A stretch of DNA of 55,825 nt from a virus: IMG/VR virus record IMGVR_UViG_3300007512_002194, positions 1-55,825 of that record; one strand, 5' to 3'. Positions 1 to 55,825 of the stretch are shown here, piece by piece. The translations under genes and the position numbers were made by a program. Position 1 is the first letter of the stretch, and every line of letters starts with the position of its first letter. The notes under the pieces were generated by a model. It was not told the origin of the DNA. It ran no database searches and worked only from the letters and a program-made list of their open reading frames with translations.

Positions 1-13
1 GAGAGATGTAAGG

Positions 14-2053
14 GTGCGCTCTAGACGAGGGATTGGTGGCAGTCTAATACCCTCGCTTAAAGTTAATGAAGCTCAGCATATCTGTATTCATCGCGGAGGC
101 GGTCTCGGTGATAATATTATGCTGTTGCCTACTTTGAGGGAGATAAAACATAGGCATCCTAATGTGCACCTAACCTTTTCTGTAGATAGATATTCCACAG
201 ATAATGATATATATTGGAATTTAGTTAAAAATGTACCATTTATAGATAGTATTATTTGCGCTACCAAAGTGGTCGAATCTAATTATGATCTCTATTATGA
301 CTTGTCTTCTGTTTGTATCCCTTATGAGCGGAAAGAGCTGCCCAGTAGAGAGCGTATTGATATTTTTGCTAATTATCTTGGATTTCAAAAGCTAAGCAAT
401 CCACTTCCCTTCTATAAGGTTGAGCCCGAAGAACAGGCTTGGGCAAGGGCCTTGATAAGGCGGCACAGGCCTAAGCGATCTTCTCCTATTGTTTTTTTAC
501 ATACAGCTTCTAATGATTCAAAGCGTAGCTGGCATGTAGACAGTCAAAGAGAGTTTCTTCAGCAGCTATATCAGCAATATCCAGATGTACTTGTTGTTGT
601 ATCTGATTTCAATAGTGTCTTTGGAGAAAAGGAGTGGGCAGCTATACCGGCAAGCTCTATAGTTAATATAGGGCGGGCAGGAATTAGGGAAGCGGCGGCG
701 CTTATAAACGAGAGTGATGTTTTTGTAGGGCCTGACTCGGCTCTAATGCATCTTGCAGGTGCACTGAAAAAAGAATCTGTAGTGCTTTTTGGAGCTATTC
801 CTCCTGGTGCGCGGTTAAGCTATTATCCGACACACCATGCAATTGCTGCATCTAACTTAAAGTGTCTTGGTTGCTGGTATGAGCCTTGTCCATATGACAC
901 CAAGTGTATGAAAGAGATAGATGTTTCTGAGGTTGTTTCTGCTGTAGGGCGATTAATACATAGCGTACGCATACCCTTTGTATTTGAGTCAGTTTTAAAT
1001 CCCTGTGATGGGTACGGTTCTTCTGCAGAGCAAATGGCATTAGCTTTGTCTGACAATATAGACGGATTAAGGTATGCTTCTTGCAATACTACACACGACT
1101 GGGAACAATTTGCTCATTCAAAAACAAAAGCTCTTGTCACAAGGAAGGGAAGTGGCAACATATACCTTGGCTATTATGCTCCGCTAGGTTTGGGCTCTTC
1201 ACTCTACCCCTTAGCAAGTAAAGCAGACAGTAGATACATATACACAACTTTTGAAAGTACTCGGGTGCCTCTAAGTTGGGTTGAGCATGTTAATGAGTTT
1301 GATAAGTTATTTGTATCATGCAATACAATTGCATTAGCATTTAAAGATACTGGAGTATCCATTCCTATAGTTGTTGTTCCACTTGGAGTAGATCCTCTTT
1401 TATGGCCCTATAAGAAGAGAGAGCAATCAAACAGGCCGTTAAGGTTGCTTCTTTTTGCAAATGTAGAATGGGCTTTTAGTAGAAAGAATTATGCTATGGC
1501 GTTCAATGCTTTCAAAGAGGCGTTTGGTGATCGCAAAGATGTTGAGCTATGGCTAAAGGTTACTCACGGTGATGTTCCCAAGTATGTGCTTGAAGCTTCT
1601 AATGTAAAGATTATAAGTGGGCGGTTTCTACAGCAGCAGCTTGTAGAGCTTTTGCATAGTGTTGATTGCTTACTATTTCCCTCCAAAGGAGAGGGGTTTG
1701 GACTTCCCCCAAGAGAGGCAATGAGCACAGGCATTCCTGTGATAGCTGCTGGGTTCGCTGGGCTGGAGCCTATAATGAATGCTAGTTATAACTATAGTAT
1801 AGATTATGATCTTGTTGACGCTATATATGATCCCCCTTATGATAAGCTCTTGATTGAAGATAACTATGGTTCATCAGACTTTGGACAATGGGCCTCGCCT
1901 AGTCAAGAGAGCTTAGTAGATGTTTTAGTATCTATTGCTGATAATAAAAATGAGCTTATAGATAGGGGTCTTTCTTGTGCCAATTGGGTGCGAGAGAATG
2001 AGACTTATGCTGATGCAGCAGACAAATTGCTTGCGGCTATGAACTACAAATAG
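14..2053 (+). CDS. Two-domain glycosyltransferase (GT9 heptosyltransferase-like + GT4-like)
   Basis: Residues ~20-325 resemble GT9 (ADP-heptose:LPS heptosyltransferase type, GT-B fold): an N-terminal GGGLGDNIMLLPTL loop, GPDSALMHLAGA later, and a cysteine cluster (CLGC...C....C) common in that family. Residues ~330-679 resemble GT4: an E-x7-E donor-site motif lies in GEGFGLPPREAMSTG. The protein would transfer two sugars, perhaps consecutively, onto host surface glycan, virion protein or DNA; the acceptor cannot be read from sequence. I used the GTG at 14, but the frame is open to the window edge, so the true start may lie upstream; the GT9 fold looks complete from here. Next gene follows after about 40 bases on the same strand. 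The domain calls are solid, the substrates are inference. Confidence 0.85.
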   Translation: MRSRRGIGGSLIPSLKVNEAQHICIHRGGGLGDNIMLLPTLREIKHRHPNVHLTFSVDRYSTDNDIYWNLVKNVPFIDSIICATKVVESNYDLYYDLSSVCIPYERKELPSRERIDIFANYLGFQKLSNPLPFYKVEPEEQAWARALIRRHRPKRSSPIVFLHTASNDSKRSWHVDSQREFLQQLYQQYPDVLVVVSDFNSVFGEKEWAAIPASSIVNIGRAGIREAAALINESDVFVGPDSALMHLAGALKKESVVLFGAIPPGARLSYYPTHHAIAASNLKCLGCWYEPCPYDTKCMKEIDVSEVVSAVGRLIHSVRIPFVFESVLNPCDGYGSSAEQMALALSDNIDGLRYASCNTTHDWEQFAHSKTKALVTRKGSGNIYLGYYAPLGLGSSLYPLASKADSRYIYTTFESTRVPLSWVEHVNEFDKLFVSCNTIALAFKDTGVSIPIVVVPLGVDPLLWPYKKREQSNRPLRLLLFANVEWAFSRKNYAMAFNAFKEAFGDRKDVELWLKVTHGDVPKYVLEASNVKIISGRFLQQQLVELLHSVDCLLFPSKGEGFGLPPREAMSTGIPVIAAGFAGLEPIMNASYNYSIDYDLVDAIYDPPYDKLLIEDNYGSSDFGQWASPSQESLVDVLVSIADNKNELIDRGLSCANWVRENETYADAADKLLAAMNYK

Positions 2054-2094
2054 ATTAATTTGAACTAGATAGAACGCATAAGGATCTTTTAGCT

Positions 2095-2607
2095 GTGAAG
2101 AGAGCTTTTCTAATAATAGGAGCAGAGTCGTCTGGTACCAAGATGATGACACAGATCTTTATTGCTTCAGGATGTGATGGGCAAGCTACTCATACTCAGC
2201 TGTGGGATAATGCTCCCCTACAAGGACGATTCATAGTTTGGCGAAGAAGTGTTCCCCATGCTAAGAGCTGGCCTTCTGTATATTCTTGGACAACAGGCAT
2301 TTTAGATCAAGGGTATAGTCCTGCTTTTGTAGTTATCAACAGAGATTGGTACCCTACTGCTTGTTCACAAGTAAGCCATAAGCATGTTCTAGATATGGAT
2401 GAAGCCTATGCTAATATTAAGAGAGCATACAACTTAATATATAGCGAATTATATAGTTTGGGCTATAATTACACTGCTATAAGTTATGAATCTATAGTAA
2501 GAGATCCCAAAGGAAGTCTTAGTAAATTAAGCAATCGTATACGCTATGAACTTAATTCTATTGATATTCAGGATCAGAACAGTAAGTGGTACGGAGAGAT
2601 GAGCTAA
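2095..2607 (+). CDS. Sulfotransferase-like P-loop protein
   Basis: A 170-residue protein opening with FLIIGAESSGTKMMTQIF, the position and form of the 5'-phosphosulfate-binding loop of PAPS-dependent sulfotransferases (a variant P-loop, GxxSSGT). A later stretch with ISYESIVRDPKGSL matches the 'y..l..dP...' segment of the same superfamily. The start is a GTG about 40 bases after the glycosyltransferase stop. It overlaps the next start by one base (TAATG), so translation is probably coupled. Together with the glycosyltransferase and the HAD phosphatase it suggests a glycan-modifying operon. It is shorter than typical sulfotransferases (~250 residues or more), so activity is unproven; a generic P-loop kinase is the alternative. 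Confidence 0.6.
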   Translation: MKRAFLIIGAESSGTKMMTQIFIASGCDGQATHTQLWDNAPLQGRFIVWRRSVPHAKSWPSVYSWTTGILDQGYSPAFVVINRDWYPTACSQVSHKHVLDMDEAYANIKRAYNLIYSELYSLGYNYTAISYESIVRDPKGSLSKLSNRIRYELNSIDIQDQNSKWYGEMS

Positions 2608-3056
2608 TGCGTATTTGTTTTGATTTAGATAATACTCTTTGCACAGGACATCCTTATGAGGATGCTACTCCCTTTGATAAGGCTCGTGAGCTGCTTATAT
2701 CCTTAAGAGAGGAGGGGCATGTAGTAATTATATATACTGCTCGCGGAATGGGTCGCACTGCTGGCAATGTAAATGAAGCCTTAGCAAGAATTGGTAAGCT
2801 TACCTTAGATCAGTTAGATGAGTGGGGCTTTGAATATGATGAGATCTGTTTTGGTAAGCCCGCTGCTGATATGTATATTGATGACAAGGCTATACCTGCT
2901 ATTGCTATTGATGCAGTAGAGACAATTATTCATAAGCGTCAAGTCGCTTTAGAGACCTTTGCAGTAAAAGCTGCTTCTTATGATGACCAGGTTAATGGTT
3001 TAATTAATAAGCTAAATCAACTCATTGGATGTACAGATCAAGATGCCTCAGAATAA
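2607..3056 (+). CDS. HAD-superfamily phosphatase (sugar-phosphatase / capsule type)
   Basis: 149 residues. Motif I is FDLDNTLC at residues ~4-11 (nucleophile and acid/base Asp), motif II is in VVIIYTARG, and GKPAADMYIDDKA supplies the lysine and the terminal Asp pair of motif IV. There is no cap domain, as in small C0 HADs such as capsule-biosynthesis phosphatases and GmhB-like enzymes. I chose the ATG at 2607, which overlaps the upstream TAA and has a purine-rich GGAGAGATGAG in front; an upstream in-frame GTG is less likely. The C-terminal ~40 residues form a helix. Its place next to a heptosyltransferase-like gene makes a sugar-phosphate substrate reasonable; this is inference. Confidence 0.8.
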   Translation: MRICFDLDNTLCTGHPYEDATPFDKARELLISLREEGHVVIIYTARGMGRTAGNVNEALARIGKLTLDQLDEWGFEYDEICFGKPAADMYIDDKAIPAIAIDAVETIIHKRQVALETFAVKAASYDDQVNGLINKLNQLIGCTDQDASE

Positions 3057-3405
3057 CGATCCGAATCAGTCTGCAGACTTGGCTAAGCTTATGGCTGAGC
3101 TTGCCGTCATGGCGTTTAGGCTTGAAGCATTAGAGAAGAAGTTTGAAGAATCACTTAATCGTCTTATCAACAAGATTGATGAGCTTATTGAAAAGCAAAG
3201 TGATGTTAAAGAGAAGCAGTCGTTAGACTCTCAAGCAATGTCAACTATTAACACTCAGGTAACTAAGCTAGACGATAAGATAGAGGAGTTGGAGAAAGAT
3301 ATAGTCTCTGTTAGAATATCTCTAGCCGAGAAGGTGCTCTACGGTGGCCTTGGTGGCGGTATAGTAGCTGCACTTGCTAAGATGGTAGAGTTCGTTTTTG
3401 CTTAG
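3043..3405 (+). CDS. Coiled-coil protein with C-terminal hydrophobic segment (XhlA-like?)
   Basis: 120 residues from the ATG at 3043, inside the end of the HAD gene; a TTG 18 bases upstream is the alternative. Residues ~12-95 are rich in heptad Leu/Ile/Lys/Glu and predict a long coiled coil. The end, VLYGGLGGGIVAALAKMV, is a glycine-rich hydrophobic helix that could enter a membrane. This arrangement resembles XhlA/haemolysin-type phage proteins that work with holins, but no specific family signature is visible. The virion or lysis role is a guess. Confidence 0.6.
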   Translation: MPQNNDPNQSADLAKLMAELAVMAFRLEALEKKFEESLNRLINKIDELIEKQSDVKEKQSLDSQAMSTINTQVTKLDDKIEELEKDIVSVRISLAEKVLYGGLGGGIVAALAKMVEFVFA

Positions 3406-3413
3406 GAGTACGT

Positions 3414-3638
3414 ATGGCTTTCACATTTAACGAGACCAAGTATACAAGTATTCTTTCACGGCTAACTGCCTTAGAAGAGAATCACAATAATATTGTTGTA
3501 GCTATTGATAGGCTTGCTACTATTGATCAAGTACAAGAGTTACTAGTAGTTTTGCAAACAGACTTGCAAGACATAAAGAATACTCTTACTTCTCTCACTG
3601 CGCGTGTAACTGCGATTGAGGAAGAGCCTCTTACTTAA
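3414..3638 (+). CDS. Small coiled-coil protein
   Basis: 74 residues beginning MAFTFNETKYTSIL, followed by heptad-like repeats (LTALEENHNNIVVAIDRLA, LQTDLQDIKNTLTSLTARV). It starts 8 bases after the upstream stop, with GGAGTACGT before the ATG. No catalytic motif. The short N-terminal head plus coiled coil suggests a small structural or chaperone-like phage protein; function unknown. Confidence 0.65.
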   Translation: MAFTFNETKYTSILSRLTALEENHNNIVVAIDRLATIDQVQELLVVLQTDLQDIKNTLTSLTARVTAIEEEPLT

Positions 3639-3653
3639 AGTAGGGGAAGTATA

Positions 3654-3878
3654 ATGAAGTTTATGAAGTATCCTATCAATGGCAAGAAGAAAGATGATCT
3701 TTTAGAAGGGATTGAGTACTGTCCTCTTTGTGGTCTCGCTATGCAGGATCCACAACAGTGTGAGTACTGTGACTATCGGCAAGCTGGTATTGGCTGTCTT
3801 GAAGAAGTGCTTGAGGAAGAGCTTGTACCCGAGTATGAAGAGGCAATAGACCTATGGAAGACCCATGGTGGGGATTAG
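3654..3878 (+). CDS. Small zinc-ribbon protein
   Basis: 74 residues with two CxxC knuckles (CPLC and CEYC, ~14 residues apart) forming a zinc ribbon at residues ~23-41, followed by an acidic tail rich in Glu. The ATG has AGGGGAAG upstream. It is the last gene of the leftmost plus-strand operon and is followed by the hairpin at 3897. Such ribbons bind zinc and often nucleic acid or protein; no specific function can be assigned. Confidence 0.65.
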   Translation: MKFMKYPINGKKKDDLLEGIEYCPLCGLAMQDPQQCEYCDYRQAGIGCLEEVLEEELVPEYEEAIDLWKTHGGD

Positions 3879-3896
3879 GTAGCTTCTTAAGTAAAA

Positions 3897-3923
3897 AAAC
3901 AGGCTAGCATTGCTAGCCTGTTT
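3897..3923. terminator. Bidirectional Rho-independent terminator
   Basis: Perfect 12-bp inverted repeat AAACAGGCTAGC / GCTAGCCTGTTT with a 3-base loop. It is preceded by a run of A and followed by TTT, so it would work in both directions. It separates the plus-strand operon ending at 3878 from the minus-strand genes and tRNA. Confidence 0.85.
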
Positions 3924-3942
3924 CATAGAGTAGGAATGGGGG

Positions 3943-4027
3943 CGGAGGCAGTAGGATTCGAACCTACGGTAGCTTTCGCTACAGTGACTTAGCAGGTCAC
4001 CACCATCGGCCACTCGGTCATGCCTCC
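3943..4027 (-). tRNA. tRNA-Ser (GCU anticodon)
   Basis: 85 bases. Acceptor arms GGAGGCA/TGCCTCC pair perfectly. Anticodon stem GTGAC/GTCAC holds the loop CTGCTAA, giving anticodon GCT (reads AGC/AGU). A long variable arm GTAGC-GAAA-GCTAC marks it as class II, and the T arm is GTAGG-TTCGAAT-CCTAC. CCA is not encoded: the discriminator G is followed by CCC. It probably supplements host decoding of AGY serine codons. Confidence 0.95.
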
Positions 4028-4035
4028 AAGGGGTA

Positions 4036-4596
4036 CTACAAGTGGCTACCCCACTGTTGCGCCATAGCATTAGCAATGCCTTGAAAAGTTCTGCTTCTAA
4101 TTTTCCACCTATCCTTGCTAGGAGGTAGCCTCCAGATGCGTTGTTCACGTCCCTCAACGATTTGGGTAGGCACAAGTAGTGGCAGCTCCTTAAGCCAGAG
4201 GCAGGTGGCCTTTGTCTCGCCATGTCCAAATTGCCAAGGCTGGATAATTTGATCTGGCTTTCGATAATGAGTGGACATAATACCAATAGGGTTTTCAATA
4301 GCAATGCGTGGAATGTTTGCATTAGCCAAGGAAAGGAAGAAGTCAATACCAGCTTGCTGTCTTCCGTCTGCTCTTTTCGCAGGAAACCACCGCGCCCCAC
4401 TACTTGCAAGGTGTGTACATGGGGGAAAAGCAATCAGCATGTCCCATTTGTTATCAAGTATATCTGATATACAGCCTTGGTAGTGATTGCCAACTATCTC
4501 TGTTGGCAGGAGGTCACAAGACATGGCGTCGTGGCCTTCTCTAGCAAACGCTTCTCTAACAGTGCCACTGTATTCACAAGCGACTAAGACTCGCAT
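4036..4596 (-). CDS. DNA cytosine-5 methyltransferase-like protein (small)
   Basis: 186 residues. The N-terminus VLVACEYSGTVREAF fits the SAM-binding motif I region of C5-methyltransferases. FPPCTHLASSG carries the catalytic Pro-Cys motif IV and IENPIGIMS the Glu-Asn motif VI. It is half the length of a usual Dcm enzyme and has no clear target-recognition domain. Phage proteins of this size and motif order are usually annotated as DNA cytosine methyltransferases, but specificity and activity are unknown. It starts with ATG 14 bases after the tail-fibre-like gene and ends just before the tRNA gene. Confidence 0.7.
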   Translation of the reverse strand: MRVLVACEYSGTVREAFAREGHDAMSCDLLPTEIVGNHYQGCISDILDNKWDMLIAFPPCTHLASSGARWFPAKRADGRQQAGIDFFLSLANANIPRIAIENPIGIMSTHYRKPDQIIQPWQFGHGETKATCLWLKELPLLVPTQIVEGREQRIWRLPPSKDRWKIRSRTFQGIANAMAQQWGSHL

Positions 4597-4609
4597 AAAT
4601 TTACTCTCT

Positions 4610-5545
4610 CTACGGTAGGGGCGCTATATATTCTGCTGTTATAACCCAGCCACTTCCCGTGCACTGCACAGTGAGGGCTTGCCCTTGGGCAATGCTAGCT
4701 GTGTCGTTGGTAACGCCTTCTAAAGCGTCTCCTGTTGCGACTGCTAGGGTTGCAGTATAGCTTCCAGTGGTGTCAGTTCTTTTTACTGTGTACATACGCC
4801 CTGTAATACCGGAGGCAGAGGGGAGTGTAACAGTTACATTTCCTCCACTAGCATCAATAAGAACTGTTGAGTCACTTATTGTAAGTGTAGTATTGCTATT
4901 TGTAGATCTAAGTACTCTTGAAAAAGAACCCTTAAGGCTTAGTCTTGAGCGGGGAACTGTTGTGCCAATGCCTACATTTTGTGAAGAGTCTATAGTTACA
5001 GATGTATCTACATCTATAAGGCTGCTGCCAATCTTGAACTTGTCGCTATCGCTATCGTCTACGCCGATAGAGAAAGCCAGTGTAGCGCCTGCGTCTACAC
5101 TGAAGCCCAGCTGAGCGTCACCCTCAGTTGCATCAGACTGCACAAGCAGAGCTACGTTTCCGTTAGTGCCAACGAATTTATAGTTGGGGTTAGTAGCTGA
5201 GCCTGTAATCTCAAAGTCGCCATTATCTGTTGACAATAGGTCTACGTAATTGGTGTTGTCTGTGTGGGTAAGCCTTAGCTGTGGGGCTGTAGCATCTAAT
5301 ATGTCTAGCTTTCTATCGGGAGATGCGCTCCCAATTCCAACGCTACCTGCACTTGTTATCACTGCTCTTTCAGAGCCTGCTGTGTCGAATCTTATAGTAT
5401 CTTCATCAGCAGCTTCTTCACATTGTATCTTCGTATCGCCATCAACATCTCTTATAAAGGACAATATGAGAGTGTCTTCATTAACGTCATCACCAGTAAC
5501 GGTGTCGTCAAAGATTGCTGATCCTTTAATAGTTGTTTTTGCCAT
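4610..5545 (-). CDS. Tail-fibre/structural protein with GIG..P repeats
   Basis: 311 residues of low-complexity beta-rich sequence (Thr, Ser, Asp, Gly). Motifs VGIGSASPDRKLDI (~residue 69) and VGIGTTVPRSRLSL (~residue 192) are the repeated head-domain motif seen in many phage tail-fibre and adhesin-like proteins. The N-terminus MAKTTIKGSAI resembles that of the gene at 21013-22746 (MAKTQIRSEAI), so both may attach to the same virion site. The C-terminal ~90 residues (VTVTLPSASGITGR) form a separate beta domain. Probably a virion surface protein; receptor role is inference. Confidence 0.7.
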   Translation of the reverse strand: MAKTTIKGSAIFDDTVTGDDVNEDTLILSFIRDVDGDTKIQCEEAADEDTIRFDTAGSERAVITSAGSVGIGSASPDRKLDILDATAPQLRLTHTDNTNYVDLLSTDNGDFEITGSATNPNYKFVGTNGNVALLVQSDATEGDAQLGFSVDAGATLAFSIGVDDSDSDKFKIGSSLIDVDTSVTIDSSQNVGIGTTVPRSRLSLKGSFSRVLRSTNSNTTLTISDSTVLIDASGGNVTVTLPSASGITGRMYTVKRTDTTGSYTATLAVATGDALEGVTNDTASIAQGQALTVQCTGSGWVITAEYIAPLP

Positions 5546-5546
5546 A

Positions 5547-5708
5547 CTAATCTCTAAATACTAGCTTAGTTCCATCTGGCTGTGAGGACCGACTTGTTTT
5601 AAGTAGCTCTTCATATTGTGTCTTGAGCACATAGAGCTCTTTCTGAAGCTCTATATTTTCTTGCGATAGGATATCAATTCTGGCTTGTAGTCTTTCTTCT
5701 TTGGTCAT
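5547..5708 (-). CDS. 53-residue coiled-coil protein
   Basis: ATG at 5708 to TAG at 5547. The peptide runs MTKEERLQARIDILSQ... with a continuous Leu/Ile heptad pattern over ~40 residues and a short polar tail ending LVFRD. It fills the gap between the structural gene and the gene at 5717-6217 (2 and 8 bases away), on the same strand. The packing and the clean coiled coil support a real gene; function unknown. Confidence 0.6.
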   Translation of the reverse strand: MTKEERLQARIDILSQENIELQKELYVLKTQYEELLKTSRSSQPDGTKLVFRD

Positions 5709-5716
5709 TTGGCTGC

Positions 5717-6217
5717 CTAGAAGACGGGTGGCTTAAATACTGTGAACTGAATATAGGGTTCCCAGCTCTCTGCCTCTGGAGAGAATGTTCCATCAGTATC
5801 TACTACTGCAGTTATTCCTTCGCGTTTAATATGCACTGCTAAGAGATTGTCAGTGGCAAGTGTTTCAGCAACACGATCTGCAAGCCAACGCTTGCCTCTT
5901 AGATCCCATTCTGGATGTTTGCTACTAGCGTCAAAGTCTACAGCAGTATGCTCACGAGTCTCATGAGCAGAGATATCAGAGGTAAGGGATATTGTAGCTT
6001 CTGTAAAATGGCGGCATCCCCTGAGCCAATTGTAGACAGCGCCTGGAAGCTTAGACTCAGATAGCTGTGAGGCCATAGTCTTTCCGCCAGGGATAGGACG
6101 CTTGATTATTTTGGTTCTTGTATCTGCGTCAGTTATCTTTCTAACTAGTGCTTCCTGATGGGTAAGCGTACCCGGACGGTCTAGCTGTCGGATAGCTTCT
6201 TGTTTAGTAATTGCCAT
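5717..6217 (-). CDS. Unknown phage protein
   Basis: 166 residues, soluble, no signal peptide or membrane segment. It begins MAITKQEAIRQLDRPG and ends in an aromatic strand QFTVFKPPVF. The mixed alpha/beta composition and position among structural genes would fit a neck or tail-completion protein, but I recognise no family motif. Its start overlaps the upstream gene (6181-6870) by 37 bases, so the two are probably translated in step. Confidence 0.55.
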   Translation of the reverse strand: MAITKQEAIRQLDRPGTLTHQEALVRKITDADTRTKIIKRPIPGGKTMASQLSESKLPGAVYNWLRGCRHFTEATISLTSDISAHETREHTAVDFDASSKHPEWDLRGKRWLADRVAETLATDNLLAVHIKREGITAVVDTDGTFSPEAESWEPYIQFTVFKPPVF

Positions 6218-6870
6218 ATTTTCTTTTCCTCATGAAAGAGATTGCTTCTCTTATAGTGAGATAGTTTAGCTCTGCTAGTAGAAGTATCTCTATCTAGCAT
6301 AAGTTGGAACAGATAGGACTGCCATCTGTTTAACTTCATGTTGTTCATTAATAAGTAGTCTGGAATAGTTGGTACGTAGGAAAGCTCAATAGTATCTGTG
6401 CTTTCAGCTCTGTCTAGAGCATCTCTTTGTCGTTTGGCATATGCGTATGAAATGAAGTGGTGAAGACCATATTTAAAATCCCTAGCTATTACATACTCTA
6501 TCGTGACAGGTCTGGCAAGGGTAGGGCTATATTTAAACCTTCTTATTCTTTGCAAGAAGAGGTATTGTAGTTCTTCTTTAACAGAAGATGAGGTCTCTGC
6601 CCACTTGACCCATGCGGCTATCATCTCTAACGCCTTTTCTGGTTCTTTAGGGGAAAGTAGTCTGCACAAGATAATATAGTTTAGTTCTTTTTCTGTATCA
6701 ACATGCGTGAGTTGTTGCTCCCACTGATCTAAATAGGGTTGTGAAACCTCTAATAGCTTTGTGATGTCTGAGTCGGCGGAGGCGACTGCTAGCTTAAACT
6801 CCTGAGCATATTCCTCACTAGTCACCACTAGTGGCATCGGCCTAACATCTGTTGGTAGTATTTTGTACAT
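6181..6870 (-). CDS. Unknown helical phage protein
   Basis: 229 residues, almost entirely helical, with basic patches near the C-terminus (HYKRSNLFHEEKKIW). No membrane segment and no catalytic motif recognised. It overlaps the resolvase upstream by 29 bases and the next gene by 37 bases. The Trp/Tyr/Arg-rich middle (LQYLFLQRIRRFKYSP) could contact nucleic acid. Function unknown. Confidence 0.55.
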   Translation of the reverse strand: MYKILPTDVRPMPLVVTSEEYAQEFKLAVASADSDITKLLEVSQPYLDQWEQQLTHVDTEKELNYIILCRLLSPKEPEKALEMIAAWVKWAETSSSVKEELQYLFLQRIRRFKYSPTLARPVTIEYVIARDFKYGLHHFISYAYAKRQRDALDRAESTDTIELSYVPTIPDYLLMNNMKLNRWQSYLFQLMLDRDTSTSRAKLSHYKRSNLFHEEKKIWQLLNKKLSDS

Positions 6871-7213
6871 CGTCTTGCGCTATTCGTGCTTTGAAAAACT
6901 CTATCCAGTCCTCCATTAGCATAGTGACCAGTATTGGCTCTCTGTCGTCTTTTGTTATCACTACAGGTATCTTACCACTTACGGTAGAATCTGTTATAGC
7001 CTGCCTAAGGGCAGCTTTGATGTTGCAGCGCTTGTGTCTTTTGGCCTCGATGTGTATGTAGTCCACTTCTACATCGGAAACTTCAGCTCCACCACCACGG
7101 GTTTGAGCTAAGCCGCGCTTAGCGTCTAAGCCAGTAGCAGCTTGTATTATTTTAGCAAGCTCTCTTTCAAAGTTGGCACCCTTTGCTCTGGCACCTCGTC
7201 CACGACTAGCCAT
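6842..7213 (-). CDS. Holliday-junction-resolvase-like PD-(D/E)XK nuclease
   Basis: 123 residues. The pattern matches Hjc/RecU-type resolvases: KGANFERELAKI with the conserved Glu near residue 16-18, then TRGGGAEVSDVEVDYI (Asp 47/51) and HIEAKRHKR with the E-x-K pair at 56-58. The start is the ATG at 7213 with GGAG five bases upstream; a GTG six bases earlier overlaps that ribosome-binding site. It would resolve branched DNA made during replication or before packaging. The overlap with ClpP upstream (8 bases) suggests coupling. Confidence 0.75.
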   Translation of the reverse strand: MASRGRGARAKGANFERELAKIIQAATGLDAKRGLAQTRGGGAEVSDVEVDYIHIEAKRHKRCNIKAALRQAITDSTVSGKIPVVITKDDREPILVTMLMEDWIEFFKARIAQDDVQNTTNRC

Positions 7214-7841
7214 TGTCACTCCAGGTTAGTTTCTTCTTTTTAGCTTCTGGCATTAGAGTATGTACGAAGCCGTATTCAAGGGCCTCTTGGGCGTTAAAGT
7301 TCTTAGCAATCTTACCTTCAAATTCTTGAGTCCAAACACGTTTCTTGATCTTGCAACGCTTTACAAGAAGCTCATCATAAGAATTTTGCATTCTATAGTA
7401 GGACAGCTTGGCATCGTCTACCTGCTCTCTAGATATAAAGCCATCTACTGGCATTATAGGCTGGTGATAGAAAAAGAGAGTATTGGGTGTTGCTAGACGG
7501 AGATCGCCCGCTGAAAGGAGCAGCAACCCCGCAGAGGCACATATGCCTGTAGCAATTGTTATGATTGGCGACGTTATGCCGCGCATAACGTCATAGATTG
7601 CAAAGGTGTCTGTTAGAGCGCCTCCCTCTGTATTGATGTACAAGCGGATGGGTTCGCCCGCCCCCCTATGCTCAAGCTCCAGCAGCTGGGACATTAGGGG
7701 TGTGGCACTCTCTTGGTTGATTTCCCCCACTAGAGCAAGTGTGCGTCTGACAGGGCCATAGTAGAGTATATCTCTTGGATTCCATATTTCTATAGGCTCT
7801 TCTTGGGCAAGTTCTGCGAGGACATCATGTATACTATCCAT
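7206..7841 (-). CDS. clpP: ClpP-like (S14) serine protease
   Basis: 211 residues with the ClpP fold signature: YINTEGGALTDTFAIYD, then the nucleophile in GICASAGLLLLSAGD (Ser103) and the catalytic His in FFYHQPIMP (His126). Before the AxEAxEYG stretch near residue 187 the usual catalytic Asp is not obvious (KNFNAQEALEYGFVH). In phages such proteins act as prohead maturation proteases or as stand-alone Clp proteases. No capsid or portal gene is visible next to it, so the role stays open. The fold call is firm; full catalytic competence is uncertain. Confidence 0.85.
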   Translation of the reverse strand: MDSIHDVLAELAQEEPIEIWNPRDILYYGPVRRTLALVGEINQESATPLMSQLLELEHRGAGEPIRLYINTEGGALTDTFAIYDVMRGITSPIITIATGICASAGLLLLSAGDLRLATPNTLFFYHQPIMPVDGFISREQVDDAKLSYYRMQNSYDELLVKRCKIKKRVWTQEFEGKIAKNFNAQEALEYGFVHTLMPEAKKKKLTWSDNG

Positions 7842-8268
7842 TAGAGCTCCTGTTGAATATAATATCTTTTAGTGTTTTACCATCTAGCTTGCCAGAGAGC
7901 TTATAGCTTACCTCTCTATACTCTAGCCCCGCCTCTTCAATGGCTGTTTTTTTAAGGTTGTCTCTGTGCTGCATTTGGTGAAAATCAGATTTGGCTTTGT
8001 GGTAGGGGCTATTGCCAAAATTTGTTATGTTGTAGTGTTGGCGTCCATGCAGTTCTAGTACTGTGCCTAGCTCATCAATATACCAGTCGACATGGTGGTT
8101 GTTATACTGATAGCCGGTTACTATGCCAGATACGGGGACCTCTTGGAAGCAGTGTAAATGCTTAAAGAATAAGTCGTTAGCAAATATATCTCTTACTTCA
8201 TTATGGAATAGAGATGCAGATTCTGTTAGATCAAATTGAGTTTTCCATTTACTTCTTTTGTCCTGCAA
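7834..8268 (-). CDS. Vsr/DUF559-like PD-(D/E)XK endonuclease (possible homing endonuclease)
   Basis: 144 residues from a TTG at 8268 that has a perfect AAGGAG seven bases upstream; the longer frame from 8328 lies wholly inside the neighbouring gene. Core motif HHVDWYIDELGTVLELHGRQHY gives an Asp, a Glu and a His in the order of Vsr/EDxHD-type nucleases when split as VDWY and LELHGRQHY. The C-terminal helix-strand EAGLEYREVSYKL also fits. Free-standing nucleases of this kind in phages are often homing enzymes; no invaded gene is visible here. Start choice and homing role are inference. Confidence 0.6.
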   Translation of the reverse strand: MQDKRSKWKTQFDLTESASLFHNEVRDIFANDLFFKHLHCFQEVPVSGIVTGYQYNNHHVDWYIDELGTVLELHGRQHYNITNFGNSPYHKAKSDFHQMQHRDNLKKTAIEEAGLEYREVSYKLSGKLDGKTLKDIIFNRSSNG

Positions 8269-8560
8269 GTTTAAACTCCTTGCCAGGCAGTAGTTTAAGT
8301 ACTCCTGCTTCTTGTAAGAATTTTTCAATGTCGTATAGTTCTGTTTGACTATCTATTTGTTTAAAGAGTGTTGTGTGAGTAGGGTCCACTAGTTCGATAT
8401 AGATCTTATCTGTCTTGCTATGTTTAAAGCAGATATACTCTTTGAATCCTCTCACAACGGTTGCCAAATGTATCCAAGGCCCTCCTCCGAATATATTGGG
8501 ATCAAGCGCTTGTTGGATATCATTGACTAAGATAAATTTGGTACTAAAAGCTTTAGACAT
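8249..8560 (-). CDS. Unknown small protein
   Basis: 103 residues, mixed alpha/beta, soluble. It starts one base inside the stop of the upstream Cas4-like gene (TAATG) and overlaps the nuclease downstream by 20 bases. A central GGGPWIHLATVV and a basic C-terminus are the only notable features. No family recognised. Confidence 0.55.
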   Translation of the reverse strand: MSKAFSTKFILVNDIQQALDPNIFGGGPWIHLATVVRGFKEYICFKHSKTDKIYIELVDPTHTTLFKQIDSQTELYDIEKFLQEAGVLKLLPGKEFKLAGQKK

Positions 8561-9306
8561 TATTCATTAGGGTAGCAGTTGGATTTGTATGGGCATTTAT
8601 ATAGACAGGGTAGCACAGGATAATGATGCCCTGTTTCTATTGTTTTAATGACTCCTTCTATTCTTTTAAGAAGGGTTAGGTTGGTCTGATTAGAGTCGTA
8701 GCACTCGTATACCATTTGGTTCCTCTTATCATGCGCAAAAACATGCATTTTTACTTGTGGCCTACCCGATCTCATGTGCTTGGCAACAAATGGTTTAAGT
8801 ATCTTTAGCTTTAAATGTAGGGCCGGATCGTTAGCTATACAGTGCTCGTAAGCATTGCTAGCTGGCACAAAGGCAATTGCATGCAGTGTCTGGGTGGTTT
8901 GTGAGCGCAATAGACCAGATATCTGGAGCTGTATTGGCGTTTTGGAAACACGCACTACTGGTGCTATAGGACCATAAATAGGTATATAGTTTTGTATAGG
9001 CAGCACTTCAAATAGATCTTTTAAGTATAAGGTGCACTGGTTGAGATAGGCGTTGATTTGTGGTTCAAGCAAATCTTCTTCCTGTCCCTTGAGTGCCATC
9101 ACCTTTAGTAAGATTTTATGATAGTCGATTATGCTATGCGGTTTACGTAGGGAGGTCACCACAACGCGCTCATATGTAGCCTTGGCAACCTCTAAGAAAA
9201 AAGAGCCTCTATGCTCACCCCCTCTATAGTAGTACTCAGAACACTTCACAAAGGCTCTTAAACGCTCCTCTGACAGCGTCTTGCCTGCTGTTGCAGGGGT
9301 AAGCAC
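8560..9306 (-). CDS. Cas4/RecB-like Fe-S protein lacking nuclease residues
   Basis: 248 residues with the layout of Cas4/AddB-type nucleases: an N-terminal LSEERLRAFVKCSEYYYRGG (Cys22) and a C-terminal cluster CLYKCPYKSNC (Cys234, 238, 244), the four ligands of a 4Fe-4S cluster. Where the family has G-x-x-D and E-x-K, this protein reads ISGLLRSQTTQTLHAIAFVP, with neither acidic residue nor lysine. It may therefore be a structural or DNA-binding relative of the intact enzyme at 16268-17305. The start is GTG, just after the upstream stop. There is no Cas1/Cas2 or CRISPR array in the window. Confidence 0.6.
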   Translation of the reverse strand: MLTPATAGKTLSEERLRAFVKCSEYYYRGGEHRGSFFLEVAKATYERVVVTSLRKPHSIIDYHKILLKVMALKGQEEDLLEPQINAYLNQCTLYLKDLFEVLPIQNYIPIYGPIAPVVRVSKTPIQLQISGLLRSQTTQTLHAIAFVPASNAYEHCIANDPALHLKLKILKPFVAKHMRSGRPQVKMHVFAHDKRNQMVYECYDSNQTNLTLLKRIEGVIKTIETGHHYPVLPCLYKCPYKSNCYPNE

Positions 9307-9307
9307 T

Positions 9308-10147
9308 CTAGAACTTGCTCCCCATGCTTAGGTCGCCACTATACACGGTGCTACCGGTACCTATAGAAGCTCCGCCAGTTATCCATAAGTCAGTTATGAT
9401 GGGGAGCTTATGCCCTATGTTGTAGCTTACTGGATCTATACCTATACGAATATTATCTCTACTGACAGAACCTCTTAAAGAGAGGATGTCTAGGTAGGCT
9501 GTTGGGTGTATGAGCGAAGTAGACAGTGAGACAGAAGCGTCTAGTGTAGGAAGCGATAAGGTGCCACTTATCAGTACATGTGGTTCAAAGAGATTATGCT
9601 CTCTAACTTTTGTAACTGTAATATCGTTAAGAGGAATTGGCACTTCTATGCTTGGCTCAAAGGAAGAGGTGGCTGACAGAAGTACGCCTGTAGTGTCTTC
9701 GCTTATTAAGACTTGACTCTTGAACTTTAGATCAAAGATTTCAAAGGTATATGAGGTTGCTTCTGATAAGAAATGTGCAACTGCTAACCCACTATCAAAC
9801 CTATAAAGATATGATGCAGGTAGGGTAGCAGTGGTTTCAGTACCACCCTCTATAATGGTTTCGGTTCTTACAATATAGCGCACCTCTGCTGGCCTATCTT
9901 CAAGGACCTGTATCAGTTGTTTTAGTTCTTCAGTTTCCTTGCTGCTCTCAGATAGGAGCTTGTTTAGACTACTTGTCTTGTTCTTCGCCTTCTGCAGTTC
10001 TCCCTCTATGGTGCTCTTGTCAAGAGATAGGGCTTTATATACAGAGGATGCTTTTTTACTCGCTACAAAATAGCCTGTAGAAAATATAAATAGGAGTATT
10101 AGGCTTAAGTATATGTAGGCTTTTAATTGTTTAGCTAGGTTTTCCAT
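9308..10147 (-). CDS. Membrane-anchored coiled-coil / beta-rich protein
   Basis: 279 residues. Residues ~11-29 (YIYLSLILLFIFSTGYFVA) form one transmembrane helix. Residues ~40-90 are a coiled coil (SLNKLLSESSKETEELKQLI). The remainder is beta-rich with Gly/Ser/Thr repeats and ends GASIGTGSTVYSGDLSMG. This topology suggests an envelope protein with a periplasmic domain; a spanin-like or virion-associated role is possible but not shown by any motif. It stands between Dam and the Cas4-like gene on the same strand. Confidence 0.55.
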   Translation of the reverse strand: MENLAKQLKAYIYLSLILLFIFSTGYFVASKKASSVYKALSLDKSTIEGELQKAKNKTSSLNKLLSESSKETEELKQLIQVLEDRPAEVRYIVRTETIIEGGTETTATLPASYLYRFDSGLAVAHFLSEATSYTFEIFDLKFKSQVLISEDTTGVLLSATSSFEPSIEVPIPLNDITVTKVREHNLFEPHVLISGTLSLPTLDASVSLSTSLIHPTAYLDILSLRGSVSRDNIRIGIDPVSYNIGHKLPIITDLWITGGASIGTGSTVYSGDLSMGSKF

Positions 10148-10157
10148 ATGGGCTTTC

Positions 10158-10631
10158 TCATGGCTCTATGGTGCCCACCTCTAGAGGAGTGATTTCTGCT
10201 CTAAATATTGCTACTGCTGACGGGAATGGAGCACTTCCGTCGCCATTGCCAAATTTAAGCCTTCCCTTTACAAAATAAAGCTCACTAGCTTTCATGACAT
10301 AGTTATGCCAGTACTTAGTATCTGTTCTAGCAGGTATTAGTATTGTTACCTGAGTGTCTGGTTGGCGCGATTCGTCGTAAGCTTTCTTTATCCAGTCTCC
10401 AATCTTCCTTCCATATGGTGGATTCATGAAAACATTATCGCCCTTCCAGCTTTGCTCTAGGCCATTTTCAGAGGCAGTAAAGTAGAGTGGGGTTTTATAA
10501 TTTGACTGATTAGCGCATGGGTCTAGGGTGAACGGGCCAAACTCTTCGTTGAGAAGATCAAAGAAGTGCTGTGGAGTAGCCCAGTCGTCAGAGTCAGAAC
10601 TAAATAGTATTTCTTGTGTCTGCTTATTCAC
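10158..10631 (-). CDS. Phage Dam-type DNA N6-adenine methyltransferase
   Basis: 157 residues. DWATPQHFFDLLNEEFGPFT opens the domain, DPCANQSN follows, and the catalytic NPPYGRKIGDWI tetrad (NPPY) is at residues ~90-93; VTILIPARTDTKYWH and VKGRLKFG complete the order of the phage Dam family (Pfam 'DNA N-6-adenine-methyltransferase'). The longer frame to 10772 only overlaps the upstream gene, so I use the GTG at 10631, eight bases before that gene's stop, with GAGAG upstream. It would protect phage DNA or mark its replication; the target site cannot be read. Confidence 0.85.
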   Translation of the reverse strand: MNKQTQEILFSSDSDDWATPQHFFDLLNEEFGPFTLDPCANQSNYKTPLYFTASENGLEQSWKGDNVFMNPPYGRKIGDWIKKAYDESRQPDTQVTILIPARTDTKYWHNYVMKASELYFVKGRLKFGNGDGSAPFPSAVAIFRAEITPLEVGTIEP

Positions 10632-11073
10632 TTGTGCTCTCAGTTGTGGTGGCAGCCATATTAGAGGTCTCGACTTGGGCAGTAGGCTCTGCTTTCTTCT
10701 TTGTAGTGCGCTTGGCTCTTGTCTTGGCTTTTGCCTTGGGCTTTGTTTTGACTTTGGGAGTTTTACTAGCACCCCAGTGGCTAGAAGTGCTAGCTTCCTC
10801 TGAGTTTTCTGCAGGGGATGTCAACACTTGTTCTACATGCTTGGATATATAAATAGGCTGTAGCTTATGATCGGCAACCTTAGCGTCTCTCACTGTCAAT
10901 ACAGTGAAGTCATCTGTGCTCATTAAGCCACGAGTATTATAGTGAATAAGATCTCTTGAGATGAGAGTCTTGCGTATCCTATCGACTGTATTCCCAACAT
11001 AGTTGTCGCCAGTCTCTAGATAATAAAAGGTTTTGTTTTGTTTACAAAAGATGCCTAGGCTATCTTCGCGCAT
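10624..11073 (-). CDS. Unknown protein with basic Lys/Ala/Pro tail
   Basis: 149 residues from the ATG at 11073, which has AAGGA seven bases upstream; the longer frame runs into the cupin gene. Residues 1-85 form a small globular domain (YYLETGDNYVGNTVDRIRK). Residues ~95-149 are a disordered tail with repeated KxKPKAKAKTRAKRTTKKK, like histone-H1 or DNA-condensing tails. It may bind DNA next to the Dam methyltransferase, with which it overlaps by 8 bases. Function unknown. Confidence 0.55.
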   Translation of the reverse strand: MREDSLGIFCKQNKTFYYLETGDNYVGNTVDRIRKTLISRDLIHYNTRGLMSTDDFTVLTVRDAKVADHKLQPIYISKHVEQVLTSPAENSEEASTSSHWGASKTPKVKTKPKAKAKTRAKRTTKKKAEPTAQVETSNMAATTTESTSE

Positions 11074-11083
11074 TATTGTTTCC

Positions 11084-11569
11084 TTATGATATGCGAATAG
11101 AGTCGTCGTCATAAGATGGTGTAGAAGACTCTATGAGGCGAACTTCAGTAGAAGTTGCTCTTAGTGAATGTGGTAGGCCTGGCGCTATGACGAAAGAATT
11201 CCAGGCAGTTATAGTTTTTGTTGTTCTCTTTTTATTTACTATTATGTCTATGTAAAGAGTGCCAGCAACCACCAGCATAGTTTCATGCTTTTCTATATGG
11301 AAATGCATAGAAGTAGCTTGATTGGGGTTTATAATTAAAAGCTTTTGACAGTATAGCTCATTGTTCTGAAAGTGTCGTTCTTCGCCCCAAGTCTTAGGAA
11401 CTATCAATGGAAGCACATCACCGCTCTCGCCTAGCGCTCCTCTGTTATGTCCAGTTGTTGCAACTGGGATTATGATAGGAAGCTCTGGCTCAATAACAGA
11501 GGAGTCGGGCAGCAAAATGCCACCCGGACTCCTCTGAATTGATGTTCTTCTCGTTTTACTTTTCGACAT
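11084..11569 (-). CDS. Cupin-domain protein
   Basis: 161 residues. After a disordered ~50-residue N-terminus the cupin core has SMHFHIEKHETMLVVAGTL (metal ligands H-x-H-x4-E pattern plus the GTL turn) and PGLPHSLRA with the last His. WGEERHF before it is the tryptophan motif of the C-terminal cupin of phosphomannose isomerase / sugar-nucleotide enzymes. It may bind or isomerise a sugar, which would suit the heptose-type genes elsewhere; no active-site proof. Confidence 0.75.
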   Translation of the reverse strand: MSKSKTRRTSIQRSPGGILLPDSSVIEPELPIIIPVATTGHNRGALGESGDVLPLIVPKTWGEERHFQNNELYCQKLLIINPNQATSMHFHIEKHETMLVVAGTLYIDIIVNKKRTTKTITAWNSFVIAPGLPHSLRATSTEVRLIESSTPSYDDDSIRIS

Positions 11570-11597
11570 GAGTAAATAGTTATGCTAGGTGATATTA

Positions 11598-14081
11598 TCA
11601 CATTTCGTATTCTGTTGCTGCAATAGATACTACTGCATTACCATTTAACTTTATTTTACCCTCTTCCTTAGCGTCTATATAATTCTCAGCTTCATTTAAT
11701 GCATTCTTAACACACTTTGGCTTTAGTGTAACAGACCTAGTATCAAGATCCAATATTAGCTTGTCTTTGAAGCTAGATATCTTATTCTTTGTAAAGTTAA
11801 TTAGTAGTCTTGGGCTAGCAGTACCTTCATCGTTTGTCCAGAATATCTCGGCATGATCTTTACGATCATGAAGATCGTTATATACATGCAGAATTGCTAG
11901 TGGTCTATACATCAGTGCTCTTGCATCAGCTAAGTCATCATCTACAGGTAGCTTCATCTTAGACTGATCTATAGGCATGTTCTTTCTGTATTCGGCAGTA
12001 GCTATCATACATAGTCTGTATTTAACGCACATATGTTTTTGCGCATTAGAGATCATAGTCATTCGAGTGGTTTGATCCATGTGACCCCAATCTGCAAGGT
12101 TGTGAGTATTATCGCATATGATCATGATCTTCTTGCTTGGAAATCTACTTCTGTAATATTTAACATTTCTTTCAAGCACAGATAGAGTACTACCGTCTTC
12201 TGCATCTAATATGACTAGTCGTTCATCTGCGAGCAGATCTTTGAAAAGTTCATCTGCTAAGTTGTAAGCCTCTATAGTAGCTTTGTCATTCTTGGGCAGG
12301 TATTTGTGAGGCTGAACAACCATTCCTATGGTAAGTGTTGGGCCAGTTGGATTGGCCATTGCATAAAGATTAGATTTGATTCTAGGCTCTATTTGCTGAT
12401 AGCTATCATCTGTAGAGTGAATGATTACAATTGCATTTGGATCTGAAAGCGCAATGTCACATCCTAAAGCTAGTACTGTTGCTGTTTTGCCCGAATTTGA
12501 TCTTCCACCAACGTACATTAAGCAGCCCTTTGTCCAGTCCATGCCTCCTGAGAAAGCATCAGCAAAGCCAGAGTAATAGTTCATCTCAAAGGTTGCTGCA
12601 TTCCCATCATCAGAGTCTCTGCGTAGCTGTTGGATTGCATCGTATCTAGATAGCTGATAGTTAACACCTGTTACATTTCTTTGGTACTCTCTTTCAATAG
12701 TAAGTACGCGTTGCTCATGTTGAGCAATAGTAGCGATAATATTATCAGGATCTTCTGAGACTTCTTGTACATAGCTTTCTGCAGATGCTACTAGTTGTCG
12801 TTTTCTTTCTGTATAGTCGTTACTGCGTAGCGATGAGACATCAGAGCCTATTGCTTGTGGTGATATGCCTGTAAAGTTAGCAAGCGCTTGAGTAAGTAAT
12901 TCTCTTTTTACAGCTGCACTTTCAGTAGCGATAATAGGTATCATTCTCTGACAGATAGTATCTGGCGTGTCATTGCTAGAGGCTTGAGATAGCTGCCACT
13001 CAAAAGCAGGTAGCTTTTTCAGCGACAAGTATGGCTCTGCGTCTTCTGCACCATGCAGTAGGTCGTCTGGGTCTTTTGACTCGCTATTTTCGGGTGCTGC
13101 CACAACGTGTGCAGAAATACCTGTTGTGGCCTTAAGTATAATCTCTAGTACACGTTGAGTAGCTATATAGCCAGCATTGTCCCAGTCGAAGCTTAGGTAT
13201 ATACTTCTAATTCCTAGCTTTTTTAAGAGTAACAGATGATGCTCTGTAAAGGCTGTACCACATACTGCTGCGGCGTTTAGCACACCTACTCTATAGAGTT
13301 GAGCTAGATCTCCTGGGCCTTCAACTATATATATACCTGCCTTCTTAGCATCACCTGCCTTCAGTGCAGTGTCTAGGCCTAGTAATACTTTGCCTTTTTC
13401 ATATATGTGTGATTCTGGAGAGTTTATATACTTAGATACAGAATCATCTCCATTGAGAGCTCTTGAGATGAAGCCTACTGGTCTACTTCTTTCGTTTCTA
13501 ATGACAAAGGTAAGCTTATCGTCTCCAAAGAACGAGTGGTATCTGGTTCTAACTAGTAACGACTTAAGTATTTCCTTTGGATCCCAGCCCTTCTCAACAA
13601 GCTTGGCCATGAGGTCTTCTTCGTCGATGGAGCCGAGCGAAAGGTGATCTTGAGTCCAGTTCCTTTCTGTTATGTATTTAGATATCTGACCGTGCAACAC
13701 TAAGATGTCTGCAATATCTTGTGTCAGCTTATGCTGGCGTGCTCTCTCTTTGTCGGTATGAGAGGGTTCTCCTAATCTCAAGGGTATGTCTAGCGTTTTG
13801 CATAGCTCAGGAATTGTTACTGAAAGCCATTCGCTACCAGAAGTAGGTAGGTTTTCTAAGACATGAGCAACATCAAAGATATCTCCAGTCCAATTACATG
13901 AGAAGCATTTGACAGTCTCATTATTAGTCTTAGGATTAAAACTCATGCTTGGCTTATTGTCATCATGAGCAAAGCAATTCATCTTTCTTGTATTAGATCT
14001 AATGTTATGCTTGATTATTAAGTATTCTCTAAGCTGTCCTCGGAGAAGTGGGATGACTTCTTGGAGATTAGTGATGTACAT
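11598..14081 (-). CDS. Bifunctional primase-helicase (DnaG-like + DnaB-like)
   Basis: 827 residues from the ATG at 14081 with GGAGG in front (the longer frame only adds overlap with the PfkB gene). Residues 36-62 form a CHC2-type zinc finger (C-x2-H ... C-x2-C: Cys36, His39, Cys59, Cys62). A TOPRIM domain follows: YIVEGPGDLAQL near 255 and LSFDWDNAG (D-x-D) near 299. A DnaB/gp4-type RecA-fold helicase has Walker A VGGRSNSGKTAT near 527 and Walker B in IMIICDNTHN. The order is that of T7 gp4-like replicative primase-helicases. It overlaps the PfkB gene by 64 bases. Confidence 0.9.
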   Translation of the reverse strand: MYITNLQEVIPLLRGQLREYLIIKHNIRSNTRKMNCFAHDDNKPSMSFNPKTNNETVKCFSCNWTGDIFDVAHVLENLPTSGSEWLSVTIPELCKTLDIPLRLGEPSHTDKERARQHKLTQDIADILVLHGQISKYITERNWTQDHLSLGSIDEEDLMAKLVEKGWDPKEILKSLLVRTRYHSFFGDDKLTFVIRNERSRPVGFISRALNGDDSVSKYINSPESHIYEKGKVLLGLDTALKAGDAKKAGIYIVEGPGDLAQLYRVGVLNAAAVCGTAFTEHHLLLLKKLGIRSIYLSFDWDNAGYIATQRVLEIILKATTGISAHVVAAPENSESKDPDDLLHGAEDAEPYLSLKKLPAFEWQLSQASSNDTPDTICQRMIPIIATESAAVKRELLTQALANFTGISPQAIGSDVSSLRSNDYTERKRQLVASAESYVQEVSEDPDNIIATIAQHEQRVLTIEREYQRNVTGVNYQLSRYDAIQQLRRDSDDGNAATFEMNYYSGFADAFSGGMDWTKGCLMYVGGRSNSGKTATVLALGCDIALSDPNAIVIIHSTDDSYQQIEPRIKSNLYAMANPTGPTLTIGMVVQPHKYLPKNDKATIEAYNLADELFKDLLADERLVILDAEDGSTLSVLERNVKYYRSRFPSKKIMIICDNTHNLADWGHMDQTTRMTMISNAQKHMCVKYRLCMIATAEYRKNMPIDQSKMKLPVDDDLADARALMYRPLAILHVYNDLHDRKDHAEIFWTNDEGTASPRLLINFTKNKISSFKDKLILDLDTRSVTLKPKCVKNALNEAENYIDAKEEGKIKLNGNAVVSIAATEYEM

Positions 14082-15007
14082 AGATCCTCCATGGTAAGTG
14101 TGGTTACTGATGTGAATGGTTGAAGAATCACATCTCTGCAACAAGCGATAGCAAAGTCGCATGCGTCCTTGCACAGTTCTAAAGAGTTCAGAACAGATAG
14201 TTCGCTGATGTTGGCCGGGTGGTAGAGTAAGTAGGCGGCAACAGCTGCTGTAAAAGTATCACCTGCGCCGCATTCATCTATTATGTCTACAGGTGGAATA
14301 CTAATAGATAATTCATGATGCACGCCATCGGCTGCTCTAACTATCTTAATGTCGTATGGGCCATTTGTCCACAATAGCATATCAAAGTTATCGCTAAAGT
14401 TTGCCTCATACTCATTGCCTGTTGCATGCCATATGTTGAACTTGGATGCTTTTAATAGAGATGTATCTAGTGTTCTATTGCGAGAATCTACTATACAAAA
14501 GCCGAAAGCATTCTCTATGTCTTTTATACTACTGGCAGCCTTGCGATGCGTATTGACTGTACCTTTATTATAATCTGCGATAACAAGAGCAGCCTCTATC
14601 TGCCCATGGATGGATAGCAATTCTTGATAGTAAGACTTCATTGTCATGAAGACGTCTATATGCTGTGGCTGTGTGTATATAAATTCCTTTTTATCTGTAG
14701 GGATTCCACTAGCTTCTATGTGTGTGCTGCTTGGCATTTTGCTATCTAGCGATAGAAGATATCTGCGCAGGGTATATATATCTTCTGTTTTATATAAAAC
14801 ATTGGCATCTATGGGGCCGGTAGGAGAGAAGAAGTGTACAGTGTTCTTACCTATCAATGCTTCTGCATTTTTCCATGTGTTGAGTGCTCCGCCATATCGT
14901 CTCTCAACAGATTCTGTTGTGTAACGGTTGGCGGAAGTAAGAGACCCCGTATAGAAAATATCTATAACGGGGTCTCCAGTACAGAATAGGTGTTTATTTA
15001 GTACCAT
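14018..15007 (-). CDS. PfkB-family sugar kinase (HldE kinase-domain-like)
   Basis: 329 residues. CTGDPVIDIFYTG and YGGALNTWKNAEALIG fit the N-terminal substrate-binding motifs of RfaE/HldE kinase domains, and DECGAGDTFTAAVAAYLL carries the catalytic base Asp and anion hole of PfkB kinases. HldE phosphorylates heptose-7-phosphate at C1; the matching nucleotidyltransferase domain is encoded separately at 31119-31535. The gene overlaps the IMPDH-like gene upstream by 14 bases and the primase downstream by 64 bases. The family is clear; the exact sugar is inference. Confidence 0.8.
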   Translation of the reverse strand: MVLNKHLFCTGDPVIDIFYTGSLTSANRYTTESVERRYGGALNTWKNAEALIGKNTVHFFSPTGPIDANVLYKTEDIYTLRRYLLSLDSKMPSSTHIEASGIPTDKKEFIYTQPQHIDVFMTMKSYYQELLSIHGQIEAALVIADYNKGTVNTHRKAASSIKDIENAFGFCIVDSRNRTLDTSLLKASKFNIWHATGNEYEANFSDNFDMLLWTNGPYDIKIVRAADGVHHELSISIPPVDIIDECGAGDTFTAAVAAYLLYHPANISELSVLNSLELCKDACDFAIACCRDVILQPFTSVTTLTMEDLCTSLISKKSSHFSEDSLENT

Positions 15008-16031
15008 GAGGCGTGCCTTCTATATAGGCTGCTTGCGTAATCTTTACAAAGTATACATTTGTAGGATTTAGCTCTTCTATTGAGCTAAGGCCAAGGTAAC
15101 TGATAGCCGACGCTACACCACCTCTAAACTCTTCCACTATGTTCTTGCAAAATCCTTTAGGAGTAATGGTGGGGCCAGACGCTCCTTCGGGACAAGCAGG
15201 ATCTTTTGCATACTGTGAGATTTGAAATTCTCTGGACGCTTGTCCTCTAAATTTCTTTTCTCTTCTGTTGTCTTTGTTTACAAACCAGCCAGCGCTTTCG
15301 ATACAAGAGCTAAATCGACTGCCCAACATAATGGCGTCTGCCCCTGCTGCAAGATACTTCACGGCATCGCCAGAATACTTGATTCCTCCATCAGCAATAA
15401 TCTCTATATCTATCTCTTTTGCTTCTAGATATTTGGCTATAATATAGATAGCTTTTAGCTGCGGATAGCCACAGCCCGTCATTAGCCTAGTTGTGCAAGC
15501 TGCTCCAGGGCCTACACCCACTCTTAGGTGTGTGCACCCAGCAGCCCAAGCTCTCTCTGCCCCCTCAGGGGTACAGAGAGAGCCAGACATAATGTTCCCT
15601 ATGTAGGGGCTTTTAGAGAGCAATGTAGCTGCACTGTGAGCCATTACGGAGTCCCCATGAGCTATGTCTATGGATACCGATACTGAGCCATATGCAGGCT
15701 TAGTGTTATTGAGTCTATATAGGAAGTCCTCCAAGTCGGCTTCTTTAGCACCTATTGCAAAGAAAACATTAGGGTTTTCCATGTGCTCGGTAAAGGTTCT
15801 GTTCCAGTCTTCATGTAGGAAGCGACAGACTACAGGATGCTCTCCAAGAGCTACCATAGCGTTAGACATTCCATAGCCTGTCACAGTGTCCATAGGAGCG
15901 CTGTAAATGAATGGCTTTAGTTTTGCATCTGCTCTTGAGGTAAGGATTCCTTTGGCTGGGAGCAATAGAACATCGTTAACGGATAGGTTTTCTGAAAGTA
16001 ATGGATTTACATATGGGGTCTGCGTTCGCAT
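14994..16031 (-). CDS. IMP dehydrogenase / GMP reductase family protein
   Basis: 345 residues, a single TIM-barrel without the CBS pair of bacterial GuaB, as in GMP reductases. The catalytic loop is GVGPGAACTTRLMTGCGYPQL in two parts (Cys in ACTTR, GYPQL typical of GMP reductase). IIADGGIKYSGDAVKYL and MLGSRFSS bind the phosphate, and EFRGGVASAISYLG closes the fold. It interconverts IMP and XMP/GMP and would alter purine pools for phage replication. Which reaction is catalysed cannot be decided from motifs alone. The gene begins inside the small gene at 16007. Confidence 0.85.
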   Translation of the reverse strand: MRTQTPYVNPLLSENLSVNDVLLLPAKGILTSRADAKLKPFIYSAPMDTVTGYGMSNAMVALGEHPVVCRFLHEDWNRTFTEHMENPNVFFAIGAKEADLEDFLYRLNNTKPAYGSVSVSIDIAHGDSVMAHSAATLLSKSPYIGNIMSGSLCTPEGAERAWAAGCTHLRVGVGPGAACTTRLMTGCGYPQLKAIYIIAKYLEAKEIDIEIIADGGIKYSGDAVKYLAAGADAIMLGSRFSSCIESAGWFVNKDNRREKKFRGQASREFQISQYAKDPACPEGASGPTITPKGFCKNIVEEFRGGVASAISYLGLSSIEELNPTNVYFVKITQAAYIEGTPHGTK

Positions 16032-16261
16032 TCGTTTTCCTTGATTCTAATAGCTATAGTATCCCAGCTTCCATCTGCATTAAGTATGCACTCATGCACT
16101 TCGGCCAGGTACCTAGCTACTTTCTTTTTGAGTATTTGAGCCAATGCAATGGGAGGCAAATGGTCTATAAGCATAGTGACCGCATCATCCAACTCTAGAT
16201 ACGGTCCATATACTGTTAGCTCATTGTCTACCCATATCTTCACAAGGAAGTAGGTATCCAT
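16007..16261 (-). CDS. Unknown small protein
   Basis: 84 residues, ATG at 16261, overlapping the IMPDH-like start by 25 bases. Begins MDTYFLVKIWVDNELTVYGP, with a small alpha/beta fold suggested by alternating strands and one helix (DDAVTMLIDHLPPIALAQIL). No motif recognised. Confidence 0.5.
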   Translation of the reverse strand: MDTYFLVKIWVDNELTVYGPYLELDDAVTMLIDHLPPIALAQILKKKVARYLAEVHECILNADGSWDTIAIRIKENECERRPHM

Positions 16262-16267
16262 AAGTTC

Positions 16268-17305
16268 CTATATGTTTATTGGGTTCTTTTTATCGTCGTA
16301 ACAGATGTCTTTATACTTGCATAAGCGGCATTGCCAGTCGCCGCGCTCTACAGCTTTAATAGGGCGCTTACCCTCTGCTAGCTGCTGAGTTCTCTTCCCA
16401 TGCCTTTCCATGTCGGCCTTAGGTAGCTCTTTTCTATCATAAAGCTTTGAGATGTGTTCGTCAGAGTATTGCAAGCTATAATCTCTTTCGGGTATTTCGC
16501 CTGAATCTAGGGATCTTAGAATGAGAGCATATTGTTCAAGTATGTTCTCTATACTAATGTCTGTTACAACTTCTTCTGTTTTGTTTGGACAGTTACCTGT
16601 GTAAGAGATAAAATTTTGTACACCAGTATCTGTATCGTATGGACGTATTTGAATTAGGTATTCAGCAAACCTGCCTGTATCTCGTGCACCATAAACTAGC
16701 CTACCCTCTTCAAATCTTTCGTCTTGTCCAGCATACCACCATTGGTAAATGCCTATTTGCATAAGGTGGCCTGTGCGTGGTGTACCCAGCTGACCTTTCT
16801 TTCTCTCACCTGGAGTACCAAGTACACTATTGCCATTGAATCCATAAACGGATTTAAGTTCAACAATGGAATAGTTCTTAGTAACTGGATTAAGAGCAAC
16901 GATATCTACTTTGCCTGAGACATTGTGGCTAGGCACATATACTTGTGTCTGATCGGCAATATAGATACCTGATTCTTTAGAGTCTTGCAAGCATGATTCT
17001 TCATATAGGTTCCCCTGCTTGAAGATCCACTGAACGTAACCGTCATGTGGAATGCTTTTCTCTTTGATCTGCTCTACGAGAGGTTGATAATGTGCATATG
17101 CGTCACTATTAAAATAGTACCAATCACACATATACCTGAAGTAAGTGGCTCGCCTACATTTCCCCTCAGCAACTTGTTCACCATGTGCATTGGCAACAAT
17201 AGCTGTTGCTTCAGAGGGCCACAGAGTGGGGGCCTTTTGATTTCCTAGTTTATCTCGCCCTAAGTAGTCTGTTATGTGTTGTATAAATGACCATTTACTA
17301 CTCAT
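16268..17305 (-). CDS. Cas4/RecB-like exonuclease with intact catalytic site
   Basis: 345 residues. PD-(D/E)XK core: SGKVDIVALNP (Asp134), IVELKSVYG (Glu149, Lys151), and HLMQIGIYQWWY with the helical Gln. Cysteines at ~50 and in the C-terminal WQCRLCKYKDICY (C-x2-C-x5-C) are the Fe-S cluster ligands of Cas4/AddB-type 5'-3' exonucleases. It would resect DNA ends for RecA-dependent recombination. No Cas1/Cas2 is present, so a CRISPR role is unlikely. It overlaps the gene upstream by 8 bases. Confidence 0.85.
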   Translation of the reverse strand: MSSKWSFIQHITDYLGRDKLGNQKAPTLWPSEATAIVANAHGEQVAEGKCRRATYFRYMCDWYYFNSDAYAHYQPLVEQIKEKSIPHDGYVQWIFKQGNLYEESCLQDSKESGIYIADQTQVYVPSHNVSGKVDIVALNPVTKNYSIVELKSVYGFNGNSVLGTPGERKKGQLGTPRTGHLMQIGIYQWWYAGQDERFEEGRLVYGARDTGRFAEYLIQIRPYDTDTGVQNFISYTGNCPNKTEEVVTDISIENILEQYALILRSLDSGEIPERDYSLQYSDEHISKLYDRKELPKADMERHGKRTQQLAEGKRPIKAVERGDWQCRLCKYKDICYDDKKNPINI

Positions 17306-17648
17306 CAGTTAGATCCACTTGGCGTTCAATGTTAGTTAGGTCTTGCATTGCTGCTTCTGCCTGCTTAACAAAGTCGTCAGCGAATCCTTCTTCCATCATC
17401 TTCTCTGCTTCTTTTTGGATTTCTTCGTAGCGGGTCTTAGCCCAAGCATTGAATTCTTCCATAGGTATTTCCATACCCTTCTTCTCTAGCTGCTCATATA
17501 GATATTCAAGTAGTAGTCCTAGTTGAACAATCTGAGCGTTTGCAGCATCCATTCTAACTCTAAAAGAGGTTAGCACTTGGATAAGATCAGAATTGCTTAT
17601 CCCTTCTTCTGTTGAGACTGGCCGACCAGTCGAATCTACAAGAGACAT
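17298..17648 (-). CDS. Small helical protein
   Basis: 116 residues, helical, acidic, with a likely coiled coil over LIQVLTSFRVRMDAANAQIV and an EKMMEEGFADDF segment. It joins end-to-start with the phosphoesterase upstream (17648) and overlaps the exonuclease by 8 bases. Could be an accessory factor of either; no motif recognised. Confidence 0.6.
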   Translation of the reverse strand: MSLVDSTGRPVSTEEGISNSDLIQVLTSFRVRMDAANAQIVQLGLLLEYLYEQLEKKGMEIPMEEFNAWAKTRYEEIQKEAEKMMEEGFADDFVKQAEAAMQDLTNIERQVDLTDE

Positions 17649-18730
17649 TATAGTATTTCCTTTTTAGGTGGTAATTGGCTTCCAATATATATTGGGCCGC
17701 TTAGGTTGAAGTCTGTATTGCCGTCTGCGTCTTGATATATTACTGCATAGCCGTTCATGGCATGTGTGAATCTGAGATCATCTTTATGCTGGTAGGGCTG
17801 TCGAGCGCACATAGCACCCTGCTCTATTAGTAGTTTGTTGCCAACAATACCCATATAGATCCGGTGTGTGTGCCCCACGACTATAGAGTCAAAAGATTCA
17901 CTGCCCATTCTGTTGGTAAAGTAATCGCATAGTTTAGTTACAGTGCCTCCAGGATAGCTACCCCGCCATGCAGATGGATGGCAGAATATTGTTTTGCCTA
18001 CTCGTACATACCAAGAGTCATATTTTTGATATGTAACATTATCCATGCCGACTAGTTCTACTATCTCGCCATATTCATCAAGCATTTCGCCATTAGCTAT
18101 TCTAGCTAATAGGTCTGGTCTAAGTACTTGAGTAGCTTCTTTGTTGAAGTCTGATCTGCTAAGTGCTCTTGCAGGCCTTACATCATGATTTCCACTTGTA
18201 ATAATAACATGTGGGAAGTTGTCTGAAATATAACGAACTAGTTCAAATACAGCTATGTACTCTTTAAGTGCGGCTACTCGTTTGGCTCTGCCAAAGGTAG
18301 AGAATATATATCCGTCTAGTAGATCGCCATTCAGCACGACAACATCTGCGTCTGAATGATCGAGTAGTGCCCTATGTATATGGTCCTCTAGGGCAAACGG
18401 AAAGTGTAGATCAGATAGTGTGAGTATCTTTCTATCTACATCGTCTACTATTCCTACTGTTAGTTCCTCAGCGTCTAGCTTGTACTCGTTTCCAAGACTC
18501 TTAATATATTCCCAGCGATCTTTATAGGGATCGCTGTATCCTACTATAGAATCAGCTGTTAGTTCTTCGCGGTTACACTTCTTGCGTATTGCTTCTGAAG
18601 ATCTTAGCGAGGTAAATCCAGGCAGCATCTTTTGGAAGCGCCTTTCAAATTCTACTGCTATCTCGGTATGGCTATTTGTAGGTAGCAAAAGCCTAAGTAA
18701 GTGTTCTTCTTCTGGTTGCCATCTACTCAT
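17648..18730 (-). CDS. Calcineurin-like metallophosphoesterase with N-terminal SANT/Myb-like helix
   Basis: 360 residues. Metal-site motifs in order: LSDLHFPF (Asp107, His109), LNGDLLDGY (Asp136), SGNHDVRPA (~177-180), FCHPSAW and VVGHTHRIY (~280). Residues ~5-55 look like a Myb/SANT-type DNA-binding helix bundle (EEEHLLRLLLP...SEAIRKKC). A DNA-linked phosphatase or nuclease is suggested. It starts 4 bases after the DnaE C-part stop on the same strand, so it may be co-transcribed with it. Confidence 0.8.
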   Translation of the reverse strand: MSRWQPEEEHLLRLLLPTNSHTEIAVEFERRFQKMLPGFTSLRSSEAIRKKCNREELTADSIVGYSDPYKDRWEYIKSLGNEYKLDAEELTVGIVDDVDRKILTLSDLHFPFALEDHIHRALLDHSDADVVVLNGDLLDGYIFSTFGRAKRVAALKEYIAVFELVRYISDNFPHVIITSGNHDVRPARALSRSDFNKEATQVLRPDLLARIANGEMLDEYGEIVELVGMDNVTYQKYDSWYVRVGKTIFCHPSAWRGSYPGGTVTKLCDYFTNRMGSESFDSIVVGHTHRIYMGIVGNKLLIEQGAMCARQPYQHKDDLRFTHAMNGYAVIYQDADGNTDFNLSGPIYIGSQLPPKKEIL

Positions 18731-18734
18731 ATAA

Positions 18735-19928
18735 CTATTCCTCGTATATTTTGACTGAAGTAGCCATTAGCTTAAGGGTTGGTTCTTCTTGCTCAACCTT
18801 AACTCTTAACTCTACTAGCTTTCCCTGCGTGACTAAAGACTGATTAGTCTTGCGCCATACAGCTGGGAAAACTACTACCTCAGCTATGTCAGTGGAATCA
18901 TCTATTTCTAGGAAAGCCATTTGTCTTCCCTTTCTAGTTGTGATTTCTTTGACATTGTTAAGTACTCCGCAGACATTAGCATGTTGACCTGTATATAGGT
19001 TGCACAGACGCTCTGCGTTGTTGTTGATGAGCATAACTGGATGTACTCCTACATAGCAACCTATGTAGTGTGCCTGCTCCATGATCTCTTCTAATGAGAG
19101 TTCAACAGTGCTAGCTCTTTTTACTTCTGGTGGTTCAGGAAAAGCCTTGGGTTTAAGAGCGGGTAACCGTCTAAGACCTTTGATACTAATTAAGAACTCC
19201 TCTTCTTTGGAGGTGGGTTCTCTTTTCTCTTTTCGTAATAGTTTGTTTAGTTCTTTTTTTCTATCTAAGAGAAGTGTTTTCTTTCTATTTTCTTCGTCTC
19301 TAGCGACTATATCTAACTTTCTTTGTTCATATTCTACAATATCTTTTACATAAGCATATAAAGCGGCTGTATGTTCAAGAAGAGATGGGCGGCTATATCC
19401 CAACTTGTCAAAAGCGCCTGCCTTTACAAGGCTTATAAAAGTCTTAGTAGTCGCTTTCCTAAGGTTTACCCTATGTAGAAAGTCGTATATGTCTTTATAT
19501 GGCTGGCTACCTCTTGCTTTTATAATGGCTCTAGCTGCAGCAACACCAACGTCTCTAATAGCATTGAGTCCAAAGTAGATATCATTGCTCTTTACTGAGA
19601 ATTCAAGTTCAGAACCATTAATAGAGGGTGGATGTATAGTTACACCAAGACGGCCTGCCTCCTGCATATACTCAGGAGCTTTATTAGCCCAGAGCTTAGG
19701 TTGCAAAGACTTGGAGCGCACAGACATAAGTGCACAGAAGAATTGTGCCGGATAGTTTGCTTTCAAATAGGCGGATATGTAAGTAAGCTTTGAATACGAG
19801 ACAGAATGGCTTGCATTGAAACAATTTGCCGCAACTAAACCGCCTTGAATAACAAAATTGTGATGGTCGGGCAGACCAATATCATACACTGGTGCAAGCC
19901 CGAGGTATTCTCGGGATTTAATCTTCAT
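18735..19928 (-). CDS. dnaE: DNA polymerase III alpha, C-terminal part preceded by split-intein C-fragment
   Basis: 397 residues. Residues 1-35 are an IntC: MKIKSREYLGLAPVYDIGLP and an ending GGLVAAN with the terminal Asn, closely matching cyanobacterial DnaE IntC. The extein starts CFNASHSVSYS, the standard DnaE junction. It then covers the fingers region, the helix-hairpin-helix and an OB domain (~residues 310-390: VCGVLNNVKEITTRKGRQMAF, split by design) of Pol III alpha. It must be trans-spliced to the product of 23287-24876 to give a working polymerase. Structural and other genes of ~3.3 kb separate the two halves. Call and splice site are firm; splicing itself is predicted. Confidence 0.93.
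   Translation of the reverse strand: MKIKSREYLGLAPVYDIGLPDHHNFVIQGGLVAANCFNASHSVSYSKLTYISAYLKANYPAQFFCALMSVRSKSLQPKLWANKAPEYMQEAGRLGVTIHPPSINGSELEFSVKSNDIYFGLNAIRDVGVAAARAIIKARGSQPYKDIYDFLHRVNLRKATTKTFISLVKAGAFDKLGYSRPSLLEHTAALYAYVKDIVEYEQRKLDIVARDEENRKKTLLLDRKKELNKLLRKEKREPTSKEEEFLISIKGLRRLPALKPKAFPEPPEVKRASTVELSLEEIMEQAHYIGCYVGVHPVMLINNNAERLCNLYTGQHANVCGVLNNVKEITTRKGRQMAFLEIDDSTDIAEVVVFPAVWRKTNQSLVTQGKLVELRVKVEQEEPTLKLMATSVKIYEE
19824..19928 (-). other. Split DnaE intein, C-fragment (IntC, 35 residues)
   Basis: Residues 1-35 of the gene at 18735-19928. Block F is VYDIGLPDHHNFVI and block G ends VAAN before Cys+1. It matches the length and layout of cyanobacterial DnaE IntC fragments (about 36 residues). 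Confidence 0.92.
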
Positions 19929-19942
19929 ATATATCCTTACGG

Positions 19943-20299
19943 TTAATCGTTGGAGAATATAAGCTGTAGCTGATTTCCTAAAGTAGTATCGTCTTGCTCA
20001 GATGAAGTGAGTTCTGAAACTCTATCTTGATAAAGCGACAGGCTTACTCCGTAGGGAGAAGACTCGTGAGAGTCGCTCTGTGAAGCAGTAGTCTTTGAGC
20101 AAGTGATTACAAAGTAATCATAATCTTCTGTTCTTTCTCCAGGTGAAAACGATAAAGAGTAGTCTTCAATATCTTCTGCTTGGATTTTTAGTTTTCTTAG
20201 TAAATCAACAAGCATAACCTCTTCTGGGATAATACCATCAAGGCAGTATTCAACTTCAGCTATATAATCTTTATCTTCTTTTTCTTGTGACTCGTACAT
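19943..20299 (-). CDS. Unknown acidic protein
   Basis: 118 residues from the ATG at 20299 (MYESQEKEDKDYIAEVEYC). The frame stays open to 20359, but that extension lies inside the small membrane-protein gene. Spacing to the nearest AAGAGG is long (13 bases), so the start is uncertain. Rich in Asp, Glu and Ser; no motif recognised. It ends 15 bases before the DnaE C-part start. Confidence 0.5.
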   Translation of the reverse strand: MYESQEKEDKDYIAEVEYCLDGIIPEEVMLVDLLRKLKIQAEDIEDYSLSFSPGERTEDYDYFVITCSKTTASQSDSHESSPYGVSLSLYQDRVSELTSSEQDDTTLGNQLQLIFSND

Positions 20300-20319
20300 G
20301 TAGTCGATAGATCCTCTTG

Positions 20320-20496
20320 TTACATGTTGAAGTGGAAATAGTAAGAAACATATCCACATAATATTGATAGGCTCAGCAATTTAAAACATTCTGAGAATGA
20401 GCTGTCTGATAGTATAGCAAGAATAAAAGTTCCTAGCCACATTGTAGATGAAAGCAAGAATATGACTGAGGTTATATCTTTAGGCTGTAGGAACAT
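20320..20496 (-). CDS. 58-residue two-helix membrane protein
   Basis: ATG at 20496, TAA at 20320. Two hydrophobic stretches, SVIFLLSSTMWLGTFILAIL and CFKLLSLSILCGYVSYYF, are joined by a short polar loop. It begins directly after the stop of 20497-20922, which supports translation from one mRNA. Holin-like size and topology, but no family signature; identity unknown. Confidence 0.55.
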   Translation of the reverse strand: MFLQPKDITSVIFLLSSTMWLGTFILAILSDSSFSECFKLLSLSILCGYVSYYFHFNM

Positions 20497-20922
20497 TTAT
20501 AGCTCTGTTTCCGTATTGGTATCTATCAATACTAGAGTGCTGTGTTCGCTTTTAATTTCCTCACCCTCTTCACGAATGCCAGAGTGATCTACTTTTCTTT
20601 CACAAAGCATAACATATAGGTCTGTAGAGATAGATGCTAGTTCAAGAGCTTGCTGTTTAAGTAGTTCGTTATCTTCTGCTGCTGTTCCCACAATAGAAAG
20701 AGTAGTGACTCCTACTATGTCATCCCATCCCACATTATCAGTTCTTATACGACCACGGAGTATATTACAATATCGTCGGTAGTCTTTTTTATAGTTACCA
20801 CCGCCAGTTCTTAGTTCCATATTGTCTCTTATAAGATTCGCTTCCTTCCATATACTTGATCGATACAAGAGTCTTATTATTAGCCTTGTTCTATAAAAGA
20901 ATTGTTTTACCTTTCTAATCAT
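20497..20922 (-). CDS. Unknown protein with basic N-terminus
   Basis: 141 residues. The N-terminal ~35 residues (MIRKVKQFFYRTRLIIRLLY) are strongly basic and amphipathic, possibly membrane- or nucleic-acid-binding. The middle is globular (WDDIVGVTTLSIVGTAAEDN) and the tail acidic. It starts downstream of the terminator at 20942-20967, so it is likely the first gene of a new transcript toward lower coordinates. No family recognised. Confidence 0.55.
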   Translation of the reverse strand: MIRKVKQFFYRTRLIIRLLYRSSIWKEANLIRDNMELRTGGGNYKKDYRRYCNILRGRIRTDNVGWDDIVGVTTLSIVGTAAEDNELLKQQALELASISTDLYVMLCERKVDHSGIREEGEEIKSEHSTLVLIDTNTETEL

Positions 20923-20941
20923 ATTTTCTCCATATAAAGAA

Positions 20942-20967
20942 AGTGCGGGGGGTTCTCCCCCCGCACT
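20942..20967 (-). terminator. Rho-independent terminator after the tail-fibre gene
   Basis: 11-bp perfect stem AGTGCGGGGGG / CCCCCCGCACT with a 4-base loop, followed on the minus strand by TTTCTTTA. It lies 46 bases after the stop of 21013-22746 and would end that transcript. Confidence 0.85.
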
Positions 20968-21012
20968 AGGTTGTACCTTAGAAAGATACTTAATGTCTAT
21001 ATATTGTGTTGT

Positions 21013-22746
21013 TTAGACTGTAGCGCCACGAATGACAATTGTTTGTCCTTCATAAAGTGTTTTTTGCCATTTTATGGTAAGCGCGTTATCGTTGTCATAG
21101 ACATGACTAAAGTCATCGTTTGCACCTTTGTCTTGTAGCATACCGTCTAGAAAGACCATATACTTTGTTTCATCGCCACCCACATTAGAAATGCCACTGG
21201 CATCTAGGCCAGCAACCATGGTTGCGCCGTGTGCAGTTGTGTCCCCAGAGGCTACGCCACCAGCACCAACAGTACTATGTGCAAATAGGGAGGCTGCGCC
21301 ACCACTATTATCAGCATATGCCTTGATAGACTGTTGTGAGGCTAATGCCGCATCAGAGTTAGAAGACATGTTATCTTCATCTTTGAAGTCAAACATATCC
21401 ATAGTGGTAGCACTGTCAAAGTAGGGGATCTTGTTTGGGGTTTGGATAAGACCACTAAAGTCATCCAAAGCAGCATCCCAAGCTTGTACATTAGATTCAG
21501 ATCCTGGCCCTGCAGCACTAATGGTATTTGTAGCACTAGCATACAAAATATCGCCCTGTGTAACAGCTTGTAGTCCAGTACCACCATTTGTAACTGTTAG
21601 TTGTTTGTTCGTAGTACTATCCCAGTTTGCGTTTTCTACCTTGACAGCATTGTCAAGGTTGCTTGCAGAAAGTACTTCACTTCCAGCAATTTTAAACACC
21701 TTTCCGGTGGCAATGTTAAGATCATCAGTAGAGTCCCAGCCATTAGTGCTATTGTAAATTAGCTTGTGCAAGCTAGTACCAGGAACATGGAGCCCACCGC
21801 CGTTGGCAGTAGCTTCTGTTACTGCACTAAGGGACATGTTGGAGCTTTTAGAACCAGTGTCTCCGCTTGTGTCTACAGCAATGCTGAAGCTATCGGCGTC
21901 GATAGAAGTGACCTGATGAACACCATCAGAAACAGAACCACTATCACCCCATATGTAGATATAATCATTAGTGGAGTAGCCATGAGCAGTTTGTGAGTAA
22001 ACAGATGGAGAGGCGTTTGTACGACTTACTGCAAGACGTTCACCACCAGCAACACCTAGGACCATGTCCTTATCTTTAACTAGCCATCTGGTTGTATCCA
22101 TAAAAGTCTGGGTACCATTAACCAAGAGATCGCCAGATAAGGTCATGTCAACTGCTGAAATATTACCATTTGCTGTAATACCAGCTACTGATAAGTTATT
22201 GGCTGCAAAGTCACCACTAGCATCTCGCTTAACAATTACATTTGCTGTAGCTTCAGAGGTTGCATCTGAAATATAGCTAGATGCTAGGTAGTGAGAGTTA
22301 TCTGCTACTATTACAGTGAGAGTAGCATTACCTAAGTCTGTAAAGGTTGCCGAACCACTACAGTCGCCATCGAGGGTTAGTGTTGGATCAGATGTAGCAG
22401 TAGTGGTAATAGATACATTACCCAGATTGGTCATTGTCGCTGAGCCTGCAACAGCTCCAGTTAGAGAAATTATGGGATCGTTGACATCAAAATCAATAGT
22501 TCCATCTGTATCTTGATAAGTTACTGCAATACCATTTTCAGTATTATCAGTTAACATTGCACCAACTAGGTCTTGGAAGCCTTCAGCTACAATTTGAAGA
22601 GTATCTGTACCGCTGACAGCAGCAAGATCGAAGTATGTACTATCAACTGCTACTTCTTCAGCGTCTGCGCTGCCGTCTACACCACCAATTAATCTTTTAG
22701 CGGTCTGAAGTTTAATCGCTTCAGATCGAATTTGAGTTTTAGCCAT
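21013..22746 (-). CDS. Large tail-fibre-like structural protein
   Basis: 577 residues of repetitive beta-rich sequence. It starts MAKTQIRSEAIKLQ, similar to the protein at 4610-5545. Repeats such as GSATMTNLGNVSITTTATSD and GSATFTDLGNATLTVIVADN, and a QLTVTNGGTGLQAVTQGDIL segment, are typical of phage tail fibres. The C-terminal ~90 residues (KYMVFLDGMLQDKG... TIVIRGATV) form a likely end domain related in style to the protein at 22961-23284. ATG has a strong AAGGAG seven bases upstream. Probably a receptor-binding or fibre protein. It lies inside the gap between the two DnaE halves. Confidence 0.75.
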   Translation of the reverse strand: MAKTQIRSEAIKLQTAKRLIGGVDGSADAEEVAVDSTYFDLAAVSGTDTLQIVAEGFQDLVGAMLTDNTENGIAVTYQDTDGTIDFDVNDPIISLTGAVAGSATMTNLGNVSITTTATSDPTLTLDGDCSGSATFTDLGNATLTVIVADNSHYLASSYISDATSEATANVIVKRDASGDFAANNLSVAGITANGNISAVDMTLSGDLLVNGTQTFMDTTRWLVKDKDMVLGVAGGERLAVSRTNASPSVYSQTAHGYSTNDYIYIWGDSGSVSDGVHQVTSIDADSFSIAVDTSGDTGSKSSNMSLSAVTEATANGGGLHVPGTSLHKLIYNSTNGWDSTDDLNIATGKVFKIAGSEVLSASNLDNAVKVENANWDSTTNKQLTVTNGGTGLQAVTQGDILYASATNTISAAGPGSESNVQAWDAALDDFSGLIQTPNKIPYFDSATTMDMFDFKDEDNMSSNSDAALASQQSIKAYADNSGGAASLFAHSTVGAGGVASGDTTAHGATMVAGLDASGISNVGGDETKYMVFLDGMLQDKGANDDFSHVYDNDNALTIKWQKTLYEGQTIVIRGATV

Positions 22747-22773
22747 AATTATTTACTCCTTGTAATTAAGTAA

Positions 22774-22872
22774 TTATGTATTATTATTTTCTTTTGAGAA
22801 GAATACATCTTTAGATACAAGTACCCCATAAGAGTTGGGGTGAGTGTCAGCAAGAATCAGCGTGGTTTTCAT
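22774..22872 (-). CDS. Possible 32-residue peptide
   Basis: ATG at 22872 to TAA at 22774 in the 214-base intergenic region, peptide beginning MKTTLILADTHPNSYGV. An AAGGA lies very close before the ATG (short spacing), so translation is doubtful. The same stretch contains a weak hairpin (ACCCCA/TGGGGT, 22823-22841). Could be leader or untranslated sequence. Confidence 0.25.
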   Translation of the reverse strand: MKTTLILADTHPNSYGVLVSKDVFFSKENNNT

Positions 22873-22960
22873 ATCCTTAGATGTGACTTCATCTTATAGA
22901 TCTGAAGCCTTAAAACCAAGTGACTATGCTTTTATATAGCTTGACAAGGAGAATTGATAG

Positions 22961-23284
22961 TTATGACTGTTCTGCGTACCTAGCCTGCATAGAAGAGCCT
23001 ACAACAGGTATATACGTAAGAGTTATAGATGTAACACCACTTAAGGTGTAGTCGTTGGCGGCTCCTTCTCTAAGGGTAAGCCCATCGTGAATTATCTCAA
23101 TAGGACTTAAGGCACTTGGAGTAGGAGAGAATGTAAACGTGGCAGTAACGCCATCTATCTGACTTGTAAGATCATATAGTTTTACATTTACATTATCAGG
23201 ATTTACATTAACAGTGGTTTGGGCAGGGTTATTATTATAAGCAGCTGAAAGAGCAGCTCTTAATCTCTGTGCTTCGCCGGGCAT
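22961..23284 (-). CDS. Small structural protein of tail type
   Basis: 107 residues. N-terminus MPGEAQRLRAALSAAYNN, then strands with NVNPDNVNVKLYDL and a final LTYIPVVGSSMQARY. The style matches the C-terminal domain of the neighbouring tail fibre. It begins 2 bases after the stop of the DnaE N2/IntN gene, with AAGGA in front, so it is tightly coupled to a DNA-replication gene, an odd combination. Function inferred from composition only. Confidence 0.55.
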   Translation of the reverse strand: MPGEAQRLRAALSAAYNNNPAQTTVNVNPDNVNVKLYDLTSQIDGVTATFTFSPTPSALSPIEIIHDGLTLREGAANDYTLSGVTSITLTYIPVVGSSMQARYAEQS

Positions 23285-23286
23285 AA

Positions 23287-24876
23287 TTATTCCTTTATTA
23301 ACAAGTCTACTTCAGATCTATATGCAGAGTCTATTTCAATCATAGAACCAGTAGCAGTCATAAACTTATGATTCTTTGTGCATTTAACTCTAGTGTTGTC
23401 TTCTAATGTATATTCATATAGACCCATAATGCCATTATTGTGTTTTTGTACTATATCTTGATAGATGAGATTGCCTTCATTATCAACAGATAAGACGGTG
23501 GGACTGTCGTTCCTGTTAATAAGATCTTCAATGGCCACATAGCCTTCGCTTGTTTGCACTTGAGTATCGCCGGCTAAACAGTAATCAGCAAAGCCTAGTA
23601 GTTCTTCCCATAAATTTTTAGCATAGAGTTCTTCAAGACCAGTTTCTTTACAGCCTTCAACAAATTGCTTTTCATAAGAGTCTAAGATCTCTTTCTTCTT
23701 TTTGCCTAATGCGCGTCTAATATCGTCACTCTCTTGGAGTGTAAAGCCTGCGAGCTTAGAGCATAGATTCATTATTTGCTCTTGGTAAACAAGCGTCCAG
23801 TATGTACCCTTGAGAATCTCTGCAACTGGTTCTGGTAGGTCTGAGGGCGGCGACCCTCTCTTCTTGTTATCCATATACGTACGATCAAGCCCAGCTTGAG
23901 CTGGTCCAGGTCTGTTAAGGGCGCTAATATCAGATAGCTCTTTAATAGATTGTGGCTGGATACCTTCGAATAATCTCTTTGCGTTGCCAGAGGTCTCCAT
24001 TTGAAAGACACCAGTAAGTAGCCCAGCATTCATCATCTTGTATGCTTTTGTATCACCATCTGGAATAGTATATGGTTCTATATCGATATCTAGATCTCTT
24101 TTTATCAGGCCCAATGTATCTTTAATAATAGATAATGTATCAATAGAAAGTAGGTCGAACTTCAGCAGACCGAGCTCTTCGGTTTCATTCTTGTCATACT
24201 GAGTAATAGCGTCAGCTTTACTATTCTTCCATATAGGTACTACATCAGAGATAGGAAAGTCAGATATTATTAACCCACCTGCATGTATCCCAAAATTAGA
24301 GATCATATTCTCTAGTTTCTGTGCAGCAGTATAGAACTCTGTATAGCATTCTTCTTCAGATAATTCTGGGTGTAGTTCTACTATCTCTTCAAGTGTTGCT
24401 TCCTTGCCATACTTTGCTGGCGGAATCATCTTAAGTATCTTAGCTAGATCGCCACCGTCACCTTCAGTAACTCTATAGTATGCTCTTGCAAGAGACTTAG
24501 GTTTAAAAGTACCATGAGTAATAATATTAGCTACTTGTTCTCTTCCCCAGTGATTAACTATCCACTGAATAACTTTATCTCTTTCTAATGCGGCTAGATC
24601 CACATCCACATCGGGGGGACTACCATCTATTGTATCTGATCGTGCCTTGGTTTTATCAAAAGTATTTGTTATACCAGTAAGATAGAGAAGTATACTATTA
24701 TGAGGGTTGGGTAGCTTGCCTACTAGATGGGTTTTGTTAGATAATATGTCAAGTATCATCTGCACATCAGATGTAGATATCATATCTTCCTCAAAAGTAA
24801 GGAAGTCTTTATCGACTTCTGATACTCGTTCAGGAATATAATAATTATTAATATTCTCTTTCAATTTTAGCTCCAT
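23287..24876 (-). CDS. dnaE: DNA polymerase III alpha, middle part fused to split-intein N-fragment
   Basis: 529 residues from ATG 24876 (a TTG at 24900 is the alternative). About residues 1-85 have no DnaE match that I can see. Then SPPDVDVDLAALERDKVIQW supplies two catalytic Asp (equivalent to E. coli D401/D403) and LLKFDLLSIDTLSI the third (D555). ALNRPGPAQAGLD and VYQEQIMNL follow in the usual order. The extein ends GFADY at residue 432, then the IntN begins CLAGDTQVQTSEGYVAIEDL. The product must be joined to the part at 18735-19928. Upstream, PHP and first palm half are on a third gene (25630-26943). Confidence 0.92.
   Translation of the reverse strand: MELKLKENINNYYIPERVSEVDKDFLTFEEDMISTSDVQMILDILSNKTHLVGKLPNPHNSILLYLTGITNTFDKTKARSDTIDGSPPDVDVDLAALERDKVIQWIVNHWGREQVANIITHGTFKPKSLARAYYRVTEGDGGDLAKILKMIPPAKYGKEATLEEIVELHPELSEEECYTEFYTAAQKLENMISNFGIHAGGLIISDFPISDVVPIWKNSKADAITQYDKNETEELGLLKFDLLSIDTLSIIKDTLGLIKRDLDIDIEPYTIPDGDTKAYKMMNAGLLTGVFQMETSGNAKRLFEGIQPQSIKELSDISALNRPGPAQAGLDRTYMDNKKRGSPPSDLPEPVAEILKGTYWTLVYQEQIMNLCSKLAGFTLQESDDIRRALGKKKKEILDSYEKQFVEGCKETGLEELYAKNLWEELLGFADYCLAGDTQVQTSEGYVAIEDLINRNDSPTVLSVDNEGNLIYQDIVQKHNNGIMGLYEYTLEDNTRVKCTKNHKFMTATGSMIEIDSAYRSEVDLLIKE
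23290..23580 (-). other. Split DnaE intein, N-fragment (IntN, 97 residues)
   Basis: Starts at the Cys after GFADY. Block A is CLAGDTQVQTSEGYVAIEDL; SVDNEGNLIYQDIVQKHN and a block-B-like TKNHKFMTATGSM (T-x2-H) follow, as in cyanobacterial DnaE IntN (about 102 residues in Nostoc). It ends in LLIKE, with no endonuclease domain. Confidence 0.92.
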
Positions 24877-24893
24877 AGCAAAAGGAGGTAGCC

Positions 24894-25262
24894 TTGGCAA
24901 CTTACACTAAGGTACCAAGTAATGTTTTAAGTCCTGCAAGGGTCACAGCTATTACTGCTGTAGCTGCGGGGGACAAGATCGATATGTTTGATGTATTAGG
25001 TAGACCCGCTCAGAATATGAAGATAATGACAGACGCTTCTACTGATACTATTACTTTTAGAATAAACAACTGTGCACGAGTTGTAAAGAGAAACCAGAGC
25101 AAGCCTGATGAAACTGTGCAAGCTTGGCAAGCGGGCAGTGCTTTCCCCACTTTTGAAGAGACCGGAGACACTGTATATGAGTATGGTAATACAGGTTTAG
25201 AAATACATTCTATTGAGATAGTATCAAGTACAGCTGCTGCTCTAACAATTACGGTGTTTTAA
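24894..25262 (+). CDS. Tail-type protein, zero-frame part
   Basis: 122 residues, TTG start with AAAGGAGG five bases upstream; the opposite strand begins the DnaE middle gene, so the two starts diverge. Sequence ATYTKVPSNVLSPARVTAIT... is beta-rich and ends AAALTITVF directly before TAA. It is a separate plus-strand cassette inserted between two DnaE parts. The ORF after the stop continues in the +1 frame (see 25261-25590), so this may be the short product of a frameshifting gene. A TATAAT lies at 24837-24842 but without a good -35, so the promoter is unclear. Confidence 0.7.
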   Translation: MATYTKVPSNVLSPARVTAITAVAAGDKIDMFDVLGRPAQNMKIMTDASTDTITFRINNCARVVKRNQSKPDETVQAWQAGSAFPTFEETGDTVYEYGNTGLEIHSIEIVSSTAAALTITVF

Positions 25263-25263
25263 A
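25257..25263 (+). promoter_or_regulatory. Candidate +1 programmed frameshift site (UUU UAA)
   Basis: Codons GTG TTT TAA: the stop is preceded by TTT and the next base is T, so tRNA-Phe can re-pair one base forward on UUU while the stop waits in the A site, as in RF2-type +1 shifts. The +1 frame is blocked upstream by a TAA at 25243-25245, so the shift must fall in 25246-25262, where this site lies. An indel in the T4A4 run is the alternative. Confidence 0.55.
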
Positions 25264-25590
25264 ACGCCTAAAAGCTTTTTATCAAGTAGCCATAGTTCTA
25301 GGAAGTATCTCCGCAAAGGAGGCAAGAACGAAGTATTCAATGAGCCTGGTGAAGACTTTGATTTCAGAGTAGAAACTGACAATGATGCTTACAACATATA
25401 TTCTGACGGCACCAATGATCGCGCAGGTATAGGCACTAATGCACCAGCACAAAAGCTTGATGTAAATGGTACTGTAAAAGCATCGGGACTAGTATTTGCT
25501 TCTGAGGCTATAGCAGCAAATGGCGGTAGGCTATGGCTTGTAAGCGATGGTGTTAGTATCTGGCGTGTAATTGATTCAATACTATTCTAG
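25261..25590 (+). CDS. Tail-type protein, +1-frame extension (no start codon)
   Basis: 109 residues after the shift, containing SRKYLRKGGKNEVFNEPGED, DFDFRVETDNDAYN and GIGTNAPAQKLDVNG. The last two are recurrent motifs of phage structural proteins and match the repeats at 4610-5545. I found no ATG, GTG or TTG in this frame from 25246 to 25590. Coding-like sequence without start is best explained by translation through the +1 site from 24894. The joined product would have ~231 residues. A decayed gene fragment is the other possibility. Confidence 0.6.
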   Translation, partial: KTPKSFLSSSHSSRKYLRKGGKNEVFNEPGEDFDFRVETDNDAYNIYSDGTNDRAGIGTNAPAQKLDVNGTVKASGLVFASEAIAANGGRLWLVSDGVSIWRVIDSILF

Positions 25591-25616
25591 TTAAGAAATA
25601 GCTATTATAGGACTAA

Positions 25617-25645
25617 AGAGGCAGTAGGGTTATCCTACTGCCTCT
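25617..25645. terminator. Bidirectional terminator between the tail cassette and DnaE N1
   Basis: 12-bp stem AGAGGCAGTAGG / CCTACTGCCTCT with a 5-base loop. On the plus strand it is followed by TCTATTTCTTC, on the minus strand by TTAGTCC. It overlaps the last codons and stop of the minus-strand DnaE N1 gene, so it would end both transcripts. Confidence 0.75.
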
Positions 25646-26943
25646 TCTATTTCTTCAAAGGTACTGTTTTCGTCTTTGTCTAAGATCTGGTCAAGCATTT
25701 GCCTAGTGAAGAGTTTTGGGGTTGCAGATCGACCTTTATTTAAAAAACGCTCGAAGATAAGCCCATACTCAATAGGATCTACTTCTGTTATCCTCAGGGC
25801 ATATGCAACTAAGGAGCCTGCTGCCGATCCACGGCCTGGTCCGGTTAAGACACCTTCACTCCTCGCACCATTTAAAAGCTCCCAAACTATTAACATGTAA
25901 TCTGAGAAGCCCATGATCTTGATAGCTTTTAGCTCTGAATCAAGACGCTCTCTATACTCTGTTGGAGGCATCTCTCCAAAACGATTGTAGAGACCTTCTT
26001 TAGCTACTCTTTCAAGGGCATTGTCAGAAGTAAGCTCTGGAGGCAGTCCTTGAAACTTTGGATAGCGATTAATTCTGTCTTCAAAGTAAGAATCTGCATC
26101 AACCATATCTGCTACAGCAACAGTATTTGTAATACTCTCATAGGGAATACCCTGCATGTCTGCGCGATGCCACATCCAATCATGATGTGCTACATGAACA
26201 TCTATCTCTCCGAATGTAAACCGCTTTTCATCACTTAGTACTGAACGGGTTTGCATGCAAAGAGCAGCTTCATGAAGATACTTGTCTGCTTCATGAGTAT
26301 AGTGTCCATCATTAGAGAGTACCATTGGGTAATCGTTGCGCTTGGCAATATCCATAAGTACTCTATTGACGAGTTGTTGTTCTGGGTCGTCATGTAGCTG
26401 AAGTTCAATTAAGAACCTATTCGAGAACAAGGCTGCATGATGGTGTATTAGCTTCTCGGCCTCTTGGTTTCTGCCTCTAAGAATCAGTTGGGATGCCCTG
26501 CTTCCAAGGCATGCTGATGTGGCGCAGATACCTTTATTATATTGTCCTAATAGATCGTCATCGAGTCTTGGTTTTCTATATAATCCAGTTGTGTAAGCAT
26601 AAGAGGATAACTTAAACAGGTTATGTAGCCCTTCATTGTTAAGAGCTATCAAGATTAAATGATAGTAAGCCTGCTCTAGGTCGTCTGCTTCGCGTACAGT
26701 CCTGTCCTCGACAGAATAGTAGGCCTCCATCCCAATGATTGGCTTGATGCCAGCCTTGTTGCAAGCCTTAAAGAACCGATATGAACCGGATACATTACCG
26801 TGGTCCGTCTGTGAAAGGGCGGTCTGGCCAAGGCTTTTAACATGTTCAGGCAGTGTATCTATTCTATTAATGCCATCTAGGAGACTCGTTTCATAGTGGA
26901 CATGTAAATGTACGAAATTGCTAGGGTTTTTTAAGTTTGACAC
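25630..26943 (-). CDS. dnaE: DNA polymerase III alpha, N-terminal part (PHP and first palm half)
   Basis: 437 residues. PHP domain: VHLHVHYETSLLDG (H-x-H), SQTDHGNVSG, GMEAYYSVED and SNDGHYTHEADK supply the expected metal ligands. Then palm motifs: GPGRGSAAGSLVAYALRITE and FERFLNKGRS. At this point a normal DnaE reads on to PD-x-D-x-D; here the protein ends after ATPKLFTRQMLDQILDKDEN and an acidic tail. No intein block follows, so this fragment probably joins the spliced remainder non-covalently. It has no catalytic Asp of its own. It overlaps the next gene upstream by 23 bases. Confidence 0.9.
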   Translation of the reverse strand: MSNLKNPSNFVHLHVHYETSLLDGINRIDTLPEHVKSLGQTALSQTDHGNVSGSYRFFKACNKAGIKPIIGMEAYYSVEDRTVREADDLEQAYYHLILIALNNEGLHNLFKLSSYAYTTGLYRKPRLDDDLLGQYNKGICATSACLGSRASQLILRGRNQEAEKLIHHHAALFSNRFLIELQLHDDPEQQLVNRVLMDIAKRNDYPMVLSNDGHYTHEADKYLHEAALCMQTRSVLSDEKRFTFGEIDVHVAHHDWMWHRADMQGIPYESITNTVAVADMVDADSYFEDRINRYPKFQGLPPELTSDNALERVAKEGLYNRFGEMPPTEYRERLDSELKAIKIMGFSDYMLIVWELLNGARSEGVLTGPGRGSAAGSLVAYALRITEVDPIEYGLIFERFLNKGRSATPKLFTRQMLDQILDKDENSTFEEIEEAVG

Positions 26944-27151
26944 TCTGTATCTCCTTATTTAAGTGTGCTTCGCATTCTAGGAGATAGGATGTGGGATCGA
27001 TATTAGCTTCAGGAACTAGTCTTGCTATTCTATTTGTAAGTTCATAGAAAGCATTCTTCCAGAAGTGGGCTTGTAGTTGAGCAAGCTGTAGGTCAGCTTG
27101 CTTAGTTTTGTGTTTTTCTTCTAACTCAAGGTACGTTCTCGCTTGACTCAT
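26921..27151 (-). CDS. Unknown small helical protein
   Basis: 76 residues from the ATG at 27151 (AAGGG upstream) rather than the longer frame, which runs into the zinc-finger gene. Begins MSQARTYLELEEKHKTKQAD, with a coiled-coil-like first half, then a helical end KEIQSVKLKKP. Overlaps DnaE N1 by 23 bases. Function unknown. Confidence 0.5.
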   Translation of the reverse strand: MSQARTYLELEEKHKTKQADLQLAQLQAHFWKNAFYELTNRIARLVPEANIDPTSYLLECEAHLNKEIQSVKLKKP

Positions 27152-27404
27152 AGCATCCCTTGCATTTAAAGCCACTATAGGCGACAGGCCATTTGTCGTC
27201 ACTGCAGCTCATTTTTGTGTTTAAGCAGTCTAGGCAAAACTCGTGGCCACAATCATTGCATAAGCCATAGCTAGTATTGGGTCTAGTTCGAAGACCACTC
27301 TCTAGCTTAGCTGTATATATGGCGCGTGAGCATGTTGCACAAGTAATAAGAAGTAGTTCGGGCTCTTTACTCACTGATTCTTGCTCACTGATTAATGACG
27401 ACAT
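27126..27404 (-). CDS. RING-finger-pattern zinc protein
   Basis: 92 residues from the ATG at 27404 inside the end of the RecA C-part (a GTG at 27374 is the alternative; neither has a strong ribosome-binding site). Cysteines and histidine follow C-x2-C-x26-C-x-H-x2-C-x2-C-x20-C-x2-C (CATC, then CGHEFCLDC, then CKGC), which fits the C3HC4 RING consensus spacing. There is one extra Cys (LCNDC). RING domains recruit E2 enzymes; the window has an E2-like protein and E1 at 40946-45802. A generic treble-clef or zinc ribbon is the alternative. Confidence 0.6.
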   Translation of the reverse strand: MSSLISEQESVSKEPELLLITCATCSRAIYTAKLESGLRTRPNTSYGLCNDCGHEFCLDCLNTKMSCSDDKWPVAYSGFKCKGCYESSENVP

Positions 27405-28299
27405 CCTCTTCTGAAGTAGAACTATTTGTATCAAGTTCGGATCCAGTGGAGTCTGACGGGGTAAGCCCTGAAATACTATAGCAGGCCTGTCTAATTTGTT
27501 CAAAGTATTCTGTATTTTCAATAAAGTGCTGTCTTGCGCCAAGCTTTCCTCCAGTACATAATGTCTCTTCTTCTTTACCCGGCATTGTAATTTTTACTGC
27601 AGAGCCTGCAGATCTTATTAAGCCAATAGACTTAGCAAATTCAAATGTATCATCGTATATATCTGTGCCCTGTGCACATATGAAAGTAAATTCTGCTTGC
27701 TTTGATAAAGCAGGGGCCATTTTATTCTTTACTACTCTTACTTTCATACTCAAGGCATCTTTCTGTGTAGGAGATGCTTTAGAAGTTACTCTAAGGCGTA
27801 CAGAGCTATAGTAGGGTAGGGCATTTCCTCCCGATGTAGCCTCTGGATTGCCATAAAGAGTATTATGAGAAAGTATTCCGTTAGAGTAGTAAGAATGAGT
27901 ATCTTCTACTTCTATATCTAGAATATTGGTTTCTTTGCCTGTCTGAACTACAGATGCTTGTACTAAACCTTTAGGAGTTTTACAATAAAAGGGTTTCTTA
28001 AATGAAACTAATTCAGATGCTTCAACAAAATGTAGACCTGTTAGGTCTTTATCTAGAGATATTGCTATTCTATGATTTGGTGAACAAGTAAAGGCCCTAC
28101 TTTCTGCGGATACAATATAGGCTTTTGTTTTTGGTTTCTTAACTATTGTTAAGATTTTCTTCCAAGTGTTTTGGTTTGTGCTAAAATCGAAGCTCTCTAT
28201 CTCAAAGTTTTTATCTTTGACATCTACTGGAGAGTCCTCTACAAGGTTTTCTTGTGGGTGCCCTAGCGCTAAGAAAAGCTCGCTAATTGTTGAGTTCAT
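27385..28299 (-). CDS. recA: Split-intein C-fragment fused to RecA C-terminal part
   Basis: 304 residues. Residues 1-146 are the large intein piece: YIVSAESRAFTCSPNHRIAI has block B (T-x2-H region), and NILDIEVEDTHSYYSNG plus GILSHN are blocks F and G with terminal His-Asn. The extein begins TLYGNPEATSGGNALPYYSS, the RecA stretch that follows MKIG in an intact protein. The C-terminal ~110 residues contain FAKSIGLIRSAGSAVKI and an acidic tail. Together with 29180-29836 it would give a RecA of ~362 residues. Begins in the end of the endonuclease gene. Confidence 0.92.
   Translation of the reverse strand: MNSTISELFLALGHPQENLVEDSPVDVKDKNFEIESFDFSTNQNTWKKILTIVKKPKTKAYIVSAESRAFTCSPNHRIAISLDKDLTGLHFVEASELVSFKKPFYCKTPKGLVQASVVQTGKETNILDIEVEDTHSYYSNGILSHNTLYGNPEATSGGNALPYYSSVRLRVTSKASPTQKDALSMKVRVVKNKMAPALSKQAEFTFICAQGTDIYDDTFEFAKSIGLIRSAGSAVKITMPGKEEETLCTGGKLGARQHFIENTEYFEQIRQACYSISGLTPSDSTGSELDTNSSTSEEDVVINQ
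27862..28299 (-). other. RecA split intein, C-fragment (146 residues)
   Basis: It contains everything after block A: blocks B, F and G. The N-fragment is only 14 residues (29183-29224). This is the S1-type (atypical) split, as in AceL-TerL or VidaL inteins. +1 residue is Thr. Confidence 0.88.
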
Positions 28300-29152
28300 T
28301 TATTTTGTCCTTGAGTTTATCTAACTCAGCTTGAGTATTTCTTTTTAAATCATATTCCCAAATATAGTAAACTTCGTAATTCTCTTTAGAGGCAAATGAA
28401 AATTTAAGGCTATCGTTTATGAGGTTTCGTTTTTGAGTAGCTGATATCGGCTCGTTATAGATCTGAGGATTACAGTGCCAGTAGTCCCCATGAACTTCAA
28501 TAAGTAAATTTCTTATTCTAAAATCATAAAAGTAAGAGCCAAGAGAGTACTCTTGTGTAAATTCTACTTCCTGCTTTTGAAGCCATATCCTCACTGTTTT
28601 TTCTATTGAGGTTTCTTGACCATAGCGTCTAGAGCTTGAGATCCATTGAAGTGAATAGGCTTCTAAAATTCTCCGAATGGTTTTTTCGCCTATTCTCCAT
28701 TTAGCCAAAACTGCTCTTGTTCTCATTGTTTTAAGATCAAGAAGTAGTTGTTCCCATCTTTCTGTTTTCATTTTTTGAAGGGTAACAGGGAGATGGGAGA
28801 TGGGCTTGCACTCTATAAGATAGCTTGCATATTTCTTCCTTAGTCTATTGTAGACTCTTAAAGAATGGGGAAAGTTCATGTGGCTTTTTACTGCATAATA
28901 GTCTTGAATATATCTTATGGACCAAAGGTACTTAAGTTCTTCTATATACAAATCTTCTTTTTTTAAATTAGCTAAGCCTATTTTATCTTTTCTCTCTTGA
29001 GAAAGTGGTTTGCCGATAAGAGCAAGCTTTATTTTTTCTTTAAAAGACTCTGATCTAGGTATGCCTTTGCGACTTGTATGATAACAGCTTCTTGAACAGT
29101 ATTTTTTAGATTGCTCTATTCGGGTTGAGCAAACTCTGCATATATTTTTCAT
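28283..29152 (-). CDS. Free-standing Vsr-like (EDxHD) homing endonuclease
   Basis: 289 residues between the two RecA parts. N-terminal zinc finger CRVCSTRIEQSKKYCSRSC (C-x2-C ... C-x3-C), then NUMOD-like helices (GIPRSESFKEKIKLALIGKP), then a Vsr-type core: SYFYDFRIRNLLIEVHGDYW, HCNPQIYN and YEVYYIWEYDLKRN, with the Glu, Asp and His of the EDxHD family. Enzymes of this kind are known in phage genes broken by split inteins. It starts 27 bases after the RecA N stop and overlaps the RecA C start by 17 bases. Cleavage site presumably the intact recA allele. Confidence 0.8.
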   Translation of the reverse strand: MKNICRVCSTRIEQSKKYCSRSCYHTSRKGIPRSESFKEKIKLALIGKPLSQERKDKIGLANLKKEDLYIEELKYLWSIRYIQDYYAVKSHMNFPHSLRVYNRLRKKYASYLIECKPISHLPVTLQKMKTERWEQLLLDLKTMRTRAVLAKWRIGEKTIRRILEAYSLQWISSSRRYGQETSIEKTVRIWLQKQEVEFTQEYSLGSYFYDFRIRNLLIEVHGDYWHCNPQIYNEPISATQKRNLINDSLKFSFASKENYEVYYIWEYDLKRNTQAELDKLKDKINELNN

Positions 29153-29179
29153 ATATATAGGATAGTACTATAAATCAAC

Positions 29180-29836
29180 TTAGTCAACTTGTCGCCAGGT
29201 TATGTTAGTATCTGGAGCAACACAACCGATCTTCATTCTGATTTGATTTATGAAGATATAAGCAACTTTATTGTCTGTAGCTATCTTGGATATAGTTCTT
29301 AGTGCTTTTGACATTACTCTCGGTAGATCGCCAACACCAAGCTCATCCATTTGTCTCTTAGTCTCTTTCTCAGACTGAGCCGCATCTACTGAATCGAATA
29401 TAATCATGCCTACTTGACCACTACGGCCTAGGTCAGCAGCTATTTGTAGTGCTTCTTCAGCTGTATCTGGATAGCAGAATAGAATTCTATCAGGGTCTAT
29501 ACCCATGCCCTGTATAAGATCTAGTCCAGTAGTTCTTTCTAGATCAATAAAGGCAGGGGGGCGATCATATCCTCTAGTGTCTACGTACTGACGCATAAAC
29601 TGTAGGGCTAAGGAGGTTTTCCCGGCTGAGGATGGGCCGAACAGCTCTATTACTCTATCGTCTGGTATTCCGCCTATACCTAGTTGGCAGTCTAGAGATA
29701 GAGAGCCTGTAGGGATTGGGTTGGCCTCTTTAATTCTTGGGCCAAGAGTAAGCACTTCCTTGCCACCAAACTTCTTAGATAAGGCGTTAGCTATAGTGTC
29801 TATTTCAGGAATGCCTGTTATTTTCTTTATTCCCAT
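29180..29836 (-). CDS. recA: RecA N-terminal part with ultrashort split-intein N-fragment
   Basis: 218 residues. RecA Walker A is LFGPSSAGKTSLA (~67-75), PPAFIDLERTTG follows, Walker B is GMIIFDSVDA and VAYIFINQIRMKIG is the end of the N-extein. The remaining 14 residues, CVAPDTNITWRQVD, then TAA, form the intein block A only. The protein alone lacks the rest of the fold, so it needs splicing to the part at 27385-28299. No other RecA gene is in the window. Confidence 0.92.
   Translation of the reverse strand: MGIKKITGIPEIDTIANALSKKFGGKEVLTLGPRIKEANPIPTGSLSLDCQLGIGGIPDDRVIELFGPSSAGKTSLALQFMRQYVDTRGYDRPPAFIDLERTTGLDLIQGMGIDPDRILFCYPDTAEEALQIAADLGRSGQVGMIIFDSVDAAQSEKETKRQMDELGVGDLPRVMSKALRTISKIATDNKVAYIFINQIRMKIGCVAPDTNITWRQVD
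29183..29224 (-). other. RecA split intein, N-fragment (14 residues)
   Basis: Cys205 starts CVAPDTNITWRQVD and the stop follows. Cys1 and the P-D-T block A features are present. Among naturally split inteins known to me such lengths are very short (VidaL about 16, AceL-TerL about 25 residues). Confidence 0.85.
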
Positions 29837-29860
29837 ATATGTTCCTTTTGTATAGTTGGG

Positions 29861-30139
29861 CTATAGCTCAGTAAAAGCTATCCCTTGATTTATTTTTTGC
29901 TGGATAAGTGACCTATCAAGCTCGTCTGGAATGGTTAGTTCAGCTATAAGCTGATTGCTAAGTGATAGAAGATCAGCTTTCGATGCTTCTATTGACAGTT
30001 GAGTTGGTACATGAAGAACTTCTTTCCAATCATAGTACAGGGAAATCTGCAGATAATCAGATATTTTATGCGATTTCCACCAAGATATGCGCCAGTTCCT
30101 AACTAGTACCTCGTACACATACTCATGATTGATCTTCAT
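29861..30139 (-). CDS. Unknown small protein
   Basis: 92 residues from the ATG at 30139 with GAGGAGGAA upstream. Begins MKINHEYVYEVLVRNWRISW; mainly helical later (KADLLSLSNQLIAELTIPDE). Immediately upstream of RecA N on the same strand, so it may belong to the recombination operon. No motif recognised. Confidence 0.6.
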   Translation of the reverse strand: MKINHEYVYEVLVRNWRISWWKSHKISDYLQISLYYDWKEVLHVPTQLSIEASKADLLSLSNQLIAELTIPDELDRSLIQQKINQGIAFTEL

Positions 30140-30488
30140 TTTCTTCCTCCTCTTCGGGAGGGACAGGAGGGGGCGGATAGGTCTTCTGCTCACCATCTGC
30201 AAAGGTAATAATTGTCCTATTCTTAGGATGTGGTATTACATGTACTTTTAAAAAGTCTTCCATAGAATCAAATACAGCTATACCTCCTCTTGGCGGTGGG
30301 TATAGCCAATGTACAATGCACTGTCCAGTAGCAAGAATAACGCCTTCAATTACAACACCTTCTCCCGATATGCCTGTCTCATCAAGGACTCTGCATACTG
30401 TAAATGTATCAATGCCTTGTGGCGCAAGCTTAGAGGGTCTTTTTGGTAGCAGGTCATTAGCACTTTGTTCAGGTTGCTCATTGTCCAT
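30123..30488 (-). CDS. Unknown phage protein
   Basis: 121 residues. Core GEGVVIEGVILATGQCIVHW and PRGGIAVFDSMEDFLKVHVI form a small beta fold; the tail is Pro/Glu-rich (YPPPPVPPEEEEENEDQS). The core looks conserved in type (small phage-protein fold) but I cannot name the family. It overlaps the next gene by 17 bases. Confidence 0.55.
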   Translation of the reverse strand: MDNEQPEQSANDLLPKRPSKLAPQGIDTFTVCRVLDETGISGEGVVIEGVILATGQCIVHWLYPPPRGGIAVFDSMEDFLKVHVIPHPKNRTIITFADGEQKTYPPPPVPPEEEEENEDQS

Positions 30489-30550
30489 GAGAAACTCCTA
30501 TTGTTAAATCACATAAGTGATAAGCCATATTAGAACTTCTTATTTGTATC

Positions 30551-30588
30551 AGGTGCAAGCGGTTACGCAATAGCAACCCTTGCATCTG
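30551..30588 (-). terminator. Imperfect long hairpin downstream of the resolvase-like gene
   Basis: Stem AGGTGCAAG...CTTGCATCT with an inner GGTT/AACC extension and one mismatch, located just past the stop at 30596 on the minus strand. It lacks a clear T-run. Weak terminator or RNA-stability element. Confidence 0.4.
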
Positions 30589-30595
30589 AGTTGGT

Positions 30596-31117
30596 TCACT
30601 CTTCTTCTTTGTCTGGATTATATACTTGAAACTCAACTCTACCTTCTTGTATTGCGTCTCTGATGCGTCTTTGAATTGTAGTTAGGTTGCTGCTCCCTGT
30701 TTTAATATCCAAGAATACAATCTTGTTGATATCTTTTCTAACCTTATCTGAGAGGTCAGAAAGACCATCATAGATTATGTAGTCGATTGGGTTAGCTAGG
30801 AACCTAAAATCCTTGGGATTGTAGTCGTTCTGAAGTAGCGGTGCAAGGTGTTCTGTGGCCTGCCCCCTCATTACGTGTCGGGAGCGTGTTAGAGCGTCTT
30901 TACGAGCTTCTGTAATAGCTTTATCTTTGCTTTCAGCAAGATTAAAAAGTTTGTCATGCAGTAGTCTGTTTTCGGCTATCAAAGAGATAGTATCGATAGA
31001 CAGTCCATGATTGGTTCGCTTTAGGATACTAATTGTAGAATGTATCTTGTATCCCAATAGGATAAGCAATAGTATAATAGAGGATATTAAGATATATGTC
31101 TCTAAGGATTGATTCAT
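30596..31117 (-). CDS. Membrane-anchored Holliday-junction-resolvase-related endonuclease
   Basis: 173 residues from ATG 31117. Residues ~5-28 (YILISSIILLLILLGYKIHS) form a membrane helix, followed by a coiled coil. The C-terminal ~90 residues match the Endonuc_Holl family: HVMRGQATEHLAPLL, FLANPIDYIIYDGLSD, IVFLDIKTGSSNLTTIQR and RIRDAIQEGRVEFQVYN, with the conserved D-x-K core. A nuclease tied to the membrane would be unusual for DNA junctions; some authors treat the family as branched-DNA nucleases. It diverges from the plus-strand gene at 31119. Confidence 0.8.
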   Translation of the reverse strand: MNQSLETYILISSIILLLILLGYKIHSTISILKRTNHGLSIDTISLIAENRLLHDKLFNLAESKDKAITEARKDALTRSRHVMRGQATEHLAPLLQNDYNPKDFRFLANPIDYIIYDGLSDLSDKVRKDINKIVFLDIKTGSSNLTTIQRRIRDAIQEGRVEFQVYNPDKEEE

Positions 31118-31118
31118 A

Positions 31119-31535
31119 ATGAGCACACAAGTGTTATGCACAGGGTGTTTTAATATACTCCATGCTGGTCATTTGAGATTGCTGGAATTTGCATCCAGAT
31201 ACGGATTAGTAACAGTAGGGATCAATAGTGATAAATACTTACAGAATAAGTATGGAGAGCTTGCAGTGCCACTATCTGATAGAAGTTATGTTTTACGTAA
31301 TAACGTTTTCGTACATAAGGTAGTAATGTTTAGAGAGGATGAGCCATCTGAACTAATCAGACAGCTCAAACCTCTCTATTACATTAGAGGACCTGATTAT
31401 CTTAACCAGGTTCTTCCTGAAGCAGCTGCTTTAGAAGAAGTAGGTAGTACGCTTATTATTCACCGAGCAGAGAAAGAGTACAATGCCTCTATTCTCAGCA
31501 GCGGACTTCCAGCCGTTCTTGATAAAATAAAATAG
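31119..31535 (+). CDS. HldE/TagD-type nucleotidyltransferase (cytidylyltransferase fold)
   Basis: 138 residues. CTGCFNILHAGHLRLLEFA carries the H-x-G-H nucleotide-binding motif. GLVTVGINSDKYL and YYIRGPDYL (usual: KGGDY) and the final segment match the C-terminal domain of HldE (ADP-heptose synthase) and TagD-like enzymes. A lone domain, separate from the PfkB kinase at 14018-15007, which is the other half of HldE. It is the only plus-strand gene here; its ATG is one base from the start codon of the minus-strand gene at 30596-31117. Confidence 0.82.
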   Translation: MSTQVLCTGCFNILHAGHLRLLEFASRYGLVTVGINSDKYLQNKYGELAVPLSDRSYVLRNNVFVHKVVMFREDEPSELIRQLKPLYYIRGPDYLNQVLPEAAALEEVGSTLIIHRAEKEYNASILSSGLPAVLDKIK

Positions 31536-32120
31536 CTAGCCTGTAAAGCAGCCATTAAGTCTCATCATCTTAAAGAGACCTTTGCCCAAAGCATCAATCT
31601 TAGCTTGCGGCATAGGTATTTCTTCGTGATAAAGCATTATTTTAAGTGCTACCTGCATAAAGGCTTCTTGGTTGTCTGAGCAGGAGAAGTCTTTATTGAT
31701 CTTAACTATCTTGCTTTTGAAGTCTATCTCTGGAATGTCTTCGCTGTGTGCGGTTATAGAGTAGACATGCCCATCATATATAAAGCTATCTGGAATATAG
31801 AGTGTATGTACCATCTTGGTTTCCCAAAAAGATTGAGCCTCTAAAATGAGGTGCTCTTGCATCTTGCTAATGTCTACATTGTTGTTGTTCATTAGCGTTT
31901 TAAGCAGCTCTGGTAGTGACATAAAGCTTCCATCATCGTCTGATACATATAGTAGACGATAATCAGAGTCGAAGAACATATCTACGGCATTATCAAATGC
32001 CTCTTGTAAATATTTCTTTCTACGCAGCTTAGGGTGCTGAAGCTTTACATAATCATCCATAGCTTGTCGCAATATGGCATTTAAGAGAACATTGTAGTCT
32101 TTTGGATCTGCTATATTCAT
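31536..32120 (-). CDS. Conserved phage protein next to ribonucleotide reductase
   Basis: 194 residues, with an N-terminal helical block LRQAMDDYVKLQHPKLRRKKY, then QEAFDNAVDMFFDSDYRL. The pattern seems familiar from other phages, but I know no function. No metal or catalytic motif. The start lies within the end of the reductase gene (4-base overlap), so the pair is probably translated together. Ends one base before the stop of the nucleotidyltransferase gene on the other strand. Confidence 0.55.
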   Translation of the reverse strand: MNIADPKDYNVLLNAILRQAMDDYVKLQHPKLRRKKYLQEAFDNAVDMFFDSDYRLLYVSDDDGSFMSLPELLKTLMNNNNVDISKMQEHLILEAQSFWETKMVHTLYIPDSFIYDGHVYSITAHSEDIPEIDFKSKIVKINKDFSCSDNQEAFMQVALKIMLYHEEIPMPQAKIDALGKGLFKMMRLNGCFTG

Positions 32121-35100
32121 AGTTCTCTAGGACCAATTGTACATGTATCACCATCGCAAAACTTGTCATCAGCTTCATGAACTGCACCAGATAAATCTAA
32201 GTGTTTTAGCTTGGAAGTCATTTCTATATATTGCTCTTTTGTTATCTCTATGTATGGTGCTTGGACATATCCATGCTTACTGTTTTCTAAGGGTAGTAAC
32301 GATACTGACTTTAGTCTTGTCTCAAAGGTCTCAAGACAATTTGCTATCTCATGTCTCTCAGATTCCTTAAAGCTAATAGTAATAGATACTTGATTGTCAG
32401 CCCACCAATATTGCATATCGGCGGCATTCATAAACTGCTCCCAGACACTAACATCAAACTTTGACTTTATAAAATGTTCCTCTTGTACAGGAAAAGAAAC
32501 AACTGATGTATCATCCGAATAAACGTCTAGCTCTACAGTATATCCAGCATCTACACAAGCTTTTAATAATGGTGATGTATTTTGTACGCGTATATTTCTG
32601 ATGTAATATTCACTATGAGGATAATGGATCCCAGGCGTACTATTGTTCAATAAAGACACACTTCCACTAGGCTTAACACTAGTCATTTTAATACTCTTAG
32701 GTATGCATAGCCACTCACTATATATTTGATCTAAGTCTTGGATATATTTATATCCATTATCACACCAATTGAGAAACTCTCTTCTACCTAGTTTCTGTAT
32801 GGCTTGAGCGATACCACTCATAGAGCAACCAATTCTTCTATTTCTCATCATGACTGCATTAGTTTTAGGGTTATGAGTAGGTATTAAAGTAACAGTCTTT
32901 GCATATAGATAAGCGAACTTAAGTGTTCGTTTATAGTCTTCAAAGCTGTCATGCTTGGCTGGAAAAGTTTCTACCAAATTGCAGGTTTCTTGGTCCTCCA
33001 AGGATTGTTCGCTACATTGTGCTGTATAAATTCCTAAGTACTTGCTATTGCTATTGTTTGTAACTAGTCCTACTGTATGATTATCATCTACAGATAGGTT
33101 GTAAACAGGCTCTTGTACATCTAGCAGCCTAATAGATTTAACTCTGTGATTATACTCAGCAGCTACTTCTTTAAGATGTCTAAATCCACGGAGAGTATGT
33201 AGATTATCTGTTGTTCCTTTAGTTCTAAATCTAACAGGTATTTGATCAGCTCTACATGCTGCTTCCCATTCTGTTTTCCAAGGCTCTCTACTTAAGTTTT
33301 CTTGTAATTCTTTATACTTCTGTATCTGTAAGTGAAGAGTTTGGCGCTGTTTATCTTCAAAGACCATCTCCTGTCCTGCTGTGCGAGCGGCAATGCCTTC
33401 TACACTTTTGTTTCTACAAGAGTGTGAGCAGTAACTGCGGCCTCTCCTTGTCCAGGTAGTAATAAATTCTTCAGAACAGATTTCACAATTCCGAATGGCA
33501 TGTAGCCTATTGCCTATCCAAACTGTATTTAAGTCAGTTTTCTCTTCTTCGTTAAACCTAGCTACTAGCTCTTGCTCAGATACTCTGCTGCCCTTACTTT
33601 GTGGATTTCTAGTATTTGTTATTATCTGCCAATACTTGTTGCCGTCTTTCTTGGCTACTTCCTGTCTCTTTGAGAACCTTGGAAGACTATCTCCAGCTTT
33701 AAGATCTTGAGCTTCACAACGAGTACCATCTAGCAGAACCATCTTGTGGTCAGGTGTTACTCGTAATGTAGAATCATCATCAAGAGTTATTTCGAGTATT
33801 TGAGCTGACTCACGAGTTAATCGTGGGTTGCGGCCCATCTTAATCTCTACTTGGCCCTCAAGATTAATAGAATAGACAGGTATATCATTGGCTTCATCTA
33901 CTAATTGTTTAATAGATATAGCATTTCGTCCATCAGCTACTGCTATTAGTGTATCTCCTGTAAAGCAAGGATTGCATCCCATGGCGCGGAGATCTTTACC
34001 ATTGTATGCATCTGCTAGTCTACCGTAATGGCGAATGTTCTCTAGCCATGCTAGTCCTGGCTCTCCATTAATAGCAATAGAATCAGCTATGTGTGTGTAA
34101 TCCATACCTATTTCAGCAAAGATACTATTATTCGAGGCCCATCTTCTGTCCTGTAGAGCTTCTTTATCTTGCTTCAAAGCAAGAAACTCGGTGTCATCTG
34201 GAGTCCCAAAGACTATTTCGGCTGAGTTATGAACTAAGTATCCATCTTGAGCAACAAACTCATGTGCTTCTACTGTGATATCATAAGTTATATCCTCTCG
34301 TACATCGTGTTCTATTTTAAGCACTTCAACTGGTACAAGATGAATGTCTTTTTTTGTTATCATCTCAAGGTGAGAGACAGTAATCTGACGATTTTGTTGG
34401 CTCCAAACTGATTTTCCATCTTTGTATCCTGTAATGCCACATTCTGCTGCCATAGCAGTGGGAAACCCATAGTCGTTTTGTGAGCGACGAGTCTTATTCT
34501 TGTTTTCATATTTAGAGGCATAAGTGGCAACTCGCTGCTCCCAGCGCAGGATAGCTTTTTCGCCCACAATTGTAAGGCTATGGATAGGTTGCCATCCCTT
34601 AAGTAGTCGTGCTTTATCCTTGTTAAGGTTAAGCTGAGAAGGAATACCAAGAGATGCTAGTACTGCTTGCACTTGCTTAAGATAGTTAGGATATACACTT
34701 GTTGCAGCGACCAAGGGACGACTTCTTGATGAGCCATCGGCGTCAAAAAGTCCAGCAACATAGCTGGCACGGATCCTAGGATCGCCTTGAAGAATACATT
34801 CTGGAATATCAATTGATATTTTAGGCTTCTTGAATCGAGACAGGTAGTCGGCAAGCTGTTTGGATGAGACACTAAGCTTATAGCATTGATCTGATTCCTT
34901 TGGCTCAATCGTTCCTGTATTGACTCCAAAAGATTCAAACACTTTTCTTGCTCGATTAAGAATTGCCTCTTGACCTACAGCAATAGCTATAGAAACATAG
35001 CCCTTGTCTGAGGTCTTGTATCCATCTCCATGTAAAAGTCCTAAGAACCAGCTCATTTCAGTGCTGAGATCTGGAATAGCAATGTCTTTACATATTATTG

Positions 35101-36298
35101 AGTGTTTAGGACGGATATAATTATACGAAGGTAGCTTAGTGGCTTGCCCCTCAAGAACACGATCCACGAACACCATACGGTCTCCAGGCTCAAGCTCATT
35201 GGCTGTTTTCCACTTGTAGCCACCACTTATGTCTGAGATTACAGCAACTTGATGCTTGTCAGTGCATTCAAATGTTCCCATTTGTGTTGTAATCTGACTG
35301 ATAGGTTGTATACCTTGCTGAAACCAATCTGTTATTTTGCTCATACCGTTTGAAGTAAGTGCTGCCATTCCAGCTTTTACATTTTCAATGGGAACAAGTC
35401 CTTCTGAAGTATGTATAAGGGTTCCTGCTGGTAAGCATCGCCTAACTCCACCTGAGACAACACATTTGCCTATATAGTTAAATATATCTGTTATATGTGT
35501 TGAGGTAATTGGTATAGGCTCATCATTTGTTGGTGTTAATAGCTTAGTTAGATTGTCTATAAGTTTAATTAGAGGATCTGGTCCTGATGCTACTCCACCA
35601 AATGTTCTAATTGGCGTACCTCTAGGTCTTACTTGAGAGTAATCTATATTTGTAGGATAGGTTCCTTTACCTACAAAGGAGTTTAGAACTCTGCTAACTA
35701 TTTGTGCCCAACCTTCTCTAGAATCCTCTACAATGTGGGGCTCATCTGTATAGCGAGGCATACATAGCTTAACTGTACCGGCTCCTCTTGTATCAGTTCC
35801 TACGCCTACTCCCAGCATAGACATATCCATGAGGAAGCAGAATGGGGCAGCAAAATCTATATTGAGGTTTTCAGTAGTAACAAATGCACATGAGTTTAGT
35901 GCAGCAGATCCTTTCTTGTAAATGAGATCTGTTCCCATCATCCAAAAGCCACGGCCAGAAGGAGTAAACTTAAACTCCCATATACGAGTAAACATCTCTT
36001 GGGCTGAGCGCTGTGCTCTTCTATCGTCCCAAGGTAAAAGAAGTGTCTTACAGTGTTGCTTTTGTATTGTATAGATGCCTTCTACTACACGCTTACAGGT
36101 CTCCCAGTACTCTTCTGAGGGGTGGCTGCAGGTGTTTGGGTCTTCACATTCACAAGTAGGTCTTGAGTATGTTCTTTTAAATGTAAACTGGCCTACGGGA
36201 CCCCAGTTAGGTTGCTTCCCTACAAATTGCTCTATAAAGGAGTCACTCAAACTAAAGGTACGGATCTTACGACCATCATACTCTTCTGATAAAAACAT
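32117..36298 (-). CDS. nrdJ: Class II (B12-dependent) ribonucleotide reductase with two inteins
   Basis: 1393 residues; ~672 after splicing. RTPR-type motifs: NWGPVGQFTFKRTYSR, WDDRRAQRSAQEMFTRIW, FTPSGRGFWMMGTDL, LNSCAFVTT. Intein 1 (residues 288-691) sits in GGVRR/SAEIVFG; intein 2 (778-1094) sits before CSEQSLEDQETCNLVETFP. Cys1095 aligns with the thiyl-radical Cys408 and Cys1106 with Cys419 of Lactobacillus leichmannii RTPR (11 apart in both). The C-terminal FCDGDTCTIG is the reducing Cys pair. It makes dNTPs for phage replication without oxygen or a small subunit; needs adenosylcobalamin from the host. Confidence 0.93.
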   Translation of the reverse strand: MFLSEEYDGRKIRTFSLSDSFIEQFVGKQPNWGPVGQFTFKRTYSRPTCECEDPNTCSHPSEEYWETCKRVVEGIYTIQKQHCKTLLLPWDDRRAQRSAQEMFTRIWEFKFTPSGRGFWMMGTDLIYKKGSAALNSCAFVTTENLNIDFAAPFCFLMDMSMLGVGVGTDTRGAGTVKLCMPRYTDEPHIVEDSREGWAQIVSRVLNSFVGKGTYPTNIDYSQVRPRGTPIRTFGGVASGPDPLIKLIDNLTKLLTPTNDEPIPITSTHITDIFNYIGKCVVSGGVRRCLPAGTLIHTSEGLVPIENVKAGMAALTSNGMSKITDWFQQGIQPISQITTQMGTFECTDKHQVAVISDISGGYKWKTANELEPGDRMVFVDRVLEGQATKLPSYNYIRPKHSIICKDIAIPDLSTEMSWFLGLLHGDGYKTSDKGYVSIAIAVGQEAILNRARKVFESFGVNTGTIEPKESDQCYKLSVSSKQLADYLSRFKKPKISIDIPECILQGDPRIRASYVAGLFDADGSSRSRPLVAATSVYPNYLKQVQAVLASLGIPSQLNLNKDKARLLKGWQPIHSLTIVGEKAILRWEQRVATYASKYENKNKTRRSQNDYGFPTAMAAECGITGYKDGKSVWSQQNRQITVSHLEMITKKDIHLVPVEVLKIEHDVREDITYDITVEAHEFVAQDGYLVHNSAEIVFGTPDDTEFLALKQDKEALQDRRWASNNSIFAEIGMDYTHIADSIAINGEPGLAWLENIRHYGRLADAYNGKDLRAMGCNPCFTGDTLIAVADGRNAISIKQLVDEANDIPVYSINLEGQVEIKMGRNPRLTRESAQILEITLDDDSTLRVTPDHKMVLLDGTRCEAQDLKAGDSLPRFSKRQEVAKKDGNKYWQIITNTRNPQSKGSRVSEQELVARFNEEEKTDLNTVWIGNRLHAIRNCEICSEEFITTWTRRGRSYCSHSCRNKSVEGIAARTAGQEMVFEDKQRQTLHLQIQKYKELQENLSREPWKTEWEAACRADQIPVRFRTKGTTDNLHTLRGFRHLKEVAAEYNHRVKSIRLLDVQEPVYNLSVDDNHTVGLVTNNSNSKYLGIYTAQCSEQSLEDQETCNLVETFPAKHDSFEDYKRTLKFAYLYAKTVTLIPTHNPKTNAVMMRNRRIGCSMSGIAQAIQKLGRREFLNWCDNGYKYIQDLDQIYSEWLCIPKSIKMTSVKPSGSVSLLNNSTPGIHYPHSEYYIRNIRVQNTSPLLKACVDAGYTVELDVYSDDTSVVSFPVQEEHFIKSKFDVSVWEQFMNAADMQYWWADNQVSITISFKESERHEIANCLETFETRLKSVSLLPLENSKHGYVQAPYIEITKEQYIEMTSKLKHLDLSGAVHEADDKFCDGDTCTIGPREL
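33017..33967 (-). other. Intein 2 of the reductase, ends in Gln, zinc-finger insert
   Basis: 317 residues: starts CFTGDTLIAVADGRNAISIK, has LRVTPDHKMVLLDG (block B) and VYNLSVDDNHTVGLVTNN (block F). It ends LGIYTAQ, so the last residue is Gln, not Asn, before Cys+1. Middle insert holds CEICSEEF...SYCSHSC (zinc finger) but no LAGLIDADG. Confidence 0.88.
34226..35437 (-). other. Intein 1 of the reductase, with LAGLIDADG endonuclease
   Basis: 404 residues: starts CLPAGTLIHTSEGLVPIENV, ends GYLVHN before Ser+1. Two LAGLIDADG motifs (WFLGLLHGDGYKT and YVAGLFDADGSS) show an intact-looking DOD homing endonuclease. Confidence 0.92.
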
Positions 36299-36306
36299 TT
36301 AGTGTC

Positions 36307-36567
36307 CTATAAGGTTTCTGTTGTATCTATAATAATAGATTGTGACTGCTTGTTAGACAGTTTGTTGCTGAGCTTATATAAAAAAAGCACTATGCAGAGA
36401 TTGCTCAACAATAGAATTATAAAAAGAAGCAACACCACTCTTGTTAAGAGTGATATTCCTTCTTTTGTTAGAATAAGTACTTTATCATAATAATATGATC
36501 GTATTGTTTTAATTTTAGAATAAATACTATAAAAGTAGTAATTATTCTGTTTCTCCTTGTATATCAT
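36307..36567 (-). CDS. Small membrane protein
   Basis: 86 residues with one strong transmembrane helix, LLTRVVLLLFIILLLSNLCI (about residues 40-59), a Lys/Tyr-rich N-terminus and a short polar C-terminus. Starts inside the end of the gene at 36542. Possibly an envelope or lysis accessory protein; no family recognised. Confidence 0.6.
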   Translation of the reverse strand: MIYKEKQNNYYFYSIYSKIKTIRSYYYDKVLILTKEGISLLTRVVLLLFIILLLSNLCIVLFLYKLSNKLSNKQSQSIIIDTTETL

Positions 36568-36832
36568 TATATAAGGCTTCTTCGTTAATGATTGATAAGA
36601 GACCAGTTAGGTGCATATTTAGATCTGAAGCACTTAGTAAAAAAGAGAGAAGCCTCCTTGAACAGGAGGCCTCACTCTTTAAAAGTACTTGATCTAATAG
36701 TTCTACGAATATTTGTGGTTCATCATCACATAAAAGAGAAAAGGTTTCAGTACAGATATCATCTAATACTAATTTAGCAAGTTGCTGTTTGTTTTCCTCT
36801 GATAGAGTCTGCCACAAGTTTTGTTCTGGCAT
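36542..36832 (-). CDS. Unknown small helical protein
   Basis: 96 residues from the ATG at 36832 with GGAG six bases upstream. Acidic, helical (QQLAKLVLDDICTETFSLL). Overlaps both neighbours. No motif recognised. Confidence 0.5.
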   Translation of the reverse strand: MPEQNLWQTLSEENKQQLAKLVLDDICTETFSLLCDDEPQIFVELLDQVLLKSEASCSRRLLSFLLSASDLNMHLTGLLSIINEEALYNDIQGETE

Positions 36833-37079
36833 TAAATTCTCCAATTTGAATGGCAATGACAAGTGTCATATTAACTAGTAGACCACAAACGACAGATGCT
36901 GCTACTGCAGTCAGACTGCTTGAGATACTGCAGAGAAAGAAGAAGCAGATCGATGTAGCAATTACATCTGTCATTACTGGATGTCTAAGCATATAGTTTC
37001 TAATCCAAATAGGAAAGTGTCTATATGAAAACATCATACTGAACCAGGTAAGAATACCGAGGATTGTGCCATCAATCAT
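36774..37079 (-). CDS. Multi-helix membrane protein
   Basis: 101 residues. Hydrophobic stretches include TILGILTWFSMMFSY, VIATSICFFFLCSI, and SLTAVAASVVCGLLVNM plus TLVIAIQIG, about three helices, with arginines between. Might be a holin or superinfection-exclusion protein; no signature seen. Start ATG 37079; the neighbouring hairpin at 37098 separates it from the gene upstream. Confidence 0.6.
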   Translation of the reverse strand: MIDGTILGILTWFSMMFSYRHFPIWIRNYMLRHPVMTDVIATSICFFFLCSISSSLTAVAASVVCGLLVNMTLVIAIQIGEFNARTKLVADSIRGKQTATC

Positions 37080-37097
37080 GATTGGCTCCTTTAATAG

Positions 37098-37120
37098 GAT
37101 AAGCTTTATAAAGTCTTATC
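37098..37120 (-). terminator. Weak terminator-like hairpin
   Basis: Minus strand: GATAAG-A-CTTT / AAAG-CTTATC around a 3-base loop, 14 bases after the stop of 37134-37709. Short T-rich tail follows (CTATTAAAGG). Not strong. Confidence 0.45.
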
Positions 37121-37133
37121 AGGTGAGAGTAAA

Positions 37134-37709
37134 TTATTGGTTTGTCCACTTCATTTCTACATGAAGGCTCATACCAATTTGTTCTAAAATCTTTCTAAGT
37201 TCCAACAAGGTATCAGTTCTTTGTTTCCAAAAGTTTTTAACTATTTGAGCTGCAACCCTTGCTGAAACAGTTGAAGACATATAGCTATCTGCCATTTTTT
37301 CTATAACTGTGGCTGCTGGTCTTCTAGCTCCTGATTTCGCATAAGAATATACAATAGCTGATATAACATCAGAACGCTTTATTGAGCCCCCCCCGGATAT
37401 GGCGTCAGCCATGGAGGATGCTACTGAGAAATAGTTCTGAGCTATTTGTAAGTTATTAGCTAATGTTACTAATGTGCTTCTAAACTGATTTTCGTCCATA
37501 TTCTCTGGAATATGGATCATCATTTCATTTGCCCATTGGTAAAGAGTTTTATCATAGAAAACAAATGTAGATATAAACGAGGCGGTTATCTCTGAATATA
37601 TTTGAGCACCTTCCTCTACTACTGCAACTAAAGTATCTGTAGAAACTTCAATTTCAATTTCAGCTTTAGTGTTTTCTATTGGTTTGCTGTTTTCCGCTGC
37701 GTCTATCAT
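37134..37709 (-). CDS. Unknown helical protein
   Basis: 191 residues, long helices (AQNYFSVASSMADAISGGGS and ARRPAATVIEKMADSYMSS). No membrane segment, no catalytic motif. Its start overlaps the end of the gene at 37666. Unknown. Confidence 0.5.
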   Translation of the reverse strand: MIDAAENSKPIENTKAEIEIEVSTDTLVAVVEEGAQIYSEITASFISTFVFYDKTLYQWANEMMIHIPENMDENQFRSTLVTLANNLQIAQNYFSVASSMADAISGGGSIKRSDVISAIVYSYAKSGARRPAATVIEKMADSYMSSTVSARVAAQIVKNFWKQRTDTLLELRKILEQIGMSLHVEMKWTNQ

Positions 37710-38007
37710 GAGTTCTCTTTGATTGATGAGGTTGACGAGGTACGCGTGGAGTAATAACTAATGGTGCTGCTGCTGGAGCATGTTTATAAGCGGCTTCTAC
37801 TAAAGCTGTTATATGTCTAGTAGTAGAATGACTTACAAAATTATTAGCACTATTTGTATAGTCGTAAATAATCATGGTTCCATCTTTGGTCCATCTAGCT
37901 ACTAGAAGGTTATAGGACCAAGCTCTACCATTTGCAGTTTTAAAGTTTCTGCAAGAGGCTCTTTCTTGTTGAGTCCATGCAATAGCTATATCAATGTTTT
38001 TTAACAT
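37666..38007 (-). CDS. Unknown small protein with basic tail
   Basis: 113 residues. Globular part WSYNLLVARWTKDGTMIIYD, then a Pro/Arg/Lys-rich tail (PRVPRQPHQSKRTHDRRSGK) that could bind nucleic acid. Overlaps the next gene by 44 bases. No family known. Confidence 0.5.
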   Translation of the reverse strand: MLKNIDIAIAWTQQERASCRNFKTANGRAWSYNLLVARWTKDGTMIIYDYTNSANNFVSHSTTRHITALVEAAYKHAPAAAPLVITPRVPRQPHQSKRTHDRRSGKQQTNRKH

Positions 38008-38023
38008 ATCTTATCCATAAGAT

Positions 38024-38054
38024 AACCCCTCCACCCCTTACAAGTGGAGGGGTT
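38024..38054 (-). terminator. Terminator after spoVG
   Basis: 11-bp stem AACCCCTCCAC / GTGGAGGGGTT with a 9-base loop, 12 bases past the stop of 38066-38422. Strong stem; T-run short on the minus strand, better on the plus strand (TTTAAATT). Confidence 0.65.
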
Positions 38055-38065
38055 TAAATTGGGAG

Positions 38066-38422
38066 TTACCAGAGGGGGCGACGAGTCATTGAGCTCTCAG
38101 TATCGTTTACAGATGCTTGAGCTTCTGCAGCAGATTCTCTAGATGTACTAGTATCTGTATAAGCTTGTAGAACAGATTTATAAATCTCTTCCTTAACTGC
38201 TTCTGCATCATCTCCTACAAATCTAACGTCATCATACCAAGTATCTTCGCCTTCTTTGTTCTTCCCTTTGTGTGAAGGAGCTGAAACAAAAAGGCCTTTT
38301 GCACCATCGATGATTCTAAAGCCTTCTAAAGATAGTACATCATTAATCAGTAACGAGGCGAAGGCAACTACTTTCGTTCTTGGATTCTTTATTGTGCGTA
38401 CTTGTACTGTGTAACTGAACAT
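38066..38422 (-). CDS. spoVG: SpoVG-family nucleic-acid-binding protein
   Basis: 118 residues. VRTIKNPRTKVVAFASLLIN, LEGFRIIDGAKGLFVSAPSH and FVGDDAEAVKEEIYKSVLQA follow the SpoVG core (usual motifs: VRIRKV, IRVIDGNNGLFVAMPS). A loop insert (KNKEGEDTWYDDV) precedes the last helix; the tail is Ser/Ala-rich. SpoVG of Bacillus and Listeria binds DNA or RNA and regulates cell division or virulence. A phage copy might modulate host gene expression. The family call is good, function inferred. Confidence 0.8.
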   Translation of the reverse strand: MFSYTVQVRTIKNPRTKVVAFASLLINDVLSLEGFRIIDGAKGLFVSAPSHKGKNKEGEDTWYDDVRFVGDDAEAVKEEIYKSVLQAYTDTSTSRESAAEAQASVNDTESSMTRRPLW

Positions 38423-38588
38423 TATTGTTTTCTCTAAATTTTAGTATGTTATTAGTATTTTGTTTACGTAACTCTAATATATGCGTAGCAGCGACTTCTG
38501 CTATCTGATCGAGAACGTAATCCGCTATATCATAAAATAGGGTTTTGATTGTTGGTGCTGTTGTCAGAGCTTTCAACCACATTATCAT
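38343..38588 (-). CDS. Possible small protein overlapping spoVG
   Basis: 81 residues, ATG at 38588, MIMWLKALTTAPTIKTLFYD.... Its first ~55 residues cover the otherwise empty 38423-38530; the last 27 codons overlap spoVG in another frame. The overlaps at both ends and absence of a clear ribosome-binding site make it doubtful. Confidence 0.35.
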   Translation of the reverse strand: MIMWLKALTTAPTIKTLFYDIADYVLDQIAEVAATHILELRKQNTNNILKFRENNNVQLHSTSTHNKESKNESSCLRLVTD

Positions 38589-38850
38589 CTAATTCTTCTC
38601 CTATTATCTCTACATTATTTTTCTCTAGGAATACTCTGTAATAATAGCCAACTGTGAACCCCATAGTCATAAGCTGATCTATATTACATGTACTCATAGT
38701 CTTTTTACTTTGGAGAAAGTTATTAAAGGATGAGACAAGTGTTGTAAATTCTGGTTTAGTAGAGCTTATTACTTTACTCATAAGCATATCTAATAGCTGC
38801 TCTCTTGTAAGAGAGAGAGGTTCTGTGCTGGTTTTAATATTCCACTTCAT
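38530..38850 (-). CDS. Unknown small protein
   Basis: 106 residues from ATG 38850 with GGGAG four bases before it; two bases from the stop of the gene upstream. Begins MKWNIKTSTEPLSLTREQL, helix-rich, acidic end. No motif. Confidence 0.5.
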   Translation of the reverse strand: MKWNIKTSTEPLSLTREQLLDMLMSKVISSTKPEFTTLVSSFNNFLQSKKTMSTCNIDQLMTMGFTVGYYYRVFLEKNNVEIIGEELDDNVVESSDNSTNNQNPIL

Positions 38851-38851
38851 A

Positions 38852-39304
38852 TTACTCCCACCCAATCAATAATGGTGTAGCAGTCATCAAAAGTCTTAGG
38901 AGTACTGTGTACTCTCCACCTGAGATAGGTACTGAGACACTTTTGGTTTGATCTGTTTCTTTATTCTTCTCTTGTAGGTTAAGCATATAGGTTCCTACAT
39001 ACTTTCCACTGCCTGGTACTAAGTCGAGGCTCTTAATAATTGTAGACCCAGGGGGAGAATGAACTAGTCGTGGTGGCTTATCTGGATTATCGAAGATTCT
39101 GCATATGTCTGAGACTCCAAAAGCAAAGTTAATCTTGGAGCTCCAACTATAATGCTTATCTCCAGCACTACTTGCTGCGTCTAGTAGAATAGCGCCATCT
39201 CTTTCTATTCTACCTGTTTCGTCTGATCTTGTGGGATTTATTAGTGTAAACTGAGCTGCTCCCAGTTTCTTATATATGGTAAATTGTCCAGGGTGTTGCT
39301 TCAT
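38852..39304 (-). CDS. Unknown beta-rich protein (possibly Whirly-like ssDNA-binding)
   Basis: 150 residues, beta-rich: GAILLDAASSAGDKHYSWSS, KINFAFGVSDICRIFDN, TYMLNLQEKN and a final TVLLRLLMTATPLLIG. The strand-helix pattern W-x2-KINFAF...DI..I is reminiscent of Whirly/MRP-type ssDNA- or RNA-binding proteins, but this is a weak likeness. Located near PhoH and SSB-like functions. Start ATG 39304 overlaps the previous stop. Confidence 0.45.
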   Translation of the reverse strand: MKQHPGQFTIYKKLGAAQFTLINPTRSDETGRIERDGAILLDAASSAGDKHYSWSSKINFAFGVSDICRIFDNPDKPPRLVHSPPGSTIIKSLDLVPGSGKYVGTYMLNLQEKNKETDQTKSVSVPISGGEYTVLLRLLMTATPLLIGWE

Positions 39305-39585
39305 ATCTTTTTCTTTTTTAGGTCAATATCCTCAAGCCAACTTAGTAGTACTAATCCTTGCCTTACTAAGGAGTTGGGTATCGTATCTCCACAAGTTTTT
39401 ACGTCATCTAGTATTATTTTAATAATATCATGTTTAGTAATCTCTTGAGGGGAGCTTTGTATAGGAAGGTGTCTAACGCCTAAATCTATAAATAAGTTAG
39501 CGAGTATTTCTACTTGCTCATTTATATCTAGAGGCTCTAAGAGGAGTTTTATATTTGTATGTATAGATTGATTAGAAGTAATCAT
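39301..39585 (-). CDS. Unknown small helical protein
   Basis: 94 residues: MITSNQSIHTNIKLLLEPLD, then helical segments and a Lys-rich tail (DLKKKKI). 12 bases after the PhoH gene stop. No motif recognised. Confidence 0.5.
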   Translation of the reverse strand: MITSNQSIHTNIKLLLEPLDINEQVEILANLFIDLGVRHLPIQSSPQEITKHDIIKIILDDVKTCGDTIPNSLVRQGLVLLSWLEDIDLKKKKI

Positions 39586-39597
39586 ATTCGGTGAAAG

Positions 39598-40476
39598 TTA
39601 TTTTAAATTAAGTTCTCTATCTATAGATGTAATTATTTGTGGAATTGGTCCACGATATTGTTGTTCTAAATATATACAACTAGTAAGCTTAGAGTCTTGA
39701 TAGCTTTTAGAGTAAAGCATACTAGCAATACCTGAGTCTGCTACATTTTGACGGGTATCGATTTGTTCTGGATCGCCTAGTAATATAAGCTTAGTATTCT
39801 CGCCCATTCTAGAAGCTAGTGACTTAAGTTCATGCCAGTTCAAGTTTTGTACTTCATCTAATATAAAAGTACAGTTCTCGAATGTACATCCTCGTACATA
39901 TTCTAGAGGAACATACTCAATCGCTTTTTTTTCTTCTAAGAGATCGATGTAATTTGCAGAAGTTTCTCCTAAAAGTTTTTTCAATACTATCTTATATGAA
40001 GCAATATGAGGAGAGTATTTTTCTTTAATATCTCCTGGTACTGGCCCAAAAGCTTTGCCTCTACCTATTAGAGTAGTAGGCTTTGTCATATAAACACATT
40101 TATTCTCACTGAGATACTTGTCCATAGCGTAGGCCATTGCAAGGTAGGTTTTTCCTGTACCTGCAGGTCCTATTGCGCAAGATATAAGTATGTCTTCATT
40201 GACAAAAGAGTCTATTAAAGTAGTTTGTTTAGCATCTTTAGGCTTAACACTGCATAGTTTATGTCCATGTTTGGTATTAACCAATACAATGGTATTTCTA
40301 TCTTGCAGTCTAGCTAGAGCGGTTTTTTGTGGGTTTATAGAGGATCTTAAGATCATATAAGTATTTATAGGAACTTGAGGTAGAGATATAGGTGCTCTTA
40401 TCTGTGACTTATCATATATAGTATTGATCTGTTTGTCTTCTATTTGAACATCTATTATTCTACAGAGCTCTATCAT
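39598..40476 (-). CDS. phoH: PhoH-family ATPase
   Basis: 292 residues. Walker A AIGPAGTGKTYLAMAYA (103-110), PhoH-specific GRGKAFGPVPGDIKEKYSP, then TFILDEVQNLNWHELK (Walker B) and LLGDPEQIDTR (sensor). Without an N-terminal KH or PIN domain. PhoH-like genes are frequent in phages of many hosts and may act as RNA helicase-like ATPases; function in phage unclear. Neighbour kinase starts two bases upstream. Confidence 0.88.
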   Translation of the reverse strand: MIELCRIIDVQIEDKQINTIYDKSQIRAPISLPQVPINTYMILRSSINPQKTALARLQDRNTIVLVNTKHGHKLCSVKPKDAKQTTLIDSFVNEDILISCAIGPAGTGKTYLAMAYAMDKYLSENKCVYMTKPTTLIGRGKAFGPVPGDIKEKYSPHIASYKIVLKKLLGETSANYIDLLEEKKAIEYVPLEYVRGCTFENCTFILDEVQNLNWHELKSLASRMGENTKLILLGDPEQIDTRQNVADSGIASMLYSKSYQDSKLTSCIYLEQQYRGPIPQIITSIDRELNLK

Positions 40477-40477
40477 A

Positions 40478-40864
40478 CTATTTCTCTATTAAAGTATTAA
40501 GTAACTGTTCTAAAGCATTATAATCGTTAACTGAGTACTGTGCAGGAAGCATTTCTGTTTTGAGTAGTGAAAGATAGTCTTCGTCTAAGACTTGTTCTCT
40601 TCTCAAGTATCTTGAGTATAGAATATGTATAGGTACATCCCAATGTATAATAACACTATTTCTTAACTTAACTCCACAAGCTGATTCTGCTAGTACACTA
40701 TGTTTAGATTGACTAATGGCTTTAGTGTAGTTCTTAATTCTATTCTTACCATTGAAATTTCTAATATCTATATAAGCTATATTGTTATGTTTTTGTATAT
40801 AGCGATTAACAGCTGTTGTTTTTCCAGAGGCAGGTAAGCCTATTATTTGTATAATTGTTTTCAT
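40478..40864 (-). CDS. P-loop kinase-like NTPase
   Basis: 128 residues. Walker A IIGLPASGKTTAVNRY (~9-17), a Mg-binding Asp in YIDIRNFNG and later HWDVPIHILYSRYLRREQ with the lid arginines of AAA-type small-molecule kinases. Possibly a nucleotide or polynucleotide kinase. Substrate unknown. Ends two bases before the PhoH start. Confidence 0.7.
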   Translation of the reverse strand: MKTIIQIIGLPASGKTTAVNRYIQKHNNIAYIDIRNFNGKNRIKNYTKAISQSKHSVLAESACGVKLRNSVIIHWDVPIHILYSRYLRREQVLDEDYLSLLKTEMLPAQYSVNDYNALEQLLNTLIEK

Positions 40865-40872
40865 GTTAATAG

Positions 40873-40906
40873 AAAGGGGCCCAAGCTATTATACTTGGAC
40901 CCCTTT
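40873..40906 (-). terminator. Terminator downstream of the ubiquitin-like cassette
   Basis: 13-bp stem AAAGGGGCCCAAG / CTTGGACCCCTTT (one C-A mismatch on plus, G-T on minus) with an 8-base loop, 40 bases past the stop of the Ubl gene. Likely the end of the 45802-40946 transcript. Confidence 0.7.
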
Positions 40907-40945
40907 GGAGCGCTTAAGCGGTAAGTCTCAAGGGCTAGTAAAGAG

Positions 40946-41173
40946 TTAGTTACCCTTTACTGCACCGGTGGCAAAGACTTCGCTAGCTGCGTTAAGAGTA
41001 ACGCTGCTCCAATTATCAGGTGAGATACCTTCGCCATCAACAATAAGTTGACGACCATTTAGACTGTGCTCGGCAGCAAACTGGGCAAGGGTCATTCCTT
41101 CTGTGATTGCTACAGAAGATGCTCCAGGGCCAGGTACTAGTACAAGTGTTATATTATTAGTATTGTTAGGCAT
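40946..41173 (-). CDS. Ubiquitin-like beta-grasp protein (ThiS/MoaD-type)
   Basis: 75 residues. Strand-helix-strand order: NITLVLVPGPGASSVAITEG, MTLAQFAAEHSLNGRQLIVD, EVFATGAVKGN. Size, fold pattern and place directly before an E1-like gene match small Ubls of ThiS/MoaD or PRTRC-C type. The usual C-terminal Gly-Gly is replaced by G-A-V-K-G-N: a Gly one residue from the end, which the neighbouring JAMM protease could expose. Gene order Ubl-E1-JAMM-E2 supports the call strongly; fold itself is inferred, not proved. Confidence 0.7.
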   Translation of the reverse strand: MPNNTNNITLVLVPGPGASSVAITEGMTLAQFAAEHSLNGRQLIVDGEGISPDNWSSVTLNAASEVFATGAVKGN

Positions 41174-41183
41174 TAAATGTTTC

Positions 41184-41876
41184 CTATTCGCTTATGTTGT
41201 ATGAAGAGAACTGGGGATTAGTAGAGAAGATAGTCTTTTTACTATACTCCCATTCTCTATTTTGTCGTTGAGCAGATAGCATACTGCATATGCTATGCAC
41301 TGTTAAGGAGGCTGCTAGATTAACTAAAGTAGTACAGATACGCATATTACATGGTCCCTCAGGAATTTCTGAATCATCTCTGAGGGTACTTTTCCATTCT
41401 TCTAATACGGCTAAATCCATATTTTTTATAATATTTATTTCGCCGTAATCAAAGCCTAGTCTAGTTTCAAATACATTCTTTACTTTCCAATTCAGTCTAA
41501 AAGCATCATAAATTTCTTTTCTGGCAGACATTGTATCTACGGTAAGTACAAGTGGGCCTTCTATACTGTCTTTACTATCGCTTGCAAAGTATTCATCATA
41601 AGCTTCAACCTTAATCATAGGATTGAATCTTTGCAATACTTTCTGAAAGGCAATAACTTTTCTTTCGCCAATATGTTCTACATCATAAATTTGATTTGGC
41701 AGATTATGATCTTCAACTATGTCAGGATCCCATATTTTGAAGCTATGGAATCCCATTTTAGCAGCTATCAGTCCAATATAGCTGCCTGTTGCTCCTACTC
41801 CTATGATGTGAAGAGGTTCTGTTACGTCTTCTGGACCAAACCAGCCTGCATGTCTAAGAAAGCTTACTGATGGCAT
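41184..41876 (-). CDS. ThiF/E1-like ubiquitin-activating enzyme
   Basis: 230 residues. LHIIGVGATGSYIGLIAAKM is the nucleotide-binding G-x-G-x2-G of ThiF/MoeB/E1 enzymes, followed by FKIWDPDIVEDHNLPNQIY with the Asp and Asn of the adenylation site, and GERKVIAFQ. LVLTVDTMSARKEIYD is the cofactor/Mg region. Cysteines in PCNMRICTTLV are candidate thioester sites. It starts inside the JAMM gene end (22-base overlap) and ends 10 bases before the Ubl. Adenylates and possibly transfers the Ubl C-terminus. Confidence 0.85.
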   Translation of the reverse strand: MPSVSFLRHAGWFGPEDVTEPLHIIGVGATGSYIGLIAAKMGFHSFKIWDPDIVEDHNLPNQIYDVEHIGERKVIAFQKVLQRFNPMIKVEAYDEYFASDSKDSIEGPLVLTVDTMSARKEIYDAFRLNWKVKNVFETRLGFDYGEINIIKNMDLAVLEEWKSTLRDDSEIPEGPCNMRICTTLVNLAASLTVHSICSMLSAQRQNREWEYSKKTIFSTNPQFSSYNISE

Positions 41877-43056
41877 TGCGTCCTTCTTCCATAATATGAG
41901 TTAAGGAGTCATCTTCTTCAGAGAAGTAAGGTTCATAATCTATTTCTTCATAAAATTCTATCCAAAGATCTAATAGGTTTTCTACTTCAGATTCAGATGA
42001 ACAAGTGGAGATAGTTTTAGCTACTTTTAGTCCAGTTACAATTAATTCAGTTGCTATAATTGTATCATTGAACAAATCATATAATTCTGCAAGAGTGTCT
42101 GTATGTTCTGCTTTATTGGTGCGCCATTTACAGAACTCAAGTTCACGAATAGCCTCATGCTCTAGGGACAATAGAGCAAGCAGTATGTATAGTTGTTCTG
42201 CATTCAGGATAGAATCTATTAATGTTAGTAGGGCTGAGATTTCATAGTGAGCTCCATTGCAAGCATTAATTGCTGCTAAGAATTCATCAATTTGTTCTTC
42301 AATGTCAAAGCTTAAATCTGTAGTAAGTCCTGTTACTTTATTATCTACTTTTTTTTTAGCCATTGGAGTAACTCTTAGTGGGTCTTTCCAAGAGCCTTCC
42401 CAATCATAACTGTTTTTCCAGTCTATGACGCTGCCAGTAGAAGTAGATAGTTTAGGAGTTGTCTTAACTACTTTCCGCTTAGTTACAGGGCGTTTCTTAA
42501 ATTTAGCTTTAGCTTGTGTAGTTAAATGATCAAAGTCATATGTACCCACTACCATTCTAGGATTTTCAAAAGTAAGATTATATTCAGGATCCCAGACTCT
42601 ACAAAAGAACTGATCCTTCTTGTTAAATATGAACATAAGCTGTGGAACTTCTACCTTAGCTTTAATTGCATTATCAATTTGCTCTCTAAATTGTTTTGTG
42701 TCTTGTCCACTAGGATTGACAGCCATATTATGATGGCTATGACACCAAACAGTTAGATTACTCATGATTGAGTTGGTATCTTCTTGCCCATGCTCTTCTC
42801 GTAGTTCTTTGTAGAAATTCATCATCATTTCAGGTGATGTATCTACTTCTGCAGCACTACAGAATTGTTCTGGAATATACATTTCATATATATGATATAA
42901 AATATGATTATCTGCAGTAAGTTTGTCTACTCTATGAAACCATTGTGCTTCTTGAGGTGCTAATGCAACTATATGTCTAATAGCCTCAAGATCTTGGTGG
43001 TTAACGAGGATTGTAGGTTTCTTATCTATTAGGGTAAGTTCCCCTATTGCTTTCAT
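41854..43056 (-). CDS. JAMM/JAB-type deubiquitinase-like metalloprotease with C-terminal extension
   Basis: 400 residues. JAMM motif complete: Glu36 (APQEAQW), His106-Ser-His108, Ser116 and Asp119 (WCHSHHNMAVNPSGQD), spacing H-x-H-x7-S-x2-D. Residues ~190-240 are a basic linker (KAKFKKRPVTKRKVVKTTPK), ~250-400 a helical acidic domain with no match. JAMM proteases process Ubl precursors or remove them. Here it would trim the Ubl end and/or reverse conjugation. Fully consistent with its neighbours. Overlaps the E1 start by 22 bases. Confidence 0.85.
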   Translation of the reverse strand: MKAIGELTLIDKKPTILVNHQDLEAIRHIVALAPQEAQWFHRVDKLTADNHILYHIYEMYIPEQFCSAAEVDTSPEMMMNFYKELREEHGQEDTNSIMSNLTVWCHSHHNMAVNPSGQDTKQFREQIDNAIKAKVEVPQLMFIFNKKDQFFCRVWDPEYNLTFENPRMVVGTYDFDHLTTQAKAKFKKRPVTKRKVVKTTPKLSTSTGSVIDWKNSYDWEGSWKDPLRVTPMAKKKVDNKVTGLTTDLSFDIEEQIDEFLAAINACNGAHYEISALLTLIDSILNAEQLYILLALLSLEHEAIRELEFCKWRTNKAEHTDTLAELYDLFNDTIIATELIVTGLKVAKTISTCSSESEVENLLDLWIEFYEEIDYEPYFSEEDDSLTHIMEEGRNAISKLS

Positions 43057-43096
43057 TAGTTATCCATTAGGTATAGAGTGGAAGCGCTGGGTAGAT

Positions 43097-43114
43097 GGCG
43101 GGTGTAAGCCCGCC
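43097..43114 (-). other. GC-rich intergenic hairpin
   Basis: Stem GGCGGG / CCCGCC, 6-base loop, between the E2-like gene (stop 43121) and the JAMM gene. No T-run. Could slow transcription or mark RNA processing. Confidence 0.4.
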
Positions 43115-43120
43115 CTGCCC

Positions 43121-45802
43121 TTATCGATATGGTTGGTAGCTAGAGCTAGTAGTTGCTATAGGCAAGTTAGAAGGAATACCTAAACAACTCTTTATATAGT
43201 TTTCTACTGAGTTAACAGAATCTAATATGGTATATCTTTGCTCATCGTAGATAGTGTTATTTTCAATAACTATAGGATTTGGTATATATTGCCAAGGGTT
43301 ACTACCAAAATACATAATAAACATATTTTCATATGTTCTGCTGAATGCTCTTGCATGGATAGATTCTACTGGTTCTATTTCTGTAGAAATAGTATGATAA
43401 TTTACTAGTTCTTTCCATTTGTCTATGTTATCAATTAGCCAATTTATTATTTCTTCATGGCTAAGAATAATACTAGTTTCCATATCTTGTGCAAAAGATA
43501 TTTCTCTATTACCTTCACTAGTCCTAGTGTGTAGTCTTATATTGTGTAAATAGTTTTCTATAGCAATATCATCAAAGTGTACATATGACCAGCCACTGTT
43601 TACATTTACGGTTGGAACTGATTCTATATATTCTTCTAAATTGTCGATGGTGTTAGTTTCTTCTATATTAGTTAACCTAGTAAACATTTCCTCGATAATG
43701 ATGTCCATACCATCTTCAGTAGTTACTAATGTCTCAGCATTAAATTTGTCTATAATATTTTCATTTTTACTTTCTGTTATAGAAACGGCATCTAGTTTAG
43801 GAAAATATTTATAGTTCTTACCCCAAGCATCTTTTGAGTTAGCATTTGTTATCCAAGTCATTGCTGCAAAAATAGCTGTCTTTGGTTCATTGTTCTCAAA
43901 AGCTTTATATATTCCTGGTGATGCTTCACCTAAGCATGCTGATGTCCACCTAGAAATTGCTCTTTTAAAGTTGGTCCAAGCTACTTTTGAATCAGATGTA
44001 GATGTAGATATGCATATAGATTGAGAAGAAGTATGTGGATGAGCCCATATGTAGCTATCACTTAAACCAAAACAGGCTGTGCTTGAGGATAGTTTGATAT
44101 TGAGATTGCTTTGTGTAAGCTCAACATTATATGGACCACCTACTATCTTCTTACAATTCTCACCATCACGTCCATAGTCTACTTTAATAACTACTGGTTT
44201 AAGAGTTGAGAAGTTTATACTCTGCAAATTCCATGCTATGTCTTGTTTAGCTAACAAGGCTACTTGAGGAGACTCAGATAAGTCTCTGCTTTCATTAGTG
44301 TTGCTATTATAATAAGTAATTTTATGGATAACAATACCAGTATTTCTGAGATTATTTATCCATGATTCTGCTTGAATAAGGACTTCCTCAGATAAAATAC
44401 TTTTATTAAGAGCAGCAGTATAACTTGCTTCTGCAGCTGCCAATTCTTCTTGTATTGAAGTTTTTGCTTCTTCTAATCCAGTTAGTGAAGTGCTATGCTT
44501 TTCATTAGCAGTAGTCAACTGTTGAATATTGTTTTCATATTCTTCAATGCTTTGTCGATAAGATTTAATATCCCGAGTATTTCTATTAATTATTCTGTCA
44601 TTATTATTTATAGTAGCCACTAGTCCAGTTAGCTGATTATCAATATTGTTATAAGATGAGTAGATGTTTCTATATTGTACTACATCTGGAATATTTTCTA
44701 TCTGAGAGGCATAAGTTATATATTTAAATTCTTCTGGACTAGTTTCGTGCTGATCTAAAATGTTATTTATAACTTTAGTTTTAGGCGGTAATCCTTTAGG
44801 AAATATTCTAGTGATACCGTTCCAATATGTAGTGTGATGTCCATATTGCTTAAGTATATACTCTTCCCACTCTTCAGGAGCAAAGTATTTAAGACCTTCA
44901 TTATCAAACAGTTCAGTAGCTATTTTGGGTATAAATGTTCTACTTCGCTTATACTTGATAACTTTTGTACGTGGTTCAAAGATACCTAAGTTGTATATTG
45001 TGACAGGTTTCCAACTTGTTGTTTCAAAATCTATAGCTAAGACTGACATCTTATACATAAAGATGTGTCCACCTTTAGCTATTTTTTGAGGTCTTGCATT
45101 AGGAACTAGTTCTGCTACTGCATCTCCTGTAGAGCCGCCTCTATACAAGTTGCTAATTTTGATAGCAGGTATTCTATTGTTATTGGTAGTACTTAGAAAG
45201 GCTTGCTTTACGTTTGGCATATCACCAAGTAATGAGAAGGGTGCAATAGTATCAATCGGAAGAGAGCAATCAATTAGTTCCATGTAGCGTCTGTTACGTG
45301 CGTAGAACGCACGCTTAGAGTGCACAGGATCTATAAGATCTAAAGTGAGCTCTTTATTATTGATAGTTATATCTTGATCATTGCTATGTCTTTCCACTAT
45401 ATCTGCTTCAAAAAGATTTATGTCTATTTCAGACTGAAAATATTCATATGCCTTTCCAGGGCATGTAGTATATATATTGTTACTAATTTTGCTAACTGTA
45501 AGTGGGAAAGCAAGCTCTTTTTGCTCTGTTATAGGATTTGTTCTATAGCTACAAAGCATAGCTTTGCGTACAGAATTAGATGACACTCTACAAAATAGAG
45601 TATCTGGAGCTTCTGTGTTTAGAAAGCCCAACACTTCCTGATCGTCTCCTTCTCTTGGTCTTCGATAAGGTAGATAGAGGTTATAGTTCTCTAGTATATA
45701 TGCTGTTTCTATTTCATTTTGAGTAAGTAGTGATTGCCATTGATTATATTCAAGTATTGTTCTTGTAACAACAGCAAATTCATCTCTAGTTATAGGAATC
45801 AT
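43121..45802 (-). CDS. Large protein with E2-like (ubiquitin-conjugating) domain
   Basis: 893 residues. N-terminal ~340 residues: unknown, with a segment ILEYNQWQSLLTQNEIETAY. Residues ~375-470: coiled coil (IEEYENNIQQLTTANEKHS). Residues ~480-650: GPYNVELTQSNLNIKL, then YIWAHPHTSSQSICIST with His588-Pro-His590 and Cys597, nine residues apart; bacterial E2-like folds have HPH...G.ICLG, with the catalytic Cys at this position. After it AISRWTSACLGEASPGIYKA resembles the following helices. The C-terminal 240 residues are unknown. Next to Ubl, E1 and JAMM this makes an E2 role likely. The E2 fold needs structural confirmation. Confidence 0.6.
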   Translation of the reverse strand: MIPITRDEFAVVTRTILEYNQWQSLLTQNEIETAYILENYNLYLPYRRPREGDDQEVLGFLNTEAPDTLFCRVSSNSVRKAMLCSYRTNPITEQKELAFPLTVSKISNNIYTTCPGKAYEYFQSEIDINLFEADIVERHSNDQDITINNKELTLDLIDPVHSKRAFYARNRRYMELIDCSLPIDTIAPFSLLGDMPNVKQAFLSTTNNNRIPAIKISNLYRGGSTGDAVAELVPNARPQKIAKGGHIFMYKMSVLAIDFETTSWKPVTIYNLGIFEPRTKVIKYKRSRTFIPKIATELFDNEGLKYFAPEEWEEYILKQYGHHTTYWNGITRIFPKGLPPKTKVINNILDQHETSPEEFKYITYASQIENIPDVVQYRNIYSSYNNIDNQLTGLVATINNNDRIINRNTRDIKSYRQSIEEYENNIQQLTTANEKHSTSLTGLEEAKTSIQEELAAAEASYTAALNKSILSEEVLIQAESWINNLRNTGIVIHKITYYNSNTNESRDLSESPQVALLAKQDIAWNLQSINFSTLKPVVIKVDYGRDGENCKKIVGGPYNVELTQSNLNIKLSSSTACFGLSDSYIWAHPHTSSQSICISTSTSDSKVAWTNFKRAISRWTSACLGEASPGIYKAFENNEPKTAIFAAMTWITNANSKDAWGKNYKYFPKLDAVSITESKNENIIDKFNAETLVTTEDGMDIIIEEMFTRLTNIEETNTIDNLEEYIESVPTVNVNSGWSYVHFDDIAIENYLHNIRLHTRTSEGNREISFAQDMETSIILSHEEIINWLIDNIDKWKELVNYHTISTEIEPVESIHARAFSRTYENMFIMYFGSNPWQYIPNPIVIENNTIYDEQRYTILDSVNSVENYIKSCLGIPSNLPIATTSSSYQPYR

Positions 45803-45869
45803 TATCAGAATATCCTATTTAGGGTTAATAAGTTTATCGCTATACAAAGAGCGCACGTAAGAGCGCTTA

Positions 45870-46079
45870 TTAGGTCTCTTTTGTAAGATAGTATTGTAAA
45901 AGAGACTCTAAATATTCTTGCTTATTAGGATCTGAATCTATGAATATAGGAGTATAATTATCAGAATATACTGCTGCTAAAGAGTAACAATCTGGGCATA
46001 TATTCTTTGGTACAACTTCATCTTCTTCATATTTTTTGTAGAAGCCACAGTTGTCGAAATCTAAACAATAGAGTTTCAT
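45870..46079 (-). CDS. Small zinc-ribbon-like protein
   Basis: 69 residues. Cysteines CLDFDNC and CPDC fall in a C-x6-C-x16-C-x2-C pattern (KLYCLDFDNCGF; NICPDCYS). Follows directly on the upstream stop. Small metal-binding protein; unknown function. It precedes the E2-like operon. Confidence 0.5.
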   Translation of the reverse strand: MKLYCLDFDNCGFYKKYEEDEVVPKNICPDCYSLAAVYSDNYTPIFIDSDPNKQEYLESLLQYYLTKET

Positions 46080-46351
46080 TAATTGTATTCTTCAATGAAA
46101 AGATCAAAAGAATTTATGATATTAGACAATGTTATAGATCCAGGCGGGGTGTAAGAGTCTTTTCTTACTGAAAAGCTCATATCTGGTACAGCTGTCATAT
46201 TAGATGAGGCCCAGCCCTCTACTTTATAGAAAGTATCATCTTTATCTATAACAATAATAGTATGTTGCTTTGTAACTGCTGACCAAGCATCTATTGATGA
46301 GTCATATAACAGATCAGATGGATTTATAATAGCAGTTTCTGTGTTGTACAT
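46079..46351 (-). CDS. Unknown small protein
   Basis: 90 residues, beta-rich (AVTKQHTIIVIDKDDTFYKV). ATG at 46351, divergent from the protease gene at 46433. It may share the upstream control region at 46352-46432. No motif. Confidence 0.5.
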   Translation of the reverse strand: MYNTETAIINPSDLLYDSSIDAWSAVTKQHTIIVIDKDDTFYKVEGWASSNMTAVPDMSFSVRKDSYTPPGSITLSNIINSFDLFIEEYN

Positions 46352-46364
46352 ATTTGAATAGCCT

Positions 46365-46393
46365 TTGAATGGTAAGTCTTCTTACTTTATACT
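46365..46393 (+). promoter_or_regulatory. Sigma-70-type promoter for the trypsin-like protease
   Basis: TTGAAT (46365-46370), 17-base spacer, TATACT (46388-46393): 4/6 and 5/6 matches to TTGACA and TATAAT at the ideal spacing. The start codon is at 46433, with AGGAG 6-7 bases upstream of it. Confidence 0.65.
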
Positions 46394-46432
46394 AATGTTT
46401 TATAGAGTGGTAGTATTTAGTAGGAGATTATA

Positions 46433-47131
46433 ATGTTTCGCTATAACCTAGCCGTATTAGTTACAGTGTTGACCTTTTCTATTTGTTGTATATGGTCTAA
46501 CACGATGTCTTTAGGCCCAACACGAAGTATTGAAAAAATTAGTGCACAAGCAATAGAACATGCTTTAGTGATACAAGAATTTGATCCGATATATAAAGAT
46601 TGGCGAGCAACGGGATCTGGAGTCTTAATATATACGGAAAGTCTTGGTAGTATTGTACTTACTGCAGAACATGTTGTTTTGGGCGTATTAGACACCAATA
46701 TCAGAGTATGTAATCTAGAGGGCAAAAGTTGTATCAACATGGATGGATATTTTCTTTTCGATTCGGATGAACACCCAGTTACTGATTGGGCATTCTATCC
46801 ACTCACTGAGATACCTGAGGGGGTAACTCCAGCACTAGTTAGTCAAGGCTCTCAACTTGCTATAGGAGAACCAGTAACACTAATTGGAGTACCCTTTGGA
46901 CAACATCCATGGGTTAGTCAAGGTCATACAGCTTGGTTATTAGAGTATCCTGAGGGAGTGCTTTATGGTATAGATGGTTATGCTGCTCCTGGATATTCTG
47001 GTGGTGGTATTTACAATAGGCAAGGAGAGCTAGTAGCTATTACTATAGCTATAGGCGTAGGCACATGGGGACCACAAGCAAGTCAAGTGCTTGCAGTCCC
47101 CATTGAAAATATACCTATTAAGCTTTATTAG
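46433..47131 (+). CDS. Secreted trypsin-like (HtrA-type fold) serine protease
   Basis: 232 residues with an N-terminal signal sequence (LAVLVTVLTFSICCIW). Catalytic triad in order: His80 in VLTAEHVV, Asp118 in VTDWAFY, Ser189 in APGYSGGGIYN. Chymotrypsin-fold serine protease, without a PDZ domain. It is a plus-strand gene with its own promoter in a minus-strand region, so probably separately expressed (moron-like). A cysteine at ~19 in FSICC could be a lipobox, but it is weak. Target unknown: host envelope proteins or the phage surface. Confidence 0.8.
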   Translation: MFRYNLAVLVTVLTFSICCIWSNTMSLGPTRSIEKISAQAIEHALVIQEFDPIYKDWRATGSGVLIYTESLGSIVLTAEHVVLGVLDTNIRVCNLEGKSCINMDGYFLFDSDEHPVTDWAFYPLTEIPEGVTPALVSQGSQLAIGEPVTLIGVPFGQHPWVSQGHTAWLLEYPEGVLYGIDGYAAPGYSGGGIYNRQGELVAITIAIGVGTWGPQASQVLAVPIENIPIKLY

Positions 47132-47316
47132 CTAACTAGGGTTGGCTCTCCTAAGACAACTGCTCTCTGTAGAATGCGAAAGCTGCTGCTCTGATAGCTT
47201 GAAGCAAGGCTAGTTTTTACGCTACGTGCTTCCTTTCTAGATGTTAGGACTGTAGGCATAACTCTGCCGTCACGTTCTACAAAGTAAAAGTTTTGGGGCA
47301 CTCGTGAAATTTCCAT
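47128..47316 (-). CDS. Unknown small protein
   Basis: 62 residues (MEISRVPQNFYFVERDGRVM...), overlapping the protease gene stop by 4 bases on the opposite strand. Basic Ser/Arg-rich. Coding status is uncertain. Confidence 0.45.
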   Translation of the reverse strand: MEISRVPQNFYFVERDGRVMPTVLTSRKEARSVKTSLASSYQSSSFRILQRAVVLGEPTLVS

Positions 47317-47384
47317 TAAAGGTTTCCTTTATTTAGGGTAGGATCGTATTATTTTAAGAACGATCTTTTTATATAATAAGAGAT

Positions 47385-48236
47385 CTAGGTTCTAGCTTCT
47401 AATATAGAGTTAATTCTATATTCTAGAGGTGCTCTAGTAATTATATTATGTATATCTGGAGTGTTTATCCAATTGGGATGTGCTCGTATTAGCGGAGCTA
47501 ATATTGTCCAGATATTCTCTGTACAAGTTCCTATAACTTGTGTGTCTCGATAAGATGAGAAAGTGCTGTAATATACTTGGCCTTGTCTTGCTATAAGATT
47601 TGGGTATTCATTATATAGTTCTATTAATAGATCATATAATGTATTGCTTAGTCTATATTCCCAACGCATACAATACTTTTGTATTCTAGCGAGTTGTACA
47701 ATTACATCATCTTCAGTTCTGGGAGGAATATATCTTGGCTTTAGCACACCAAGAGAACGATCGTGATGTAACGAGATAGTGTCTTTATGAAAATAGATAT
47801 TTTGATTCAATGGAGTATAAGCAACTGCGCAATTAATAAAATCAAATTCTTTTAATATTATACTAGGATTGCCTGTTGCTATCTTAATAAGCTGTAATTG
47901 AGGATTATATTTTCCATCAGAAGATAGATGACTATATGTGTGAGCGTTATCTGTTTCTGAACAACTTTTTACGGTATCAACACTGGCCAATCTACCTTGA
48001 GCTTCGTCAAGTGTATCGATATTACTAAAGTAAATATCATAATCTCCATAGTATTTAGACTGAATAGTAGTTCCGTTTTCAGCTCTAGGAGCAAAGAGTA
48101 GTGCCATAGCATACCCACCTGCATATATGGGGTCTAGATCGCTTAATATTGGCAGTATAGGTAGGCTTTCATGAATAACACGGATGTTCTCACGATGAGG
48201 CACCACTCCGTCTTCTGGAGTGGATTTTATTATCAT
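47385..48236 (-). CDS. Nucleotidyltransferase-fold protein (pol-beta superfamily-like)
   Basis: 283 residues. IYAGGYAMALLFAPRAENG and YYGDYDIYFSN give the G-G...D-x-D metal-site pattern of NTase-fold enzymes; EFDFINCAVAYTP follows as the third-strand segment, though the third carboxylate is not clear. The middle and C-terminal parts are helical. Substrate could be RNA, protein or a small molecule; toxin-type NTases also share the motif. Four bases downstream of the Lon stop. Moderate confidence. Confidence 0.6.
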   Translation of the reverse strand: MIIKSTPEDGVVPHRENIRVIHESLPILPILSDLDPIYAGGYAMALLFAPRAENGTTIQSKYYGDYDIYFSNIDTLDEAQGRLASVDTVKSCSETDNAHTYSHLSSDGKYNPQLQLIKIATGNPSIILKEFDFINCAVAYTPLNQNIYFHKDTISLHHDRSLGVLKPRYIPPRTEDDVIVQLARIQKYCMRWEYRLSNTLYDLLIELYNEYPNLIARQGQVYYSTFSSYRDTQVIGTCTENIWTILAPLIRAHPNWINTPDIHNIITRAPLEYRINSILEART

Positions 48237-48239
48237 GGG

Positions 48240-50012
48240 TTAACCTGCTGAGAAACCTATTTTAGTTTTAGATTGTTGTTTAGATACTTTTTCAACATCT
48301 TCTGCTGTGATAATAACTTTGTCTTCGTGATTGACTACAATAGAAACTGCTGCCTTTCGTAGTAGTTTTTTAAGTGTTCTCTCTATATTTCTTACGCCAG
48401 TAGGTTGGCAGAATACTGGGTATGCTTCTTCTTGGATAGTAATATCAAAGTCAGCCAATCCGTATTCTCTTATCCATTTATCTACCATAAAAGATTGTAG
48501 GATTATTTCTCTTTCTTCTAGCGTATACTCTCTAAACTCAATTATTTCGAATCTATCGAGTAGTGGTTCAGGAACCATATCAAGATAGTTAGCTGTGCAT
48601 ATAAACATAGCTTTTGAAAGATCTACAGGTAGTTCTAGATATCTATCTATAAAAGCGTCATTTTGTTCTGGATCTAATATTTCCAGTAGGGCAGCTGTAG
48701 GATCTCCTCTCTTCATATCTAGCTTATCTACTTCATCCAACAAGAACAGTGGATCCATTGCCTTGGCATCCTTGAGTCCCTTAGCTAAGCGACCTGGGTA
48801 TGCAGATACATAAGTTTTGCGGTGTCCTCTAAGTTCTGATTCATCAGATAGGCCACCTAATGCAATGCGTATTAGCTTTCTATTACAAGCATGAGCAATT
48901 TGCTTAGCTAAGGTTGTTTTTCCAGTACCAGGAGGTCCTGCAAAACACATTACTGTGCCTTTTGTACTCCCGGTTATATGCTCGATAGTTAGATACTCAA
49001 GAATATGTTCTTTAGCATCATCTAATCCGTAATGAGTTTTGCTTAGTTCATCAATCAAGGTAGTAAGTTCTACTTGTTTATTTGTAGTGACTCCCCATGG
49101 AATTTCAGATACCCAAGTAAGATATTCATATAATGTTTGATATTCTAATGAGCCAGTGGGCAACGATGATAGCCTACTGGTTTCTCTTTGTACTTTGTCT
49201 AGTACTTCTTGGGGTGCATTTTTAACTAGCTTAAGCTTATCTTCTAAAGAAGAAGTTACTGGCTTGCGCTTAGATCTAGAAGTTTTTTTAGGTTTACTTG
49301 TTTCCAAAGAGAAGGGATCTATTAGTTTCCCAATAGATGATCCTTGAGAAGAAGTTTTGTCTAAAGTTCTTATAAGGTTTTGAAGAACGATTGTAAATCG
49401 ATCTAGAGTATCATTTGATTGTAGATATCTTAGTTTGTCTTTATTGCTAAGATTTAGAGACGTAGCTAATATATTTGATATAATTAGTATGTCATTGGTA
49501 ATAGCTATTTGTTTTGTTATTTCTATAGACAAAACATTTTCATTAACTAAAAGCAGTTTAATAAGTGACCGCATATCAGTAAGTAGCTCTTCTTCACCAG
49601 GAAGAAGTATGTCGTCTATTATATGTACTCCACACTTAAGTGGGTTTTGTGTACCATCTATTGTATCTAAATTTGCTCTAGCATAAACTAAGCATTCAAC
49701 ATTATATATATATTCGTCTGATTCAGAAACTTTTATAAGTTCACATAGAGTGCCTACAAATGTAATAGTTTCTACTAGCTCTTCAGCAGAAGTAGTAAGA
49801 TTTAGATTTAAACTATCTAGTACAGAAATTCCCAATAGGAAAGCATGTTCTATAGTAGTTGAATCCTGCAGTTCAACAGGCTCAACTTCAAAAGACTCTA
49901 TTTGGCTTTTTGTCATCTTAAAATTGAAGATATTGTTTGGAATAGGAACTCCTTCTTCAAATGAGACGACCTGTAGTGGTAATAGAGTCATACTTCTTCT
50001 AATTGTGAACAA
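48240..50012 (-). CDS. Lon-type AAA+ ATPase without protease domain
   Basis: 590 residues. The N-terminal ~330 are divergent. AAA+ module as in Lon: MCFAGPPGTGKTTLAKQIA (Walker A ~359-367), IALGGLSDESELRGHRKTYV, PLFLLDEVDKLDMKRGDP (Walker B) and LLDRFEIIEFREYTLEE (sensor 1/2 region), then QPTGVRNIERTLKKLLRK. The chain ends TKIGFSAG, where the Lon Ser-Lys protease domain would begin. No frame continuing the protease was found after the stop. Works perhaps as an unfoldase alone or with a separate protease (ClpP is encoded at 7206-7841). The ATPase assignment is firm. Confidence 0.85.
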   Translation of the reverse strand: MFTIRRSMTLLPLQVVSFEEGVPIPNNIFNFKMTKSQIESFEVEPVELQDSTTIEHAFLLGISVLDSLNLNLTTSAEELVETITFVGTLCELIKVSESDEYIYNVECLVYARANLDTIDGTQNPLKCGVHIIDDILLPGEEELLTDMRSLIKLLLVNENVLSIEITKQIAITNDILIISNILATSLNLSNKDKLRYLQSNDTLDRFTIVLQNLIRTLDKTSSQGSSIGKLIDPFSLETSKPKKTSRSKRKPVTSSLEDKLKLVKNAPQEVLDKVQRETSRLSSLPTGSLEYQTLYEYLTWVSEIPWGVTTNKQVELTTLIDELSKTHYGLDDAKEHILEYLTIEHITGSTKGTVMCFAGPPGTGKTTLAKQIAHACNRKLIRIALGGLSDESELRGHRKTYVSAYPGRLAKGLKDAKAMDPLFLLDEVDKLDMKRGDPTAALLEILDPEQNDAFIDRYLELPVDLSKAMFICTANYLDMVPEPLLDRFEIIEFREYTLEEREIILQSFMVDKWIREYGLADFDITIQEEAYPVFCQPTGVRNIERTLKKLLRKAAVSIVVNHEDKVIITAEDVEKVSKQQSKTKIGFSAG

Positions 50013-50068
50013 TTATAGCTATTGTAAATCTATCGAATAGCTCCTATCAACTATGTATATGCACTTAT

Positions 50069-50224
50069 TTAGCGAGAAAAACTAAAATAAGCAGTATACA
50101 AGCTTGTCGTATCTGCAGATAACGTACATCCAATGTACGGAATATAAGAGACGGTATGTATATTTTGAGCAGGAGTATAATAGGGTTGATACTGAGATGT
50201 ATCTAAGAAAGTAGTATAAAGCAT
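50069..50224 (-). CDS. 51-residue Tyr-rich peptide (possible)
   Basis: ATG 50224 to TAA 50069: MLYTTFLDTSQYQPYYTPAQ..., ending AYFSFSR. It sits in the 228-base gap between Lon and the gene at 50241-50489. Start context (AAAAGATATAT) is weak. Possibly real, unknown. Confidence 0.35.
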   Translation of the reverse strand: MLYTTFLDTSQYQPYYTPAQNIHTVSYIPYIGCTLSADTTSLYTAYFSFSR

Positions 50225-50240
50225 ATATATCTTTTATTAG

Positions 50241-50489
50241 TTAAGAGAGGCGCTGTATTAAAGCGCGAGTCATTTCTTCTGTTTCAGATTCAAGTCTAGA
50301 AATGATCTCATTAAGTCTTTTATTTTCTTGTTGGAGGATTTTTAATTGCTGTTCTTTTTCTGTTAATGGAAAGCTATGGAATTTTACATAGTATACAAGT
50401 GCTTTGCCTACACAGATAAAGTAATAACTAGTAATTATTAACCCAACTATAGAGAAAATAGTGAGGGGAAGAATTGATAGTGTCATCAC
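50241..50489 (-). CDS. Membrane-anchored coiled-coil protein
   Basis: 82 residues: transmembrane helix at ~6-33 (IFSIVGLIITSYYFICVGKA), then a coiled coil (LKILQQENKRLNEIISRLES). Pairs with the coiled-coil gene upstream (8 bases). Could be a spanin-like or envelope protein; no signature. Confidence 0.55.
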   Translation of the reverse strand: MMTLSILPLTIFSIVGLIITSYYFICVGKALVYYVKFHSFPLTEKEQQLKILQQENKRLNEIISRLESETEEMTRALIQRLS

Positions 50490-50497
50490 TAATCCTA

Positions 50498-50689
50498 TTA
50501 CTCAAGTATATCTTCAGCTAGTGCTACTATTTCTAACTCTTCTGAGTTCTTTTTATCTAATCTTAGTAGTCTATTTTCAAGCTGGCTGATTTTTGATTGG
50601 TATCTAGTAAGTTGGGCTTTTAGCAAGTTGTTTTTTAATATGCTATCAAACAATACTTTCTGAAGTTTTTTAATTTTACTACTCTTCAT
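50498..50689 (-). CDS. Small coiled-coil protein
   Basis: 63 residues, one long basic-to-acidic helix (KIKKLQKVLFDSILKNNLLK; RLLRLDKKNSEELEIVALAE). Neighbour of the membrane coiled-coil gene; likely interacts with it. Start overlaps the upstream gene by 11 bases. Confidence 0.5.
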   Translation of the reverse strand: MKSSKIKKLQKVLFDSILKNNLLKAQLTRYQSKISQLENRLLRLDKKNSEELEIVALAEDILE

Positions 50690-50906
50690 TTTTTATCCAT
50701 ATAACATTTATTTTAGACTGAAAATTAGGAATATCATTTGGTTCTATTCTATATGCCAAATATTGCTGATTGTCTGATAGCCAAAGTAGTTTCTCTCCCA
50801 TTATTGTATTTTCTAACTTTAAGGGAGAGCCATATTGATAATAGAAGTTATAATGACCTGCCCTGCTAAGCCAATAACTTGTTCCACTATACAGTTTTGT
50901 TTTCAT
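50679..50906 (-). CDS. Unknown small protein
   Basis: 75 residues from ATG 50906 (or 82 from ATG 50927); neither has a good ribosome-binding site and both overlap the deaminase gene. Aromatic and beta-rich (AGHYNFYYQYGSPLKLENTI). No motif. Confidence 0.45.
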   Translation of the reverse strand: MKTKLYSGTSYWLSRAGHYNFYYQYGSPLKLENTIMGEKLLWLSDNQQYLAYRIEPNDIPNFQSKINVIWIKNEE

Positions 50907-51261
50907 GGAGGTTTGTCCATTTGCCATGTTTATCTGTATACCAGATATTTCTAGGCTTTATTTTGTATTCTTTTAGCAATCTAATGCAATTTGAACAGGG
51001 TTTGCTTAATGCTAGATTACCATTTTTTCTTATTCTCATTACATATATTTTAGCATCCTTCCTTTTACTGTATGGTACTTTATATATTGCGTGTGCTTCA
51101 GCATGATGACATGCAACAGCAACGCCACTTTTCTTTATATGTAAGAGTTGAGGTCTTGTCTTACTATTGTTCCAACCTATATAGATAGTCTTACCTATAA
51201 TTGCAAAGGCAAAGTGTCTATGACCTCCTGGAGGCTTCTTAAGCCGTTGAGGGTGATTCAC
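50887..51261 (-). CDS. Cytidine/dCMP deaminase-family zinc enzyme
   Basis: 124 residues. Zinc-site motifs: CHHAEAHAIYKVPY (His-Ala-Glu) and SKPCSNCIRLLKEYKI (P-C-x2-C), with alpha-beta-alpha order of CDA/dCMP deaminases. No signal for the RNA- or DNA-editing subgroups. Would supply dUMP for dTTP synthesis, or modify bases; substrate unknown. Overlaps the next gene upstream by 23 bases. Confidence 0.75.
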   Translation of the reverse strand: MNHPQRLKKPPGGHRHFAFAIIGKTIYIGWNNSKTRPQLLHIKKSGVAVACHHAEAHAIYKVPYSKRKDAKIYVMRIRKNGNLALSKPCSNCIRLLKEYKIKPRNIWYTDKHGKWTNLHENKTV

Positions 51262-51619
51262 TATTCGATAATAGAGATATCATGGGTTCTCCTTGTGAAT
51301 GAGTAGGCTTATAGTATAAAAGTAGTTCTTTATTTAGTAGGCTTTGGCTTGACTGGTCAGTACAAGATATTTGCTTATCTGTACTTTCTTCATTAGCCTT
51401 AATTAAAAAGTTCTGTTTTTCAAGTGATACTGCTTTAATGTCTATAGAATTACTAGAGATATAGCCATGAGCTATTGCTCTGTTTAATTCAGTATATACT
51501 TTATTTAGAAGGTATACTGTGGAATTGGTTTCAGCCGCAACTCTATTTTCTGTAGATAATGTTTCTAGATTTAGAGTACCTGCAAAAGATACTAAGACTG
51601 TATATGGAGTTGATTGCAT
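51239..51619 (-). CDS. Unknown protein
   Basis: 126 residues: MQSTPYTVLVSFAGTLNLET, helical middle (VYLLNKVYTELNRAIAHGYI), Ser/Gln-rich end. No motif. It lies between the deaminase and UDG genes on the same strand. Confidence 0.5.
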   Translation of the reverse strand: MQSTPYTVLVSFAGTLNLETLSTENRVAAETNSTVYLLNKVYTELNRAIAHGYISSNSIDIKAVSLEKQNFLIKANEESTDKQISCTDQSSQSLLNKELLLYYKPTHSQGEPMISLLSNSESPSTA

Positions 51620-51627
51620 TATATTTA

Positions 51628-52227
51628 TTATTTTTGAGTGAGGTTAGACATGCTTATAGAAGTAAGATCTTCAAGCAATTCGCTTAGTTTATCTTCTCTT
51701 CTAAGAATATAAGCTGGGTGCCATGTGCAGAGGACAGGGATATCCATATACATGAATCTATGTCCTCTGAGAGAACCTTTAAATGGTAGCTCTAATATTT
51801 CAAGAAGATATTCAGCAGATGTTCTACCTAAGCATACTATTTTTTTAGGATTTATTTCATCTATTTCTCTAAGTAAGAAATGTAACCCACATGTTTTCAT
51901 TTCGTGCTTATGTGGTTTTCTGTTTTTAGGAGGACGATGTTTAACTACATTAGTAATGTATATATTTTCTGTTAGTCCTATATCTGTTAGTATTTGTTGT
52001 AGTAGTTGCCCAGCCTTACCAATAAATGGTAATCCATGATTATCTTCATCTTCACCAGGGCCTTCTCCAATAAGCATACAATCTATGTTTGCAAGAGGAG
52101 AGGTTGAGAAGCCTGGTACTGAGCGTATTGCTTCCTCATGCAAGGAGCATTCCTTACATGATCTCATTTGTTGGGTTAAATTATTAAGGTGATATACTGT
52201 GCTTAACTTTCCAGAAGTCAATTGCAC
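51628..52227 (-). CDS. Uracil-DNA glycosylase family 4 (Fe-S)
   Basis: 199 residues. GTG start at 52227 with AGGAG six bases upstream. Motif A GEGPGEDEDNHGLPFIGKAG, FIGKAGQLLQQ, NVVKHRPPKNRKP and the C-terminal WHPAYILRR (catalytic-site HP). Fe-S ligand candidates are Cys24, Cys27 (CKEC), Cys113 and Cys132. Removes uracil from DNA; in a phage with a deaminase-like gene nearby it may limit uracil incorporation. Also possibly used in host DNA attack. Overlaps the holin-like gene by 44 bases. Confidence 0.88.
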   Translation of the reverse strand: MQLTSGKLSTVYHLNNLTQQMRSCKECSLHEEAIRSVPGFSTSPLANIDCMLIGEGPGEDEDNHGLPFIGKAGQLLQQILTDIGLTENIYITNVVKHRPPKNRKPHKHEMKTCGLHFLLREIDEINPKKIVCLGRTSAEYLLEILELPFKGSLRGHRFMYMDIPVLCTWHPAYILRREDKLSELLEDLTSISMSNLTQK

Positions 52228-52384
52228 CTTGAACTCCTATATAAATGCAGGTGATAATTGTCCAATCGCCTGATGTTAAGTTATCGTTTGCTAAAAGGTA
52301 GGTAGCAAGTCCAAATGCAAGCAGTTTCCTACTAATCAATTTATTAGTAAGTAGATCTATAATAGGTGATATTGTATTAAACAT
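52184..52384 (-). CDS. Small two-helix membrane protein (holin-like)
   Basis: 66 residues with two hydrophobic segments: LISRKLLAFGLATYLLANDN and WTIITCIYIGVQGAIDFWKV. Size and topology fit a holin or small phage membrane protein. No lysin is adjacent, so the role is open. It starts next to the previous gene stop. Confidence 0.55.
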   Translation of the reverse strand: MFNTISPIIDLLTNKLISRKLLAFGLATYLLANDNLTSGDWTIITCIYIGVQGAIDFWKVKHSISP

Positions 52385-52716
52385 TAGTTTAAGAAGTCAT
52401 CATCTTTATCTTTAGCAATATGTTCTTGTTCTATAAGATCGTCAAAGTTTTCTACAATAAATCTTGAAACATTATCGAATGCAGTAGTAAAAACTAAGGT
52501 ACTATTAAGAAAATCGTTAGTATCACCACATAAGCCCTCTACTATCATATTAAATATAGTGGTAGTTAGCAGATCCGGCTCAGTGGCTGAGACTTTTTGT
52601 GTAAGTGCTAACCATATAGATAGTTTAGCTATATTAGATAAGTTAGCTGCTTCTATTATATCTAATAATTCTGTAACTTGATCTATTGTATCTTTGTCTA
52701 CAGATTTGGCCATCAT
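52384..52716 (-). CDS. Unknown acidic helical protein
   Basis: 110 residues: a helical, acidic protein (TIDQVTELLDIIEAANLSNI; EQEHIAKDKDDDFLN). Starts with ATG-ATG; the second fits as well. No motif. Directly upstream of the holin-like gene. Confidence 0.5.
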   Translation of the reverse strand: MMAKSVDKDTIDQVTELLDIIEAANLSNIAKLSIWLALTQKVSATEPDLLTTTIFNMIVEGLCGDTNDFLNSTLVFTTAFDNVSRFIVENFDDLIEQEHIAKDKDDDFLN

Positions 52717-52760
52717 ATACCTCGCATTTAAGATATATTAGCACAGCAAGTTGTATAGAA

Positions 52761-52798
52761 TAATAGGCAACATGGGAAGATATCCCAGCTGCCTATTA
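52761..52798 (-). terminator. Hairpin after ssb
   Basis: Outer stem TAATAGGCA / TGCCTATTA and inner TGGGA/TCCCA, between ssb (stop 52806) and the gene at 52384. Long, stable structure; T-run is short. Confidence 0.65.
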
Positions 52799-52805
52799 TA
52801 GTAAC

Positions 52806-53240
52806 CTAAAGAGGACTAGATGTTTCTCTGTGGTTTGCAATAAATCTTGCAAGTTTTTCAGATGTATTAGTATCTGATTCTTCTTGGTTCATAACTTCAC
52901 TGTTAGAACGGATCTTGTCCAAAAAGTGTACTGCAGAAGCAATTACTTCAAATGTATTATGAGTAGTGCCTCGACTATTTTGATATGAGCGAGGTCTAAT
53001 AACTCCCTCTACACAAATCTTTGAGCCTTTCTGTAGGTGCTTACAGCAAATTTCTGCAAGCCCTACCCATGCAACAACTGGAATCCAATCAGTTCCTTTA
53101 ACTGTTTGCCTATTCGAACCCTCGCCTTGATAGTAGGTTCTATCAATAGCAATACTAAAGTTTGTTACAGATATACCCGAGTCTGTCTTCCGCAGTTGAG
53201 GGTTTGAACCCAAGTTACCAATACCAGTAAATTTATTCAT
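52806..53240 (-). CDS. ssb: Single-stranded DNA-binding protein
   Basis: 144 residues. OB-fold of bacterial-type SSB: MNKFTGIGNLGSNPQLRKTD, NFSIAIDRTYYQ, WIPVVAWVGLAEICCKHLQK, ICVEGVIRPRSYQNSRG. C-terminal part is Ser/Glu-rich but lacks the usual DDxxPF end (it ends SSPL). Would coat ssDNA for the phage primase, polymerase and RecA. Confidence 0.9.
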   Translation of the reverse strand: MNKFTGIGNLGSNPQLRKTDSGISVTNFSIAIDRTYYQGEGSNRQTVKGTDWIPVVAWVGLAEICCKHLQKGSKICVEGVIRPRSYQNSRGTTHNTFEVIASAVHFLDKIRSNSEVMNQEESDTNTSEKLARFIANHRETSSPL

Positions 53241-53302
53241 CAGCTATTCCTTATAGCACTTAATTTTAGATTAATAGAGTTCTAATGAACTGCCGCAGGA
53301 AG

Positions 53303-53320
53303 AGCAGGCGTAAGCCTGCT
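53303..53320 (-). other. Small intergenic hairpin
   Basis: Stem AGCAGGC / GCCTGCT with a 4-base loop between ssb and the small membrane gene. Without T-run. Loop and flank resemble that at 43097 (GTAAGCC in both). Confidence 0.35.
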
Positions 53321-53335
53321 GAAGGTATTATTTAT

Positions 53336-53467
53336 TTAGAATTGACTATTAGAATAAGTACATTTTCTAGCAGGGATAGCTGTTCCTAGTATGCATATTA
53401 TTGTAATTGTAGTAAAGATAATTATCTTTAATAGAAGTGGAGTTTTATCTTTTTGACTATCATTCAT
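53336..53467 (-). CDS. 43-residue single-helix membrane peptide
   Basis: ATG 53467 overlaps the upstream stop (53460). Peptide MNDSQKDKTPLLLKII... has one hydrophobic helix LLLKIIIFTTITIICILG followed by a short tail. The overlap with the previous gene suggests coupled translation. Function unknown. Confidence 0.55.
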   Translation of the reverse strand: MNDSQKDKTPLLLKIIIFTTITIICILGTAIPARKCTYSNSQF

Positions 53468-53720
53468 CTTCTTCTACTATTGCATGTAGAGGAGCTGGAG
53501 GTAGCTCACTTGCTGGAGAAGGAGTAGGGAAGAGGCTTGAGATAGTAGATAATACTAAGTCTGCCTGAGCTACTTCTTCTATCTCTTTTTCTAGTCTATT
53601 GGCTAGATTTAATTCTAGGTTGGGTTCATCTAGAATAAGTTCTATATTGCCTAATGCTTCTTGTTTTCTAGCGTTAGAACGCATAATTATAGCTTGTATA
53701 AATCGACCAGTTTTTTGCAT
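53460..53720 (-). CDS. Unknown small protein
   Basis: 86 residues: helical (ELNLANRLEKEIEEVAQADL) with a Pro-rich C-terminus (PTPSPASELPPAPLHAIVEE). No motif. It overlaps the gene at 53687 by 34 bases. Confidence 0.5.
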   Translation of the reverse strand: MQKTGRFIQAIIMRSNARKQEALGNIELILDEPNLELNLANRLEKEIEEVAQADLVLSTISSLFPTPSPASELPPAPLHAIVEEDE

Positions 53721-53896
53721 GTTAAATCCTTTTTATTTAGAAAATAGATTTCTTTTGAATGACGGCCAGGTATTAGTAGAAGTATATTAGAGTAAGTTTT
53801 AGCAAAGTGATTAGAAGCAGTTGCTTCGCCATGAGGTCCGTTGCTTTCAGTCACTAAGAGTTTATCATTTTGGTATGAGACTAAGGTCCACATCAT
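53687..53896 (-). CDS. Unknown small protein
   Basis: 69 residues from ATG 53896 (or 53893); the longer frame would run into tRNA-Arg. Segments LVSYQNDKLLVTESNGPHGE and ILLLIPGRHSKEIYFLNKKD are beta-like. No family known. Confidence 0.5.
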   Translation of the reverse strand: MMWTLVSYQNDKLLVTESNGPHGEATASNHFAKTYSNILLLIPGRHSKEIYFLNKKDLTCKKLVDLYKL

Positions 53897-53926
53897 CTTT
53901 TTAAGGGTATCCAAGGTGTAATAGGG

Positions 53927-54002
53927 TACGCCCGGTAGGATTTGAACCCACGGCCGCGAGGGTAGAAACCTCGTGCTCTTATACATACTGAGCTACGGGC
54001 GC
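53927..54002 (-). tRNA. tRNA-Arg (UCU anticodon)
   Basis: 76 bases. Acceptor GCGCCCG/CGGGCGT (one G-U), D arm GCTC/GAGC, anticodon stem CGAGG/CCTCG with loop TTTCTAC giving anticodon TCT (reads AGA), T arm GTGGG-TTCAAAT-CCTAC. No encoded CCA. AGA codons suit an AT-rich phage in a host that uses them less. Confidence 0.93.
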
Positions 54003-54022
54003 GTACCTATAGTTTATATTTA

Positions 54023-54448
54023 TTATCTATTAGATAGCTCTTTTATCTTCTTCCAGAAGATTTTTCTTTGTTCAAGATCTGCCTTAAGATTAGCTTTAAG
54101 AACTGACTCATTATCAAGTGCTAGTAGAGCTTGAGTATTGTGTAGCGCTTGGCTTGTATAGCCTCCTACGCACCATTCTAGCACTTGTTCTGGGGTTATG
54201 CCTGTTTTACCTAAGTAAGCTGTTCCAACTTTCCAATCATATATAGTGGCGATTATTCCATCGTCAAATTTGATAGACCAATTTGCTGTTGTTTTATTAT
54301 CGCTACTACCTGCTTCAGGAGGACCCAAGACATCTACAATATGAGTATAACTACAGGCTATATAACCTTGTAGAGTTGTATCAGTTGTAGGAACTTCTTT
54401 TCCTTGTTTGAGAATTGTAGGGCTTATATTTATTTGCTTAGCTATCAT
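54023..54448 (-). CDS. Unknown phage protein
   Basis: 141 residues. Mid part YTHIVDVLGPPEAGSSDNKT and WSIKFDDGIIATIYDWKVGT looks like a small beta fold; the C-terminus is helical and basic (DLEQRKIFWKKIKELS). I have no function for it. 20 bases after the tRNA-Arg. Confidence 0.5.
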   Translation of the reverse strand: MIAKQINISPTILKQGKEVPTTDTTLQGYIACSYTHIVDVLGPPEAGSSDNKTTANWSIKFDDGIIATIYDWKVGTAYLGKTGITPEQVLEWCVGGYTSQALHNTQALLALDNESVLKANLKADLEQRKIFWKKIKELSNR

Positions 54449-54497
54449 TATATTTCCTATATTACAAGTTGTATAAACTTTGTGTTTTAAGATATTG

Positions 54498-54995
54498 CTA
54501 AGTTATTTCTATAGTCTTTCGATCTATAGAAGGATGGGGGATTACTACCTTTTTCCTTATTCGTATAGTTAGTATCCCATTTTTTTGGGTAGCAGATATA
54601 CTATCTACATCGAGATTATTAGACAAGCTAAAGGAGCGTTTAAAAGCTGAACGCTTTAATTCGCGCCTTATAAACTGACTTTCAGTTATTTCTGCTATTT
54701 GATTTTTATCGCCAATAATGGTTAAGATATTATCAGCAATAACAATTGATACATTATCTCTTGCCAAGCCAGGAATGGCAGCTTCTATAGTAACTTGTTC
54801 TTCTTCATTAAGAACATTTACTTTAGGATATGATCCTTTAATAAAGAAGTTTTCACCTAGTTCCTTGGAAGCTTGTGGAAAAGCTGTATTAAACATTTGG
54901 CTCAACACCAAGTCAAACGGTGCTAGCCATTCCTCTGGTGTTGCTTGTATAGATTTGTGTAAAACAGAGTCGTAGTTCTGAGATTTTGTTCTCAT
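54498..54995 (-). CDS. Hsp20-family small heat-shock protein
   Basis: 165 residues. Alpha-crystallin domain ~55-150: YPKVNVLNEEEQVTIEAAIP, GLARDNVSIVIADNILTIIG, KRSAFKRSFSLSNNLDVDSI and ATQKNGILTIRIRKK, the C-terminal beta motif. Hsp20 genes are frequent in cyanophages and some other large phages, where they may help folding or assembly. Good match. Confidence 0.88.
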   Translation of the reverse strand: MRTKSQNYDSVLHKSIQATPEEWLAPFDLVLSQMFNTAFPQASKELGENFFIKGSYPKVNVLNEEEQVTIEAAIPGLARDNVSIVIADNILTIIGDKNQIAEITESQFIRRELKRSAFKRSFSLSNNLDVDSISATQKNGILTIRIRKKVVIPHPSIDRKTIEIT

Positions 54996-55054
54996 AATTA
55001 GCTCACTTTAATAGGTTAATTAACTCTATATTGTGCAAGACTCTAAATAAATAA

Positions 55055-55270
55055 TTATCCTTTACCTAAAATAGTGTAAATAGCAGATGTCATAACTAAG
55101 ATAATTATCAAGATGACATTAGCAAGTTCTATTTGTTTGTTAAGTAAAGCTATATATAAAAATACAATCAGAATATTAAATAGGATATAATAAATTCCTA
55201 TTTTAATCTCATAAGTATATAGTTTTAAGTTAAATAAATAGTATTTAGCTTTTTGTACTATGAACTTCAT
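55055..55270 (-). CDS. Small membrane protein
   Basis: 71 residues, mostly hydrophobic: IGIYYILFNILIVFLYIALL and VILIIILVMTSAIYTILG, two helices. No signature. Near the right edge. Confidence 0.5.
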   Translation of the reverse strand: MKFIVQKAKYYLFNLKLYTYEIKIGIYYILFNILIVFLYIALLNKQIELANVILIIILVMTSAIYTILGKG

Positions 55271-55409
55271 AGAAGTTGTTGAGCTGACTACTTATTATAC
55301 CAGCTAGTATCCTAAGAGCAAGACATGTAAACTCATATTCATAGCTAGCGTTCTGAATAAATAAGTTAGATGTCTATGAGCGGGATAGCAACAACAAGAT
55401 GTAAGTAGT

Positions 55410-55435
55410 AACAAGAAGACTTTAATCTTCTTGTT
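55410..55435 (-). terminator. Terminator-like hairpin in the 55271-55514 gap
   Basis: 10-bp stem AACAAGAAGA / TCTTCTTGTT with a 6-base loop, 80 bases after the SNase stop. No T-run, so weak. Otherwise this gap shows no ORF or other structure that I can support. Confidence 0.5.
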
Positions 55436-55514
55436 GTATAAGAAGTAATACAAATTTCTAAATACGTAAAACTCAAACTATATATTTCTATATTTTAAGA
55501 GTTCTAACGCGAGA

Positions 55515-55825
55515 TTAATAGGGCTCTGCGAACCCTTTGTCTAATAGGAGATCATTTATATTTATGTCATCTAGGTAAATAATTCCTAAGTACCTGCCAT
55601 ATTTACCTTTTCTATCTTTAATAGAGTGAAATATGATTTTCTTATCAAGAATAAGTTCTCTTAAGAAGTCCCGTGCTTCTAATCCTTTTTCTCTTGAACT
55701 TCCTCTAAGCTCAGGAGTATCTATACCGTATAAGCGTACTTTTATTTCATAGGTTATTTTATAACCAAGATCGCATTTTAGTGTAATGCTATCTCCGTCA
55801 TAGACACCAGTAACAATGGCTTCAT
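55515..55825 (-). CDS. Staphylococcal-nuclease-like (SNase) protein, 5' end cut by the window edge
   Basis: About 103 residues visible, ending AEPY before TAA. VYDGDSITL opens the SNc domain, VRLYGIDTPELRGSSREKGL holds the Ca2+ Asp, the Arg and the Glu, KYGRYLGIIYLDD the second Arg. Thermonuclease-type DNase/RNase fold. The start lies beyond the window; the frame is open at the edge. Could degrade host DNA. Confidence 0.85.
   Translation of the reverse strand, partial: EAIVTGVYDGDSITLKCDLGYKITYEIKVRLYGIDTPELRGSSREKGLEARDFLRELILDKKIIFHSIKDRKGKYGRYLGIIYLDDININDLLLDKGFAEPY

Follow-up and report, generated by a model that had tools for sequence, protein, structure and literature searches.

Analysis of the window, the whole 55,825-nt stretch of viral DNA under study, revealed a four-gene cassette that probably constitutes a self-contained phage pathway for conjugation and deconjugation of a ubiquitin-like (Ubl) protein, predicted to be active during genome replication. 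The cassette consists of adjacent minus-strand genes for an Ubl, a ThiF-type adenylating enzyme (E1), a JAB/JAMM isopeptidase, and a large E2-like protein (Table 1). A preliminary description of the same DNA had placed four genes here, and their coordinates, lengths, and every residue quoted were confirmed. It had also read them as a complete Ubl cassette; the set of Ubl, E1, E2-like protein, and JAB was borne out, whereas the proposed catalytic cysteine, a kinship with PRTRC systems, and the presumed uniqueness of the set were not.

Table 1. Positions of the cassette genes, their motifs, and neighboring genes in the window
Feature	Position	Strand	Remarks
Ubl	40946..41173	-	75 aa; C terminus ...EVFATGAVKGN
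Ubl K73-G74-N75 codons	40949-40957		
E1, ThiF-type adenylating enzyme	41184..41876	-	230 aa
E1 candidate thioester residue Cys176	41349-41351		
E1 GVGATG	41784-41801		residues 26-31
JAB/JAMM isopeptidase	41854..43056	-	400 aa
JAB HSHHNMAVNPSGQD	42700-42741		
JAB E36	42949-42951		
E2-like protein	43121..45802	-	893 aa
E2-like domain	43778..44410, aa 465-675	-	HPH, Cys623, ANSxDxWG
Candidate catalytic Cys623	43934-43936		ACLGEASP
HPH	44033-44041		residues 588-590
Coiled coil, 893-aa protein	about aa 375-470	-	between N-terminal region and E2-like domain
69-aa Cys-rich protein	45870..46079	-	directly upstream of E2-like gene
283-aa protein	47385..48236	-	between Lon-like gene and cassette; PHROG 4400, E 1.5e-7
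Lon-type protein	48240..50012	-	PF02190 4.6e-9, PF00004 1.5e-24, Lon lid

The JAB and E1 genes overlap by 23 nt, and 10 nt separate the E1 gene from the Ubl gene. The set of E2-like protein, JAB, E1, and Ubl was found in 17 IMG/VR virus records, a count that includes a longer form of the window's own virus, and also on one MAG contig (L091). The exact set, earlier considered unfamiliar in a phage, is widespread among uncultured phages. A search of openly accessible published papers found no phage E1/E2/JAB/Ubl set. Comparison of the cassette genes with those of the nearest relatives yielded pS values of 0.66 to 0.86 and pN values of 0.17 to 0.40, which shows that purifying selection on them is strong. 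Because the JAMM site is invariant, the gene set recurs in 17 records, and pS exceeds pN, the cassette is not a chance arrangement. The four genes form one conserved unit, which lies among replication genes in the window and has been retained, with few genes gained or lost, even between widely diverged relatives.

The 75-aa protein is a beta-grasp Ubl, as its preliminary description had supposed. The best Foldseek matches of its AF2 model (pLDDT of 86.4) were ubiquitin-like folds, among them ThiS of 1zud, and a profile search against PDB sequences agreed, returning ThiS (E value of 0.013) and SAMP2 (0.042). The predicted fold is followed by a flexible Gly-bearing tail; its end, previously given as G-A-V-K-G-N, reads ATGAVKGN in the window. 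The K-G-N end is almost invariant in relatives, very divergent ones included, and showed no exception among 21 divergent Ubls. Moreover, many relatives carry tandem Ubl genes of 2 to 4 units, with K-G-N closing every unit. Such head-to-tail chains, which resemble polyubiquitin, suggest that some phages possess a protein-tagging system of their own. The single residue past the Ubl Gly, already proposed as a likely JAMM trimming site, is a plausible one, and this reading is much strengthened by the tandem precursors of relatives. On the other hand, the terminus is Gly-Asn rather than Gly-Gly, which counts against the conjugation model.

The 230-aa protein is a real ThiF/E1 enzyme. It matched PF00899 with an E value of 1.1e-17 (64.5 bits; cutoff of 28.1) and contains the previously noted G-V-G-A-T-G as its GxGxxG motif together with the catalytic acidic and basic residues of the superfamily. 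Residues G26, G28, D50, D52, N58, Q62, K73, D114, and C176 are invariant in 17 sequences, including that of crAss001, while the usual N-L-x-R-Q motif reads N-L-P-N-Q and thus lacks the Arg, a further point against the conjugation model. The PDB relatives of the E1 are UBA5, ThiF, MoeB, and Cap2. In the UFM1-UBA5 system, the E1 is a compact single-domain enzyme and trimming exposes a single terminal Gly of the modifier, while tandem polyubiquitin precursors are cleaved to monomers. The phage cassette shares with these systems the compact E1, the predicted single-Gly end, and, in relatives, the tandem precursors. It differs from them in its viral and bacterial setting and its divergent E2, and the sole candidate that it offers for processing is a JAB rather than a cysteine protease.

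Judged by its residue pattern, the JAB family is a JAMM family. Although the single sequence scored below the Pfam cutoff, the upstream Glu and the H-x-H-x7-S-x2-D arrangement of JAB/JAMM metallopeptidases are present, and the family profile (A14) retrieved BRCC36, JAMM1, RPN11, and CSN5 from PDB sequences, with JAMM deubiquitinases ranking highest. All the ligands listed in the preliminary description (E36, H106-x-H108, S116, and D119) were invariant in 14 of 14 homologues and also across 16 divergent ones; by comparison, the JAMM spacing occurred in 33 of 20,000 shuffled versions of the JAB sequence. The protein also bears a C-terminal extension.

Library searches with the 893-aa protein returned coiled-coil matches only, and its conserved motifs are restricted to the C-terminal domain (about aa 480-675). 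Across the 18 members of this family, C623, P589, H590, D658, and W660 are present in all and H588 in 17, so that an HPN-like motif (HPH), a Cys, and N-x-x-D (N655-x2-D658) are all conserved; the ANSxDxWG motif sits past the helices downstream of Cys623. Cys597, initially taken as the catalytic residue of an HPH-x6-C motif, exists in the protein and in 2 of the 18 members, and we rejected it as the E2 nucleophile in favor of the invariant Cys623. The AF2 model of the domain (pLDDT of 83.8) has a predicted order of strands and helices compatible with UBC. However, Foldseek found no meaningful match and no UBC fold among PDB structures, the HMMER profile of the window family retrieved zero UBC chains from the PDB, the profile of the tier-2 E2 proteins retrieved only low-information ankyrin-repeat matches and no UBC chain, and direct hhalign comparison of the window family with UBC gave no signal (0.4 to 0.9%). 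The window family is linked to UBC by a tier-2 bridge only: in hhalign it matched the tier-2 proteins at 97%, and these aligned with eukaryotic UBC at 83 to 88% with scores of 41 to 45, while 100 decoys scored 22 or less. The tier-2 proteins carry HPHVxxxGxPCLG, their HPN and Cys columns align with those of eukaryotic UBC, and through them Cys623 aligns with the UBC active-site Cys. Hence, the earlier assignment of an E2-like domain is favored by the HPH and the profile chain but not by Foldseek; taken together, motif and profile chaining point to an E2-like C-terminal domain, and we infer E2 activity for the protein. It is unlikely that the E1 instead hands the Ubl over directly and that the Cys/His domain is employed otherwise, for example as a substrate receptor or cysteine protease. 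Such a role would agree with the missing UBC matches in both PDB searches, but it leaves aside the chain to UBC through proteins with HPHxxxxGxxCLG and a downstream N..D motif, as well as the obligate proximity of the gene to those of the E1 and JAB.

The cassette is not a PRTRC, CBASS, or lambda TAPI/TAPK system. Its families had been ascribed to PRTRC systems, which we take to be the later name of the class 6d operons, but among the NCBIfam PRTRC models only PRTRC_ThiF was matched (24.2 bits against a cutoff of 144.75), and the other three proteins matched none. The bacterial class 6d operons of Iyer, Burroughs, and Aravind (2006) encode Ubl, JAB, E1, and E2-like proteins separately, with an E2 devoid of the canonical His and a JAB with an N-terminal extension (PMC1779556). 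The window resembles them in having four separate genes and a small Ubl whose C-terminal Gly is conserved, and differs in being viral, in having the HPH and the K-G-N end, and in the tandem Ubls of its relatives. In class 6e operons, 1 to 3 tandem Ubl units of 70 to 75 aa accompany an E1 and a JAB, the JAB being mostly fused to the E1 and the E2/RWD-like domain inactive (PMC1779556). Tandem units, E1, and JAB are common to both, whereas all the window genes are separate and the E2-like domain retains its Cys. CBASS Cap2 combines E2 and E1 in one chain, uses the cyclase itself as the modifier, and serves host defense; conjugation proceeds via a C-terminal Gly without the need for Gly-Gly, and the JAB cleaves head-to-tail fusions at the junction (PMC10097602). 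The window shares this E1, E2, and JAB chemistry, as far as its predicted activities go, but its modifier is a beta-grasp Ubl, E1 and E2-like proteins are separately encoded rather than fused to act on a CD-NTase, and the E1 matched only the E1 part of the PADLOC E1-E2 models. Phages lambda and T1 also place an Ubl beside a JAB, but their TAPI/TAPK genes are tail genes with a JAB-NlpC/P60 fusion and without E1 or E2 (PMC1779556), and the window has no NlpC/P60-fused JAB in a tail cluster.

Other functions of the cassette were weighed against conjugation. A sulfur-carrier system, in which ThiF would activate the Ubl as a thiocarboxylate donor of the ThiS/MoaD/TtuB type to thiolate cofactors or tRNA in the infected cell while the E2-like domain conjugates nothing, appears quite improbable: ThiS is indeed the closest PDB sequence relative of the Ubl and NCBIfam ThiF models are the top E1 matches, but the tested neighbors yielded no gene for ThiG, MoaE, a rhodanese, or a tRNA thiolase, dedicated JAB and E2-like partners occur in all first-tier records, the Ubl precursors are tandem, and Asn caps the Gly. 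A service of the Ubl/JAB pair in virion or tail assembly, a role suggested for lambda TAPI/TAPK, which set a precedent for a phage Ubl accompanied by a JAB (PMC1779556), is barely credible given the E1 and E2-like enzymes, the lack of an NlpC/P60 fusion, and the replication genes around the cassette in both the window and crAss001. Tagging or untagging of host immune proteins, such as CD-NTases or Ubl-dependent defenses, instead of phage replication proteins seems rather unlikely to us but deserves more weight. Host CBASS applies E1/E2/JAB chemistry to CD-NTases (PMC10097602), and a gene that looks nucleotidyltransferase-like by motif adjoins the cassette; nevertheless, the cassette brings its own Ubl, sits among replication genes, has kept nearly the same genes in far-diverged relatives, and is matched by defense models only in its generic E1 and JAB domains.

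That adjoining gene encodes the 283-aa protein, which matched no Pfam family and whose position is conserved in relatives; it is putatively nucleotidyltransferase-like, and it is linked to the cassette by association only. The 69-aa Cys-rich protein, conserved in L002, L004, L005, L011, L012, and L091, is possibly a zinc ribbon. In nine relatives, a histone-H1-like Hc1 gene lies between the E1 and Ubl genes. In most close relatives, a Lon-type gene is located upstream of the cassette, and its product is a probable cassette partner. It comprises a LON substrate-binding domain, AAA+ module, and lid, but no Ser-Lys protease domain in the same chain; all 11 homologues (532 to 605 aa) keep Walker A and lack the protease domain. 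Full-length Lon proteins from a phage collection retain that domain and are not equivalents. Near the C terminus, a conserved [IV]GF segment aligns with the IG(R) at which the protease domain of Lon begins and is perhaps no more than a vestige, so that a ClpP-docking role of [IV]GF is speculation.

In the conjugation pathway that we favor, the JAB would cut behind Gly74 and release Asn75; in relatives, the part released would be a longer tail or the following Ubl unit. The E1 would adenylate Gly74 and then hold the Ubl as a thioester, probably at Cys176, before its transfer onto Cys623 of the E2-like domain. The N-terminal region and coiled coil of the 893-aa protein may select substrates, to whose lysines or other groups the E2 would join the Ubl, and the JAB would strip it off again. 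These steps are expected inside the cell during the DNA-replication phase, with nucleoid, replication, or host proteins as likely targets, and the protease-less Lon-type AAA+ ATPase may extract or unfold tagged proteins. A route in which Ubl-tagged host or phage proteins are delivered to this ATPase for extraction or unfolding, perhaps feeding host ClpP via [IV]GF, is a doubtful extension; if true, it would give viruses an analogue of the ubiquitin-Cdc48/proteasome axis. A candidate for tagging in this route is the H1-like nucleoid protein encoded alongside, or an equivalent of it.

Crassviruses and Flavobacterium phages apparently carry a related E1/JAB/E2-like cassette. In crAss001 (gp79-gp76) and Flavobacterium phage Fpv, a ThiF related to the window E1 (E values of 1e-15 to 1e-10) accompanies a JAB with HSHNNMATFFSGTD and an upstream protein with MHSHV...C(T/I)G, with replication genes nearby; the putative Ubl differs in ending in a long C-terminal tail. 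As hhalign of crAss001 gp78, gp77, and gp79 against the window families was not significant (1.7%, 17%, and 3.4%), we only infer homology apart from the E1. In cultured phages, tblastn searches found no match for the E2 or JAB and only weak, chance-level matches for the Ubl.

Bacterial Ubl conjugation has been described mainly from bacterial operons and anti-phage defense. A complete phage-borne set reverses the direction, in that the virus would do the tagging. The near-invariant K-G-N, the Ubls in tandems of 2 to 4 units, the Hc1 gene between the E1 and Ubl genes, and the protease-less Lon-type unfoldase upstream are new features, and tandem Ubls with an almost invariant K-G-N offer a clear, testable cut site. 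Since an apparently related set occurs in the culturable crAss001 and Flavobacterium phages, the question is accessible in the laboratory. Finally, the cassette adds divergent E2 proteins, which may aid in tracing the origin of the eukaryotic cascade.

The four genes that a preliminary description had grouped as a ubiquitin-like (Ubl) conjugation cassette checked out in their coordinates, lengths and quoted residues, and our analysis revealed that they constitute a real, conserved Ubl conjugation cassette of a phage. They are transcribed in the order E2-like, JAB, E1 and Ubl, with the JAB and E1 genes overlapping by 23 nt and a spacing of 10 nt between E1 and Ubl. The window is a 55.8-kb virus record. 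Its sequence is also contained in a 161-kb IMG/VR contig encoding a terminase large subunit, and the virus is therefore a tailed phage. The known genes of the window (Pol III alpha, primase-helicase, ribonucleotide reductase, Cas4-like exonuclease, PhoH, Whirly and SpoVG) have replication and nucleotide metabolism functions. The Pol III alpha gene looks to be interrupted by a split intein; one open reading frame ends in YCLAGDTQVQTSEGYVAIEDL... and the start of the other reads ...HHNFVIQGGLVAAN/CFNASHS. Two inteins apparently interrupt the ribonucleotide reductase.

Coordinates of the cassette and of other features (window positions unless stated)
Feature	Position	Strand	Remark
E2-like	43121-45802	minus	893 aa
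JAB	41854-43056	minus	400 aa
E1	41184-41876	minus	230 aa
Ubl	40946-41173	minus	75 aa
Pol III alpha piece	23287-24900	minus	about 3.3 kb from the next
Pol III alpha piece	18735-19928	minus
Pol III alpha, third piece	25630-26943
Ribonucleotide reductase	32117-36298	minus	1393 aa; LAGLIDADG and Hint/intein-splicing domains
Lon-type protein	48240-50012	minus	N-domain and AAA+, without protease domain
Trypsin-like protease	46433-47131	plus	strand opposite to cassette; conserved in window clade
Whirly-family	38852-39304	minus	kept in relatives
SpoVG-family	38066-38422	minus	kept in relatives
crAss001 gp79-gp76	3247-7657 of the crAss001 locus (L008)		ThiF, JAB with HSHNNMATFFSGTD, protein with MHSHV...CTG, TTLGELK protein

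To retrieve relatives, we searched IMG/VR using profiles of E1, JAB and Ubl as well as widened profiles; for GTDB genomes, the E1 served as the query. Each retrieved locus, and whole records, were subsequently scanned with a profile for each of the four proteins. The complete four-gene set recurs in unchanged order in 17 distinct IMG/VR records, including the window's own virus, and, with the same neighbors, in a metagenome-assembled (MAG) contig labeled Gammaproteobacteria. In a second tier, which consists chiefly of virus contigs from the rumen and elsewhere together with MAG contigs of bacteria (e.g., Moranbacteria and Buchananbacteria), JAB-E1 is accompanied by a more divergent E2-like gene and a Ubl. 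The nearest relatives (L002-L005) share 65-68% amino acid identity with the window in E1, 68-73% in Ubl, 39-57% in JAB and 46-55% in the E2 domain, with pN << pS.

The E1 is unambiguously a ThiF, with ThiF, MoeB, UBA5 and Cap2 as PDB relatives. Residues G26, G28, D50, D52, N58, Q62, K73, D114 and C176 are common to 17 E1 sequences, including that of crAss001; C176 would occupy the place of the active-site cysteine of ThiF/UBA5, and Asn replaces the usual Arg of the N-L-x-R-Q motif. As a single sequence, the JAB scored under the Pfam cutoff; its family profile matches BRCC36, archaeal JAMM1, RPN11 and CSN5, and the previously noted E36, H106, H108, S116 and D119 are invariant in both tiers, as aligned.

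The AlphaFold model of the Ubl (pLDDT 86) predicts a beta-grasp with a flexible tail, in line with the fold proposed earlier, and its leading Foldseek matches in PDB are ubiquitin-like folds, including ThiS of the ThiS-ThiF complex 1zud. Separately, the sequence profile ranked ThiS first (E value of 0.013) and SAMP2 second. The C-terminus, EVFATGAVKGN, is the counterpart of the MoaD/ThiS GG end. Only Gly15, Thr28, Gly47 and K73-G74-N75 are invariant in 21 divergent Ubls; K-G-N ends all 30 first-tier units, and two bacterial contigs carry R-G-N (L092) and Q-G-N (L093). Several monomeric Ubls terminate at the Asn, one residue beyond Gly, and others have longer tails. In five records (L017, L020, L022, L023 and L024), one Ubl copy carries a shared C-terminal tail motif, TGRPSGGGRGNNP, after K-G-N.

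Some Ubl open reading frames contain four (L019), three (L012 and L081) or two (L017, L020 and L021) units, mostly accompanied by single-unit genes, and two beta-grasp units are common in the second tier. The junctions consist of K-G-N plus 0-3 residues. Eukaryotic polyubiquitin undergoes the same kind of processing at unit junctions. The bacterial JAB Cap3 cleaves cGAS fused in tandem where the units join (PMC10097602). By analogy with these two precedents, the window-type JAB likely processes tandem Ubl.

In the 893-aa protein, residues 480-675 hold most of the conservation, with the successive motifs GGPY, HPH, ACLGEASP and W-x2-x-AN-x2-D-x-WG. Cys597, initially taken as the cysteine of the E2-like motif, is not conserved; Cys623 is invariant instead. 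Second-tier proteins have no insert between HPH and Cys (HPHVNSSGEPCLGN) and continue with YLKSVNxxDxxG; the eukaryotic E2 counterparts are HPNINSNGSICLD and LLCDPNPDDP. By hhalign, the window family matched the second tier at 97%, and the second tier matched eukaryotic UBC sequences at 83-88% (scores of 41-45, whereas none of 100 column-shuffled decoys scored above 22), pairing Cys with Cys and HPH with HPN. Aligning the window family directly to UBC gave a negative result, Foldseek matches of the predicted model included no UBC fold, and matches in a viral library were uncharacterized phage proteins only. Because of these negative results, we consider the C-terminal domain probably, rather than certainly, an E2.

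PRTRC models did not recognize the cassette, whose E2-like domain contains HPH, and in contrast to CBASS, its Ubl is free and its enzymes are unfused. A 2006 study predicted bacterial operons in which Ubl, JAB, E1 and E2 are encoded by separate genes, as well as operons that contain tandem Ubls; the present cassette partly resembles both but is viral. In the consulted sections of that study, the sole phage Ubl/JAB pair belongs to a lambda-type tail cluster (PMC1779556). The part of the literature covered by our searches yielded no description of such a phage system. Crassviruses, crAss001 among them, and Flavobacterium phages encode related E1 proteins, and adjoining genes there resemble JAB and E2-like proteins; homology of these partners to the window families was not confirmed when profiles were compared. 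Possibly, crAss001 gp79-gp76 is a related cassette in a cultured crassvirus, with its TTLGELK protein as a candidate long-tailed Ubl.

The trypsin-like protease possibly carries a signal peptide and looks secreted. An Hc1 histone-H1-like gene (PF07432) lies between E1 and the first Ubl in nine relatives (L012, L017, L019-L024 and L081) and is absent there in the window. The protease-less Lon-type gene is upstream of the cassette in the window and most close relatives; 11 of 11 homologues have [IV]GF inside the last 9 residues, aligning near IG(R), where the protease domain of full-length Lon begins. This neighbor and the tandem Ubl precursors are the most surprising features of the cassette. 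Collectively, the cassette probably joins a Ubl onto proteins, and the Hc1 and Lon-type associations suggest that its targets may belong to the nucleoid or to replication and that an unfoldase may take part.
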